This document shows positions 1-38,973 of a stretch of 38,973 nt of DNA, piece by piece. The notes under the pieces were generated by a model. That model saw nothing but the letters and a program-made list of their open reading frames with translations, ran no database searches and was not told the DNA's origin. The DNA is from a virus. The translations under genes were made by a program, and so were the position numbers. Position 1 is the stretch's first letter, and the number at the start of each line of letters is the position of its first letter. Location of the stretch: positions 1-38,973 of the IMG/VR virus record IMGVR_UViG_3300007276_000114; one strand, written 5' to 3'.

Positions 1-1263
1 ACCTGTAACAGCTGTTTCAAATGTAGGTGCAGCTCCTGCTCCATTACTAGTTAATATTTGTCCTGAATTACCTGTAGCTACCGTAGTTGGAGCTGCGTCA
101 GCACCCCATGTAATTAATTGTCCGTCTGTACCAGCAGCTAAGTCAGCTACATCTACATTGCTGAGACTGTTACCAGTACCATTAGCATCAAAAGTCTTGT
201 TAGTGAAAGTATCAGTAGTAGCTTTACCTACAATAGTATCACTAGCATTAGGTACAGTCAAAGTACGAGTAGTACCTGAAGATACTCCACTTACTTGAAA
301 GGCTAATTGCTTAGTATTATCACCATCATCTTGTACTCTAAAGACATCATCTTGTACACTAGAGACAGCACCAGCTGATATACCGTTTAACTGAGTCTGA
401 ATGTTAGAACTTACACCATTAAGATAAGCAAACTCAGCGTTACTTACAGTACCATTGTGTATCTTACTAGCATCTATAGCAGCACTACCATTAATGTCAG
501 CATTAGTGATAACTTCTGAACCAATAGAAGTAACACCAGCATTAGAGATAGTTACATCTCCTGTAACAGCTACATTATCAAAATCTGTACCATCAGCTAC
601 CAATATGTGAGTATTAGTAGCAGCATAAGAGTCATCAAATAGAGCTATCTTAGCTCCTGTAATGGCATCATTAGCGATCTTACCTGTGGTGATATTTAAG
701 TCTGCAATATGTGCGGTATCTATAGAACCATCAGTATAATGCTCTGAATCTACTGCATCATCTGCTAATCTAGTACCATTAATAGCATCAGCTTCTATCA
801 TTGCAGTCTCTACTGTACCTGCACCTATAGTCGTTACTCCTGCTGTAGAGATCGTAACATCACCTGATACTGCTACAGACTCAAAGTCTGTACCATCAGC
901 TATTAAGATGTTACCTGAAGTAGCTAGGTTAGTGTCTGAAAAGGAATCAAGCTCATCTAAGGCTTCCTGAGCCATGTAGAAGGCCTGTAGACTATCAGTG
1001 TCCAGATCAGTCTCTGATAGGTTACTACCATCCACATAATCAACCAAGCGAGTACCCTGAGAGGTTGTCCGTTTGACTAGGACCTTCTCAGATCCTGCTA
1101 GTGTCGGTGAAGATATAAGAATTTCACTATCACTATTCCAAGTAAAGGTGGCTGTAGTACCATCCACTTCTACTGTGATATGAGATCGACTGATAAACGG
1201 AAATGTTACCCCGAATGCCTGAGTATTACCATCAGCAGTGTATTGTACTTTTGAATTAGCCAT
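1..1263 (-). CDS. Tail fibre protein, gp17-like, N-terminal 421 residues (cut at window edge)
   Basis: The first ~110 residues resemble the T7 gp17 N-terminal domain that anchors the fibre to the tail: an early beta-rich segment (YTADGNTQAFGVTFPF), then VKRTTSQGTRLVDYVDGS and an ALDELDSFSD helix. The rest is repetitive and rich in Asp, Gly, Thr and Ala (IADGTDFESVAVSGDVTIS and similar), as in the shafts of many marine podovirus fibres. The receptor-binding tip is not in the window, because the frame is still open at base 1. The ATG at 1263 has an AAGGAAA ribosome site about ten bases upstream, and the gene begins three bases after the stop of the preceding internal virion gene. It is the last gene of the virion block, as in T7. 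The N-terminal assignment is strong; the ligand is unknown. Confidence 0.88.
   Translation of the reverse strand, partial: MANSKVQYTADGNTQAFGVTFPFISRSHITVEVDGTTATFTWNSDSEILISSPTLAGSEKVLVKRTTSQGTRLVDYVDGSNLSETDLDTDSLQAFYMAQEALDELDSFSDTNLATSGNILIADGTDFESVAVSGDVTISTAGVTTIGAGTVETAMIEADAINGTRLADDAVDSEHYTDGSIDTAHIADLNITTGKIANDAITGAKIALFDDSYAATNTHILVADGTDFDNVAVTGDVTISNAGVTSIGSEVITNADINGSAAIDASKIHNGTVSNAEFAYLNGVSSNIQTQLNGISAGAVSSVQDDVFRVQDDGDNTKQLAFQVSGVSSGTTRTLTVPNASDTIVGKATTDTFTNKTFDANGTGNSLSNVDVADLAAGTDGQLITWGADAAPTTVATGNSGQILTSNGAGAAPTFETAVTG
520..909 (-). repeat. Internal duplication in the tail fibre shaft
   Basis: Two ~29-residue segments, at 823-909 and 520-606, are near-identical in protein (ILIADGTDFESVAVSGDVTI versus ILVADGTDFDNVAVTGDVTI, both followed by an AGVT.IG turn). 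They start 303 bases apart, so the shaft is built from a ~101-residue repeat. Such duplications can expand or contract by recombination and change fibre length. Confidence 0.75.
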
Positions 1264-1266
1264 TAA

Positions 1267-3462
1267 TTAATTTCCTTGGAGTGAGTCAAAGATACTTCCT
1301 TGACTTTTAAATTTACTAGTCATTGCCCTACGTCCTAAGGCATCTTTTTCAAACTGTTTATCATTCATAAATTGGACTTGTAACCGTGTATATTTCTTTA
1401 GTACATAGGACCCTGCTGCCTTACGGGTTTCGGTTAGAAGTGCTCTTAATTTGTATTTTTCTTCTTCCTCTGGCAACTTTCTGAGAGCTTTCATTCTAGG
1501 ATGGACGTGTTCTTTGTTTAGTTCAGCCCATTTAGTTTGAAAATCATTAGCTTCCTCGTCTGATAACTGCATTCCCAAGTAACTTTCTGTAGACTCAGCT
1601 CCTTTTAAACTTATATCTAATTCAACAACTCTTCTAGTAATTGGGTCAGTTTTCTCTGATACTAATGTAGAAGTTCTTATTGGTAATGTGAGAGCCTTAA
1701 GTGTATCTCCAGCTTTATGTAGAATATGAGAGGCTCCCAAGTGTAAGTCAGCATTACTTTCCATTCCTGGGTGGAACGTAGCATTACCATCATAGTTTAA
1801 CTTAGGAAATTTAGTTTTAGAGAACCCTGGAATCTCCTCTACAAAGTTCTCATAACCAAGTTTCATTACTTGTATGAACTTTTTATAAACAACATCCAAT
1901 ACCTCATCTCCCGCCTCACCTACTGAGGGTAAATCAACATTTAAGTCTCTAGTAGAGTCCATTCCTTTATTGATACCTCGTCTAAAAGAACCATAGAATG
2001 TACCTAGAGGGTTTAACGGAGTAACAGCAGTCTTTATCATTCGTTTCATGAATCTAGGATCACCAGATACACCATCAACAAAGATAGCTACACCCTGTAA
2101 ATAGTGCCTGTCAGAGATTACATGAGCTAGTGCAAATACCGCATCGGATAATGATTCTTGGTATGCATCAAATAATTGTGAGGTAGTACCAAATTCATCA
2201 GCATAACCATTAATATCAACAAAAGACTTGGCAAGTGTTGCTAAGTTTGCTGACGTTAATAGGAAGACTGAAATTGGATCAGCCTTATTAATAGGAGTAT
2301 ACTGTCCTGTCTCAGAATCATACCAGCTGTTAGGCTGTATTTGAGCATCTCTCCATCTTTGAGCTAGTACTGGGTCAGTAGGGGCAGCTCCAGTGATAAG
2401 ACCTGACATAGCAAGGCCTATACCTGCACTATAAAGCGTTAATCCTGTAGCTAACTTAGCCTCTGCAAGCTGTTGGGCAGCAAGTCCCTGCTCTCCCTTC
2501 ATCGCAGAAACCACATCTTGACTAAAGCTTCTTAGTCCAGGGGTTCTCTGTCCTACAAAGTTAAGTAATTGTACTGGAGTTTTAAAGAAAGGAACGAATA
2601 CTTTACCAAGTCCCGTAGGATCATTCTGTAATGCTTGATTGATACCCTTCTGGAAGCCCGTCTTCTCTATTCTTTTTTTGGTAAGCTTATCTACTTCAAT
2701 TCTATCAGGTAAATCATTCGTGAATGTGTTGATGTTTGCAAACTCTTGAGCCTGTTCTCGTATCTCTCTGGGGGTATTAGCGTTCAGTTCACTGGTAATG
2801 TTACGGACTTGATTAAAATCATTAAGAGTCTTGGGGTTTCTACCTAGTCTTCTTAGTGCTTCTCTGTGTATAAGAGCATTTTTCTGTCCTGCATAGTTAA
2901 CCATCTTAAGAGCTTCATCAGAAGCAAGTAGTAATTTACCAGGATAGTTAACTACATCCCCTACAAAGTCTATAAACTTGGCAACATTTCCTCCTGCTCC
3001 AAAAGCTTCACTTGATACTGCTCTTTTTCTTGGGTTTACAAAGTCAGTTTTAGCTGCAACAGCCTCAAATGTGTCGGCTTTCATTACTTCAACGAACTTT
3101 TTAAGTGATTGAGGGACCGCATCCATCATCCCCTTAGCTAAGATATTAGCTTCTTTAAACGATACACCACCCATTTCATCTCTACCTGCGTTTCTTAATG
3201 CTGCATAGCCCCTTTCAAAAATGGAGGAAGTTATAGAAAAAGCAGTCCCTGCTAAGTTAGATACAAAAGTAGATGGCCTAGAAAGCAAGCCATTAATATA
3301 GATTTCAAGTAATGCATTCTTTGATCTAACGAATAGGCTATCTCTAAAATAGGAAGCTACTGCTCTAACGGACTTACTATCACCAGAAACCGTAGTCTTT
3401 AGTTGCTGTCTAGCAAGATCGTCTAATTTTCCTGTAGGTGGTATACATACGTCTTTTGCCAT
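1267..3462 (-). CDS. Internal virion / ejection protein, C-terminal part of a gp16-like protein
   Basis: A 731-residue protein with no catalytic motif I recognise. Near residue 59 it has LLSRPSTFVSNLAG, a signature I associate with the large ejected inner-core proteins of podoviruses, followed by helix-rich sequence and short hydrophobic stretches near residues 340-360 (LTLYSAGIGLAMSGLITGAA). It lies between another large internal protein and the tail fibre, where T7 has gp16. Together with the upstream 658-residue gene it matches the size expected of gp16 without its transglycosylase domain. ATG at 3462 is two bases after the upstream stop and in a different frame. The ribosome site is weak, suggesting translational coupling. 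The role (inner core and DNA ejection) is inferred from position and size. Confidence 0.7.
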   Translation of the reverse strand: MAKDVCIPPTGKLDDLARQQLKTTVSGDSKSVRAVASYFRDSLFVRSKNALLEIYINGLLSRPSTFVSNLAGTAFSITSSIFERGYAALRNAGRDEMGGVSFKEANILAKGMMDAVPQSLKKFVEVMKADTFEAVAAKTDFVNPRKRAVSSEAFGAGGNVAKFIDFVGDVVNYPGKLLLASDEALKMVNYAGQKNALIHREALRRLGRNPKTLNDFNQVRNITSELNANTPREIREQAQEFANINTFTNDLPDRIEVDKLTKKRIEKTGFQKGINQALQNDPTGLGKVFVPFFKTPVQLLNFVGQRTPGLRSFSQDVVSAMKGEQGLAAQQLAEAKLATGLTLYSAGIGLAMSGLITGAAPTDPVLAQRWRDAQIQPNSWYDSETGQYTPINKADPISVFLLTSANLATLAKSFVDINGYADEFGTTSQLFDAYQESLSDAVFALAHVISDRHYLQGVAIFVDGVSGDPRFMKRMIKTAVTPLNPLGTFYGSFRRGINKGMDSTRDLNVDLPSVGEAGDEVLDVVYKKFIQVMKLGYENFVEEIPGFSKTKFPKLNYDGNATFHPGMESNADLHLGASHILHKAGDTLKALTLPIRTSTLVSEKTDPITRRVVELDISLKGAESTESYLGMQLSDEEANDFQTKWAELNKEHVHPRMKALRKLPEEEEKYKLRALLTETRKAAGSYVLKKYTRLQVQFMNDKQFEKDALGRRAMTSKFKSQGSIFDSLQGN

Positions 3463-3464
3463 AA

Positions 3465-5441
3465 TTAGATATCACAAAATCTTATTGGAGGTTCTTGGTT
3501 TCTGCCAGCATCTGTTAGTTGACTACCCTCTTTCTCAAAGTTAGTAGCTTGGTCATCCAGTGACTTGGTTATTCTCTGGATATTACTTGCTTGAGATGCT
3601 AGTGCTTCACTTGTTTTCACATCTGGATAGAGTATTCTCATTGCAATTTGAGTCCTAAGAGAATTAACATCTTCTAAATCATCTCCCCTAGATGTCTTCT
3701 TAAAGGTTCTTAATAGATCACTAGCTTCGTAGGATAGACCACTAGCAGCTTCTACAGTCGATGCAGACTCTACTACAGCCCTTCTCATAAGAAATTCATT
3801 GTTTCCAGTAGGATCTATATTGTATTTTTCTACAGCTTGCATAGCTTTCTTAGTACGCAACATAGCAAAGGCCTTAGCAGCTACAACATAAGCCTTAGCA
3901 TTCTTTACGTTACCTACAGTCTTCTCTAAACTCTTTTGCATTTCGTCTGCTGATACTCCTGCAAAATCAGCAAAATCAGCTACAAGTTCTTTCTCATCTA
4001 AGTTCTTAGGGAGTCTATCAGACATAGCCTCAGCTACATTAAATAGTAATCTCTTCATACTCTCAGGACCAATAACCTTATCCAAATTGAACGGGATACT
4101 AAGATCATCTATAGCTCTCATTTCCCCTTTACCAGCTCTCATAAATACATCTACAAGGTCGTCTAGTTCGTCAGGGGAAAATGATTTCTCAGGATCAAGA
4201 GACTCTAGGTTACGTTCAGGTGACGCAGAGGAATTATATTCATTTTTAGCTCCTCGTAGTTTACTAGCAGCATGTATTTCACTAGTTACCTGTGAGTTAG
4301 ACTTAGTACCATCAGGATTAAAATCAAACTCTAACTGTTCTCTTCTTAATGTTTCTTCACCACCAGGAAGACCATCAAATAAATCCTTCTTAGCTTCTGG
4401 TGATAGGTTTTGTACAGCATCAGCTATTGTCTCTGTGTCTTCAGCTATCGCTTCTCTTACTTCAGCTTCTAGTTCTTTAGGTTTTCTTGCCTTAGCTATA
4501 CCACGTCCTATTAACCGGATTACTTTCTCAACTAATATTCCACCAACAGCATTAGTAAAGGCACTCTTAGCTCCCTGCATAGCTCTTGAGTCCTCTGAAT
4601 TAAAACCTACAAATTCCTTCAACATCTGTCCTAGAGTACTATCCTCTGAGATTAAGTGTGTCTGTATTAAGATGTCAGCTAAGTTTCCATCCTCAGGTTT
4701 GATAGCTAAGGCATCAACTGGGATACCTGCTAGAACACCATTTACAGAACCTGCTAGTACCTTATTGGTACGCATTAACTTTCCGAATTTTGTCAATGGT
4801 GACTTGGTTCTTAAACTAGGCTTAACAGCACGTCTGGATTTAGCAGCAACTTTAAGAGCCGTTGTAGTAACCTTAGACGCTACACCCACAGCAGGAGTGA
4901 ACGGACCAACAAACTCAATAATTCCAGTAGCAACTCGTTCAAAGGTAGTCTCTGGAGACATACCCGTTTCCTCAGGGGTAAAGAGTAAATCACCATCACT
5001 ACCTAAACCCTCTAGTTCTACCCCAAAATGGGTCTTAACAAAATCCTTTACTCCAAATATCTCATTAAGAGCTTCAGAGGTATTATTAATAGCATTGGTC
5101 AGTCCCGCTGATGTAGACTTGAATAGAGCATTCTCTTTGATGGTGTCATTCATTTGACTAAGAACACCTGGAGCATTCCTACGGAGTGCCTCAGCTTCAG
5201 CAGCAGAACGCTTCACTTGTTCTTTTTCAGCTAATAATGTTTGTTGCTCTAACTCTTGTTCCCTAACATCTTCTTGTAGTCGAACTCTACGCATAGCGTC
5301 ATAGTCAACCCTAAAGTCATTAGGAGATAACTGTGTAACAAGACCTGTTTCAGGACTAGTAACTTGTAACAGCTTTTCCTGTTGTTTCTCAGCTGTTCCA
5401 ATAGCGTCCTCTGTGGCTTGTTCTTTAAACCCTAAAGGCAT
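3465..5441 (-). CDS. Internal virion protein, N-terminal part of a split gp16-like protein
   Basis: A 658-residue protein, strongly charged and helical at the N-terminus (predicted coiled coil around EDVREQELEQQTLLAEKEQV). Small-residue-rich and hydrophobic segments follow near residues 170-245 (IIEFVGPFTPAVGVASKVTT and AGSVNGVLAGIPVDALAI). There is no transglycosylase motif. Its ATG overlaps the stop of the preceding gene (TAATG), so translation is probably coupled. With the 731-residue product of the next gene it covers about 1390 residues, close to T7 gp16 after its lytic domain is subtracted. I infer an inner-core or ejection protein. No specific motif proves homology, and a lineage-specific structural protein is an alternative. 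Confidence 0.65.
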   Translation of the reverse strand: MPLGFKEQATEDAIGTAEKQQEKLLQVTSPETGLVTQLSPNDFRVDYDAMRRVRLQEDVREQELEQQTLLAEKEQVKRSAAEAEALRRNAPGVLSQMNDTIKENALFKSTSAGLTNAINNTSEALNEIFGVKDFVKTHFGVELEGLGSDGDLLFTPEETGMSPETTFERVATGIIEFVGPFTPAVGVASKVTTTALKVAAKSRRAVKPSLRTKSPLTKFGKLMRTNKVLAGSVNGVLAGIPVDALAIKPEDGNLADILIQTHLISEDSTLGQMLKEFVGFNSEDSRAMQGAKSAFTNAVGGILVEKVIRLIGRGIAKARKPKELEAEVREAIAEDTETIADAVQNLSPEAKKDLFDGLPGGEETLRREQLEFDFNPDGTKSNSQVTSEIHAASKLRGAKNEYNSSASPERNLESLDPEKSFSPDELDDLVDVFMRAGKGEMRAIDDLSIPFNLDKVIGPESMKRLLFNVAEAMSDRLPKNLDEKELVADFADFAGVSADEMQKSLEKTVGNVKNAKAYVVAAKAFAMLRTKKAMQAVEKYNIDPTGNNEFLMRRAVVESASTVEAASGLSYEASDLLRTFKKTSRGDDLEDVNSLRTQIAMRILYPDVKTSEALASQASNIQRITKSLDDQATNFEKEGSQLTDAGRNQEPPIRFCDI

Positions 5442-8317
5442 TAACGGGACTCCAGTTTCTTGTCACGTCTATCTATTCGGTCTTTCTCAGCCTTCAAACC
5501 CTGTAACATCTTAGCTATGGCTACCATTGTATTAATTTTAGGATCATTCAATAGTGGCTGTAGTGTTGTAAGTGAAGCCTTCTTAAGAGTAGCCAGTGAT
5601 AAACCTGTTAATTTTGCAGCAGTAGGTCCAAACTGTCCTTGCTTAATAACGTCTTGAAAGGTCTGAGGTTTAACTTGTAATTCTCCAGTAGCTCCTCTTC
5701 CATCACTTCTCTTCTTACCAGAAGCAATACCAAAGCTTGATTCAGCAGAGTATATACCAATAAGTATTTTCTCTAACTCTGAAGGTCTTAAGTTAAGAGT
5801 TTTCATCTCTTTCTCAAAAGCCAATATTGACGTGTCCATATTGTTCTTAAGTGTCTCAATATTAGCCTTCTGTAATTTAGATATACGTCCTGTATTAACT
5901 AGACTTGCAGCTTGATTAAAGTTTTTAATATAAGATGTCTTGGCAGATTCCTCTGTATTATAAATCTTTTGAACAAGTTCTGCCGTTACTACTTTCCCTG
6001 CAACAGGGGGTTCAGTAGGACGAACAACACCCCCACGAGCAACCTTTTTAATGTTTTCAATGTCTTCTTTTAAACCTCTTTTAGCGTCCTTAGCTGTCTC
6101 TGACACAAATTCTCCTGTCTTTATGATGCCTTTAGTTATATTACCAACACCTTCAAGGATTTCTTGGCCTATTTCTTTAACATTTTGTCCAGACCGTTCT
6201 AAACCTTCTGAAAGATTTTTACCTGTTAGTCCGGTAGACTTCCCAAGATTTTCTAGGCGTTTACTAAAGGATATTTGTTTTTTAGTTATGTTTGATTGTA
6301 CTCTAGGTTTAACTTTTGAAGTAGTTTTCACTGGTTGAGTTGGCTGATCTGTTTGCTTCACGGCAACCATATTGCTTTTAGGATCTGGACTAGTATCTTC
6401 TTTAGCAAAGCCATCTTTACCTGCCTCAGGTAACTTAGTAGTCAATGAAACTTCAGGAGATGTCTTACTCTGTCTACTAACCCATTCCTTTAATTCTTTT
6501 TGATGGTTAGTTGTTACGGGTATCGTCTTTGTCAAATCAACTTTATCTGGAAGTTCAGGTACGCCTAATTCTGTAAGATCTTTACCCGTTGATTCCTTCT
6601 TATCTTCATCTTCACCTACAAGAAAACTCCTTCTAAAGGCTTCAGATTCTGTACGAATTAATGCAATCTTGTCATTTTCAGTCTTGGAGTCATCATCCCT
6701 TATTGATTCTAACTGTTGTCTAAAACCATTTATTTTATTATCAATAGTAAATTGATCTTGTTTTGAGAAGCGGTAATTAGAACCAAACGCAGCCATACCA
6801 CCACCAGCGTCAATGGGTTTTATCTTTTGACCATCAACAAAGAAAGTAGTGTCTTTGACAAACTTCCCAGTCATAAGATTGTTTGCCATCTTCATTTGTC
6901 TATCAATTTCTTTTTCTTCTACAGCCGTCATATTAGTTTTATGTTTATCCCAACCATCTTGTATAAAATTTATATCCTTAGCACTAAAAATTCCTTTATA
7001 GGCAGGATCACTTAAGAAAGTATCAGGAGTCTTGGCTGTGTTATGTTCTCTCATCTGTCTTACCACCCAAGAAGCTAGGGTAGGATTACCATTTATTTCC
7101 CCAGTCTCTAAAAGTGCTTTGATAAAATTAAAAGCAGAAGTTTTCTTAGAGGTAGGAACAAGTGATGGATCATAGGTTATAGGTTGACCCTGAGTATCTG
7201 AATTAGGATTAGTATCTATAAAAGATCCAGGCGTATGTAAATTATGTCTACCTAGGGTATAAGCATTCAAATCATCTATACTATTAATACCACCAGGGAT
7301 ACCTACCATCTCTCTCATTTGTCTGAAATAGGTACTAGTGCTACGAGCTACCTTTTGAGCTAGATCCTTAGTTGACTGTTGGGCCTCTCTAGTTTCTTTA
7401 GTAAATCTCTTGTCATATAAATCTTTAATTCTAGCTTCAACTTGTGTAGCTAATCTAGGCCTACTACGGAGAGTAATCTTTCCCTTACCAACCCTCGTGT
7501 TCTTCATCATGTCTTCAAATATTGATGGAGCTATGTCATTGCGTAATGCAAAGTCATGATAGATATCTATTAACTGACTCTCAATAGCCTCTTCATCCTT
7601 ATGTCCCGCAAGAGTTAACTTCAGACTATTTAGATCTGCATGAAATGTATCCGCAGAAAGGATTTGGTTAGAAGGTTCCTTGAGTTGCTTACGAGCTCTT
7701 AATGATTCTACAGCACTACTGAATCCAGTATCTACAACACTGTCCGTAATGCTCTCGTTATTTAATTTTAGAAACGAATCATCAGCACTAAGGATAGCTT
7801 TATCTAGGGTAGGACGGATAGCAGCTAATTGTAACGGAGTAAAACCTGATTGATCTAAGAAATGTTTAACCTGTATGGCAGACTCAGAGGAAAATGTTAC
7901 AGCCTTTTGTCCTCCATCAAACTGCATTCCAGTTATAGGATCAATTGTAGTAGCTACAAGAGCCATAGCTCGTTCATTGGTACTTGCCAGAAATCCTGTC
8001 GCAAACTTACTAGCAGCTAACACAGCATTCTGTTTGTCATATTCTATTTGTGCATCTGGATGAGATAGAGCAGGAAGATCTTTTTTCTGTAACGCAGCCA
8101 TCCTACCTAATATTACGGCATTATGTGATCTACGTTGTCTCTCAAAGTTTCCTACATTCTGCAAAGCATTAGATAATAGATTAGCTCCAGCAGAGAACTG
8201 CTGATCCTGTGCAGTGGTGTCTAGGATAGCTTGAGTGGGACTGATTTTGTTTACAGGTTTCTCTACTGCTGTGTCTAGTGTATTTAGTTGTGGAACTTTA
8301 AAGATATCTGGAGGCAT
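5441..8317 (-). CDS. Internal virion protein, gp15-like with C-terminal lytic transglycosylase domain
   Basis: A 958-residue protein. Residues 1-700 are helix-rich without recognised motifs and correspond in position to T7 gp15. The C-terminal ~110 residues carry a soluble lytic transglycosylase (SLT, lysozyme-like) signature: IYSAESSFG with the putative catalytic Glu at about residue 859, then GATGELQVKPQTF about 17 residues later. In T7 this domain, which opens the peptidoglycan locally during DNA ejection, is at the N-terminus of gp16. Here it is fused to the upstream protein. A low-complexity Pro/Lys/Thr-rich linker (about residues 640-700) precedes it. ATG at 8317 sits one base after the preceding stop, and AGGAT overlaps that stop. 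The SLT call is strong, the gp15 correspondence moderate. Confidence 0.8.
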   Translation of the reverse strand: MPPDIFKVPQLNTLDTAVEKPVNKISPTQAILDTTAQDQQFSAGANLLSNALQNVGNFERQRRSHNAVILGRMAALQKKDLPALSHPDAQIEYDKQNAVLAASKFATGFLASTNERAMALVATTIDPITGMQFDGGQKAVTFSSESAIQVKHFLDQSGFTPLQLAAIRPTLDKAILSADDSFLKLNNESITDSVVDTGFSSAVESLRARKQLKEPSNQILSADTFHADLNSLKLTLAGHKDEEAIESQLIDIYHDFALRNDIAPSIFEDMMKNTRVGKGKITLRSRPRLATQVEARIKDLYDKRFTKETREAQQSTKDLAQKVARSTSTYFRQMREMVGIPGGINSIDDLNAYTLGRHNLHTPGSFIDTNPNSDTQGQPITYDPSLVPTSKKTSAFNFIKALLETGEINGNPTLASWVVRQMREHNTAKTPDTFLSDPAYKGIFSAKDINFIQDGWDKHKTNMTAVEEKEIDRQMKMANNLMTGKFVKDTTFFVDGQKIKPIDAGGGMAAFGSNYRFSKQDQFTIDNKINGFRQQLESIRDDDSKTENDKIALIRTESEAFRRSFLVGEDEDKKESTGKDLTELGVPELPDKVDLTKTIPVTTNHQKELKEWVSRQSKTSPEVSLTTKLPEAGKDGFAKEDTSPDPKSNMVAVKQTDQPTQPVKTTSKVKPRVQSNITKKQISFSKRLENLGKSTGLTGKNLSEGLERSGQNVKEIGQEILEGVGNITKGIIKTGEFVSETAKDAKRGLKEDIENIKKVARGGVVRPTEPPVAGKVVTAELVQKIYNTEESAKTSYIKNFNQAASLVNTGRISKLQKANIETLKNNMDTSILAFEKEMKTLNLRPSELEKILIGIYSAESSFGIASGKKRSDGRGATGELQVKPQTFQDVIKQGQFGPTAAKLTGLSLATLKKASLTTLQPLLNDPKINTMVAIAKMLQGLKAEKDRIDRRDKKLESR

Positions 8318-8318
8318 A

Positions 8319-8927
8319 TTATCCTAGCTCTGAAGAAGGACCACCACCTACGGGTGTCCCTACAGGCACTACTTCTCCTGTGGTTGGATCTTTCTTGAAT
8401 CCTGTTTGTAATCCAGTTCCTATAGCTAGTCCAGCTAAGGATAGTCCTAATCCAGCAGCACTACCTCCAGCAGAGATATTGTCTAATTCCCTGATATTTG
8501 CATTGATAGTACTATCAGTGATGTTCTGGATACGTTGTTCACCATTAATTAGCTTACGTTCAAGAGCAAGTTCTCGTCTTTGTCTTGCATCCCAAGCCTG
8601 ACGTGTAATGTTAGTCAATCTGTTTTGTAACGTATTTGATCCTGCCTGTCCTTGCCCTTCTGCTTGAGCTATTATTGTAGATGCTTGTGATCTAAGTGAT
8701 TTAACAATTACAGAACTATCCATTTTAAATGAAATTAATTCTAGGCTCTGTTGAAGTCTCTCTGCTGCTTGTTGTTTTGGAGCATTGGCATTATTAGCTG
8801 CCCAAATACTAGCTGCTCTATTAGTACTCTGTATGGCAGCTCGATTAGCATTCCCGTACTGACGGTATGAATCATAAGTCTTTAAGAGAGCTGATCCAAT
8901 GTAGAAAGCTTCTACTGGTATACTCAT
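8319..8927 (-). CDS. Internal virion protein B, gp14-like
   Basis: A 202-residue protein in the position of T7 gp14, which helps form the trans-envelope channel for DNA ejection. It begins with a short hydrophobic segment (VEAFYIGSALLKTY), continues as Ala/Gln/Asn-rich helices (AANNANAPKQQAAERLQQSL, ITRQAWDARQRRELALERKL) and has a Gly/Ala-rich hydrophobic stretch (SAAGLGLSLAGLAIGTGL) near residue 160, ending in a Pro/Gly tail. This helix-then-hydrophobic layout is usual for podoviral gp14. The start overlaps the stop of the gp13-like gene by four bases (ATGA). Assignment rests on gene order, size and composition. Confidence 0.72.
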   Translation of the reverse strand: MSIPVEAFYIGSALLKTYDSYRQYGNANRAAIQSTNRAASIWAANNANAPKQQAAERLQQSLELISFKMDSSVIVKSLRSQASTIIAQAEGQGQAGSNTLQNRLTNITRQAWDARQRRELALERKLINGEQRIQNITDSTINANIRELDNISAGGSAAGLGLSLAGLAIGTGLQTGFKKDPTTGEVVPVGTPVGGGPSSELG

Positions 8928-9370
8928 GCTAACCTACAAAATTCATAGAACTTCACGTTATTAATAACCTTTTCTCCAATTATCTTAAAGCCACACCATT
9001 TGATCCACTTAAGATGTACTTCATTTCTTGAGTCAATAAAGTTACAGAGATGTGGGAATACACTATTCATACCATCCACCTCCGATCTTGATTGTTTAAG
9101 GAAAGCAGTCTTGATCTCTATGAGACCTTCACTACCTAGCATCCATACTTGTCCTGTCTTCTCTGTCAATGGGACTACACCATACATCCCTACTACTCTA
9201 CCTCTATGATCTATGATAGTCCTACATATCTGACTACCACCAAAGGCTAGAGCTAAGGCTTTCTCTGCACTATGACCTAAGGTAGTCACTTCACGTTCAT
9301 CTTCGTACCTTAGGTGTAACGATAAGTACGCTGCATCGTCTAGCCTAGATTGCCTATGATAAGGCTTCAT
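8924..9370 (-). CDS. gp13-like internal virion protein A, acyltransferase-like fold
   Basis: A 148-residue protein immediately after tail tube protein B, the place of T7 gp13. The layout fits a GNAT-like fold as in gp13: ALALAFGGSQICRTIIDHRG (beta strands with a 'see and report' pattern), GVVPLTEKTGQVWMLGSEGL, then NEVHLKWIKWCGFKIIGEKV near the C-terminus, similar to the closing segment of gp13 homologues where a position-dependent 'residue-host' motif lies. T7 gp13 is needed for virion assembly and is not known to be an active enzyme. A strong CAGGAGA ribosome site precedes ATG 9370. Whether any acyltransferase activity persists cannot be told. Confidence 0.68.
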   Translation of the reverse strand: MKPYHRQSRLDDAAYLSLHLRYEDEREVTTLGHSAEKALALAFGGSQICRTIIDHRGRVVGMYGVVPLTEKTGQVWMLGSEGLIEIKTAFLKQSRSEVDGMNSVFPHLCNFIDSRNEVHLKWIKWCGFKIIGEKVINNVKFYEFCRLA

Positions 9371-9371
9371 G

Positions 9372-11849
9372 TTATCTCCTGCCCACAGTCCTCACTACAT
9401 AGTTACCTTCATAGTCTGCACCAGTAAAGGCACATGGAAGGTATGAATCTGAGATGAGTTCTAATTTTAAATTCTTAGCATCTGATAATATTAACTTCTT
9501 AAAGTTACCTGTCTCAAATGGTATAACACCTATCTGATTGAGAGGGCCACCTAGTATCCTACCAGTAAATACATGACTAAATGGATCTCTACCAGGGGCA
9601 GTTACTTGTAACTTAAAGTACCCTGAATTAAAATAATCTACAGACCATTTACGAATCTTAAGAACACCTCCTGGTAGGGAAGTTAATCTACCTTGCACTT
9701 CAGTCTTAATAGTAGGCTCAGTAAACTCATAGAGAAATCTGTATTCCTTACCAATAAATGCAGTGTTCTTAGATAGGTCTCCTGAGACTTGGAGTGTACT
9801 CTCAGTAGGTTGAGTGACTCCCTGTACCTGATCCCCTTCTCTACCAGTCCACATAGGACCAAGAATTACTCTAAAGGTAGATCCAAAGTTATCAGGATAG
9901 GGTAGTGTCCAAGTAGTCGTATCAGCAGTAGGGTTATAGTGACCTTTTAGTTCTACTAGTCTGTCTAACATTACCTTAAACGGGAGCTGTGTGGCACTCT
10001 CAGTGAGTCCTACCAACTTAGCATCCTGTAAGGACATCTTATCTAAATAGGTTCCATCAGGGCGTACTATGATCAGATACAAGAAATGATCTATTACTGT
10101 AGCCCCTATAACCTTCTCTTCTTCTTTCAATTGCCACTTACTCCAACTACTTAATTTCTTCTGTCCTTGTTGGAATAGGAACTTATAAATAAATATTTCA
10201 TGTAGGTTCTCATCAGATAATACAAAGAGAAAGTCATCATGAGGTATAATTTCAAAGCCTTTACCCTTGATATAACTAGGTACATGAGACGTAATGTTTT
10301 CTGCTGTTTCTTCTTGTAGATCTTCTACTATACCAAACTCTCTTAGTACAGAGAAACCGTCATTCTCATCAGAGAAGTAGATCTTCCTGCCGTTAACTAC
10401 TGGAACTACATTCTTATCATGATCATACTCAGTGATAAGTGAGAGCTTTGCATTAGTTGGAGTAAGTCCACCAGCAGCAAACTCAGTTAACTTAAATTGA
10501 GCAAAGTCACTAAATAGAAATAGGTCCTCATTGAATGGTATAGCACTTCTTAGTACACTAACCTTATTGGTAGGAGCTGCTAAGTCAATAGTAGCCGTAT
10601 CCAACAGGTCCGTAGCAGTAGTAATATAGAAATTAAAGAACTCTCCTAGTTCTGATAATATCACATTTTCATTAGCTAGAAAGCCAAACCTATTCTTGTG
10701 AAAGAACATATCATTGATAGTTTCTCCGACAAAGGATGGATCAGGAGAGGTCTCTTCATCACCTGCTATCCTATCGTCCCATGTAACCTGTGATAATGAA
10801 AAGTCTGGTCTACCAAAGTCATCAGAAAATATATCATCCCAAGGATCTGGGGCTCCTCTGATAAGCTGTAATGGTAAGGTAGAAGGATCTAGGCTATTGG
10901 CAAGTCCAGGTTCTACGGTCTCTATCCATTCCCCTACATCTTCATCCGATTGATTCTCATGTCTAATCCAATAATCATCAGCAGAACTACCAGGATCACC
11001 TGTAACCTTGATGATAAATCCATCTTTGGTTCGTGCTGGAAGTTCTGTAAAGTTTTCTACAGTGTCCTTGATGGCTATCATGTTAGCCTCAGGAGCTTCT
11101 GCATGGAGTGTAAAGTCTGCACCATCTGACCTTGTTACATGGACATTACTACTACCAAACTTGGTAATAATAAAGCCAGCAGTAGCCATAGCATTAGCTA
11201 CATTGGTAACTAAAGTATCAGCATCTGCGTCAGCTGTGATAGCACCTACTGAGGTCCCATCTAAGAAGACTTTAAATGTAGTAGCAGAGGAGGCCTGTTT
11301 AATAAATACTATGCCCTCAGGGTTCCTGACAGCACTGACATCACTACTCTTAGCTACTGTAGTGCTCTTATTTAATACAAAAGTATAGTCAGCTACGGTG
11401 AACATCTTTAAGTTGTCACGAGCATCAGCTGTAGTGATATAACTTAAGGCATCACCTGTACCTGCCCCTGCAAGACTTCTATCTAAATGTATGTCTCCAA
11501 AGTCTGTACCAAAGGCATCATCCCAAGGGTCTGTGAATGTGTCTAAGCTGAACATCTCCATCTCAGAGCCTGTGAAGTCATCTGTGAAAGCTGAATCAAA
11601 CTGATTGGAGGAGGTTACTAATACATACCTCTCATTCTCATCTCTATCAATGAAATGGATCTTTGCATCTGTATCTGTCTTATTGCTTAACTTAGCAACA
11701 TGCTCAATGGGTGGTCTCTTCTTAAGACCTTCAGCCACCGTAGCCATCCCATTAATCTGCTCCTCACATTGAGATGCAAGCCTAACAGTAGGGGGTTGCT
11801 GAGATACACCATTAATTAAATTAGAAATCTGCTCCGAAATTAATGGCAT
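9372..11849 (-). CDS. Tail tubular protein B, gp12-like
   Basis: An 825-residue protein close in length to T7 gp12 (~794), the tail nozzle subunit. The N-terminus (ISEQISNLINGVSQQPPTVR, then CEEQINGMATVAEGLKKRPP) is the diagnostic opening of tubular protein B: the virion nozzle begins with a 'NGVSQQPP..R...Q...' motif. Later DDMFFHKNRFG-like and NENVILSELGEFFNFYITTA segments are also typical. It follows the gp11-like gene by three bases. The start has only a weak ribosome site, so coupling to the upstream gene is likely. It assembles with gp11 into the non-contractile tail and binds the fibres. Confidence 0.93.
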   Translation of the reverse strand: MPLISEQISNLINGVSQQPPTVRLASQCEEQINGMATVAEGLKKRPPIEHVAKLSNKTDTDAKIHFIDRDENERYVLVTSSNQFDSAFTDDFTGSEMEMFSLDTFTDPWDDAFGTDFGDIHLDRSLAGAGTGDALSYITTADARDNLKMFTVADYTFVLNKSTTVAKSSDVSAVRNPEGIVFIKQASSATTFKVFLDGTSVGAITADADADTLVTNVANAMATAGFIITKFGSSNVHVTRSDGADFTLHAEAPEANMIAIKDTVENFTELPARTKDGFIIKVTGDPGSSADDYWIRHENQSDEDVGEWIETVEPGLANSLDPSTLPLQLIRGAPDPWDDIFSDDFGRPDFSLSQVTWDDRIAGDEETSPDPSFVGETINDMFFHKNRFGFLANENVILSELGEFFNFYITTATDLLDTATIDLAAPTNKVSVLRSAIPFNEDLFLFSDFAQFKLTEFAAGGLTPTNAKLSLITEYDHDKNVVPVVNGRKIYFSDENDGFSVLREFGIVEDLQEETAENITSHVPSYIKGKGFEIIPHDDFLFVLSDENLHEIFIYKFLFQQGQKKLSSWSKWQLKEEEKVIGATVIDHFLYLIIVRPDGTYLDKMSLQDAKLVGLTESATQLPFKVMLDRLVELKGHYNPTADTTTWTLPYPDNFGSTFRVILGPMWTGREGDQVQGVTQPTESTLQVSGDLSKNTAFIGKEYRFLYEFTEPTIKTEVQGRLTSLPGGVLKIRKWSVDYFNSGYFKLQVTAPGRDPFSHVFTGRILGGPLNQIGVIPFETGNFKKLILSDAKNLKLELISDSYLPCAFTGADYEGNYVVRTVGRR

Positions 11850-11852
11850 CTG

Positions 11853-12461
11853 CTACCATAACTTTCGGTAGAGTTTTGTCGTATTTACCATATCTAAAGT
11901 ACCCCAACCTACGTTAAATCCTGAGCGTTCCCCTTCATCATCTAAGAGGTCAGCATAAGCTTCTACTTCTTCCTGTCTATTAACGGTCTCTGCTGATACC
12001 TGCCCAATAATCTCTTGTTGGAATACCCTCGATGCTTTGGCTGTAATATAACGCCTAGCAGTCTGAGGCAGGTCTTCAAAATCCAACAACTTAATGATAA
12101 TCGTATCATTAATACTCGATGTCCAAACAAACGTGTTATTAGTAAGATCATAAGCATACAATATACTATCTCCCTGTCCTCTGATAGTCATCAAAGTACT
12201 AGGGGAGTAAGCTGAAATAGTGTTACTAGCTAATGGTAAAAACCCAGAATCATCTAGGCTTAAAGTGACATCCCACTCAGTGTTAAAATGCCATCCTTTT
12301 TGCTGTACTTCTCTATTAACCTGAGAGAGTGTTCTCTTAGCTTGAGTAACATCTACAGTAGTAACATTGGTAAGTGTATTGACTGCTGACTCACCAATAG
12401 CTGCCAGCAAATCATTGACTGCTTCTAGTTCTGTTAGTGGTGTAATACTAAAATGTGACAT
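11853..12461 (-). CDS. Tail tubular protein A, gp11-like adaptor
   Basis: A 202-residue protein matching T7 gp11 in length (196) and pattern: LTELEAVNDLLAAIGESAVN at residues 8-27, then VTQAKRTLSQVNREVQQKGW with HFNTEWDVTLSLD. Later FEDLPQTARRYITAKASRVF leads into a helical C-terminus. Gp11 forms the ring joining the portal to the tail nozzle. The start overlaps the preceding stop (TAATG). It directly precedes the gp12-like gene, as in T7. Confidence 0.93.
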   Translation of the reverse strand: MSHFSITPLTELEAVNDLLAAIGESAVNTLTNVTTVDVTQAKRTLSQVNREVQQKGWHFNTEWDVTLSLDDSGFLPLASNTISAYSPSTLMTIRGQGDSILYAYDLTNNTFVWTSSINDTIIIKLLDFEDLPQTARRYITAKASRVFQQEIIGQVSAETVNRQEEVEAYADLLDDEGERSGFNVGWGTLDMVNTTKLYRKLW

Positions 12462-13051
12462 TAGGTTAAGATTGTGTGAGCTGTAAGTTGAGCCATCCGT
12501 GCAACAACATTATCTGTGCTATCTACGTTACCTACAAATATATTCAAGTAGTCATTAGTAGCCATTGAAGCAAAACCAGAGACCGACATAGGTACTGAGT
12601 TGGTATGTATTCTGGGACAGAATCCACCAGTCTTAGCACCAGTTACTATAGTTCCGCCTTTGGTTACAGCAAATACTAACTCTTTGTCTACAGCAGAAGC
12701 TACAATCTCCAACATTACTGAAGCTGTAAAGAATACATTCTGAGTAGGGGTACCTGTGTACCTCAATTGCCCATCTGTATTCATATCAAATTCATTAGCT
12801 GTTGGAGCTGTGCTAAGAGTAAACGTACCACCTGTTTCTATTGCTACCATGTTGGTAAGAGAGCTAGGAGTTACGTTAGCCTGTGCTGCAATGGTTGTCT
12901 CACCAGCTGTACTGATGTAAATGCTTCCTTGTTTAACCTGACAGGACTCCATGAAGTCCCTTAAGTCTTGTGGAGTAATACTGCCAGCAGCCTGACTGTC
13001 CTGAAACAAATTACTAGCAATGTCACTGACAGTTCTACTTGTGTCTGCCAT
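12461..13051 (-). CDS. Putative virion protein with jelly-roll-like C-terminus
   Basis: A 196-residue protein with no certain family. The N-terminus (ASNLFQDSQAAGSITPQDLR) resembles the short helical collar found in phage decoration and fibre proteins. From about residue 55 the pattern is an alternating beta structure (LRYTGTPTQNVFFTASVMLE, KELVFAVTKGGTIVTGAKTG, NDYLNIFVGNVDSTDNVVAR) much like TNF/C1q-type jelly rolls. It sits between the capsid/terminator region and tail tube A, a slot where T7 has nothing. I infer a head decoration or trimeric tail appendage. ATG 13051 has an AAGGAGAAC ribosome site, and the stop overlaps the gp11 start. Confidence 0.6.
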   Translation of the reverse strand: MADTSRTVSDIASNLFQDSQAAGSITPQDLRDFMESCQVKQGSIYISTAGETTIAAQANVTPSSLTNMVAIETGGTFTLSTAPTANEFDMNTDGQLRYTGTPTQNVFFTASVMLEIVASAVDKELVFAVTKGGTIVTGAKTGGFCPRIHTNSVPMSVSGFASMATNDYLNIFVGNVDSTDNVVARMAQLTAHTILT

Positions 13052-13070
13052 TAGTTGTTCTCCTTATTAT

Positions 13071-13102
13071 AAAAAAAAGGGGAGTCTATACTAGCCCTCC
13101 CC
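13071..13102 (-). terminator. Intrinsic terminator after the capsid module
   Basis: Read on the minus strand, GGGGAG and CTCCCC (13097-13102 and 13079-13084) form a six-pair GC stem. An inner CTA/TAG pairing can close the 12-base loop. It is followed at once by eight T (13078-13071). It begins six bases after the stop of the 277-residue gene and ends before the jelly-roll gene. T7 has its main late terminator (Tphi) just after capsid gene 10, so this is probably the functional counterpart and would reduce expression of tail genes relative to capsid genes. Confidence 0.85.
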
Positions 13103-13107
13103 ACAGT

Positions 13108-13941
13108 TTAACTTTCTGTTACAGTAGTACCAGAACCTGAGCCTTGTACTGACATACTAAAGCCAGCAGTAACGGCTACAGCAGCTGGCGATTTAGCAGC
13201 CAACCGTACCATAGATTTAGCAGGAACAACAAAAGGTATATTCCCTGGAAAGGAAAATGAACCATTGTTATTTTGATTCCCACCAGTAGCAGAAACAATA
13301 TCATTATCATTCTCTACTACAGTTACTTTAGCAACAGTACGCCATGACTCTGAATTAGCAACTCCAGAAGACTCAGCGTGTGCTACTTGTAAAGCAATCT
13401 CAGCAGTACCAACACCAGCAGCTACAGCATCTACATCATACCAGAAGCCATGAACATAACCAGTGTGACCAGCAGGGACTTTCCAAGTACAGTTACCTGA
13501 CTCTTTAGAACCTGCATCAATGACAGCATGAACACCACCACCAGTTACATCAGCAATGGTGATAGCACCAGCAGCAGCTAGTCCAGTACCAGAGCTGATT
13601 ACTTCAGCTTTCTGAATAAAGGAAATATTCTGCTCAGTCATTTCTACTTCAGTCGTACCATTCATAGTAACATCTTGACTGTATTGATTAAACTCTTCAT
13701 CAAGATATGTTACTCGTACAGCCGTAGCTCCAGTAGAACCATCATCATCAGCAGCAGAAGCAGATACTACATCTATATCTGCACCAGCAATGACAGGAAG
13801 AACCTGATCAGCATTAGTGTTGGTGATTGTTTCAAAAGATGTACCTACAGTAGCATTATCAGCATAAGGCTGTACTAACGATACATTAGTAACAGCATTA
13901 GCAGCCAAAGCAAGAGATTGGATATCAGCTATATCAACCAT
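13108..13941 (-). CDS. Conserved virion structural protein next to the capsid gene
   Basis: A 277-residue beta-rich protein, poor in Lys/Arg and rich in Ala, Val, Gly and Thr. The segments ATAVRVTYLDEEFNQYSQDV and TMNGTTEVEMTEQNISFIQK match a pattern I know from structural proteins of many marine podoviruses ('..V.I.GLD..YNE.SE.VTLNGTT.V...'). The C-terminus is a long beta region. Its place, directly after the capsid gene and before a strong terminator, suggests it is made in large amounts, so a head decoration or other abundant virion protein is plausible. The stop is six bases from the terminator stem. Confidence 0.65.
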   Translation of the reverse strand: MVDIADIQSLALAANAVTNVSLVQPYADNATVGTSFETITNTNADQVLPVIAGADIDVVSASAADDDGSTGATAVRVTYLDEEFNQYSQDVTMNGTTEVEMTEQNISFIQKAEVISSGTGLAAAGAITIADVTGGGVHAVIDAGSKESGNCTWKVPAGHTGYVHGFWYDVDAVAAGVGTAEIALQVAHAESSGVANSESWRTVAKVTVVENDNDIVSATGGNQNNNGSFSFPGNIPFVVPAKSMVRLAAKSPAAVAVTAGFSMSVQGSGSGTTVTES

Positions 13942-13958
13942 AATTTATATCCTTTCCC

Positions 13959-14939
13959 TTAAGAGGTTTTAAATTCGACACAACCTTCTGGTCGAATGAA
14001 GCCATGTCCCATTGCATACTTAGCTACAATGATCCAGCCTTGGTTTTTAATTTGATATTCAGTTTCCACAGCTAGATTCAATAGCTTCACAGTAGCGACT
14101 GATGACTTATGCATTACCAAAGCTTTAGTCGTACTAAAGTTGCCATCATGTGTAGTCACTTGCGAGGAACTTACGTTAGTAATGGGTAGGTTATTAGTCT
14201 TCACAATGTGAATACCAGCAACCTTCATAACTTCACCCTCTGCATATACTCCACGTCCACCCCAGTCACGGTTGATAAGGTCAGTGGTCTCAGCCATGAG
14301 ATAGTACTGAGCAGGTCGCACAAACATATAACGATCATTCTCAGGTACATTGTTCTCATCTAGTTGTTCAGCAGCATCAAACAAGCCACTACCTAACGTA
14401 GTACCTGACGTTGCATAAGATGCGTTAGTGAGTACAGCACCACCATTACCACTCGTAATGAGAGTAGATGATCGAGCCCCTAACAGTCCTTGCTGTAGTA
14501 CATTCTGATCCCATTGTGTACCCAAGGCAATACCAGCTTCCTTAGCGTAGACTGAGCGTAACTCAAAGTGAGACATAGCCTCATCAAGGTTATTGACGAA
14601 ATGATCTGCCAACAAGAGACCATCAATAGAGATGACCTTCTCGTTCTTGTGAATAATTGTACCATCTAATTCAATACCAGTGGTTCCTGTGTTACCAGAC
14701 CCATTGATGTAGGCATACTCAGTAGCAGCAGTCTTCCAAACTAATGGAAACTGTGCTGAGATACCACTAGAGATACTACGGATAACGTGCTTGTCCATAG
14801 TCACACTAGCTTGTTCAAAGGCCGTGAGAACTTCACCTGCATATACTTTAAGAAATAATGCAGAGGAATCACCAGCAGAGTTTTTTTGTCCTGACCTCGT
14901 CATAGTTAAGACGGGGGCAGTAGTGTCAGTAACTGACAT
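13959..14939 (-). CDS. Major capsid protein, gp10-like
   Basis: A 326-residue protein with the T7 gp10 / HK97-fold pattern: early LFLKVYAGEVLTAFEQASVT, then IRSISSGISAQFPLVWKTAA, followed by GTIIHKNEKVISIDGLLLAD (the E-loop region), VPENDRYMFVRPAQYYLMAE and, near the C-terminus, VAGIHIVKTNNLPITN. Length is close to T7 10A (345). It follows the scaffold gene after a 131-base gap (14940-15070), which probably holds a phage promoter, though I cannot identify one. AGGAGATTT precedes ATG 14939. No sign of the T7 10A/10B frameshift extension. Confidence 0.94.
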   Translation of the reverse strand: MSVTDTTAPVLTMTRSGQKNSAGDSSALFLKVYAGEVLTAFEQASVTMDKHVIRSISSGISAQFPLVWKTAATEYAYINGSGNTGTTGIELDGTIIHKNEKVISIDGLLLADHFVNNLDEAMSHFELRSVYAKEAGIALGTQWDQNVLQQGLLGARSSTLITSGNGGAVLTNASYATSGTTLGSGLFDAAEQLDENNVPENDRYMFVRPAQYYLMAETTDLINRDWGGRGVYAEGEVMKVAGIHIVKTNNLPITNVSSSQVTTHDGNFSTTKALVMHKSSVATVKLLNLAVETEYQIKNQGWIIVAKYAMGHGFIRPEGCVEFKTS

Positions 14940-15070
14940 ATAAATCTCCTAGTTTTTAATTAATAAAAAGTATCTAACATAATTGCTATACTTTCTTTAA
15001 CTTTCAACTGGAGTTTATCCACCTCAGCGGGACTTCGTTTACTTGTGTAAATACTTATAGCGTTTGCTAC

Positions 15071-15856
15071 CTATAGTCTTCCTTGTGAGAAGATATCTGA
15101 ATTGTCCAACTTGTTTAATACATCTTGTCTAAAGGCTGGATCATGCTCATAACGTGGGTCCTTCATCGCAGCAGTCACCTCAGCGTTACTACGAAATACG
15201 TCTGCATGTCCAGCAGGGTTAGGAGTCTTACCTCCATAGACCTTTCCTTCTTGTCCTGTATCGTTTTGATAATCTGCATGTAAACCTTTAGCAGCCATCT
15301 TAGCCATCTCTACGTTACCACTATTAACAGCAGTATCATAAGCTCTGATCTGATCCTGTGAGTAGTTAGCCTTAGCCCAATCAACCATGTTGCCATACTC
15401 TGCCTCACCACCTACTTCTGACTTGACAGTATTACCAATCTGTTGACCTAGTGCCTTCTGTCCTGCGATGTAATCATCAGCAATAGCCCTAGTGACACCA
15501 CCAGCCTCCAATTGTTTATAGCTATCCTCAGATAACTGACCATTAGCACTGTACTCCTGAGTCAAGGCAGCAATATCAAAGGTTCCTTCAGCTACATCAG
15601 GGGCTTGGGGTATACTCAAGTCTGACTCTGGTTGAGATATAGGGTCTGTCCTATTGGCTTGCCCTAACTTAGACTCAAGCTGATCATAACTTGCTTTAAG
15701 TTTATCGTAATCACCACCAAACTTATCACCATCATTGATCTCTGGCTTACTAGTCTCTATGTCCTGAGAGTCTACCAAGTTAATCATCTCTTGGTTGTGT
15801 TCATCTATGCCTGGTTGATCCACTACCTCATTTTCAATTTTTAGTTGGGTTGCCAT
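15071..15856 (-). CDS. Capsid assembly scaffold protein, gp9-like
   Basis: A 261-residue acidic protein located between portal and capsid genes, the place of T7 gp9. The first third is highly charged and disordered, with a helical KLKASYDQLESKLGQANR segment. The middle has a helical repeat pattern (FDIAALTQEYSANGQLSEDS then YKQLEAGGVTRAIADDYI), common in gp9-like scaffolds. The C-terminus (HDPAFRQDVLNKLDNSDIF) is a helix likely to bind the capsid protein. GGAGAG precedes ATG 15856, and the gene overlaps the small upstream gene by 23 bases. It directs procapsid assembly and leaves before DNA packaging. Confidence 0.88.
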   Translation of the reverse strand: MATQLKIENEVVDQPGIDEHNQEMINLVDSQDIETSKPEINDGDKFGGDYDKLKASYDQLESKLGQANRTDPISQPESDLSIPQAPDVAEGTFDIAALTQEYSANGQLSEDSYKQLEAGGVTRAIADDYIAGQKALGQQIGNTVKSEVGGEAEYGNMVDWAKANYSQDQIRAYDTAVNSGNVEMAKMAAKGLHADYQNDTGQEGKVYGGKTPNPAGHADVFRSNAEVTAAMKDPRYEHDPAFRQDVLNKLDNSDIFSQGRL

Positions 15857-16070
15857 ATCGCTCTCCGTATGTGGTTTTAATAGTCCCGTTACGGAGTTGG
15901 ATAGTAGTCTTGGTAGCTCCTAATGAGCCTACAGTACTTACGTTAGCTTCCTGTTTTAGGATCTTATTATTGATTTCAATATCTTTAAGTTCTTTCTTAC
16001 TGGTAACGGAACGTGCTACCCTGTCTTTTTCCTTTTGTTTATCTTTAGCTTCTGTATTCTTATTGACCAT
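15834..16070 (-). CDS. Small basic protein of unknown function between portal and scaffold
   Basis: A 78-residue, Lys-rich protein. The first ~45 residues are helical and charged (EAKDKQKEKDRVARSVTSKK, ELKDIEINNKILKQEAN) and the last ~30 form a Gly/Thr-rich beta-like tail (TTIQLRNGTIKTTYGERYGN). It overlaps the portal stop by 11 bases and the scaffold start by 23, so it is translated as part of the head operon. The upstream AAGG is close to the ATG. I do not recognise a family. Location suggests an accessory head-assembly role. Confidence 0.6.
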   Translation of the reverse strand: MVNKNTEAKDKQKEKDRVARSVTSKKELKDIEINNKILKQEANVSTVGSLGATKTTIQLRNGTIKTTYGERYGNPTKN

Positions 16071-17598
16071 TACCTTGTTGTTCCCTCATCATTTCCCCAC
16101 CTTGCGTAACAGCATTAGGGACTCCTGCTTTCATCATCTCTGCCTGTTGCTGTGCTTGTTGGGCTTGTTGTTGTTCTTGTTGTACCTGTTCTGCTGGTTT
16201 AATCAGACCTTTCTGATCAATACCAAATCCTGTCATGATACGTTTGATAGCATCAGGAATGTTGGTGTATGTAACTACAGCCTCAGGTCCAAAGATGGAC
16301 GCTAGTGTTTGATAAGCTGTGGCTAGTTTGTTTGCATCATTCCCTCTGCCTAGTGCCTCAAATCCTGTAACGATAACAGGTTCTACAGTACCCTTAGGTA
16401 ACTGTGGTAACTTCTTCTGCTTCTCTAAGCTTGAGATAATTCTCTTAGCTAGGGGCAATTGAAGTTCATGAGACAGTAAACTATAGATACCGCCAAGTGA
16501 AGTTTCAAGTTCATTAGCAAGGAATCTTATTTCCTCTGCTGTGACTCGTTCAGCATCTCTCTGAACACTTTGGTTAAGCAGGAACGCAGCTGCGAGTCTT
16601 CTTTCAGTGGCTTCAATTGTCTCTCGTGCAACACGAAAGTCATTGAATTTTTCCATTTGTAGGACGGAGACATCATCTGCACTACCCTGCCTAACCGCTA
16701 AGTTCGGAGCTTGGCTGATAGTCTTTAACTTGGTAGTACCATTTGGTCTTACTAGAAAGATTGCTCTTGCAGCAGCAGCGGAGCCTTCTAGTATAGCCTT
16801 AGAGAGACCTTCAAGTGCTCTTAAGTCTCCTAAGTATTCTTCTACGAATCCTCTACCATAATCCTCTCCATCAATACGGGAGAATCTCAGTGCTAGGTAG
16901 GGGTTCTTGTCTTTAGGTACGATACTGGCAGTACCTGGAATTATTTTATCAGTAACCTCTTGGTGTATCTTATACTTATCCTTCACTCTCTTAACTACAG
17001 TGTATAAATCAAGAGGCTTATCGTCACCATCAGCCTCAGTGTTAGCTTCTGAGGGTGGTGGAGTATCAAAGATATCTATGAACAATTCACGAGACATCTC
17101 TTCTTTAATTATAATATCTAGGACCTCACCTTGCGGGTCCCTGCGTACTACAAACTGGTCTAGGTGAAATGTTCTCACTGAGTTATCAGGATTCACATAC
17201 ATACAAGCATTACCAGTTACTATCAAGTGCCTAAGAGTCTCATGTAGAGGGACTCTCATTGCCTTACCTTCTACTTCATCATTGACTGCCCTCTCCATCG
17301 AGGCAAGTCCTTCTTCTACCGGAGCACGTTCAGCCTGTAGTTCTGCTAGGGTAAAATCGTCTATCTGAAACTTGATGAAGGGTGAACTTGGTGGGAAAAG
17401 TGTCAACAATAATTTTGCTGACAAATTGTTTACACCTCTAGCACCTATACTCTGGAAGGGTGTTGGTAGTGATTGATTATCACTTTGATTTCTGGGTAGT
17501 AGAAATGGAATAGTAACTTCTGCCCCATCCCATGCTCTATCCAAGAAGTTCTGCCTGTCCCTAGATAGATTCTCATACCTCTTTGATGCACTAAGCAA
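16060..17598 (-). CDS. Head-tail connector (portal) protein, gp8-like
   Basis: About 512 residues, close to T7 gp8 (536). Typical portal patterns include RYENLSRDRQNFLDRAWDGA and TIPFLLPRN near the N-terminus, GVNNLSAKLLLTLFPPSSPF after ~70 residues, DQFVVRRDPQGEVLDIIIKE, the ALEGLSKAILEGSAAAARAI segment, then VTAEEIRFLANELETSLGGI and an IV.GFEALGRG.D stretch. The C-terminus is Gln-rich. There is no ATG near the start: I chose TTG at 17598 because AGGAT lies about six bases upstream. TTG at 17619 would add seven residues but has no ribosome site. Forms the dodecameric DNA-packaging channel. Confidence 0.92.
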   Translation of the reverse strand: MLSASKRYENLSRDRQNFLDRAWDGAEVTIPFLLPRNQSDNQSLPTPFQSIGARGVNNLSAKLLLTLFPPSSPFIKFQIDDFTLAELQAERAPVEEGLASMERAVNDEVEGKAMRVPLHETLRHLIVTGNACMYVNPDNSVRTFHLDQFVVRRDPQGEVLDIIIKEEMSRELFIDIFDTPPPSEANTEADGDDKPLDLYTVVKRVKDKYKIHQEVTDKIIPGTASIVPKDKNPYLALRFSRIDGEDYGRGFVEEYLGDLRALEGLSKAILEGSAAAARAIFLVRPNGTTKLKTISQAPNLAVRQGSADDVSVLQMEKFNDFRVARETIEATERRLAAAFLLNQSVQRDAERVTAEEIRFLANELETSLGGIYSLLSHELQLPLAKRIISSLEKQKKLPQLPKGTVEPVIVTGFEALGRGNDANKLATAYQTLASIFGPEAVVTYTNIPDAIKRIMTGFGIDQKGLIKPAEQVQQEQQQAQQAQQQAEMMKAGVPNAVTQGGEMMREQQGNGQ

Positions 17599-18121
17599 AT
17601 TGTAATCCTGTTGGAGCAAAAGAACCAGTGTCTATACTAAGATCACTTACGTCCCCTTGAGTTAGTTTTCTTTGTTTGGATCGTTTGATAGCTTGAGCTA
17701 ATGACCCTGCTGCTTGTCTACCACCACTACCAGACGTAGCTATGTTCTGTGAATTAAACTGTTGTTGCTGTTGTGCAACTTGAGAAATAGGAGTATACCC
17801 AGAATACTCTGGAGTCAGAGAGTTTTGTAAAAGACCACTACCAATAGAAGTTGCAAGGCCAATAGCCGTTGCTCCAAATACGGCAGAAGTAGAAACACCA
17901 GCAGACAAAGCTACTTGTTGCAATCCTATACCAGCAGTAGGAAATACACTCCCTACACTAGAGGCCATACCACCGCCACTTAGTCCACCCATACCACCAG
18001 TAACACCTCCCATAGCACCACCCATGAGAGCTCCCTTTAAAACATCCCCACCAGTAATTGATGCACCTATAGCTCCAGTGGCTGCACCAATAGCAATACC
18101 AATGGAAATAGGTTCACACAT
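17591..18121 (-). CDS. Gly/Ala-rich probable virion protein upstream of the portal
   Basis: A 176-residue protein. It opens MCEPISIGIAIGAATGAIGA and continues with long Gly/Ala/Met-rich hydrophobic stretches to about residue 105 that could insert in membranes. A Gln-rich segment (ISQVAQQQQQFNSQN) and a basic C-terminus (AQAIKRSKQRKLTQGDVSDL) follow. Many marine podoviruses carry a small 'MCEP...' glycine-rich protein near the portal or tail genes, and I infer an internal or ejected virion component. It overlaps the portal start and follows the gp7.3-like gene by two bases. The function is unknown. Confidence 0.62.
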   Translation of the reverse strand: MCEPISIGIAIGAATGAIGASITGGDVLKGALMGGAMGGVTGGMGGLSGGGMASSVGSVFPTAGIGLQQVALSAGVSTSAVFGATAIGLATSIGSGLLQNSLTPEYSGYTPISQVAQQQQQFNSQNIATSGSGGRQAAGSLAQAIKRSKQRKLTQGDVSDLSIDTGSFAPTGLQFA

Positions 18122-18123
18122 AG

Positions 18124-18384
18124 TTAACCTATATTCAATCCGGTTGGACCACTACTACCACCTGTTCTAAACCGTGCTTTACCAGTAGACCTACGAGCAG
18201 TCCTAGTCTTAGTAGCTGACTTCGCTTTATCTGTTGGTGTTTTAGCAACACTTGCCACAGACGCAATCGGGGCTGGAGGACTTGGGGGTGGTGGGGGAGG
18301 CGGTGGTGGGGGAGGAGGGGGAGGAGGAGGGGGAATACTGGGTGCTCCTCCACACATTAAAATATTTGTGAGTAACCCTATCAT
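18124..18384 (-). CDS. gp7.3-like tail/adsorption protein with a 17-proline run
   Basis: An 86-residue protein. Residues 18-34 are 17 consecutive prolines, then SPPAP, an Ala/Thr/Lys-rich basic region and the C-terminus ARFRTGGSSGPTGLNIG. T7 gp7.3, the host-range/adsorption protein in the same position just before the portal, also has a low-complexity basic body and ends in Ser/Gly-rich ...GGGINI, so I consider this its counterpart. The start at 18384 has a very good AGGAGG site. An internal Met10 is also possible. The hydrophobic N-terminus ending in MCGG does not fit a lipobox. Translation of such a proline run would need host EF-P. Confidence 0.65.
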   Translation of the reverse strand: MIGLLTNILMCGGAPSIPPPPPPPPPPPPPPPPPSPPAPIASVASVAKTPTDKAKSATKTRTARRSTGKARFRTGGSSGPTGLNIG

Positions 18385-18404
18385 TCCCCTATCCTCCTTG
18401 TTAT

Positions 18405-18605
18405 CTATTCATGTTTGATTGAGATTTTACTATCCCCACCAGTAATTGCTTCTTTATTTAGTTCTTCTTGCTTATCTTTAATCCAATTTACCACATCAAC
18501 CTGTCCCATTATCCTGTTAGTTTCATCCCAACTATTAGAATGCATAACTCGATCAAGACTGAAGATGGTTTCTAGTTCATTTAGTAGCTGACCTGTAATT
18601 ATCAT
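18405..18605 (-). CDS. Small acidic protein of unknown function
   Basis: A 66-residue protein with a helical N-terminal half (TGQLLNELETIFSLDRVM) and a second helix (VDVVNWIKDKQEELNKEA). No Cys, no hydrophobic segment. I do not recognise it. AAGGAGACG before ATG 18605 is a strong ribosome site. It lies in the 18.4-18.65 kb stretch between ribonucleotide reductase and the morphogenesis block, as do T7 genes 6.5-7, so it could belong to either group. Confidence 0.55.
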   Translation of the reverse strand: MIITGQLLNELETIFSLDRVMHSNSWDETNRIMGQVDVVNWIKDKQEELNKEAITGGDSKISIKHE

Positions 18606-18652
18606 AAAACGTCTCCTTAAGGGTTGAAATAATTATTAAGAATAAATAACTT

Positions 18653-20587
18653 TTACTTTACAGGACATACACCTGACTCACACTCATCATTTTGCATCTC
18701 TAAAGCTGAATCAGTACCACCAAAGTCTACTTCTGTGAGCTGTGCTACATACTCTTTATACCTCTGCTCTGTTACTACTTCTTGCGGGAGGTATTCATAG
18801 GTACTATTAGTAACGGGAAGAAAGCTAACACCAACATAGCTAGACCAATTAGTTTTAAGCCACTTTCTAATAGCAGGGATTTCATCCTCTTTATAAGAAA
18901 TTGTAATCGAGCAGTTCTGTTCAACGTAAGAATCCATGAGTAGCTTGTACCTTGCCAACTGTTCAAGAGCCGTCTCGTTGTTAACATATAACTCTCCTTC
19001 TTTATCAAACCTTATGTTCTCCCAACTTACTGGGAATGTAACGAGTGCATTATTGTCATCAATAGGATTAGTAACAACATGGTATCCTGCCTCTCGTAGT
19101 TTAGGTAACAAGGGATCATTAACACTAAAGTTAACATTATTAAATATGTACTTCCCTGCTGGTTTATGACAACCCTCCGTAGTGTCCATGATCTTACTCA
19201 AAGTACCACTAGGTTTAATAGTAGTCACATTCTTAGGACGTTGAGTACCTAACTCATCAGCCATTGAGTATGCTGCATGTACTGCTGTATTCTTTAGACG
19301 CTTATAGTTGTATTCAAAGAGGTCGGCACGAGTTGCGATCCCCGTAAGACCCACCCCACAGAGTCTGAGATTTTCATTATTCTCATGCCATGTTCTTTGT
19401 AGTATCCCATCATCGAGGTTAACGAGTGTTTGCCTATAGTTCGCTCTTGCAATGAGGTAAATTGCTCGTTCAAGTCCTCCGCTATCGTCTCTAAACTTAC
19501 TGATATCGACTTCGGATAGGTTACAGAAAGATTTATTTCCAAGGAGTATTTCTGCACAGGGATTGACCCCTGAGAACCACGGTGCTCTACGCCTAGCTTC
19601 TTCTCCGTTGATAATTCCTGGTTCTGATCCTCCCGACTCAGATATGATCCTGAATAGTTGTTCAAGTTGATCGTCACTTGGTTCCTTCCAAAAGACTACA
19701 CTGTTATTAGATTGAGCACGGTGAGGTAGTATTGATAGGTCCTCCTTAGCCCTTGCAAACTCTTCCCACTCTGGAGTGTCATGATACACCAATGCAATCT
19801 CCGCTGATCTACGAGAAGACAGCACAGTACCCAACCAGTTCATAACATCCAAGATGTCCATCTTACTTAACAACTCTCCAGATTTCTTGTTCAGAATATG
19901 AACGATAGCTGACAGTGCTTTGGCAAGTGGCCCATCCCCACTGGATATCCATCCATATCCTGCGAGACGTTGACCTGCGGGTCGTAGTTGTGTGAAATCG
20001 AGTACGAGCTTTGTAGCTTTCCCTTTGTATGCCAGAATCTTACCGATACACTTTGCCCATGCTTCAGCGGAGTCTCCAACTGTAATACTCCAAGTCCCAT
20101 TATTCGTAGACTCTTTGTTTCCTTCATGTCCACCTTTCTTTGTACGTTTACTTCGTAGGATTTCAATAATGGTAATGGGTGACGTAAAGCCACTAAGTGT
20201 TCCCACAACTGGCGTGAAACCCACTCCACAACCTTGTAACAAGAGCCACAAAGAGTCAACAACGTCATGAATAGTCTCCACTTTCAGGTGAGCACAATTG
20301 AACTGACTAGCTTCTCTCTTCTTAGCTACATCAGTTCCCCCTAGCCATAGTGTCCTACCCGATACCATTACCTTACGGTCTAACATAAGCTGACGTAGTT
20401 CTTCTAGCTCTGCACACACAGTCTGATAGTACACACCCTCAGGGTTAGGCTTACCTAAAGCTCTATCCCATAGCCAGCCTTGGTGACGGATAACTCTATC
20501 AACTGTCTCCTCCCATGTCTCATAACCTGTGTCCGTAGGTCTATTGTAGGTACGTCTAGTTATTACTTGAGCTCTAACTGAAGTCAA
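18653..20587 (-). CDS. Adenosylcobalamin-dependent (class II) ribonucleoside-triphosphate reductase
   Basis: A 644-residue monomeric class II reductase making dNTPs from NTPs for phage replication. Key residues fit the Lactobacillus RTPR pattern. N342-P-C344-A-E346 is the radical-site N-x-C-x-E motif. C98 (in QFNCAH) and C355, eleven residues after C344, form the active-site redox pair. C636 and C641 (CESGVC near the C-terminus) are the CX4C thiol shuttle. LLQGCGVGF near residue 120 is also typical. The start is TTG at 20587 overlapping the MazG-like stop, with GGAGGGA upstream. The first ATG is far downstream. Use of B12 removes the need for oxygen or a small subunit. It is somewhat shorter than bacterial RTPR (739). 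Confidence 0.94.
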   Translation of the reverse strand: MTSVRAQVITRRTYNRPTDTGYETWEETVDRVIRHQGWLWDRALGKPNPEGVYYQTVCAELEELRQLMLDRKVMVSGRTLWLGGTDVAKKREASQFNCAHLKVETIHDVVDSLWLLLQGCGVGFTPVVGTLSGFTSPITIIEILRSKRTKKGGHEGNKESTNNGTWSITVGDSAEAWAKCIGKILAYKGKATKLVLDFTQLRPAGQRLAGYGWISSGDGPLAKALSAIVHILNKKSGELLSKMDILDVMNWLGTVLSSRRSAEIALVYHDTPEWEEFARAKEDLSILPHRAQSNNSVVFWKEPSDDQLEQLFRIISESGGSEPGIINGEEARRRAPWFSGVNPCAEILLGNKSFCNLSEVDISKFRDDSGGLERAIYLIARANYRQTLVNLDDGILQRTWHENNENLRLCGVGLTGIATRADLFEYNYKRLKNTAVHAAYSMADELGTQRPKNVTTIKPSGTLSKIMDTTEGCHKPAGKYIFNNVNFSVNDPLLPKLREAGYHVVTNPIDDNNALVTFPVSWENIRFDKEGELYVNNETALEQLARYKLLMDSYVEQNCSITISYKEDEIPAIRKWLKTNWSSYVGVSFLPVTNSTYEYLPQEVVTEQRYKEYVAQLTEVDFGGTDSALEMQNDECESGVCPVK

Positions 20588-20964
20588 TTGATTAGTCCCT
20601 CCAAGGTAGGTGGTTCATAATTAGGACCCTTCTGTACCTTACCGTCATCTAGCTTAGTGTAGGGGAGCTTAGTCATGTTGCTCTGGTGTACTCTATTGAA
20701 AGCTTCTTCCAAGTCCCAACCAAAAGTAATTGCCATGCCATATATGACATACATACAATCACTCATTTCTTTAAGAAATTCCTCCTGTCTGATTAGTAAC
20801 TCTTCTTTACTATCAATAGTAGATAGAGACAAGGACTCACCAGCCTGAGCCAACTCCATAAACTCTTCAGCTATAAGCTTCATCCTAAAGTTAAATAACT
20901 CTGAGTTAAACTCACTGTCTATAGGTTGGTCACAGTCCTTCATAAAATTTTCAACTCTTCTCAT
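20584..20964 (-). CDS. MazG-like nucleoside triphosphate pyrophosphohydrolase
   Basis: A 126-residue all-helical protein of the MazG/PRA-PH superfamily. The metal-binding acidic residues are visible in RMKLIAEEFMELAQAG (an EExxE pattern) and in EFLKEMSDCMYVIYGMAIT (ExxxD). The C-terminal FNRVHQSNMTKL and GKVQKGPNYEPPTL are characteristic of phage members. Such enzymes hydrolyse (d)NTPs or ppGpp-like nucleotides; phage copies are thought to adjust nucleotide pools. It is the gene before ribonucleotide reductase and overlaps both neighbours, so a shared nucleotide role is likely. GGGAG precedes ATG 20964. Confidence 0.85.
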   Translation of the reverse strand: MRRVENFMKDCDQPIDSEFNSELFNFRMKLIAEEFMELAQAGESLSLSTIDSKEELLIRQEEFLKEMSDCMYVIYGMAITFGWDLEEAFNRVHQSNMTKLPYTKLDDGKVQKGPNYEPPTLEGLIN

Positions 20965-21259
20965 AGTAGTACTCCCTGATCATCTCTAAGCATTTGATAG
21001 CCTTGTTAATATCTTCAACACCATTCTTATCTTGATGTCTCATTACATATTTAATAACACTACCCGTTGCTAAGTCTACCTTGTTCTCAATACAGAATGT
21101 CCAAGGGTCTATCTTATACTTAGCATAGTAAGAGGGACGGATATCAGTACTCCCACCCATCCACTGATCATTCAACTCTTGACTCTTACAGTATGCCATG
21201 TGCTCTTCCTTGTCTTGTCCACATTCATCACAGTACATCAATTGTTTGACGGCTCCCAT
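20951..21259 (-). CDS. DUF3310-type protein with N-terminal Cys cluster
   Basis: A 102-residue protein. The C-terminal ~60 residues match the phage DUF3310 (SaV-like) pattern: YYAKYKIDPWTFCIENKVDL, TGSVIKYVMRHQDKNGVEDI, then NKAIKCLEMIREYYYE. The N-terminal part carries CDECGQDKEEHMAYC, a possible metal-binding knuckle. The family is widespread in phages, usually near replication and nucleotide genes, and its biochemical role is not known to me. The start at 21259 is set by a strong AGGAGGT seven bases upstream. A second ATG at 21238 overlaps the exonuclease stop (TGATG) but has a poorer site. Confidence 0.82.
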   Translation of the reverse strand: MGAVKQLMYCDECGQDKEEHMAYCKSQELNDQWMGGSTDIRPSYYAKYKIDPWTFCIENKVDLATGSVIKYVMRHQDKNGVEDINKAIKCLEMIREYYYEKS

Positions 21260-21996
21260 AGTATGACCTCCTGTTCATTCAGTTTATAATCTTCAGCTCT
21301 GAGTATCCGTGCCATCCTAGCTTGTTGTATGGCATGCTCCTCTGTTAAACCTGCTTTCTCAAAGGCTGTAGCTATACAGTCCCACCACGTCTGTCCATTC
21401 GTAGTCTGACTAAAGATATCAGCAGCTTTCTTTGGACCAACACCTGGACATCCCTTATAGTTATCAACTATGTCACCTGTTAGTACCTGAGTGTAGAAGT
21501 TGTAGTCTGCTTGTGTCTCCGATACAGTAATACAGGTCCCACTATCCATATTATAATGTTCACCAGGAATTGTCAACATATCTTTATCAATACTAGCAGA
21601 CACCCTACGTCCATTCATAGGTAGACGAGTCATCTCTATACCTATCACATCGTCAGCCTCCAGTGTTTCGTAAGACCGACAACAATGGTTAATAATTACA
21701 TACTCCTCTAATTTTTTATATCCTAGAGGCTTTCGTATACTCTTGCGGTTTGCCTTATAAAGGCTGTAAATTTTCTTTCTAAAATTATTTTCATGATCAC
21801 TTAAACAGATAATATATTTATCACATCCTGCTTTATCTAATAAGTTCTTCAGGTCTGCCTCAAAGGTTTCTTTGAGTTCTTTCATGTCACTATAAGACGT
21901 GAGCTCGTTGTTGTCCCACTCAACTTCCTTCTGTACCGCCCAACAAACTTTGTAAAGTATTACGTCCCCGTCTACTAATAAAGTTGAAGTAGTCAT
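21238..21996 (-). CDS. 5'-3' exonuclease, T7 gp6-like
   Basis: A 252-residue FEN/5'-nuclease family enzyme. Metal-binding acidic motifs are visible: LLVDGDVILYK at the N-terminus, LYKANRKSIRKPLGYKKLEE, ETLEADDVIG, SIDKDM and LTGDIVDNYKGCPGVGPKKA (helix-hairpin-helix plus Asp). T7 gp6 removes RNA primers, degrades host DNA and assists recombination and concatemer processing. The start has TTAGGAAA seven bases upstream. The gene overlaps the HNH gene by 77 bases and the DUF3310 gene by 22. Confidence 0.94.
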   Translation of the reverse strand: MTTSTLLVDGDVILYKVCWAVQKEVEWDNNELTSYSDMKELKETFEADLKNLLDKAGCDKYIICLSDHENNFRKKIYSLYKANRKSIRKPLGYKKLEEYVIINHCCRSYETLEADDVIGIEMTRLPMNGRRVSASIDKDMLTIPGEHYNMDSGTCITVSETQADYNFYTQVLTGDIVDNYKGCPGVGPKKAADIFSQTTNGQTWWDCIATAFEKAGLTEEHAIQQARMARILRAEDYKLNEQEVILWEPSNN

Positions 21997-22309
21997 TAAA
22001 GTTTCCTAATTTTATATGTTCTTGATAGTGACAATCCTCACAGAGGTAAAGGCACTTAAGTGACTCTCGTAATCTTCTAGGGAAAGCATGTTGTGTTCCT
22101 CCAACGTCTAGTGATTTAGTCTTAGGATCAACATGGTGAAAGTGTAATGACCTTTGTAGATTCTCAGTGTTACAGTGTTCACAAGTTAACTTCCTAGACC
22201 AAGCTAAAACAAATGACTGGACACTAAGATAATGTCCAAAGTATTCCCTTCTGTTGTCTTTGGAACTATATGGATTGTTCTTGTTTAAGTTCTTAACAAG
22301 AATCTGCAT
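21920..22309 (-). CDS. HNH homing-type endonuclease inserted between DNA polymerase and exonuclease
   Basis: About 129 residues from Met at 22309. The HNH core is clear: CEHC, then LHFHHVDPKT about ten residues on, and CLYLCEDCHYQEH at the end, giving two zinc-binding CxxC pairs around the betabeta-alpha metal motif. The reading frame stays open upstream to 22489 inside the polymerase gene, but the first ATG after the polymerase stop is 22309, with only a weak AGAG upstream. The 3' end runs 77 bases into the exonuclease gene. Free-standing HNH genes beside DNA polymerase are common in T7-like phages and usually act as homing elements. Confidence 0.82.
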   Translation of the reverse strand: MQILVKNLNKNNPYSSKDNRREYFGHYLSVQSFVLAWSRKLTCEHCNTENLQRSLHFHHVDPKTKSLDVGGTQHAFPRRLRESLKCLYLCEDCHYQEHIKLGNFNDYFNFISRRGRNTLQSLLGGTEGS

Positions 22310-22334
22310 GACTCTAATAAATTCATCAGCAGTC

Positions 22335-24149
22335 TTAATGTGTAAGTGACCAATCAGATCCTGTCTGACTCGTGCCAGTAATTGTGCATCCAAACTCGTA
22401 GTACTCTCCAGCTGAGGGGAAAGCCCCAACTGAGTACGTTGCGATGGTTCTTGCATGTTTCTCCTTGCATTCGATCTGAAACTCATCATGAATGTTTGCT
22501 ACAAACTCATAGTCAACGCCAGGATCGAATCCAACTAACTGTAAGTTTTTATCTAGCTGAGTTAAAGCTTTCTTCATTAGTACTGCACCAGCAGATTGAA
22601 GTAAAGAATTTAAAGCAGAGTGTTCACTACGGATGTGGAGTCTCCGTCCGTCAAGACCAATGAGATGCCCACGTCTTCTGAAGACTTGCTTAACTCTGGT
22701 GGTAAGCTCCATAAGTCCAGTGACTCCATCCAGAAATTTAACTCTGGCCTGTTTGCCTCGTGCAGCTCCACCTCCAAGAATAGCACCAAGTTTACTATCT
22801 CCAGCTCCGTAAATGAATGCATAGAAAAAAGTCTTTGCAATATCTCTTGACTCGATTCCAAGCGTTCTTTGATTGAGTGTATGAATATCTGTTCCTTCCT
22901 GCTTTGTGCCATGAACAGCTGCTTCTGCATATTTCCCTCCATCATATCTTTTTAAATATCCTGCTAAACATCTTAGTTCGAGACCATCAGCATCACTGCC
23001 AACCAGTACCATACCTTTACCACTTGTAAACAACCTACGACACTCAGTACCATACGGGCTGTAGGAGGCAGGAACTTGGGCAACATTAGGATTCCTATGA
23101 GTACAACGCCCAGTAACTGCTCCATTAGTATTAACTGAACCATAGATTCTTCCACCTCGTTCCAATTTAAGCCAAGCATTATTACCCTCCGCTAATTGTG
23201 AGATACGTTTAGAAATAAGGAAGTGTTCTTTAAGGGCTCCTGTATTGGGAAGCTGTAGTTTTCCTAGAACTCCTTCGTCAATCTTGGGTTTACCGTTTGG
23301 AGTAAACTCTTTAGGAGTCCAGCTATATTTATTTTTAAGCTCCCACGCAATGTGGTCCCTAGAATTAGGGTTGAACTCAATCCTTTTGATTTTTGTAAGT
23401 GATCCACCAGCTGTGTAGCCTCTTTTAGCGTTATCCTTCTTAGGCGTAAACTCTCCATCAGATACATACCTAGAGCCAAATTGCTCCCGTAACGATCTAC
23501 CCAAAGTTTCTTGACGTTTAAGTAAGCTAACATATAGTTCTTGTCCTTTCTTGACATCAAAGTTAAATCCATACTCTACCTGTCTCTGGATTATTGTAGC
23601 AAATTCGTGTTCAAGTTTAATAGCCTCTTCACTATAATCTAAAGCCTCAAAGTGACACTTTAGGTGTGCCGTAACTGACACATCTTGTACACAGTAATCA
23701 GCCATCTGTGGTGTAAAAGTATCCCATACATTTTCCTCACCTTCACCTAACTTAGCCTTCTGAATGCCTATACGTTCTCCCCAAGCTTCTAGGGAATGCC
23801 TCCCCCAAAGCTTAGGTTCAATCTTTTTCTCTTTAGCATCCACCTCATACAAATTAGTATGGCAAAGCCTAGAGAGTATTAGGGTATCTATGATCTCCGT
23901 ATTCTTACTTGGAGTCCATCCCAGTAACTTCTTGAGTACTGGTAGGTCATATCCAATGATGTTGTGTCCTGTCAGACTCTTAGCACTTGACATAATCTCC
24001 AGTCCATCCTCAAGACAATCATAGGGCTCCACATTAGCAAACACCTGTCCTGCCTGAGCCCCATCTACTGTCATTCCTATACAGTGAATCTTAGTGACAT
24101 CATCGAGTAGTCCATCTGTCTCTAAATCAAATATTATATCAAGACTCAT
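22335..24149 (-). CDS. DNA polymerase, family A, T7 gp5-like
   Basis: 604 residues. The 3'-5' exonuclease domain has D8/E10 (FDLETDG), D68 (HNIIGYDLP) and Y152/D156 (DYCVQDV). The polymerase domain has motif A SDADGLELR (D386), motif B RDIAKTFFYAFIYG (K439, Y443, the Tyr matching T7 Y526) and motif C IHDEFQIE (D555). It is 100 residues shorter than T7 gp5. The segment between FGSRY and FNPNSRDH is only 30 residues (229-258), against about 67 in T7, where this loop binds thioredoxin. AAAGGAC precedes ATG 24149. Processivity probably does not use thioredoxin in the T7 way. Confidence 0.96.
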   Translation of the reverse strand: MSLDIIFDLETDGLLDDVTKIHCIGMTVDGAQAGQVFANVEPYDCLEDGLEIMSSAKSLTGHNIIGYDLPVLKKLLGWTPSKNTEIIDTLILSRLCHTNLYEVDAKEKKIEPKLWGRHSLEAWGERIGIQKAKLGEGEENVWDTFTPQMADYCVQDVSVTAHLKCHFEALDYSEEAIKLEHEFATIIQRQVEYGFNFDVKKGQELYVSLLKRQETLGRSLREQFGSRYVSDGEFTPKKDNAKRGYTAGGSLTKIKRIEFNPNSRDHIAWELKNKYSWTPKEFTPNGKPKIDEGVLGKLQLPNTGALKEHFLISKRISQLAEGNNAWLKLERGGRIYGSVNTNGAVTGRCTHRNPNVAQVPASYSPYGTECRRLFTSGKGMVLVGSDADGLELRCLAGYLKRYDGGKYAEAAVHGTKQEGTDIHTLNQRTLGIESRDIAKTFFYAFIYGAGDSKLGAILGGGAARGKQARVKFLDGVTGLMELTTRVKQVFRRRGHLIGLDGRRLHIRSEHSALNSLLQSAGAVLMKKALTQLDKNLQLVGFDPGVDYEFVANIHDEFQIECKEKHARTIATYSVGAFPSAGEYYEFGCTITGTSQTGSDWSLTH

Positions 24150-24151
24150 GT

Positions 24152-24289
24152 TTAGGTCCTTTCGTTAAAAACGCTACGGGATTCCATGTGCAATTTAGAT
24201 AACTTCTCGCTGATAACCTCGATAGTCTTCTCTACTTTAGAAAGCCTCTTGTCTATCTGATCTATCCTGTGCCATTGCACGTTGTCCAC
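24152..24289 (-). CDS. Small coiled-coil protein overlapping the helicase 3' end
   Basis: A 45-codon frame opening with GTG at 24289 (GTG 24280 is an alternative) and ending two bases before the polymerase start. The product is a charged amphipathic helix (RIDQIDKRLSKVEKTIEV, ISEKLSKLHMESRSVF). The last ~85 bases lie outside the helicase gene, and a coiled coil there is unlikely by chance. The frame extends up to an ATG at 24490 with AGGAAGGGGA upstream, which would give 112 residues but a 254-base overlap with helicase. I cannot decide the start. The function is unknown. Confidence 0.42.
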   Translation of the reverse strand: MDNVQWHRIDQIDKRLSKVEKTIEVISEKLSKLHMESRSVFNERT

Positions 24290-25889
24290 ATTCTCTAAGT
24301 CTTCCGGTCTGGGTGTCGTAAAAGAGACTCCCTGCAAGTCCTGTAGATGAGCCCTTATATCTTGCCTTAAGTACTCTAATGTTGGTCTCACCGTCCGACT
24401 GCTGGTCTCGTTCAAGTCCAATGACGAAATCGCTGAGTTGAGCAATGCTTCCTGACCCTCTAAGATCTGAGAGAGTGACTTGTTTACCATCTTCGTGTCC
24501 CCTTCCTTGTTGTGGTCTCTTTAGGTGAGAGACAATAAACATCCCAATATTAAGTTCTTCTACAAGTTGACGCAAGGTAGTCATAATGTTATCTATGAGT
24601 CTCCTCTCATCTCCTCCTTCAACACCTGATACCATAATACTGAGATGATCAAGAACCACCCAACCAACATTACAGCTGCGTACCAAGTAGCGTATTCTGT
24701 TTGCAAGAATAGCAACATCAACACTGCCCCAATGGTCGTACAGATAAAGGCGGTTGTCAGCAAAAACCTCTTCCCATAAATCCCTACGATATTTTTCATC
24801 TAAATCTTTCTCCAAGTGTAGCATCTTATTTGCTGTAATACTCATAAAGTCAATCGCAGCTTGTCTGACAGACTCTTCAAGAGCGATATACCCTATGGTT
24901 TCCCCTTTACTGAGGAAGTAAGATGCAATCTCTTTAACAGTAGTGGACTTGCCAGCTCCCGTTCCAGCACAGAAAGTAACAATCTCACCTCTTCTAGCTC
25001 CAAGTGTTCGTTCATTTAATTCCTCCCAAGGATAAAGGTGTTCACTATTACTAATGTCAGCATTAACCAAGTCCCATGTATCTTCTCCAGCAATAATACC
25101 ATCTGGTCTATATACCTTGGCTCTCCAGATTGCATCTACTAAGTCCGATCCTCCAACTTGCGTGAGTACGAGGTTGGCATCCTTCTCTCCAAGTCTAGCA
25201 ATTTTGCATCTGCCTGGTGGGAAGAGTTCTGAAACTTGTGTAGCTGCTTTCTGACCTTGAGAATCCATGTCAAACATAATGATGATCTCATCAAACCCAA
25301 GAAGCCACTCAAGGTCCTTACTGATAGCCTTCTTAGCACTGCTAACACCGTTTGGTATTGACACCGTAGGCCACTTACAATTTTGAGCCTCTGCAACACT
25401 GAGTGCATCTATCTCTCCTTCTGTTATTACTATTTTCTTACCTGTGGACCATAGGTGTTTACCCCATAGTCCAGTACAGTCACCTATAACTCTAAAGTCT
25501 TTATCTTTAAGTCTTACCTTTTGACCTACTATCTCCCCGTCCTGAATAAAGGGAGCTAGTTGTGCTGATTGTCCTTTATATTTCCCTATCTTGTAGCCAT
25601 ACTTCCTGCACGTAGATTCCGATATTTTTCTCTTTGGTAGTTCTTTGAAGTCTCCTCCAATTGGCGTGAAATCAGTTTTATTCTTTTGTGGTCTGTGCGA
25701 ATTACTGCTAGTAGGGCTACTATCACTATGCTCATAATGATTACAATCATTACTAAAACAGAAAGCGTGTCCATCATCATACCTCGCTAAATTATCTTGT
25801 GAACCGCATGTAGGGCAGGGCTCATGCCTTATGCATAAACTCTCTGATCCAACTTTCAGGTATGCTTCTCTTGGAAAAGCTAAATCCAT
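24237..25889 (-). CDS. DNA primase-helicase, T7 gp4-like
   Basis: About 550 residues, close to T7 gp4 (566). The zinc-binding domain is CPTC plus CFSNDC (C4 type). TOPRIM primase motifs are ITEGEIDALSV and IIMFDMDSQG. The helicase has Walker A GTGAGKSTT, LDHLSIMVSG (Walker B), IVSHLKRP and DLRGSGSIAQLSDFVIGLER (H4/Arg finger region). KHLWSTGKKIVITEGEID parallels T7 KHLWNGGKKIVVTEGEID. The start is uncertain: Met at 25889 is the last in-frame ATG before the zinc domain but overlaps the endonuclease by 68 bases. Met at 25910 is possible. It unwinds the fork and primes lagging-strand synthesis with the gp5-like polymerase. Confidence 0.95.
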   Translation of the reverse strand: MDLAFPREAYLKVGSESLCIRHEPCPTCGSQDNLARYDDGHAFCFSNDCNHYEHSDSSPTSSNSHRPQKNKTDFTPIGGDFKELPKRKISESTCRKYGYKIGKYKGQSAQLAPFIQDGEIVGQKVRLKDKDFRVIGDCTGLWGKHLWSTGKKIVITEGEIDALSVAEAQNCKWPTVSIPNGVSSAKKAISKDLEWLLGFDEIIIMFDMDSQGQKAATQVSELFPPGRCKIARLGEKDANLVLTQVGGSDLVDAIWRAKVYRPDGIIAGEDTWDLVNADISNSEHLYPWEELNERTLGARRGEIVTFCAGTGAGKSTTVKEIASYFLSKGETIGYIALEESVRQAAIDFMSITANKMLHLEKDLDEKYRRDLWEEVFADNRLYLYDHWGSVDVAILANRIRYLVRSCNVGWVVLDHLSIMVSGVEGGDERRLIDNIMTTLRQLVEELNIGMFIVSHLKRPQQGRGHEDGKQVTLSDLRGSGSIAQLSDFVIGLERDQQSDGETNIRVLKARYKGSSTGLAGSLFYDTQTGRLRECGQRAMAQDRSDRQEAF

Positions 25890-26229
25890 GTTTTGTACAC
25901 CAGTCTGCATAAGTCGTCTTAGCTCCCTTATATAGTTTTTGCTGTGGGTTAGTGAAGACAAATCTTAAGTCCATATCAGGGTACTGCTCCCTAAGAAGAA
26001 GATGTTTAGTCCTGTCCTTAGGGAGGAAGTAGCCTTTGGTTTCGATATAAACATTGCCAATTTTGAAATCAGGAGTATAGGTGTGGCCCTTAGTAACGTA
26101 GGGAATCCTCTCACATTCATAAGCATAGGTGACGTTTGAGGAAGCCAATTGTTCCCCTATGGATTTCTCCAAACCACTCCTATACCCCTGTGTCATACCT
26201 CTACGCATGACAGACCTAGAAATCTTCAT
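25822..26229 (-). CDS. Endonuclease I (Holliday junction resolvase), T7 gp3-like
   Basis: 135 residues from the ATG at 26229. The catalytic set of T7 endonuclease I is conserved with matching spacing: E21 in YRSGLEKS, D54 in TYTPDF, E63 and K65 in VYIETKG (T7 E20, D55, E65, K67). KHLLLREQYPDMDLRFVF and KLYKGAKTTYADWCTKHGF also parallel T7. The frame is open to 26250, but starting at 26229 gives the family's usual 14-15 residues before RSGLE. It overlaps the SSB stop by 14 bases. It resolves branched DNA before packaging and contributes to host DNA breakdown. Confidence 0.93.
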   Translation of the reverse strand: MKISRSVMRRGMTQGYRSGLEKSIGEQLASSNVTYAYECERIPYVTKGHTYTPDFKIGNVYIETKGYFLPKDRTKHLLLREQYPDMDLRFVFTNPQQKLYKGAKTTYADWCTKHGFSFSKRSIPESWIREFMHKA

Positions 26230-26794
26230 CCGTACTATCCCAGTCATCATCCTTTGGCTCTGCTACCTTAGCCATTTCAAAAGGAACACCATCAGGACAA
26301 TCACCCCACTCAATAGCATCTTCTTTAGTCTGGAACTCTACCAACTTGTGTATCCGTACTTTCTCTAACCAAAATGAAACACCCGTTTGACCTGTGTTCA
26401 TGCTCCAAGCATACGGACTAAAAGCAATACTAACTTCTGAACCACCACCTAACTTAACTTGATCATGTGCAATCTTTTCCCAATTACCATCATTAAACCT
26501 TTCCAAACCAGGAGGAGACATTGCCCCACCATCCTTCTTATTACAGTTACGCTTAAACTTAATTACAAACTTACCCGTCTCTACCTTATTTTCTTTCTCT
26601 TTACTAATTGGAATCATACCATCCCCATATTGTTTAGCAAGAGCACGGTACTTCTCTGCTTCTTCTTTCTCTACAACAACTTTGATTGTCCAAGCAGTAC
26701 TACCATTCTGTTGTTTTTCTGGTTTGTTAATCCAAGGCCAGCTTGCTGCTTTAGGTCCGATAACTCTGATCTGTTTCTTTTCTTTTGTAGCCAT
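26216..26794 (-). CDS. Single-stranded DNA-binding protein, T7 gp2.5-like
   Basis: A 192-residue OB-fold type protein. The opening (ATKEKKQIRVIGPKAAS, WPWINKPEKQ) and the middle (WTIKVVVEKEEAEKYRALAK, GGGSEVSIAFSPYAWSMNTG) follow the gp2.5 pattern in marine podoviruses. The C-terminus is acidic and ends in Phe (DDDWDSTDEDF), like T7 gp2.5, where the acidic tail with terminal Phe contacts the polymerase and helicase. AAGGAGAAC precedes ATG 26794. Shorter than T7 gp2.5 (232). Confidence 0.92.
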   Translation of the reverse strand: MATKEKKQIRVIGPKAASWPWINKPEKQQNGSTAWTIKVVVEKEEAEKYRALAKQYGDGMIPISKEKENKVETGKFVIKFKRNCNKKDGGAMSPPGLERFNDGNWEKIAHDQVKLGGGSEVSIAFSPYAWSMNTGQTGVSFWLEKVRIHKLVEFQTKEDAIEWGDCPDGVPFEMAKVAEPKDDDWDSTDEDF

Positions 26795-27058
26795 CTATAG
26801 TTCTCCTTGAATGAATTGTTCTGCTCCCCCGAATTCGGGTATTTTCAATCTCTTACATTCACTACGCATACTATCTGCTGCTCCCATCAAATCTGTAACT
26901 GTCTTCTTACCATGAAACTTGTTATTGTACATACAATTGAATACAGCCGAAACAATCGCATACTTCTCAGGCTTAGAAAAGTGCTCTAAGACCTCCATCA
27001 CCTTAATCATACCCTGTGATACTTTTACTACATCAGCATTAGCTGAAAAAGAACTCAC
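26795..27058 (-). CDS. Small helical protein between RNA polymerase and SSB
   Basis: An 87-residue protein, all helical by pattern (VVKVSQGMIKVMEVLEHFSK, PEKYAIVSAVFNCMYNNKF). No motif or family that I recognise. GTG at 27058 is the start because GAGGAGG lies nine bases upstream inside the RNA polymerase gene; the first 20 bases overlap that gene. The stop is immediately followed by the SSB ATG. Position is where T7 has small class II genes such as gene 2, whose product inhibits host RNA polymerase, but there is no sequence basis for equating them. Confidence 0.68.
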   Translation of the reverse strand: MSSFSANADVVKVSQGMIKVMEVLEHFSKPEKYAIVSAVFNCMYNNKFHGKKTVTDLMGAADSMRSECKRLKIPEFGGAEQFIQGEL

Positions 27059-29459
27059 TATTCATTACCTCCTCTATCTTCAGTTCACCATATTTAGGGA
27101 CAGGAGGCAACTCGATATCTGTCATCTTCTGAACCTCAGCTTTGAAATTATGTAAAACATCCTCTGAATATATTTTGACAAACTCTTGTCTAATAACTTT
27201 AGATAGTATCTCCATGTCGCAAGCATGAGTGCCAAACGAATCATGAACCACCGCAAAGCTCTCGATACCATGCCGTCTCCTAGCTCCTAATATTGTAAAC
27301 ATTAAATGACTTGCATCATAGCTATGAACAAAGTTAGGGGCAATCCCATTACTCTGTCTATCCTTATTAAGTTTGTCTCCATCAAATGAATTAGAGAATA
27401 AGGAAGCAGCTTGTCCATTTATAACTGTCCTAATTTGTTTGACAGTAGACTTCATGTACTTCTGCTTGACTAAGAGTCCTATGGGTGTAGTCCAATACAG
27501 GCACTTATTTTCTTTAGCTAGTATCTTAGCTATACTTTGTAGCCAAGTCATGATCTCCTGAGCAGAGCTAACTGTAGTGCGTATGCCCTCATAGATATGA
27601 TATGCCAAGTACTTACAATGGGGCCAAAGACTGTTATTCTTATCCATGTTCTTGAACTTAATTCCCTTGTCCATCTGCTTCTTAAGTTCCTCGTAGATCT
27701 GTTCCCGCATGCCATATAGAGTAGAGCCATAAGGTGTAGTCATAACAGGACGTTTAACCATAGATCTATTTACGTCCTTACCATTGTTCCATAAATCACT
27801 ACCGTCACTATCATCCAACTCTATTCTTTTTACTACCTCTTGCCTAACGATATCGTAGATGTCTGCTGGTACATCATTAGGTAAGAGATTGACAGCTTTC
27901 CCTCCGTTCCCATCCCTTAGCATACCAGCAAAGTGCTGGAGACCGTTGCAACTTCCATCTACTGTCACAGGGATAGAGGAGATAAATTCTGGGTTGTTGT
28001 TAGCTTTAGTCCACTCAATACAGAAACTAAGAAACTGCCAAGGCTTATCAGCTTCCATCCACCAAGGCCATGCTTTAGGATCACTCCCACACTGCCTGAT
28101 AGACTTTTCATTATGTATAGTCCATTCATACCTATCTTCTAAAGACACCTTATCTTCACCAAAGCAGTTAGCTCCATGTATAGCAAGCCATGCTAGTCCG
28201 GTATCCCCAAGCTTCTTCTTTTCTGCAAACTTAAGTAAGCCTCTTGCACTATCCTCCCCCTGAGGATTGAGGAACGCAGTATTAGCATATAGTCTTCCTC
28301 TGAAATCAATGGTGTGAGGAAAATAGAATCTTTTTTCATCTTTAAACTTTCTTGCCATCCACATAAGTTGTGCGAATTGTATGCGTTTGGTTTTTCTTCT
28401 AACATTGTCTCCATGCATGAAGGTTGCTTCTCGTTTCCATTCCACTTGTTCATCTACTGTTCCTTCTTTCGGATATGGTCTAGGCATTGTCCTTTCTTCA
28501 AACTCAGGTATCACATTGCAGTGTATCTGGTTGGTGAATAAGTAATCCATTACACTAAACACTTCTTTGTTTATAGTCCATGCTGTTTCTTGAACGGCAT
28601 TAACAGCTGCTAGGAGCTCTGATAGATTTGTACTCTCTAGCTGTCGTTTATAGGCTACATCATTAGTCTTAATTAAGTGCATCTTAGTATAGACGTAATA
28701 TCCACCATCATAGATATTAGTCCACATTCTAGGTGAGATGATGCACGGCATCTTAACAGGATTGAGTAGCTCACAGACACTGTTCTTACCATCAATCCAC
28801 TCTAAGGACTTCTGAGTAGCTTCAAGCATGAAGGTGGTTCTTCTTTCCTGTTTGGTGGAGGTATACTTCTTGATCTCAAAGATCAGAGTAGTTTCAGCTA
28901 TGAGGCCTATTAGTAGTTGTCCAAGTTCTACCTTGATGGTAGTGGACCAGTTCCCCCACTCTATGTCAGCCTTCATAGAAGAGTGTACTAGGACCCTCTT
29001 TTGTTTCCTGTAGTTAGTAGTTCTCTTAGATAGGTCTCTGACTATTGTACCAAACAAGGCTGGATTAGTTTTCTGGAAATAGCGAAAGCGAGCCTCGTCT
29101 TCAATGAAACCCCCAATCTCTTGTGCAACTTTAACAAGTCTAACGGGTGTCGATAGGTGATTGACACATCCCTTAAGAGCAAGGAAAGCCTGTACAGTAG
29201 GATCAAGTTCTGTGAGTTTTTCGAGTGCTTGAGCTGAGTAGTTAAGAGGTTCCCCTTTACTAGACTTGAAGATAAGATCCTCAATGCTGCGTGATACTTT
29301 AGCAACGGACTTTCTGATAAACTGAATCCCTGGAGGTGTTGTGGCTTCATGTTTCCCCTTTCTGGCAGCAGCATTCTCATCTCTATATCTCTTGAGACCT
29401 AGCTTTACCATCTCAGCTTCTAATAGTTTCTGCCTATTTAACACTACTTCAACCCCCAC
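27039..29459 (-). CDS. Single-subunit DNA-directed RNA polymerase, T7 gp1-like
   Basis: 806 residues (T7: 883). Catalytic residues are all present: D501 in TVDGSCNGLQHFAG (T7 D537), K569 and Y577 in VKRPVMTTPYG (T7 K631 and Y639, same spacing) and D740 in VVHDSFGT (T7 D812). IDFRGRLYANTAFLNPQGED and IAPNFVHSYDASHL are strongly T7-like, and the C-terminus EFFFS parallels DFAFA. The shorter length comes partly from a missing segment between D501 and K569. The specificity-loop region (about 670-700) differs from T7, so promoters will differ. Start is GTG 29459 (GTG 29444 possible), overlapping the oxygenase stop. It transcribes middle and late genes. Confidence 0.97.
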   Translation of the reverse strand: MGVEVVLNRQKLLEAEMVKLGLKRYRDENAAARKGKHEATTPPGIQFIRKSVAKVSRSIEDLIFKSSKGEPLNYSAQALEKLTELDPTVQAFLALKGCVNHLSTPVRLVKVAQEIGGFIEDEARFRYFQKTNPALFGTIVRDLSKRTTNYRKQKRVLVHSSMKADIEWGNWSTTIKVELGQLLIGLIAETTLIFEIKKYTSTKQERRTTFMLEATQKSLEWIDGKNSVCELLNPVKMPCIISPRMWTNIYDGGYYVYTKMHLIKTNDVAYKRQLESTNLSELLAAVNAVQETAWTINKEVFSVMDYLFTNQIHCNVIPEFEERTMPRPYPKEGTVDEQVEWKREATFMHGDNVRRKTKRIQFAQLMWMARKFKDEKRFYFPHTIDFRGRLYANTAFLNPQGEDSARGLLKFAEKKKLGDTGLAWLAIHGANCFGEDKVSLEDRYEWTIHNEKSIRQCGSDPKAWPWWMEADKPWQFLSFCIEWTKANNNPEFISSIPVTVDGSCNGLQHFAGMLRDGNGGKAVNLLPNDVPADIYDIVRQEVVKRIELDDSDGSDLWNNGKDVNRSMVKRPVMTTPYGSTLYGMREQIYEELKKQMDKGIKFKNMDKNNSLWPHCKYLAYHIYEGIRTTVSSAQEIMTWLQSIAKILAKENKCLYWTTPIGLLVKQKYMKSTVKQIRTVINGQAASLFSNSFDGDKLNKDRQSNGIAPNFVHSYDASHLMFTILGARRRHGIESFAVVHDSFGTHACDMEILSKVIRQEFVKIYSEDVLHNFKAEVQKMTDIELPPVPKYGELKIEEVMNSEFFFS

Positions 29460-29980
29460 ATAACTAAGGTTTTTCTGACACCTTTTTTAACCGGATCAAC
29501 TTTATGTCTCCAGCCAGCAGGAAATACTGTAAGCATACCATATTCTTTATGTACTTTAGTTATATGATCCCCACTATCAATCTTGAGCTGTCCACCACTG
29601 TAGGCCTTAGGGCTCGTGAGTTGTAACACTCCCGCCAAGACTCTGTTATTCACTACACTGTCTTCTTTTTTATCATTGCCTATATCCCTATGCCACCTGT
29701 AGTGTCCACCATTCTGATACACAGAGAACTGGAAGGCTTGCATCATGGTTATAGGTGCTGTGGTGAAATACTTAGCAGCCTGAGTAAATAACCATAGGTT
29801 CTCTGCTACGGGCTGTATCCAAGAGATATCAGTCTTACGTTTGCTATGGTTAACTACATCTTTACCCTTGGATAGGACCTTAGCATCAAAGATACCTGCT
29901 CCATATCCTAGGGTTATGATTTCATCTATTTCAGCCTTGGTGAAGGCTCCTGAGTAATGAATAGGGTACTTAGTGTTCAT
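29444..29980 (-). CDS. 2-oxoglutarate/Fe(II)-dependent oxygenase (PKHD/P4H type)
   Basis: A 178-residue double-stranded beta-helix dioxygenase. Fe(II) ligands H97 and D99 (YRWHRD) and H159 (GWRHKV), with R169 ten residues later for 2-oxoglutarate, are all present. FSVYQNGGHYRWHRD and LTSPKAYSGGQLKI, LTVFPAGWRHKV are the family signature. Marine phages often carry such enzymes, with mostly unknown substrates (protein, nucleic acid or small molecule). It lies just before RNA polymerase and overlaps both neighbours, with GGGGAGA upstream of ATG 29980, so it is an early gene. It is not obviously a TET/JBP-type 5mC oxygenase. Confidence 0.92.
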   Translation of the reverse strand: MNTKYPIHYSGAFTKAEIDEIITLGYGAGIFDAKVLSKGKDVVNHSKRKTDISWIQPVAENLWLFTQAAKYFTTAPITMMQAFQFSVYQNGGHYRWHRDIGNDKKEDSVVNNRVLAGVLQLTSPKAYSGGQLKIDSGDHITKVHKEYGMLTVFPAGWRHKVDPVKKGVRKTLVMWGLK

Positions 29981-30200
29981 ATCTATCTCCCCAGTACTTT
30001 ATAAGTCTCATAATGTATATGAGTAATATCCCTGCATCCAATAGTATGATACCAAGCTGTCCCGTAGTATACCAGTAGTGTACCCAAGCAAACTGCATGA
30101 AGAAGCCTAACAAGACCCCAACCCTAGGAGACCACTGGAATACTACCGAATAGGCTGATATCAAGGTAGCAACACTATAACTGTATTGTACTAGAAGCAT
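29970..30200 (-). CDS. Small integral membrane protein
   Basis: A 76-residue, strongly hydrophobic protein with two or three predicted membrane segments (SVATLISAYSVVF, VGVLLGFFMQFAWVHYWY, LGIILLDAGILLIYIMRLI) and a charged C-terminal tail. Unusually rich in Tyr and Trp. Stop overlaps the oxygenase start. The ribosome site is weak, so coupling from the upstream gene seven bases away is likely. No family recognised. A membrane role early in infection, such as superinfection exclusion, is only a guess. Confidence 0.65.
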   Translation of the reverse strand: MLLVQYSYSVATLISAYSVVFQWSPRVGVLLGFFMQFAWVHYWYTTGQLGIILLDAGILLIYIMRLIKYWGDRYEH

Positions 30201-30207
30201 ATACAGC

Positions 30208-30405
30208 TCATTCTACTTCATCATTAACATACAACTGAGACGGAGAGTCTCCTAGGCATATTGCATCCATACCCTGTTTGGCTATCTGACACTCTTCTAG
30301 GCTAGAGTGAGTGGAGTATTGGCTGTAGGAGCCATGCTTATACCATGAAGGCATAACCAGAAAGGAACTAAAAGCTGCGAGTACTATTGAAGCTAGGACT
30401 ATCAT
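30208..30405 (-). CDS. Small secreted or membrane-anchored protein with two cysteines
   Basis: A 65-residue protein with an N-terminal hydrophobic segment (MIVLASIVLAAFSSFLVMP), which would be a signal peptide or membrane anchor, followed by a soluble domain with two Cys (SLEECQIAKQGMDAICLGD) that could form a disulfide in the periplasm. ATG 30405 overlaps the upstream stop (ATGA), and AAGGAT precedes it. No family recognised. The 'E.C...K..M...' pattern resembles other tiny periplasmic phage proteins, including the one at 35913. Confidence 0.62.
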   Translation of the reverse strand: MIVLASIVLAAFSSFLVMPSWYKHGSYSQYSTHSSLEECQIAKQGMDAICLGDSPSQLYVNDEVE

Positions 30406-30704
30406 TGTTTATCCTTAGTTTTAAATGTCTTTATTATAGCAGTTATCCAAGGACCACGCACCATAACTGGATAATTAGTATCAGTGAGATAGCATAGTTC
30501 CTGTCCTACTGACTTACTATGGTAGATAGCCCATCCTGGTTTCTCAGGGCTAGTATGGCATGGTACTCTTACTGCCGAATAACTAGCTTGTACACCAGAC
30601 GGGAACGTAACTTGAATCTGATTATGAATCTCTCCCATGTCCCAATGTACACCCTGAGTCGCTGGTGGTATTAGTAATGTCAGTGTTATTAGTATCTCGT
30701 TCAT
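30402..30704 (-). CDS. Small probably exported protein
   Basis: About 100 residues from ATG 30704. The N-terminus MNEILITLTLLIPPATQG looks like a short signal peptide, and the mature part is beta-rich with two Cys (VRVPCHTSPEKPGWAIYHSK and QELCYLTDTNYPVM). The frame also opens at GTG 30740, but neither start has a clear ribosome site. I prefer 30704 because it places the hydrophobic segment at the N-terminus. First of three consecutive membrane or exported small genes. The function is unknown. Confidence 0.55.
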   Translation of the reverse strand: MNEILITLTLLIPPATQGVHWDMGEIHNQIQVTFPSGVQASYSAVRVPCHTSPEKPGWAIYHSKSVGQELCYLTDTNYPVMVRGPWITAIIKTFKTKDKQ

Positions 30705-30743
30705 ACTAGTATAGTAACATACTTGTAATACTGAGTCCACTGC

Positions 30744-30965
30744 TTATCTATTCAAGTATTTCTTCTTCTTGTCAGCAAAGTACTCATCACTAACTACTAA
30801 CTTCCGTTGCTTGCTAGAGTACTTATAGTTATATAACTGTGAGCCCTCTATGACATTTACATTAGTAACTTCCCCGTGCTTATAGGAAGTACAGGTCACT
30901 GAGTATATGTGATCACTGAGTGTTCCGTTGTTTAGTCCATTGGTTTTATAATTACTACTAGCCAT
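30744..30965 (-). CDS. Small basic protein of unknown function
   Basis: A 73-residue protein, rich in Lys, Tyr and Ser (NYKYSSKQRKLVVSDEYFAD, ending in KKKKYLNR). A beta-rich core is likely (HIYSVTCTSYKHGEVTNVNV). ATG 30965 has AAGGAT nine bases upstream. The frame is open to 31118 but the longer form overlaps the zinc-ribbon gene and has no better site. I do not recognise a family. It may be a nucleic-acid-binding early protein on charge alone. Confidence 0.6.
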   Translation of the reverse strand: MASSNYKTNGLNNGTLSDHIYSVTCTSYKHGEVTNVNVIEGSQLYNYKYSSKQRKLVVSDEYFADKKKKYLNR

Positions 30966-30969
30966 AGTG

Positions 30970-31353
30970 TTATCCTTTATATATTGGGACCTTGTGGTTA
31001 TGTCTGAGGTTATTCTCAATACCAGAATTAGTATTCTCTTCATCTCTTCTTTTAACCAAGTCAGCAGTGGAGAAGTTATACTCACTAATACGTTCTTTAC
31101 CCTGTAGATTCCTCTCATTGAACCTACCCTGAGGATATGGATCTACCTTGATCTCACCCTCCAGCTCCATGTGAACTATGGATATCTCACAGTTATCACA
31201 CCAAACTTGGAAGCCTCTGAGAGTGAACCCTGTAGACATCCTTGAGGTCTCCCTGTTATCACAGGTATCACACCTTACATGCTGAATGATCTGCTCAACA
31301 GGCTGGAACTGATTCTTATTCATTGACTTTAGTTTGTTAAGTTTGAATTGCAT
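30970..31353 (-). CDS. Zinc-ribbon early protein
   Basis: A 127-residue protein with CDTC and CDNC separated by about 25 residues (VRCDTCDNRETSRM ... FQVWCDNCEISIVH), a zinc-ribbon layout. The remaining C-terminal half is polar and probably flexible (KRRDEENTNSGIENNLRHNH). AAAGGAGAC precedes ATG 31353. First gene after the second control region, behind a sigma-70-type promoter candidate, so it is expected early. Small zinc ribbons in phages often contact nucleic acids or host transcription factors, but nothing here identifies a target. Confidence 0.7.
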   Translation of the reverse strand: MQFKLNKLKSMNKNQFQPVEQIIQHVRCDTCDNRETSRMSTGFTLRGFQVWCDNCEISIVHMELEGEIKVDPYPQGRFNERNLQGKERISEYNFSTADLVKRRDEENTNSGIENNLRHNHKVPIYKG

Positions 31354-31393
31354 TCTATCCGTCTCCTTTAAGGTTGATTGATCTTCTACTGTT

Positions 31394-31422
31394 AGACTAC
31401 CAAGGACTTATAGTACTGTCAA
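31394..31422 (-). promoter_or_regulatory. Candidate host sigma-70 promoter
   Basis: On the minus strand: TTGACA (31422-31417, perfect -35), 17-base spacer, TAGTCT (31399-31394; the T, A and last T of TATAAT are kept). It lies 41 bases upstream of the zinc-ribbon start at 31353 and would drive the operon leading into RNA polymerase. The spacer also holds CTATAAG, so an alternative use by the phage polymerase cannot be excluded. Confidence 0.45.
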
Positions 31423-31665
31423 GAACTATTATTGACTCATAGTACTAATAACACTTATAACCACTAATAAAAACTAAAAGTAACGTATAGGTCTATTAGT
31501 ACTAATAGTATACTAATATAGAGAATCGTACTTTCTCATGATACTCGTTTAGAAATGGTTATTTACAACCATCTTGATTTCAAACTAAAACTATCCAGGT
31601 TGAAAAAGTAAAATGGCAACCATATTGGTGGTCTATTTTGCTACTATTTACCCATTTCTAGATTT

Positions 31666-31800
31666 GTCATTTATTTGACGCACAGTCATATATTTGACAG
31701 TCATTATATTGACATGTCACTAATTTGACAGTCATATCTTTGACGCGTCACTATCTTGACATAGGTGTCAAGTCCTTGACTAATCAGTCAGATATTTGAC
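31666..31800. repeat. Array I: eight GTCA-N6-TGAC palindromic units
   Basis: Eight 14-bp units fitting GTCANNNNNTTGAC start at 31666, 31685, 31700, 31716, 31731, 31747, 31767 and 31787 (examples GTCATTTATTTGAC, GTCACTAATTTGAC, GTCAAGTCCTTGAC). Spacers are 1-6 bases, so starts are 15-20 bp apart. The outer GTCA/TGAC arms are invariant and the middle is variable and AT-rich, the pattern of a dimeric protein's binding site with two half-sites on about the same DNA face. The seventh unit is a longer palindrome (GTCAAG..CTTGAC). The first unit is identical to a unit in the array at 35.15 kb. Function is unknown: operator cluster or replication iterons are the main possibilities. Confidence 0.88.
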
Positions 31801-31806
31801 ACTCAT

Positions 31807-31823
31807 CCTCAGTGGCTCTGAGG
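31807..31823. other. Short GC hairpin beside array I
   Basis: CCTCAG (31807-31812) and CTGAGG (31818-31823) are exact inverted repeats around a five-base loop, six bases beyond the last array unit. No T-run follows on either strand, so it is not a typical terminator. It could be part of the protein-binding site or an RNA element. Confidence 0.45.
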
Positions 31824-31925
31824 TGGTCTTGGGCTGTGTTTAAATGTTAGTCTAATACTATCCTCCCCTTTTTAATCAAGTCTCAATCTGTGGCCCCTCA
31901 GGACCTTCTAGGCGTAGGCCTAAAT

Positions 31926-31940
31926 AGTGCCTATCCCTAC
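31926..31940 (-). promoter_or_regulatory. ATAGGCAC motif, candidate phage RNA polymerase promoter
   Basis: Minus strand GTAGGGATAGGCACT: the ATAGGCAC core is shared with sites at 34788, 35048 and 35087, and ATAGTCAC with 34913 and 34961. It lies in the second control region, pointing with the genes. I recall that phage Syn5 polymerase uses ATTGGGCACCCGTAA, which shares the GGCAC core. Weak on its own. Confidence 0.3.
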
Positions 31941-31949
31941 CCTAAATAT

Positions 31950-31992
31950 CAAATAAAACTAATAAAGGCCTCCAAAATGAATTGAAGGCCTT
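31950..31992 (-). terminator. Probable terminator of the early methyltransferase block
   Basis: On the minus strand AAGGCCT and AGGCCTT (31992-31986 and 31971-31965) form a 7-bp stem, extended by CAA/TTG after one mismatch to leave a six-base loop. A T-rich tail (TATTAGTTTTATTT) follows. It starts eight bases after the stop of the 79-residue gene at 32000, separating the 34.5-32.0 kb block from the RNA polymerase operon. The tail is interrupted, so efficiency may be modest. Confidence 0.6.
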
Positions 31993-31999
31993 GATAGTA

Positions 32000-32239
32000 C
32001 TATTTAAAATTTAAATATATCCTGATAGTTTCAGCATATTTTAGAGGTAGGGACTGATCATAGTGTCTTAAGTCTAATCCGTCTTTACGTTTGTGAGGGG
32101 CTCGACTACCGCTCCCTCTTTGAACTACTGTAAAGCCTCCTCCAAACTTTCCAAAGTGCCTGAGGCAAGATACAAAGTCTTTAGTCCTTTGGTTGAAAGG
32201 AAGTTTCACTAAGTATCTATAGTTGTTTTGATTTTTCAT
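32000..32239 (-). CDS. Small basic protein downstream of the DNA methyltransferase
   Basis: A 79-residue protein, basic and Gly/Arg-rich in the middle (HFGKFGGGFTVVQRGSGSRA then PHKRKDGLDLRHYDQ). The YRYLVKLPFNQRTKDFVSCL start suggests an alpha/beta fold. No family recognised. I chose ATG 32239 because GGGAG lies eight bases upstream and it follows the methyltransferase stop by one base. The longer frame to 32281 would overlap that gene. Tight coupling with the methyltransferase suggests a shared role, for instance DNA binding, but this is inference. Confidence 0.65.
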   Translation of the reverse strand: MKNQNNYRYLVKLPFNQRTKDFVSCLRHFGKFGGGFTVVQRGSGSRAPHKRKDGLDLRHYDQSLPLKYAETIRIYLNFK

Positions 32240-32240
32240 T

Positions 32241-33290
32241 TTAATATCTCCCAAAGAGTGAGTTGAGGTTTGGATAATCATTAAGATTTAAGATACTATG
32301 GAAAGTTTTTAGTCCTTTGAGTAACTCAGCAATAATATCTACAGTGAAACCATTGCCTATCATTTTATACCTTTGAGTATTGCTAATCTTGGTCTCCTTA
32401 TCGTTTATTATTCCCATAGCGGTATAACCTACCTCTAAAGTTTGGAGTCTCTCACACTCATTAACTGATAGCATCCTAACGTGGTCCTTCTCTAAGTATT
32501 TAGGTTGTCGATGACCTCCTTGACTCGTAGTTATAGTTGAGGATTTCCCCTCCTTTGAATAGAACCTTCTAATAGACTCGTTACCTTTAATATTGATATT
32601 TCCTAGGTGAATCAGACCTAATGCAGACCTCTTAGGATTTTCAAATAGGTCAAAGTCGGTGTAGACTAATTGTCGCCTTCTCTTCTCTTTGTATTGTTTT
32701 AGACTTCCCCCTTTATGATAGTTTGCATCTACACAATAACTTTTATCTCTATCAACATGCCCTGAGTCAATAATGTCTTTAAGCAAAATTCCTTTATCTT
32801 TAATGGTGTGTAGCATTGGAATATTAGTCCAATAAAGTCTTTGTCTATTTTGGCCCGATACTAAAGAACTATTGAGCCTATGAATTGAAAACTCCCCTAC
32901 CGTCTCTTTTAATAACTCATTAATAATCATTTCGTGGTCTTGTTTCATCTTGACGTTTTCTAAAAGGAAGTACTTCGGCTTTATAATAGTTAAGCACTCA
33001 ATAACTTTATTGAATAGACTTCCCGTTTCTCCCTCTATTCCTTTACCATTACCACTAACACTATAATTTTGACAAGGAAAACCCGCTATTACTAAATCAA
33101 TATCTTTGAGGGAATTGAAGTCAATATTGTTAACGTCTCCTAGTCTTATAACTTCTGGGTGCTGGTACTTACTCACGCCCTCAGAATATTTATCTAATTC
33201 ACTCGCATAATATTTATTCACTTTTATACCACTTCTTTTTAAAGCGACTAATCCCATACTGCATCCATCAAACAATGATAAAACATTCAT
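32241..33290 (-). CDS. DNA (cytosine-5) methyltransferase
   Basis: A 349-residue C5-cytosine methyltransferase with motifs in normal order: I LSLFDGCSMGL (residues 4-14), IV GFPCQNYS with catalytic C73, VI ENVKMK (E111), VIII SGQNRQRLYWTNI (145-157), and X RYKMIGNGFTVDIIAELLKG near the C-terminus. The SGQNRQRLYW form and compact target region are those of solitary phage enzymes. No partner restriction gene is visible. It transfers methyl from SAM to C5 of cytosine, probably protecting phage DNA against host restriction. AAGGAG precedes ATG 33290. As an early gene it would modify DNA before or during replication. The target sequence is unknown. Confidence 0.95.
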   Translation of the reverse strand: MNVLSLFDGCSMGLVALKRSGIKVNKYYASELDKYSEGVSKYQHPEVIRLGDVNNIDFNSLKDIDLVIAGFPCQNYSVSGNGKGIEGETGSLFNKVIECLTIIKPKYFLLENVKMKQDHEMIINELLKETVGEFSIHRLNSSLVSGQNRQRLYWTNIPMLHTIKDKGILLKDIIDSGHVDRDKSYCVDANYHKGGSLKQYKEKRRRQLVYTDFDLFENPKRSALGLIHLGNINIKGNESIRRFYSKEGKSSTITTSQGGHRQPKYLEKDHVRMLSVNECERLQTLEVGYTAMGIINDKETKISNTQRYKMIGNGFTVDIIAELLKGLKTFHSILNLNDYPNLNSLFGRY

Positions 33291-33292
33291 AA

Positions 33293-33985
33293 TTATATTT
33301 TCTCCTTAAGCATTACAAGTGAATCCCCTTGATGATCATCCAACCATCTAAAGTCACTGATATCACCATCGGTAAAAGAAGAACACTTATCTTTTAATAA
33401 TTGGACCTCCCAACTATCTTTTTCTTTTTGTATAACTGCTACGTTATAACCAAGCCTTAACGCCTCCAATGATTCTTTGATGTTACTAGGCTGAGTCTCA
33501 GTCGCATCTATATAACTATAAGTCAAGTGGTAGTTGGTGAAAGGATTGCTTTTTAGTCTTTCAAGACTCTTTGTATAGTCCCAAAATTGGACCTCGTAAA
33601 AATGATTAAATATTACACTTCCTTTAATAAAGTACTTCTCATTGTCCCAGTCGATATCTGAAAACCCATTTAATCTAATACAACACTCCTTCCCCTTCTT
33701 TAAACTTCTCTTAATTTGATTATTTATTTCTTTTTCAAGCTTCAACATAAAAGATGGAGTATCAGATAATAATAAATCAACTCGTTTTTTCCTCCCTTTG
33801 ATAACCGTTTCAGGGTAGACCTTAGCAAAGCCTTTAAAGGATAAACAATTAGAAATACAGTTCTTATAATAGGGATTATCACAAACATGTTTAGATGGTA
33901 ATAATTGAAGTATGGAAGCTTCATAGTTCGGGAATAGCTTTAAGGTTTTATCTATCTTGGTGTTACTTGTAAGTAGTTTATTCAT
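33293..33985 (-). CDS. Conserved phage/plasmid protein of unknown function (DUF7227-like)
   Basis: About 230 residues. The pattern matches a widespread phage and plasmid family that I recall as DUF7227 (name unverified): LLPSKHVCDNPYYKNCISNC (a three-Cys cluster near the N-terminus), ECCIRLNGFSDIDWDNEKYF, EVQFWDYTKSLERLK, NYHLTYSYIDATE, LGYNVAVIQKEK and FRWLDDHQGDSLVMLK. The Cys cluster may bind metal. The biochemical role is not known to me. ATG 33985 overlaps the preceding stop (TAATG). ATG 34003 is an alternative. It lies two bases before the methyltransferase gene, so it is made together with it. Confidence 0.75.
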   Translation of the reverse strand: MNKLLTSNTKIDKTLKLFPNYEASILQLLPSKHVCDNPYYKNCISNCLSFKGFAKVYPETVIKGRKKRVDLLLSDTPSFMLKLEKEINNQIKRSLKKGKECCIRLNGFSDIDWDNEKYFIKGSVIFNHFYEVQFWDYTKSLERLKSNPFTNYHLTYSYIDATETQPSNIKESLEALRLGYNVAVIQKEKDSWEVQLLKDKCSSFTDGDISDFRWLDDHQGDSLVMLKEKI

Positions 33986-34164
33986 TAGTACAATCGACTC
34001 CATTTCTGGGTTATAGGATTGAAAGCAAACTCTCGTTTACAATCTTTACATATCAACCATACATCTTGATTATTATTATAACTTCCGGTCCGGTCTAAAG
34101 TCCCCTCACAGTCCTCACAGACATAGGTAGGAACCAATGCATCTAATTCAGTTTGATTTAACAT
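33985..34164 (-). CDS. 59-residue zinc-ribbon microprotein
   Basis: A complete frame whose product has VCEDCEG and LICKDCKREF, two CxxC pairs about 19 residues apart, the layout of a zinc ribbon. The ATG overlaps the end of the preceding membrane microprotein, and the stop overlaps the start of the next gene (TAATG), typical of a compact early operon. Likely a nucleic-acid- or RNA-polymerase-contacting early factor, but no target can be read from the sequence. Confidence 0.65.
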   Translation of the reverse strand: MLNQTELDALVPTYVCEDCEGTLDRTGSYNNNQDVWLICKDCKREFAFNPITQKWSRLY

Positions 34165-34292
34165 TGGACCTCCAAAGCATATACAATCCCTAAAGTTAAG
34201 ACATAAACACCAAAGGATGCTATAGTCCAGAATATTACAATCTCATAAACCTTTAAATCATAACCTCTTTTAAGTCTAGTCCAGTAGTTCAT
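34158..34292 (-). CDS. 44-residue membrane microprotein
   Basis: A complete small frame with a basic N-terminus (MNYWTRLKRGYDLKVYE) and one membrane helix (IVIFWTIASFGVYVLTLGIV). AAAGGAC lies eight bases upstream of ATG 34292, and its end overlaps the zinc-ribbon start by seven bases. Single-span, N-in orientation is expected from the positive residues. Possibly an early membrane-targeted host-control or exclusion protein; no homologue recognised. Confidence 0.6.
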   Translation of the reverse strand: MNYWTRLKRGYDLKVYEIVIFWTIASFGVYVLTLGIVYALEVQC

Positions 34293-34308
34293 AGTCTTTA
34301 GTCCTTTA

Positions 34309-34503
34309 TTAATAGATTTGATTCATTAGTTGCTCAATCATAGCTTGGTGTCCTCTTGCAATATCAGTCGCTTGATTCTCATATTCGTATATGCTTTTAT
34401 CACGCCACTTTAAAGCTTTAATCGCTTGTTCCTTGACTTGCTTAACCGTTGTACAATCTCTGAATAGTCCTTTATAATCACTCTCATCTCTTAAGTATGC
34501 CAT
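34309..34503 (-). CDS. First early gene: small helical protein of unknown function
   Basis: A 64-residue, charged helical protein (KQVKEQAIKALKWRDKSIYE, then ENQATDIARGHQAMIEQLMN). It is the first gene after the long control region, the position of T7 gene 0.3, but has no resemblance to Ocr. GAGGA lies nine bases upstream of ATG 34503, and a sigma-70-type promoter candidate sits 36 bases upstream. Position predicts an early host-takeover or anti-defence protein; this is inference only. Confidence 0.6.
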   Translation of the reverse strand: MAYLRDESDYKGLFRDCTTVKQVKEQAIKALKWRDKSIYEYENQATDIARGHQAMIEQLMNQIY

Positions 34504-34538
34504 TGTGTTTATTCCTCATTAGTAATTAATAATGTCTA

Positions 34539-34568
34539 ATATTAGCAATAAGTAAGAAACAAAGTCAA
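34539..34568 (-). promoter_or_regulatory. Candidate early host sigma-70 promoter
   Basis: Minus strand TTGACT (34568-34563, five of six -35 bases), 18-base spacer, TAATAT (34544-34539; TA...AT kept). It lies 36 bases upstream of the first early start at 34503 in an AT-rich context. It is the best host-type promoter I see for the early block. The suboptimal -10 and long spacer reduce certainty. Confidence 0.45.
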
Positions 34569-34787
34569 GATAATAATCAATAAAAAAATAAATATATTTA
34601 TAGTCCTTTTAATACTTCTCAGGACCTCCCAACACTCCCCAGACTCCCAGATTTCATAGTTAATAAAGTGCTACCACTTGCACCTATATTTAATCATATG
34701 GCAATACGAGGCACTTGATAAATATTGACGGTTTTCCTCCCGTCTTTCCTAGTCAATTGATAGTGCTGTGGTCCTTGTTGACGTATG

Positions 34788-34802
34788 AGTGCCTATTGGT
34801 TA
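34788..34802 (-). promoter_or_regulatory. ATAGGCAC motif, candidate phage RNA polymerase promoter
   Basis: Minus strand TAACCAATAGGCACT, followed by CATACG. Ten of 15 positions agree with the Syn5 promoter as I remember it (ATTGGGCACCCGTAA) when aligned on GGCAC. It is outside the 38-bp repeat array, showing that the motif occurs independently of it. Confidence 0.35.
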
Positions 34803-34864
34803 TGGTATGAGTGTTGCATGTATAAACTAAAAAAATAAATATAGGTAACAACAAACAAACGTGC

Positions 34865-34899
34865 ATACTTTTAGATAACTCATGTATACTTTTAGATAA
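34865..34899. repeat. Direct repeat ATACTTTTAGATAA
   Basis: Two exact copies of ATACTTTTAGATAA at 34865-34878 and 34886-34899, 21 bp (two helical turns) apart. They lie between the AT-rich part of the control region and the paired ATAGTCAC motifs. Function unknown; spacing suits two proteins bound on the same DNA face. Confidence 0.65.
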
Positions 34900-34912
34900 A
34901 TTCCAGGTTTTG

Positions 34913-34975
34913 TGTGACTATTAGTATGCTGTCTACTAATAGATACGCATAATAACTCGGTGTGACTATTAGTAT
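34913..34975 (-). promoter_or_regulatory. Two ATAGTCACA motifs, candidate phage RNA polymerase promoters
   Basis: Minus strand ATACTAATAGTCACA occurs twice, at 34961-34975 and 34913-34927, 48 bp apart with 15 identical bases. The TACTAATAG part is also found in the second control region (near 31495) and at 35048-35062. All point in the direction of the genes. T7-family promoters usually end in a CAC(T/A)-containing core, so these are reasonable candidates, but no copy is seen before the capsid gene. Confidence 0.35.
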
Positions 34976-35047
34976 ACACCCCAAGTTTGGCACGATACTT
35001 GCAGGACTAACAGGCCTTGTGAGTTTGGCACGATAATTGCATGCCTC

Positions 35048-35062
35048 AGTGCCTATTAGTAA
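35048..35062 (-). promoter_or_regulatory. ATAGGCAC motif within the 38-bp repeat
   Basis: Minus strand TTACTAATAGGCACT, then GAGG. It sits in the linker between the second and third sigma-54-like copies, pointing with the genes. Same core as 31926 and 34788. Candidate site for the phage RNA polymerase; not proven. Confidence 0.33.
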
Positions 35063-35086
35063 TGGCATGATACTTGCAGGCCTGAT

Positions 35087-35101
35087 AGTGCCTATGAGTT
35101 T
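35087..35101 (-). promoter_or_regulatory. ATAGGCAC motif within the 38-bp repeat
   Basis: Minus strand AAACTCATAGGCACT, then ATCAGG, giving GGCACTATCAGG, which resembles the CACTATAGG core of T7/K11-type promoters. It lies in the linker between the third and fourth sigma-54-like copies. Confidence 0.33.
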
Positions 35102-35151
35102 GGCACAATACTTGCAGGCCCCGACTGGCATGATACTTGCAGGGACTATGA

Positions 35152-35213
35152 GTCATTTATTTGACATGTCAATATCCTGGCGTGTCAATTAAGTGACGTG
35201 TCAATTATTTGGC
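35152..35213. repeat. Array II: four GTCA-N6-TGAC/TGGC units at 16-bp period
   Basis: Units GTCATTTATTTGAC (35152), GTCAATATCCTGGC (35168), GTCAATTAAGTGAC (35184) and GTCAATTATTTGGC (35200) are spaced exactly 16 bp, with AT, GT, GT between them. The first is identical to the first unit of array I at 31666. Two units end in TGGC instead of TGAC. It begins nine bases after the last sigma-54-like copy. Same element as array I at the other side of the early block, so probably bound by the same protein. Confidence 0.85.
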
Positions 35214-35294
35214 AGGGCCTATGGGGGGAATTTTTCGTCTTTACCATATTACGTACCACTTCACATTATTGTAACAAATTATTCTCTTATAGGT

Positions 35295-35339
35295 TAAGTG
35301 GGGGTATTTAACCTTACTAGGATAACTGGGGGTATTTAA
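35295..35339. repeat. Direct repeat TAASTGGGGGTATTTAA
   Basis: Two 17-base copies, TAAGTGGGGGTATTTAA at 35295-35311 and TAACTGGGGGTATTTAA at 35323-35339, differ at one base and start 28 bp apart. They lie in the right part of the control region, close to the end of the late module. Possible packaging or end-processing signal by position; nothing proves it. Confidence 0.65.
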
Positions 35340-35372
35340 TAGTCCTTCATAGGCAATCTAAGGCCACATTAT

Positions 35373-35393
35373 GTAACCCATAGTAACCCATAG
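35373..35393. repeat. Tandem GTAACCCATA repeat
   Basis: GTAACCCATA is repeated twice head to tail, followed by G (35373-35393). Short tandem repeats beside the terminal repeat are known in T7 (CCTAAAG arrays). The sequence here is different and only two copies are present. Confidence 0.5.
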
Positions 35394-35431
35394 GTAAAAC
35401 ATAACATGGCCTTATATCGTCTCTCAGTAGC

Positions 35432-35515
35432 TCATAGACCCTTTGTAGGTTTGGGCTTAACTACTTTCTTTACTTTACGAGGTTTAGGATTCTTATATCC
35501 TTTTAGTTTAGGCAT
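35432..35515 (-). CDS. 27-residue highly basic microprotein
   Basis: A complete 28-codon frame starting three bases after the preceding stop, with AAGGGG seven bases before ATG 35515. The product is extremely basic and Pro-rich (MPKLKGYKNPKPRKVKKV, then VKPKPTKGL) without any acidic residue. It would bind nucleic acid or anionic surfaces. It is the last gene before the control region. Too short for a firm call, but the ribosome site and coupling support it. Confidence 0.5.
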   Translation of the reverse strand: MPKLKGYKNPKPRKVKKVVKPKPTKGL

Positions 35516-35518
35516 ATA

Positions 35519-35710
35519 CTACAGCCCCTTATGGTCCCTGATCTCTCCTTTAGAGGAATCATAGGGCATTCTAGTACTCAGTTTGGAAACTCCTTGTCCT
35601 TTTAGTGATTTACCTGGAGGACTACTAGCTGACGGGGTAGGATTACGCATCCCAAGGGTCGAGTTGAAACCCCCATTTGCCAAGTCTCCTGATATCTTCT
35701 TTGCTTTCAT
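35519..35710 (-). CDS. Small Ser/Pro/Gly-rich protein
   Basis: A 63-residue, basic, low-complexity protein (KKISGDLANGGFNSTLGMRN, PTPSASSPPGKSLKGQG) that is probably disordered. AAAGGAG precedes ATG 35710, and the next tiny gene follows by three bases. No family recognised. It lies downstream of the large terminase, where T7 carries genes 19.2-19.5. Confidence 0.62.
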   Translation of the reverse strand: MKAKKISGDLANGGFNSTLGMRNPTPSASSPPGKSLKGQGVSKLSTRMPYDSSKGEIRDHKGL

Positions 35711-35754
35711 TTTTAGGCTCCTTTACTTGTTTAATTTTAGGTACTTTCTTAATA

Positions 35755-35913
35755 TTAAGTGGGGTTATATTCTGGATCGTCTTTCGTGTACTTGTTGGCA
35801 CGGTCAATAGCCTCCTTATACTTAGCTTTATATTCACCCATTTCTAGTCTTAGCATCTCTATTTGAGCATCTTTTAAGATACAACTAGTACAGGTTTCAA
35901 CATAGTTCTTCAT
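35755..35913 (-). CDS. 52-residue helical microprotein with CxxC
   Basis: A complete frame with a CTSC motif near the N-terminus (NYVETCTSCILKDAQIEML) followed by a charged helix (RLEMGEYKAKYKEAIDRANK). AAAGGAG lies five bases upstream of ATG 35913, and the ATG overlaps the preceding stop (TAATG), giving good support for expression. Likely a short coiled coil. The function is unknown. Confidence 0.65.
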   Translation of the reverse strand: MKNYVETCTSCILKDAQIEMLRLEMGEYKAKYKEAIDRANKYTKDDPEYNPT

Positions 35914-36113
35914 TAAGCTCCTTTAGCATTAAATACAACACATCCCATGTTAACTTCAACAGGCACAGGTTGCTTTTGTTGTTCAGCTTGTTGAAATATT
36001 TCTCTCATACGTTTAATACAATCTTGCTCACTGTGAAAAGTTTGACCTATTTCAGCATGTCTTACAGATACAGGATCACCCCCTAGGTGGATTATCATTA
36101 GTAACCAAATCAT
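35913..36113 (-). CDS. Small exported or membrane-anchored protein after the large terminase
   Basis: About 66 residues from ATG 36113 (GTG 36125 is possible). A hydrophobic N-terminus (MIWLLMIIHLGGDPV) precedes a soluble part with two Cys (EQDCIKRMREIFQQAEQQK, VPVEVNMGCVVFNAKG). I recall similar small proteins with 'IHLGGDP' and 'P V..NMGC' in other marine phages, none with a known function. It follows the terminase with a four-base overlap, and its stop overlaps the next start. Confidence 0.68.
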   Translation of the reverse strand: MIWLLMIIHLGGDPVSVRHAEIGQTFHSEQDCIKRMREIFQQAEQQKQPVPVEVNMGCVVFNAKGA

Positions 36114-37762
36114 ACCTTCACCCACACATGTTCATCCTCCATAGTTTCGTTAACGGAACTCATAAACTCTTTACATCCTCTTTCAATCTCATTGCTCCTC
36201 CTATCTTGGTACTCTTGTTCTCTATTGGCCTGTACTTGTTCGGTCCAATAGGCAGCACCCATAGCAAGGACATCAATTCTATCATCATATTGAAGACTAC
36301 CCTTATCACGGGTCAATCTAGTCATCTGATAGAACAATTGTCTCTGTGGATGCTCCTTAGACTCCTCATAGTCCCTCAGAACCTCTGAGTAGCTTATAAC
36401 AAGCTTATGAGTGCCTATTAGGGGCTCTAGGACATCTAGTATCCTATGTTCTTTCTGTTTGTTGTGTTTTATCTCTTCTACAGTACAAGGATAGTACTCA
36501 TGCAGTACTGGCTTGAATAACTGAGTGTACATACCGTCACCAAAGTTATCTTCTATCTCGATGATGTTAGGTTTGTACTCAGCAGCCAATTGAGCAAGTT
36601 GTTTCAACGTATCCCGACTATAACCACCTTTAAACCCACCTATCTTTAATACAAACACCATACCATTAAGAAACTTAGTGATACAGTATCCTGTCTCATC
36701 CTGTCCTCTACCACTAGGATCTATGTGCATGGCACTACCAGAATACTCATAGTAATCACTAGATACCTCAAATGGCTTATAAAAGTAGTCACCAGTGAGT
36801 CCTACGGCATTGAGTTTATCATCTCTCTCACCTTTAGCCCATAGTATCCTACCTGGAGCCTTATCTATATCTAGTGGTACTACTAACAGTTCCTCTAGTT
36901 TCAGTGGGTATCGTAATGCATCCTCACCACTTGTATCCAGCATAAACTGTCTAGCAAATCCTGCTTTACCATAGGAAGCCTGACGTTCACTTAGATCCAA
37001 TGCATCGAACCTCAGAGGGTCTGTAGGGTCTCCTATAGGCAGATCCATCTGACTTATGAAAGGAGCTAACCTTTCTTTATAGAAGCTTGTGAGTCTCTCT
37101 GAGGGCTTTAGAGCAGGCCATATACGGCACTGATACCCTCGTTCTTGTAAATTAGTATAAAGGCTCTCTTCTACTTGGGGTGTTCCTAGGTATACTATAC
37201 GTCCTACCTTAGGCATGACTACCGCATCAAATTCTTTTACTACTTCACCTAGCTTTTCCCTCATAGTCTGTGTTAGGGCATTACTAAGTACTTCTACGTC
37301 ATCTGCTATAATGATGTGAGCCCTGCTACCGACAATCTGCCCAGTAATACCAACAGACTTGACAGAAGGAGCATGGGAAGCACGAGACGGAGCAACGTCA
37401 AAGGCCACATTGGAGTTACGTTGATCTTCTCGTGCTCGTAGGTGTTGGAGGATTGGCATTTCGTGGATAATACGTTTTGTGAAGGTACTGAAATCATCGG
37501 CCCTCTGTTTGGATGCTGAGATTACTAAGAATTTAAGTTGTGGATCAACAAGTAACTTCCATACGACAAATGCAGAGGTAATCCAACTCTTACCTACACC
37601 TCTAAAAGCTTGAATAATGAGGCGTTTGGGTCCATGTTGTAGGTACTCTGCGATATCATATTGTATTGGAGTAGGATCTGGTAGGGCCAAATGCTTCCAA
37701 GCAATATATAAGAAGTTCCTGAAATCTTCTTTAATGTGGTCTAACTGATTCTTCTGGTTCAA
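36110..37762 (-). CDS. Terminase large subunit, T7 gp19-like
   Basis: A 550-residue DNA-packaging motor (T7 gp19: 586). ATPase motifs are QAFRGVGKSW (Walker A, about residues 51-60) and AHIIIADDVE (Walker B). APSVKSVGITGQIVGSRAHI is nearly the T7 sequence. Nuclease acidic residues are in HIDPSGRGQDETGY, IEIEDNFGDGMY and YDDRIDVLAMGAAY. It cuts and packages concatemers through the portal. There is no ATG at the start: TTG 37762 is the best fit to family length, overlaps the small terminase by 32 bases and has a weak ribosome site, so coupling is likely. Confidence 0.96.
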   Translation of the reverse strand: MNQKNQLDHIKEDFRNFLYIAWKHLALPDPTPIQYDIAEYLQHGPKRLIIQAFRGVGKSWITSAFVVWKLLVDPQLKFLVISASKQRADDFSTFTKRIIHEMPILQHLRAREDQRNSNVAFDVAPSRASHAPSVKSVGITGQIVGSRAHIIIADDVEVLSNALTQTMREKLGEVVKEFDAVVMPKVGRIVYLGTPQVEESLYTNLQERGYQCRIWPALKPSERLTSFYKERLAPFISQMDLPIGDPTDPLRFDALDLSERQASYGKAGFARQFMLDTSGEDALRYPLKLEELLVVPLDIDKAPGRILWAKGERDDKLNAVGLTGDYFYKPFEVSSDYYEYSGSAMHIDPSGRGQDETGYCITKFLNGMVFVLKIGGFKGGYSRDTLKQLAQLAAEYKPNIIEIEDNFGDGMYTQLFKPVLHEYYPCTVEEIKHNKQKEHRILDVLEPLIGTHKLVISYSEVLRDYEESKEHPQRQLFYQMTRLTRDKGSLQYDDRIDVLAMGAAYWTEQVQANREQEYQDRRSNEIERGCKEFMSSVNETMEDEHVWVKV

Positions 37763-37994
37763 AGGGTAGACTTTCTGTTAGTGCTTTTACGTCAGCGTTA
37801 GTAGCCCCACTACACTCAATGTTGTTGTCTCGTAAGAATTGACGAGCCACATTGAGAACGGATGCTGGAGCAGATATGACTTCAATTGTTCCATCTTTAC
37901 TTACCTGAGTTATGCCATTTTTAAGTTGATCTGTGAGTGTCCTAGCGATGATACCATGTAGTTCACCTAGCTCATTTACGGTCCCATTACTCAT
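37731..37994 (-). CDS. Terminase small subunit, T7 gp18-like
   Basis: An 87-residue protein (T7 gp18: 89) directly before the large terminase. An N-terminal helix (ELGELHGIIARTLTDQLKNG), a short beta pair (TIEVISAPASVL) and a second helix (NVARQFLRDNNIECSG) match the gp18 pattern. It recognises phage DNA and stimulates the large subunit. ATG overlaps the preceding stop (TAATG), with GAGGT upstream. Confidence 0.9.
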   Translation of the reverse strand: MSNGTVNELGELHGIIARTLTDQLKNGITQVSKDGTIEVISAPASVLNVARQFLRDNNIECSGATNADVKALTESLPFEPEESVRPH

Positions 37995-38281
37995 TATTTA
38001 CATACCTCTTTATAGAGATCATTATTTCTAGCTATCTTAGCTAAATCCTTTACTACTACACCTGTAGGATTATTCTTAGTGATCCACTCTTTAGTCTCAG
38101 CACTAAGTTGTACTGGCTCATACCACAGACATTCTTTAGAGTAGTATGAGTCAGCATTGTATAGTCCTAACCCAAAGTTAGCCGTAGGTGCAACCATCTG
38201 TGGTAGTATACTACATCCCGTCAAGGACAGCAGTAACACCAGTACGAGTTTTAACTTCAGCCTTAGCTTTATCAAGTTCAT
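37994..38281 (-). CDS. Outer-membrane-type lipoprotein, o-spanin candidate
   Basis: A 95-residue protein. A basic N-region, a hydrophobic core (LVLVLLLSLTGC) and a lipobox (LTGC) mark a lipoprotein signal peptide. The mature part has CLWYEPVQLSAETKEWIT and KIARNNDLYKEVC, a pattern shared with small phage lipoproteins near lysis genes. The start lies inside the end of the upstream membrane-protein gene (71-base overlap), as often seen for Rz/Rz1 spanin pairs. It immediately precedes terminase, as lysis genes do in T7-like phages. The spanin role is inferred. Confidence 0.72.
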   Translation of the reverse strand: MNLIKLRLKLKLVLVLLLSLTGCSILPQMVAPTANFGLGLYNADSYYSKECLWYEPVQLSAETKEWITKNNPTGVVVKDLAKIARNNDLYKEVCK

Positions 38282-38489
38282 CTTCTACTTCTTGTAATGC
38301 AGCCATCCCTTTAGGATGATTGACGTTATTAAAGACATTACCAGCTAACCAATTAAATATAGGCCAGAGTTTACCTAATACAGGTATTTTATTCACAAAC
38401 CTGTCCGGCAAAGCTCCTGTTAGAGCTGTAAACATCAGTACGACTTCCCCTGCTATCTGGAACCAACTCTGGTTCATTATCATTTCCAT
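38211..38489 (-). CDS. Small membrane protein of the lysis region (holin or i-spanin candidate)
   Basis: A 92-residue protein with one N-terminal hydrophobic segment (FQIAGEVVLMFTALTGALP), a second weaker one (VLGKLWPIFNWLAGNVF) and a charged C-terminal helix (AALQEVEDELDKAKAEVKTR). Marine phages often have a similar small 'NQSW..IAGEVV..' protein at this place, usually called holin-like. A helical tail and the overlapping lipoprotein also fit an i-spanin. AAGGAGA seven bases before ATG 38489 is strong. The exact lysis role is undecided. Confidence 0.65.
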   Translation of the reverse strand: MEMIMNQSWFQIAGEVVLMFTALTGALPDRFVNKIPVLGKLWPIFNWLAGNVFNNVNHPKGMAALQEVEDELDKAKAEVKTRTGVTAVLDGM

Positions 38490-38500
38490 TCTGTTTCTCC

Positions 38501-38593
38501 TTAGTTACAGGGTGTACAAATAAAGTATGCTAAACACCATCCTGCTACTACCATCATTGCCATAGTCCAGGGAAACCTATTTAGTACGTCCAT
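38501..38593 (-). CDS. 30-residue single-span membrane microprotein
   Basis: A complete frame starting one base after the preceding stop. It encodes a short N-terminus (MDVLNRFPW), one hydrophobic span (TMAMMVVAGWCLAYFIC) and TPCN. Its stop overlaps the AAGGAG ribosome site of the next gene. No clear ribosome site of its own; coupling is likely. A tiny holin-like or holin-modulating peptide is plausible by location and layout. The frame is not interrupted by any other gene, which supports it. Confidence 0.5.
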   Translation of the reverse strand: MDVLNRFPWTMAMMVVAGWCLAYFICTPCN

Positions 38594-38594
38594 A

Positions 38595-38900
38595 TTAGTC
38601 ACAATTTCTATCCATTATATGTACATTAATAATTAGAGATAATGGAATAGCTCCATATCCCTTGTACTTGCCTATCTCACTCATATCCTTATTATAACCT
38701 ACAACTAGATGATCATTAGATATACCCATAAGAAACCCACAGGACTCATAGACAGCCTTTTGTACATCTAAGTCAGCTATAGTTACTTCTTCTGAGTTAT
38801 CATAAGGATCAAACCATTCTACTAACATAAGCCTATTAAGATTATCTTTAGAAGTGATAATGTCTTTAATTAGCTGATCATTAGTCTTACGGCTAGTCAT
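38595..38900 (-). CDS. Small phage protein of unknown function, likely beta-barrel
   Basis: About 101 residues from ATG 38900 (TTG 38912 possible but without ribosome site; GGA precedes the ATG). The pattern LMLVEWFDPYDNSEEV, CGFLMGISNDHLVVGYNK, YGAIPLSLIINVHIM resembles a common small phage protein with an SH3-like arrangement ('..W.D......GW....D..VV......IPK..I..I'). The role is not known to me. The start overlaps the end of the preceding truncated gene by eight bases. Confidence 0.65.
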   Translation of the reverse strand: MTSRKTNDQLIKDIITSKDNLNRLMLVEWFDPYDNSEEVTIADLDVQKAVYESCGFLMGISNDHLVVGYNKDMSEIGKYKGYGAIPLSLIINVHIMDRNCD

Positions 38901-38973
38901 TTTTAGTTCCAAGTAAATGTTTAAGTATGATCTTTAAGTCTTGCCTAATGGGTACTAGTTGAGACTCTAAGTA
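38893..38973 (-). CDS. 3' end of a gene cut by the window edge
   Basis: An open frame enters from the right edge and runs 26 codons to TAG, overlapping the next start (ATGACTAG). The visible residues form an amphipathic helix (YLESQLVPIRQDLKIILKHL). The other two frames are closed. If the window ends were joined as a circle this frame would continue the tail fibre in phase, but the composition is unlike the fibre, so I think it is the end of a separate small gene. Confidence 0.45.
   Translation of the reverse strand, partial: YLESQLVPIRQDLKIILKHLLGTKND

Follow-up and report, generated by a model that had tools for sequence, protein, structure and literature searches.

In phage T7, gp15 (747 aa) is followed by gp16 (1318 aa), which is encoded by one gene, belongs to family phrog_342 and carries an SLT domain at its N-terminus. 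According to PMC8954989, gp15 and gp16 change fast, and the gp15 homologue can take over the hydrolase domain that T7 has on gp16; the named example is gp35 of phages K1E and K1-5, a gp15 homologue with lysozyme activity. Similarly, PMC11440229 presents OEP of Pectobacterium phage PhiM1 as a solved gp15-type ejection protein with a lysozyme-like domain (Gly718-Ser903), and the gp16-type protein of the same ejectosome, TEP, also has an endolysin-like domain. The gp15-position protein gp36 of phiKMV (Phikmvvirus) has a C-terminal muralytic domain annotated as "internal virion lysozyme motif", and gp37 at the gp16 position is one gene that starts at position 168 of the phrog_342 profile and lacks the N-terminal SLT part. 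For the isolated methylotroph phage MEP301 (Methylophilales; L003, positions 7885-10984), a phrog_6651-type gp16 is annotated as two ORFs (gp24 and gp23) in different frames with a 56-base overlap, which is either a frameshift error or a real split. Internal virion proteins have also been noted in variable islands of marine phages (PMC3909814).

Against this background we analysed the corresponding locus of IMG/VR record IMGVR_UViG_3300007276_000114, using the whole stretch of 38,973 bases (hereafter the window). Its three large genes between the gp14-position gene and the tail fibre probably specify the core with which a marine T7-like phage ejects its DNA, and in this core a gp15-position tunnel protein carries a wall-cutting domain in an exchangeable slot and gp16 is split in a linker.

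Gene layout and family relations

The window encodes a T7-like gene set on the minus strand, comprising terminase, RNA polymerase, primase/helicase, DNA polymerase, portal, scaffold, capsid, tube, nozzle, a gp13-like protein and the tail fibre. Further genes at 18653-20964, 29444-29980 and 32241-34003 encode a ribonucleotide reductase, a PRA-PH/MazG-like protein, a 2OG-Fe(II) oxygenase, a DNA methyltransferase and a Gp88-like protein, and no endolysin was seen among the scanned ORFs, which are part of all ORFs of the window. Four genes of 202, 958, 658 and 731 aa lie between gp13 and the tail fibre, giving the order nozzle-gp13-gp14-gp15-gp16-tail fibre with the 958-aa protein placed between the gp14- and gp16-position genes:

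9372..11849, minus strand: nozzle (gp12-like) protein, conserved flank (Pfam Phage_nozzle, E 1.4e-216)
8924..9370, minus strand: gp13-like protein, 148 aa, conserved border of the variable island (phrog_308, E 5.2e-33)
8319..8927, minus strand: gp14-position protein, 202 aa (hhalign 98.6% against the relatives' gp14-position profile)
5441..8317, minus strand: gp15-position protein, 958 aa, with C-terminal hydrolase-like domain (ORF; residues 3-96 match the relatives' gp15-position profile, hhalign probability 93)
5444..5785, minus strand: putative lytic-transglycosylase-like domain, residues 845-958 (39% identical to a separate ORF of L038; four-sequence alignment; phrog_3108, E 0.0033)
5660..5743, minus strand: putative active-site motif E859SSFG...GATGELQVKPQT, residues 859-886 (sequence; E, G and Q invariant in four sequences)
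3465..5441, minus strand: N-terminal half at the gp16 position, 658 aa (hhalign 99.9% to columns 103-549 of the single-chain family)
3460..3467, minus strand: split point with stop codon, two bases and ATG, in different frames (sequence and frames; indel simulation)
1267..3462, minus strand: C-terminal half at the gp16 position, 731 aa, phrog_6651 (PHROG E 9.2e-22; hhalign 100% to columns 764-1432)
1..1263, minus strand: N-terminal part of the tail fibre, running off the window, conserved flank (Pfam Phage_T7_tail, E 6.7e-22)

The 658-aa and 731-aa genes follow the 958-aa gene as three ORFs on this strand, just as an earlier sequence-only reading had said, with the start of the 658-aa gene and the stop of the 958-aa gene sharing one base; the 731-aa gene lies outside the range given there (3465-8317). 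That reading had also identified the proteins with T7 gp15 and gp16. Gene order and overall size are indeed alike, but we found no sequence link by hhalign between T7 gp14, gp15 or gp16 and the window proteins (no phrog_342 match; hhalign at or below 2% for the T7 gp16 family), and the T7 names therefore rest on gene order. Its size arithmetic used correct T7 lengths and carries little weight because gp15-position proteins of close relatives range from 569 to 1357 aa. Similarity to phiKMV gp36 was equally absent by hhalign, both with the 958-aa protein (0.2%) and with the profile of its relatives (0.1%).

Only the 731-aa protein has a good family match, to the phrog_6651 "internal virion protein"; the 658-aa protein alone does not match phrog_6651, and neither it nor the 958-aa protein has a good match in PHROG or Pfam. 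A tblastn search of 50,697 phage records turned up 13 distant relatives for the 731-aa protein but no relative of the 658-aa or 958-aa protein. When the 731-aa or the 958-aa protein served as the single query for a scan of IMG/VR, no relatives came back, probably because the region is so variable, since the nozzle query did find relatives (64 loci). A profile of the 731-aa region gave 80 loci, one of them not new to the set. Sequence searches of the PDB yielded no usable match for the 958-aa protein, for the profiles of the 731-aa region and of the domain, or for proteins of L026 and L104.

The C-terminal domain of the gp15-position protein and its exchange among relatives

As the sequence-only reading had noticed, an SLT-type motif lies at the end of the gp15-position protein, comprising E859 and GATGELQV. 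The SLT transglycosylase superfamily is defined by a catalytic glutamate at the end of a helix together with GxxGxxQ, and both features are present in the window domain, with the helix taken from a low-confidence model. The motif is no mere coincidence: a separate 292-aa ORF of L038, flanked by gp15-position (595 aa) and gp16-position (1663 aa) proteins, is 39% identical to this domain (BLAST E 4e-17), and related domains that match phrog_3108 occupy the same position in L023 and L089. Across these four sequences E859, two glycines, the glutamine and a phenylalanine are invariant. The phrog_3108 match is strong for L023 (E 3.8e-17) and weak for the window and L038 (E 0.0033 and 0.052). We infer that the last ~110 residues of the 958-aa protein form a putative wall-cutting domain of the transglycosylase superfamily. 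In phage records, nothing matches the window domain even at E 10, and relatives of the L023 domain are mostly annotated as hypothetical proteins of other phages, such as Gp54 of phiKO2, presumably an endolysin of a lysis cluster.

Related loci carry different domains at the same place. Matches above the curated Pfam score are to SLT (PF01464) in L036 (E 1.6e-6) and L094 (E 1.3e-8) and to Phage_lysozyme (PF00959, GH24) in L056 (E 7.5e-14) and L057 (E 2.6e-5), and L048 matches the PHROG "endolysin" family phrog_873 (E 4.1e-12). Thus L023, L036 and L056 end their gp15-position proteins with phrog_3108, SLT and Phage_lysozyme domains, respectively, despite 79-85% identity in the C-terminal part of gp16. 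The gp15-position proteins of L023 and L036 are 82-88% identical for 300 residues and 40-66% to about residue 750, after which similarity is lost, only for identity to return at 69-85% in gp16. Likewise, the separate slot ORFs of L103 and L104 share just one stretch of 31 residues, with nozzle, gp15 N-terminal and gp16 N-terminal identities of 96%, 65% and 81%. L084 and L109 present the reverse case, as their gp15 cores are mostly 18-30% identical beyond about residue 100 and their C-terminal parts, including a LysM domain in L084, 62-86%. Among relatives the slot content can be fused to gp15, encoded by a separate ORF or missing, as in the short gp15 proteins (569-580 aa) of L042, L051 and L100.

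Pair counts agree with this picture. Among the 20 loci with a complete nozzle-to-gp16 stretch (the window and 19 contigs, after removal of duplicates and of contigs without a complete nozzle), all 190 pairs match at BLAST E<1e-3 for nozzle, gp13 and both the N- and C-terminal parts of gp16, compared to 149 for gp14, 123 for the first 400 residues of gp15 and 12 for the slot, coarsely cut as either the free ORF or the 250 C-terminal residues of gp15. Five of these 12 (L056-L094, L023-L056, L102-L104, L103-L104 and L023-L094) match over a linker and not the enzyme domain, as we read their positions and lengths. The N-terminal part of gp16 is at least 60% identical over 80% in 9 pairs, 7 of which have no domain-level slot match; the slot matches over its whole length in the other two, L102-L103 and L042-L051, the latter without a slot domain. 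The sole match of the window slot in this set is L038. Compared to the window, close relatives retain 73-83% identity in the terminase, mostly 72-80% in the portal and 61-100% in the nozzle; gp14 ranges from absent to 37%, the gp16 halves reach 21-35%, and the gp15 core is unmatched in nearly all of them. Because close relatives carry unrelated wall-cutting enzymes there, the gp15/gp16 boundary looks like an exchangeable slot for such domains.

Several other features of these loci are of note. The nozzle of L014 (1384-4865) is 98% identical to that of the window, but its gp13 is 65% and its gp14 31% identical, marking a sharp recombination border, and L016 is 97% identical in gp13 and 77% in the nozzle, with an unmatched gp14. 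LysM wall-binding domains lie near the gp15 end in L084 (6852-7694, E 2.8e-15), where an uncharacterised domain follows, and in L090 (6954-7796, E 4.5e-8). A common "YDF" ending was seen, though not established, in L083, L084, L095, L102, L103 and L109. We rejected an M15 peptidase in L026 and L104: these match each other (E 5e-14) and have H...AxD and HxH patterns, presumably an M15-type motif, but comparisons with Pfam, PDB and MEP301 gp12 gave no support beyond that motif. Directly upstream of the gp16-position gene, distant relatives (L126:7398-9068, L134:7804-9063, L119:5756-8047) encode Zeta_toxin (E 1.2e-14), ART-PolyVal (E 1e-12) or GNAT/ART-like domains (below cut-off), and these genes are possible injected effectors.

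Two other explanations of the C-terminal domain have to be weighed. It could be a structural remnant without enzyme activity, given that a Pfam SLT match to this 958-aa protein is lacking even at E 1 and that both the window and L038 end earlier than L023 and L089, missing their C-terminal Y-N stretch; for these reasons its activity could be low or lost. The models of its structure are of low confidence (pLDDT 50.6 for the whole protein with 23 alignment rows, 54.3 for residues 760-958 with 4), and the latter gave neither a Foldseek match in the PDB at E 0.001 or lower nor a VIA row at Z 5. We nevertheless regard a remnant as unlikely, as the active-site glutamate, glycines and glutamine are kept across the window, L038, L023 and L089. 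The sequence-only reading had instead proposed that the T7-type SLT of gp16 crossed the gene border once and became the tail of gp15. It was right in placing a hydrolase-like domain on the gp15-position protein; the order gp15-SLT-gp16 is kept in the window, and phiKMV, where gp37 is missing the ~167 N-terminal profile positions occupied in T7 by the SLT and gp36 carries the lysozyme-motif annotation, would fit such a move. Yet most slot contents within the clade show no relation to each other; the window domain falls into one group with those of L038, L023 and L089, and neither BLAST (E 0.01) nor hhalign (probability 20) links it to the T7 SLT. Nor did the clade's gp16-position proteins or the 658-aa protein show an SLT motif. 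No gp16-SLT ancestor is found among the relatives, and a single crossing is quite improbable.

A hydrolase on a gp15-position protein is not new, since K1E/K1-5 gp35 and PhiM1 OEP are published and phiKMV gp36 is so annotated. Like the 958-aa protein, gp36 has its muralytic domain at the C-terminus, and gp37 lacks the N-terminal SLT as the window protein does, but is one gene. Compared by description, K1E/K1-5 gp35 and PhiM1 OEP resemble the window layout, and PhiM1 TEP differs in its endolysin-like domain (PMC8954989 and PMC11440229). The slot exchange seen here is a variant of known ejection-protein mosaicism; among the titles and abstract openings listed, a limited literature search, which is not proof, showed no description of unrelated hydrolases exchanged at this slot inside one clade.

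The split gp16-position gene

The gp16-position gene is a single ORF of 1261-1663 aa in all 31 close-group contigs with a complete copy (some near-duplicates included; 5 further contigs with incomplete genes left out), and the 658-aa and 731-aa proteins align to successive parts of one 1464-column profile of these relatives. The suggestion that gp16 looks split therefore holds: the two proteins are collinear halves of what is one chain in the relatives, and the gene is truly split, as sequenced, in a linker whose length varies greatly among relatives. T7 gp16 is one gene of phrog_342, whereas the window has two genes in different frames where phrog_6651 is taken as a single chain. MEP301 likewise has two ORFs, with its break further downstream. 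We rejected the idea that split gp16 genes are common in marine podoviruses: although distant loci have an extra upstream ORF, in none of the 22 loci tested do the upstream ORFs match the profile of the gp16 N-terminal half (best 5.2%).

A sequencing or assembly frameshift, with the phage having one continuous protein, had been raised as a caveat, and the different frames of the two genes, the single ORF in every complete relative and the lack of a clear ribosome-binding site upstream of the 731-aa gene would all fit it. However, the ATG follows the stop codon after only two bases with about 7 bases open in both frames, and when 103,046 single-base indels were simulated across 17 relatives, only 733 (0.7%) produced an equally tight junction. 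The position of the break in a linker of varying length also argues against an artefact, which is unlikely and to our minds very improbable. Given that no clear ribosome-binding site precedes its gene, the 731-aa protein of the split gene is probably translated by coupling.

Proposed working and meaning for the family

If T7 and PhiM1 are a guide, adsorption would be followed by ejection of the core, the gp15-position protein would form a tunnel across the periplasm, and its C-terminal enzyme may open the peptidoglycan locally around this tunnel. Both gp16 halves might then form, as a pair, the inner-membrane and cytoplasmic part. The redrawn gene borders may also alter the stoichiometry and ejection order of the core, as the sequence-only reading proposed. 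With its split gp16, the window would present as two natural chains what every complete relative studied here encodes as one.

We tentatively propose, as a possibility short of probable, that the gp15/gp16 border is a dedicated exchange slot in which unrelated enzymes, fused to gp15 or free, are swapped among close ejection machines like the tips of polymorphic toxins, fitting the phage to host wall chemistry. The slot may also load proteins for injection, because distant relatives carry zeta-toxin-like or ADP-ribosyltransferase-like domains there. Loci of the clade in which this one slot is exchanged between similar flanking proteins amount to natural experiments, and since the slot domain is what most distinguishes L023, L036 and L056 from one another, and L103 from L104, the part of the slot in host range can be tested. 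These loci bear on how phage DNA gets past the peptidoglycan and on the reasons for the rapid evolution of ejection proteins.

Follow-up and report, generated by a model that had tools for sequence, protein, structure and literature searches.

Clustered sites matching the sigma-54 consensus in a T7-like phage and in many uncultured phages: a possible sponge or holding site for host RpoN

Why would a T7-like phage gather, in a single noncoding stretch, a series of what read as bacterial sigma-54 (-24/-12) promoters, all of them pointing against its genes? The question arises in the window, the whole stretch of DNA analysed here: a 38,973-base autographivirus contig in which T7-type RNA polymerase, primase-helicase, DNA polymerase, head-tail connector and terminase are all encoded on the minus strand. 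A pattern scan of the window finds five exact matches to TGGCAYRNNNNTTGCW (TGGCAYR-N4-TTGCA) on the plus strand, at 34988, 35026, 35063, 35101 and 35126, with copy-to-copy spacings of 38, 37, 38 and 25 bp. The first-pass annotation had described five copies on a period of about 38 bp; the five copies are exact, while the period is true of four only. The array lies in a noncoding stretch between an early-side ORF (34503) and the small genes of the terminase end (down to 35519). It had also been claimed that the sites point rightward against the genes, and this is borne out: the credible genes nearby are all on the minus strand, and the sites face away from the early ones. The features are given below, the ORFs of the window having been called mechanically.

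27039 to 29459, minus strand: T7-type RNA polymerase (phrog_414, E = 6.7e-247)
34309 to 34503, minus strand: first ORF of the early side, upstream of the array in the direction of the sites (ORF list; no PHROG match)
34803 to 34818, plus strand: weak sixth sigma-54 site, TGGTATGAGTGTTGCA; 14.8 bits, 45th percentile of in-vivo sites, rank six in the window
34988 to 35003, plus strand: sigma-54 site 1, TGGCACGATACTTGCA; exact match, 21.7 bits, tops all 87 in-vivo sites
35026 to 35041, plus strand: sigma-54 site 2, TGGCACGATAATTGCA; exact match, 21.9 bits
35063 to 35078, plus strand: sigma-54 site 3, TGGCATGATACTTGCA; exact match, 20.3 bits
35101 to 35116, plus strand: sigma-54 site 4, TGGCACAATACTTGCA; exact match, 20.9 bits
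35126 to 35141, plus strand: sigma-54 site 5, TGGCATGATACTTGCA; exact match, 21.5 bits
34988 to 35150, no strand: whole array, a conserved island in the relative L127 (84-98% identity over 35000-35149)
35145 to 35172, minus strand: possible sigma-70 promoter toward the early genes, TTGACA-16-CATAGT, beside site 5 (consensus scan only, 10/12)
35519 to 35710, minus strand: last small ORF of the late side, antisense to the direction of the sites (ORF list; no PHROG match)
36110 to 37762, minus strand: terminase large subunit (phrog_38, E = 1.9e-112)

The resemblance to sigma-54 sites goes well beyond a consensus. GG and GC cores stand at the exact spacing (TGGCAYR-N4-TTGCW), and the whole sites fit the motif seen in vivo. 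When up to one mismatch is allowed, the window contains seven matches to the sigma-54 pattern against 1.06 expected, a number reached in 0/100 shuffles. Ranking of the whole window with a scoring matrix made from 87 in-vivo sites, 50 of E. coli (PMC4591121) and 37 of Yersinia (PMC7657599), places the five copies and the site at 34803 in the top six ranks. The five main copies score 20.3-21.9 bits, at the 99th-100th percentile of this in-vivo set, and the next-best window match after the sixth site scores 12.3. Several strong-scoring sites, of predicted high affinity, are present together. The search pattern fixed some bases, and the positions left free could be used as a test across phage arrays: they follow the in-vivo sigma-54 motif with r = 0.79, as good a fit being found in 1/2880 permutations. 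Sites with one mismatch are 17 times denser beside arrays than over the remainder of those contigs, and they have almost never lost GG or GC. Whenever a site near an array of another phage departs from the consensus at position 4, the base is T (12/12 cases).

Among the relatives, L126 has the same array as the window. L127, with a terminase 99% identical to that of the window, retains the five sites, within an island whose flanking intergenic sequence is for the most part only 18-58% identical. Its nine motif changes (9/80) affect position 4 (C-23) four times, C having become T in four of the five copies, position 6 twice, and positions 7, 8 and 11 once each; none touches GG, GC or TTGCA, and by matrix score the sites still rank in the 79th-99th percentile of the in-vivo set. 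The sigma-54 identity was to be doubted, according to the first-pass annotation, if relatives lost the GG/GC bases and kept other parts of the unit. L127, the sole informative relative, retains every GG and GC, yet between the sites, too, little has changed (4/74, against 9/80 within sites); the idea thus passes without being refuted, though not with an outright win. With the in-vivo-site scores and the free positions in unrelated phages, this conservation strongly supports the proposed identity. An ORF that spans the array on the minus strand (34892-35131) was considered as a coding repeat and rejected: its start codon is gone in L127, and the uneven steps from copy to copy (37, 38 and 25 bp) break any reading frame across the array. 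None of the remaining terminase relatives, among them 42 that extend for 1.4 kb or more on the downstream side, showed the array; on this comparison, it is a recent or labile trait of the window's lineage.

Is this a curiosity of one lineage? Such arrays had been thought rare in phages, and this turns out to be wrong for uncultured ones. In viral contigs the two-site pattern and the three-site pattern each give at least 120 matches, when two-site control patterns give four (5-bp spacer) and two (halves swapped). By contrast, 257 Gb of bacterial and archaeal genomes yield nine matches to the three-site pattern. One of these (L309) lies on a relative of the array phages, close to L267 and L061, and two (L310, L315) look like exact repeats overlapping ORFs; as a raw count, 8/9 of these bacterial records encode RpoN, and the one that does not is among the exact-repeat cases. 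Among the matches listed, 152 loci have at least three sites and fall into 68-69 protein clusters, that is about 68 phage groups, by a crude clustering in which short contigs may split true groups. Tandem arrays of the putative sigma-54 motif are widespread in phage contigs. None was seen in 20 isolate or annotated records of cultured phages (SAR11, Roseobacter, SAR116, Pseudomonas, Rhizobium phages and others), and blastn with concatenated arrays returned one trivial match only. Elsewhere, a 94-kb phage contig (L067, 1421-4450) has 16 sigma-54-like sites scattered over 3 kb, most on the same strand and, in the first part of this stretch, about 50-60 bp apart, and a seven-site array (L051, 1663-1855) encloses two DnaA-box-like words (TGTGGATAA).

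Among the matches listed, 60 of the 152 loci have mixed orientation and convergent pairs lie 17-21 bp apart; tandem packing starts abruptly at 25 bp, where the pattern permitted 21. A helical-phase test of site spacing did not single out a helical period, the signal being similar or stronger at periods from 10 to 13. The largest cluster comprises distant kin of HMO-2011/HTVC103P-type podoviruses with arrays at the late/early junction, and there the uniform arrays point toward the early genes by 32 to 2. Outside that cluster, arrays in tandem gaps run with the genes in three cases, against them in four and in mixed fashion in 11: their orientation is unconstrained. A count over all loci of orientation relative to the nearest ORF (65 co, 18 against) was set aside as evidence, because a divergent gap yields 'co' for either orientation.

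What, then, would bind these sites? The gene for RpoN is absent from 51 array records (0/51), so that a phage-encoded RpoN was rejected; the same records show one marginal match to an activator domain, and no gene for an enhancer-binding activator was found in the window phage. No protein family but terminase recurs widely beside the arrays, within the limited flanks available, and a phage-specific binder common to the array phages was rejected, there being none among the recurring flanking families. We consider it very probable, from the motif and its variation, that these are recognition sites for RpoN, a protein able to bind its sites when polymerase is absent, though some tenfold less strongly (PMC7657599).

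The explanation that we favour, with a probability of roughly 45%, is that the array holds host RpoN in silent complexes, a cluster of sites acting as a sponge; titration of RpoN was among the options offered by the first-pass annotation. Host RpoN, either alone or within the RNA polymerase holoenzyme, would occupy the sites and would remain there in closed complexes, which we propose to be silent because neither a phage-encoded activator nor a rightward gene was found; binding without firing is favoured because the sites of the window face no gene. With six sites in each genome, and genome copies increasing as the phage replicates, the array would then make a sponge or holding site, damping RpoN-dependent host genes or freeing core polymerase, rather than a set of promoters. 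The sites, their sigma-54 grammar, their conservation in L127 and their spread across phages are supported by the sequence; we infer from them that the host has RpoN, that the sites are bound in the course of infection and that they act as a sponge. In favour of this reading we count the in-vivo-like scores, the conserved cores, the 68 or so groups, the controls and the rarity in bacteria; the missing RpoN gene, the single marginal activator, terminase as sole recurrent neighbour and the mixed orientations; and the ability of RpoN to bind alone (PMC7657599). Against it we count the 32 to 2 bias of the largest cluster, as promoters would show (shared descent could also produce it), the 42 close relatives without an array and the stretches between sites, as conserved in L127 as the sites themselves.

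That these are real sigma-54 promoters, firing rightward under an active host activator and yielding an antisense or leader transcript across the small late genes and terminase, seems unlikely. Their grammar is near-perfect for the purpose and the largest cluster is oriented as required, but five promoters within 150 bp would overlap, the window phage has no activator gene that we could find, and the array points at no gene or known RNA: the ORF list has no plus-strand gene downstream, Rfam gives no match, and the terminator-like hairpin found 35 bp downstream on the plus strand is weak. The antisense RNA that had been suggested earlier thus gains no positive support, and the array as a set of antisense promoters is weakly supported. 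For the arrays in general, the mixed loci, the convergent pairs down to 17 bp, the 25 bp floor and the free orientation outside the largest cluster argue in the same direction. Less probable still is a regulatory roadblock, where parked RpoN holoenzyme would block or tune sigma-70 transcription running leftward toward the early genes, whose expression would then depend on host RpoN. A sigma-70-like promoter (35172-35145, minus strand) does adjoin site 5, and silent RpoN binding is reported to alter opposite-strand expression in Yersinia (PMC7657599); this promoter, however, is a consensus match, in a region where promoter-like matches (13) are only modestly in excess of shuffles (7.8, sd 3.1).

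Another protein, of phage or host, might bind a motif that just happens to look like the sigma-54 consensus, as one could suspect from the conserved stretches between sites in L127, from position 4 having changed in parallel in four copies and from the GTGCCTATTAGT-like words that precede several sites. We think this slightly less likely again, since free positions and tolerance of mismatches track sigma-54 in about 68 phage groups and no common candidate binder appears in the limited flanks. In T7-like genomes the ends fall in the interval from terminase to the early genes, where the array lies, and L128, an 85%-identical relative, has in the same late/early gap (3220-3720) an unrelated family of repeats, CAGTTACTGTGAG-like words. 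Genome-end repeats serving replication, concatemer processing or packaging, in a role comparable to that of the short repeats of T7 ends, would account for this, but would leave the sigma-54 grammar unexplained, as well as the presence of this motif in phages that are built differently; we hold this the least probable of the alternatives. End repeats were not found in the linear IMG/VR contig of the window phage.

How does a sponge or holding site for RpoN compare with known systems? Bacterial sigma-54 sites share bases, spacing and tolerance of change with the array (PMC4591121, PMC7657599), and many are likewise silent or antisense, as seen by ChIP-seq in E. coli and Yersinia (same references). 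The array differs in bringing six sites together in one phage control region with no downstream gene, and bacterial genomes are almost without three-site arrays. A chromosomal locus, datA, titrates DnaA. The array resembles it in its clustered sites of high (here predicted) affinity, able to soak up a regulator, and differs in being phage-borne and in its sigma-54 motif, where datA is chromosomal and directed at DnaA. The short terminal repeats SRL and SRR of T7 also lie near the late/early junction, yet they are much shorter than the array repeats and without sigma-54 grammar. The uncultured HMO-2011/HTVC103P-related podoviruses (L036, L102, L118 and others) share motif and late/early location with the window; their arrays, unlike that of the window, face the early genes, often in mixed orientation, and no T7-type polymerase was found in those of the phages that were searched. 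Indeed, a search with PF00940 finds that polymerase in the window alone among 51 array records. We found no sigma-54 decoy in a phage in the open PMC literature; a Pectobacterium phage protein has a weak HHpred match to sigma-54, in a paper that reports no sites (PMC7693777).

Takeover of the host by phages is usually explained by proteins. Because near-perfect clusters of RpoN sites occur in dozens of unrelated environmental phages (some 68 groups) and hardly ever in bacteria, they suggest that phages bind up or borrow host RpoN, engaging at the level of DNA the sigma factor of nitrogen, motility and stress. RpoN controls flagella, which are receptors for some phages (PMC11877940). A little more tentatively than for the window itself, we propose that many unrelated environmental phages may use clustered RpoN sites as DNA sponges or holding sites, a strategy of host takeover not described before, of which the window would be a T7-like example keeping its own polymerase. 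If the need for RpoN is confirmed, the arrays would serve as a signature by which to recognise uncultured phages whose hosts carry RpoN. The nearest isolates of the window phage, about 34-37% identical in polymerase and 51-54% in terminase, infect Pseudomonas, SAR11, rhizobia or roseobacters; SAR11 and cyanobacteria are not known to have RpoN.

Finally, the late/early gap gathers different repeats in different relatives, the array in the window and CAGTTACTGTGAG-like words in L128, and it contains further repeats in the window. Palindromic, operator-like words resembling TTGACRYGTCAA occur three times just right of the array (35161-35204) and twice at 31709-31751, the right-hand set being largely broken in L127. 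Array II, just downstream, was dropped as a site for an RpoN activator, being broken in L127, and ACTAATAGNCAC was rejected as a promoter of the phage RNA polymerase, its close copies clustering around the array and not upstream of genes. Other direct repeats of the gap (34862-34975, 35286-35339) comprise TTATCTAAAAGTATRCA twice on the minus strand, GTGTGACTATTAGTAT twice and a 28-bp unit twice. An early protein without assigned function (33293-34003, phrog_1617) has distant relatives in several array loci, L061 and L094 for example. Between 35250 and 35799, window and L127 are mostly 96-100% identical, with neighbouring sequence at 43-80% and sharp edges, which suggests recent recombination.
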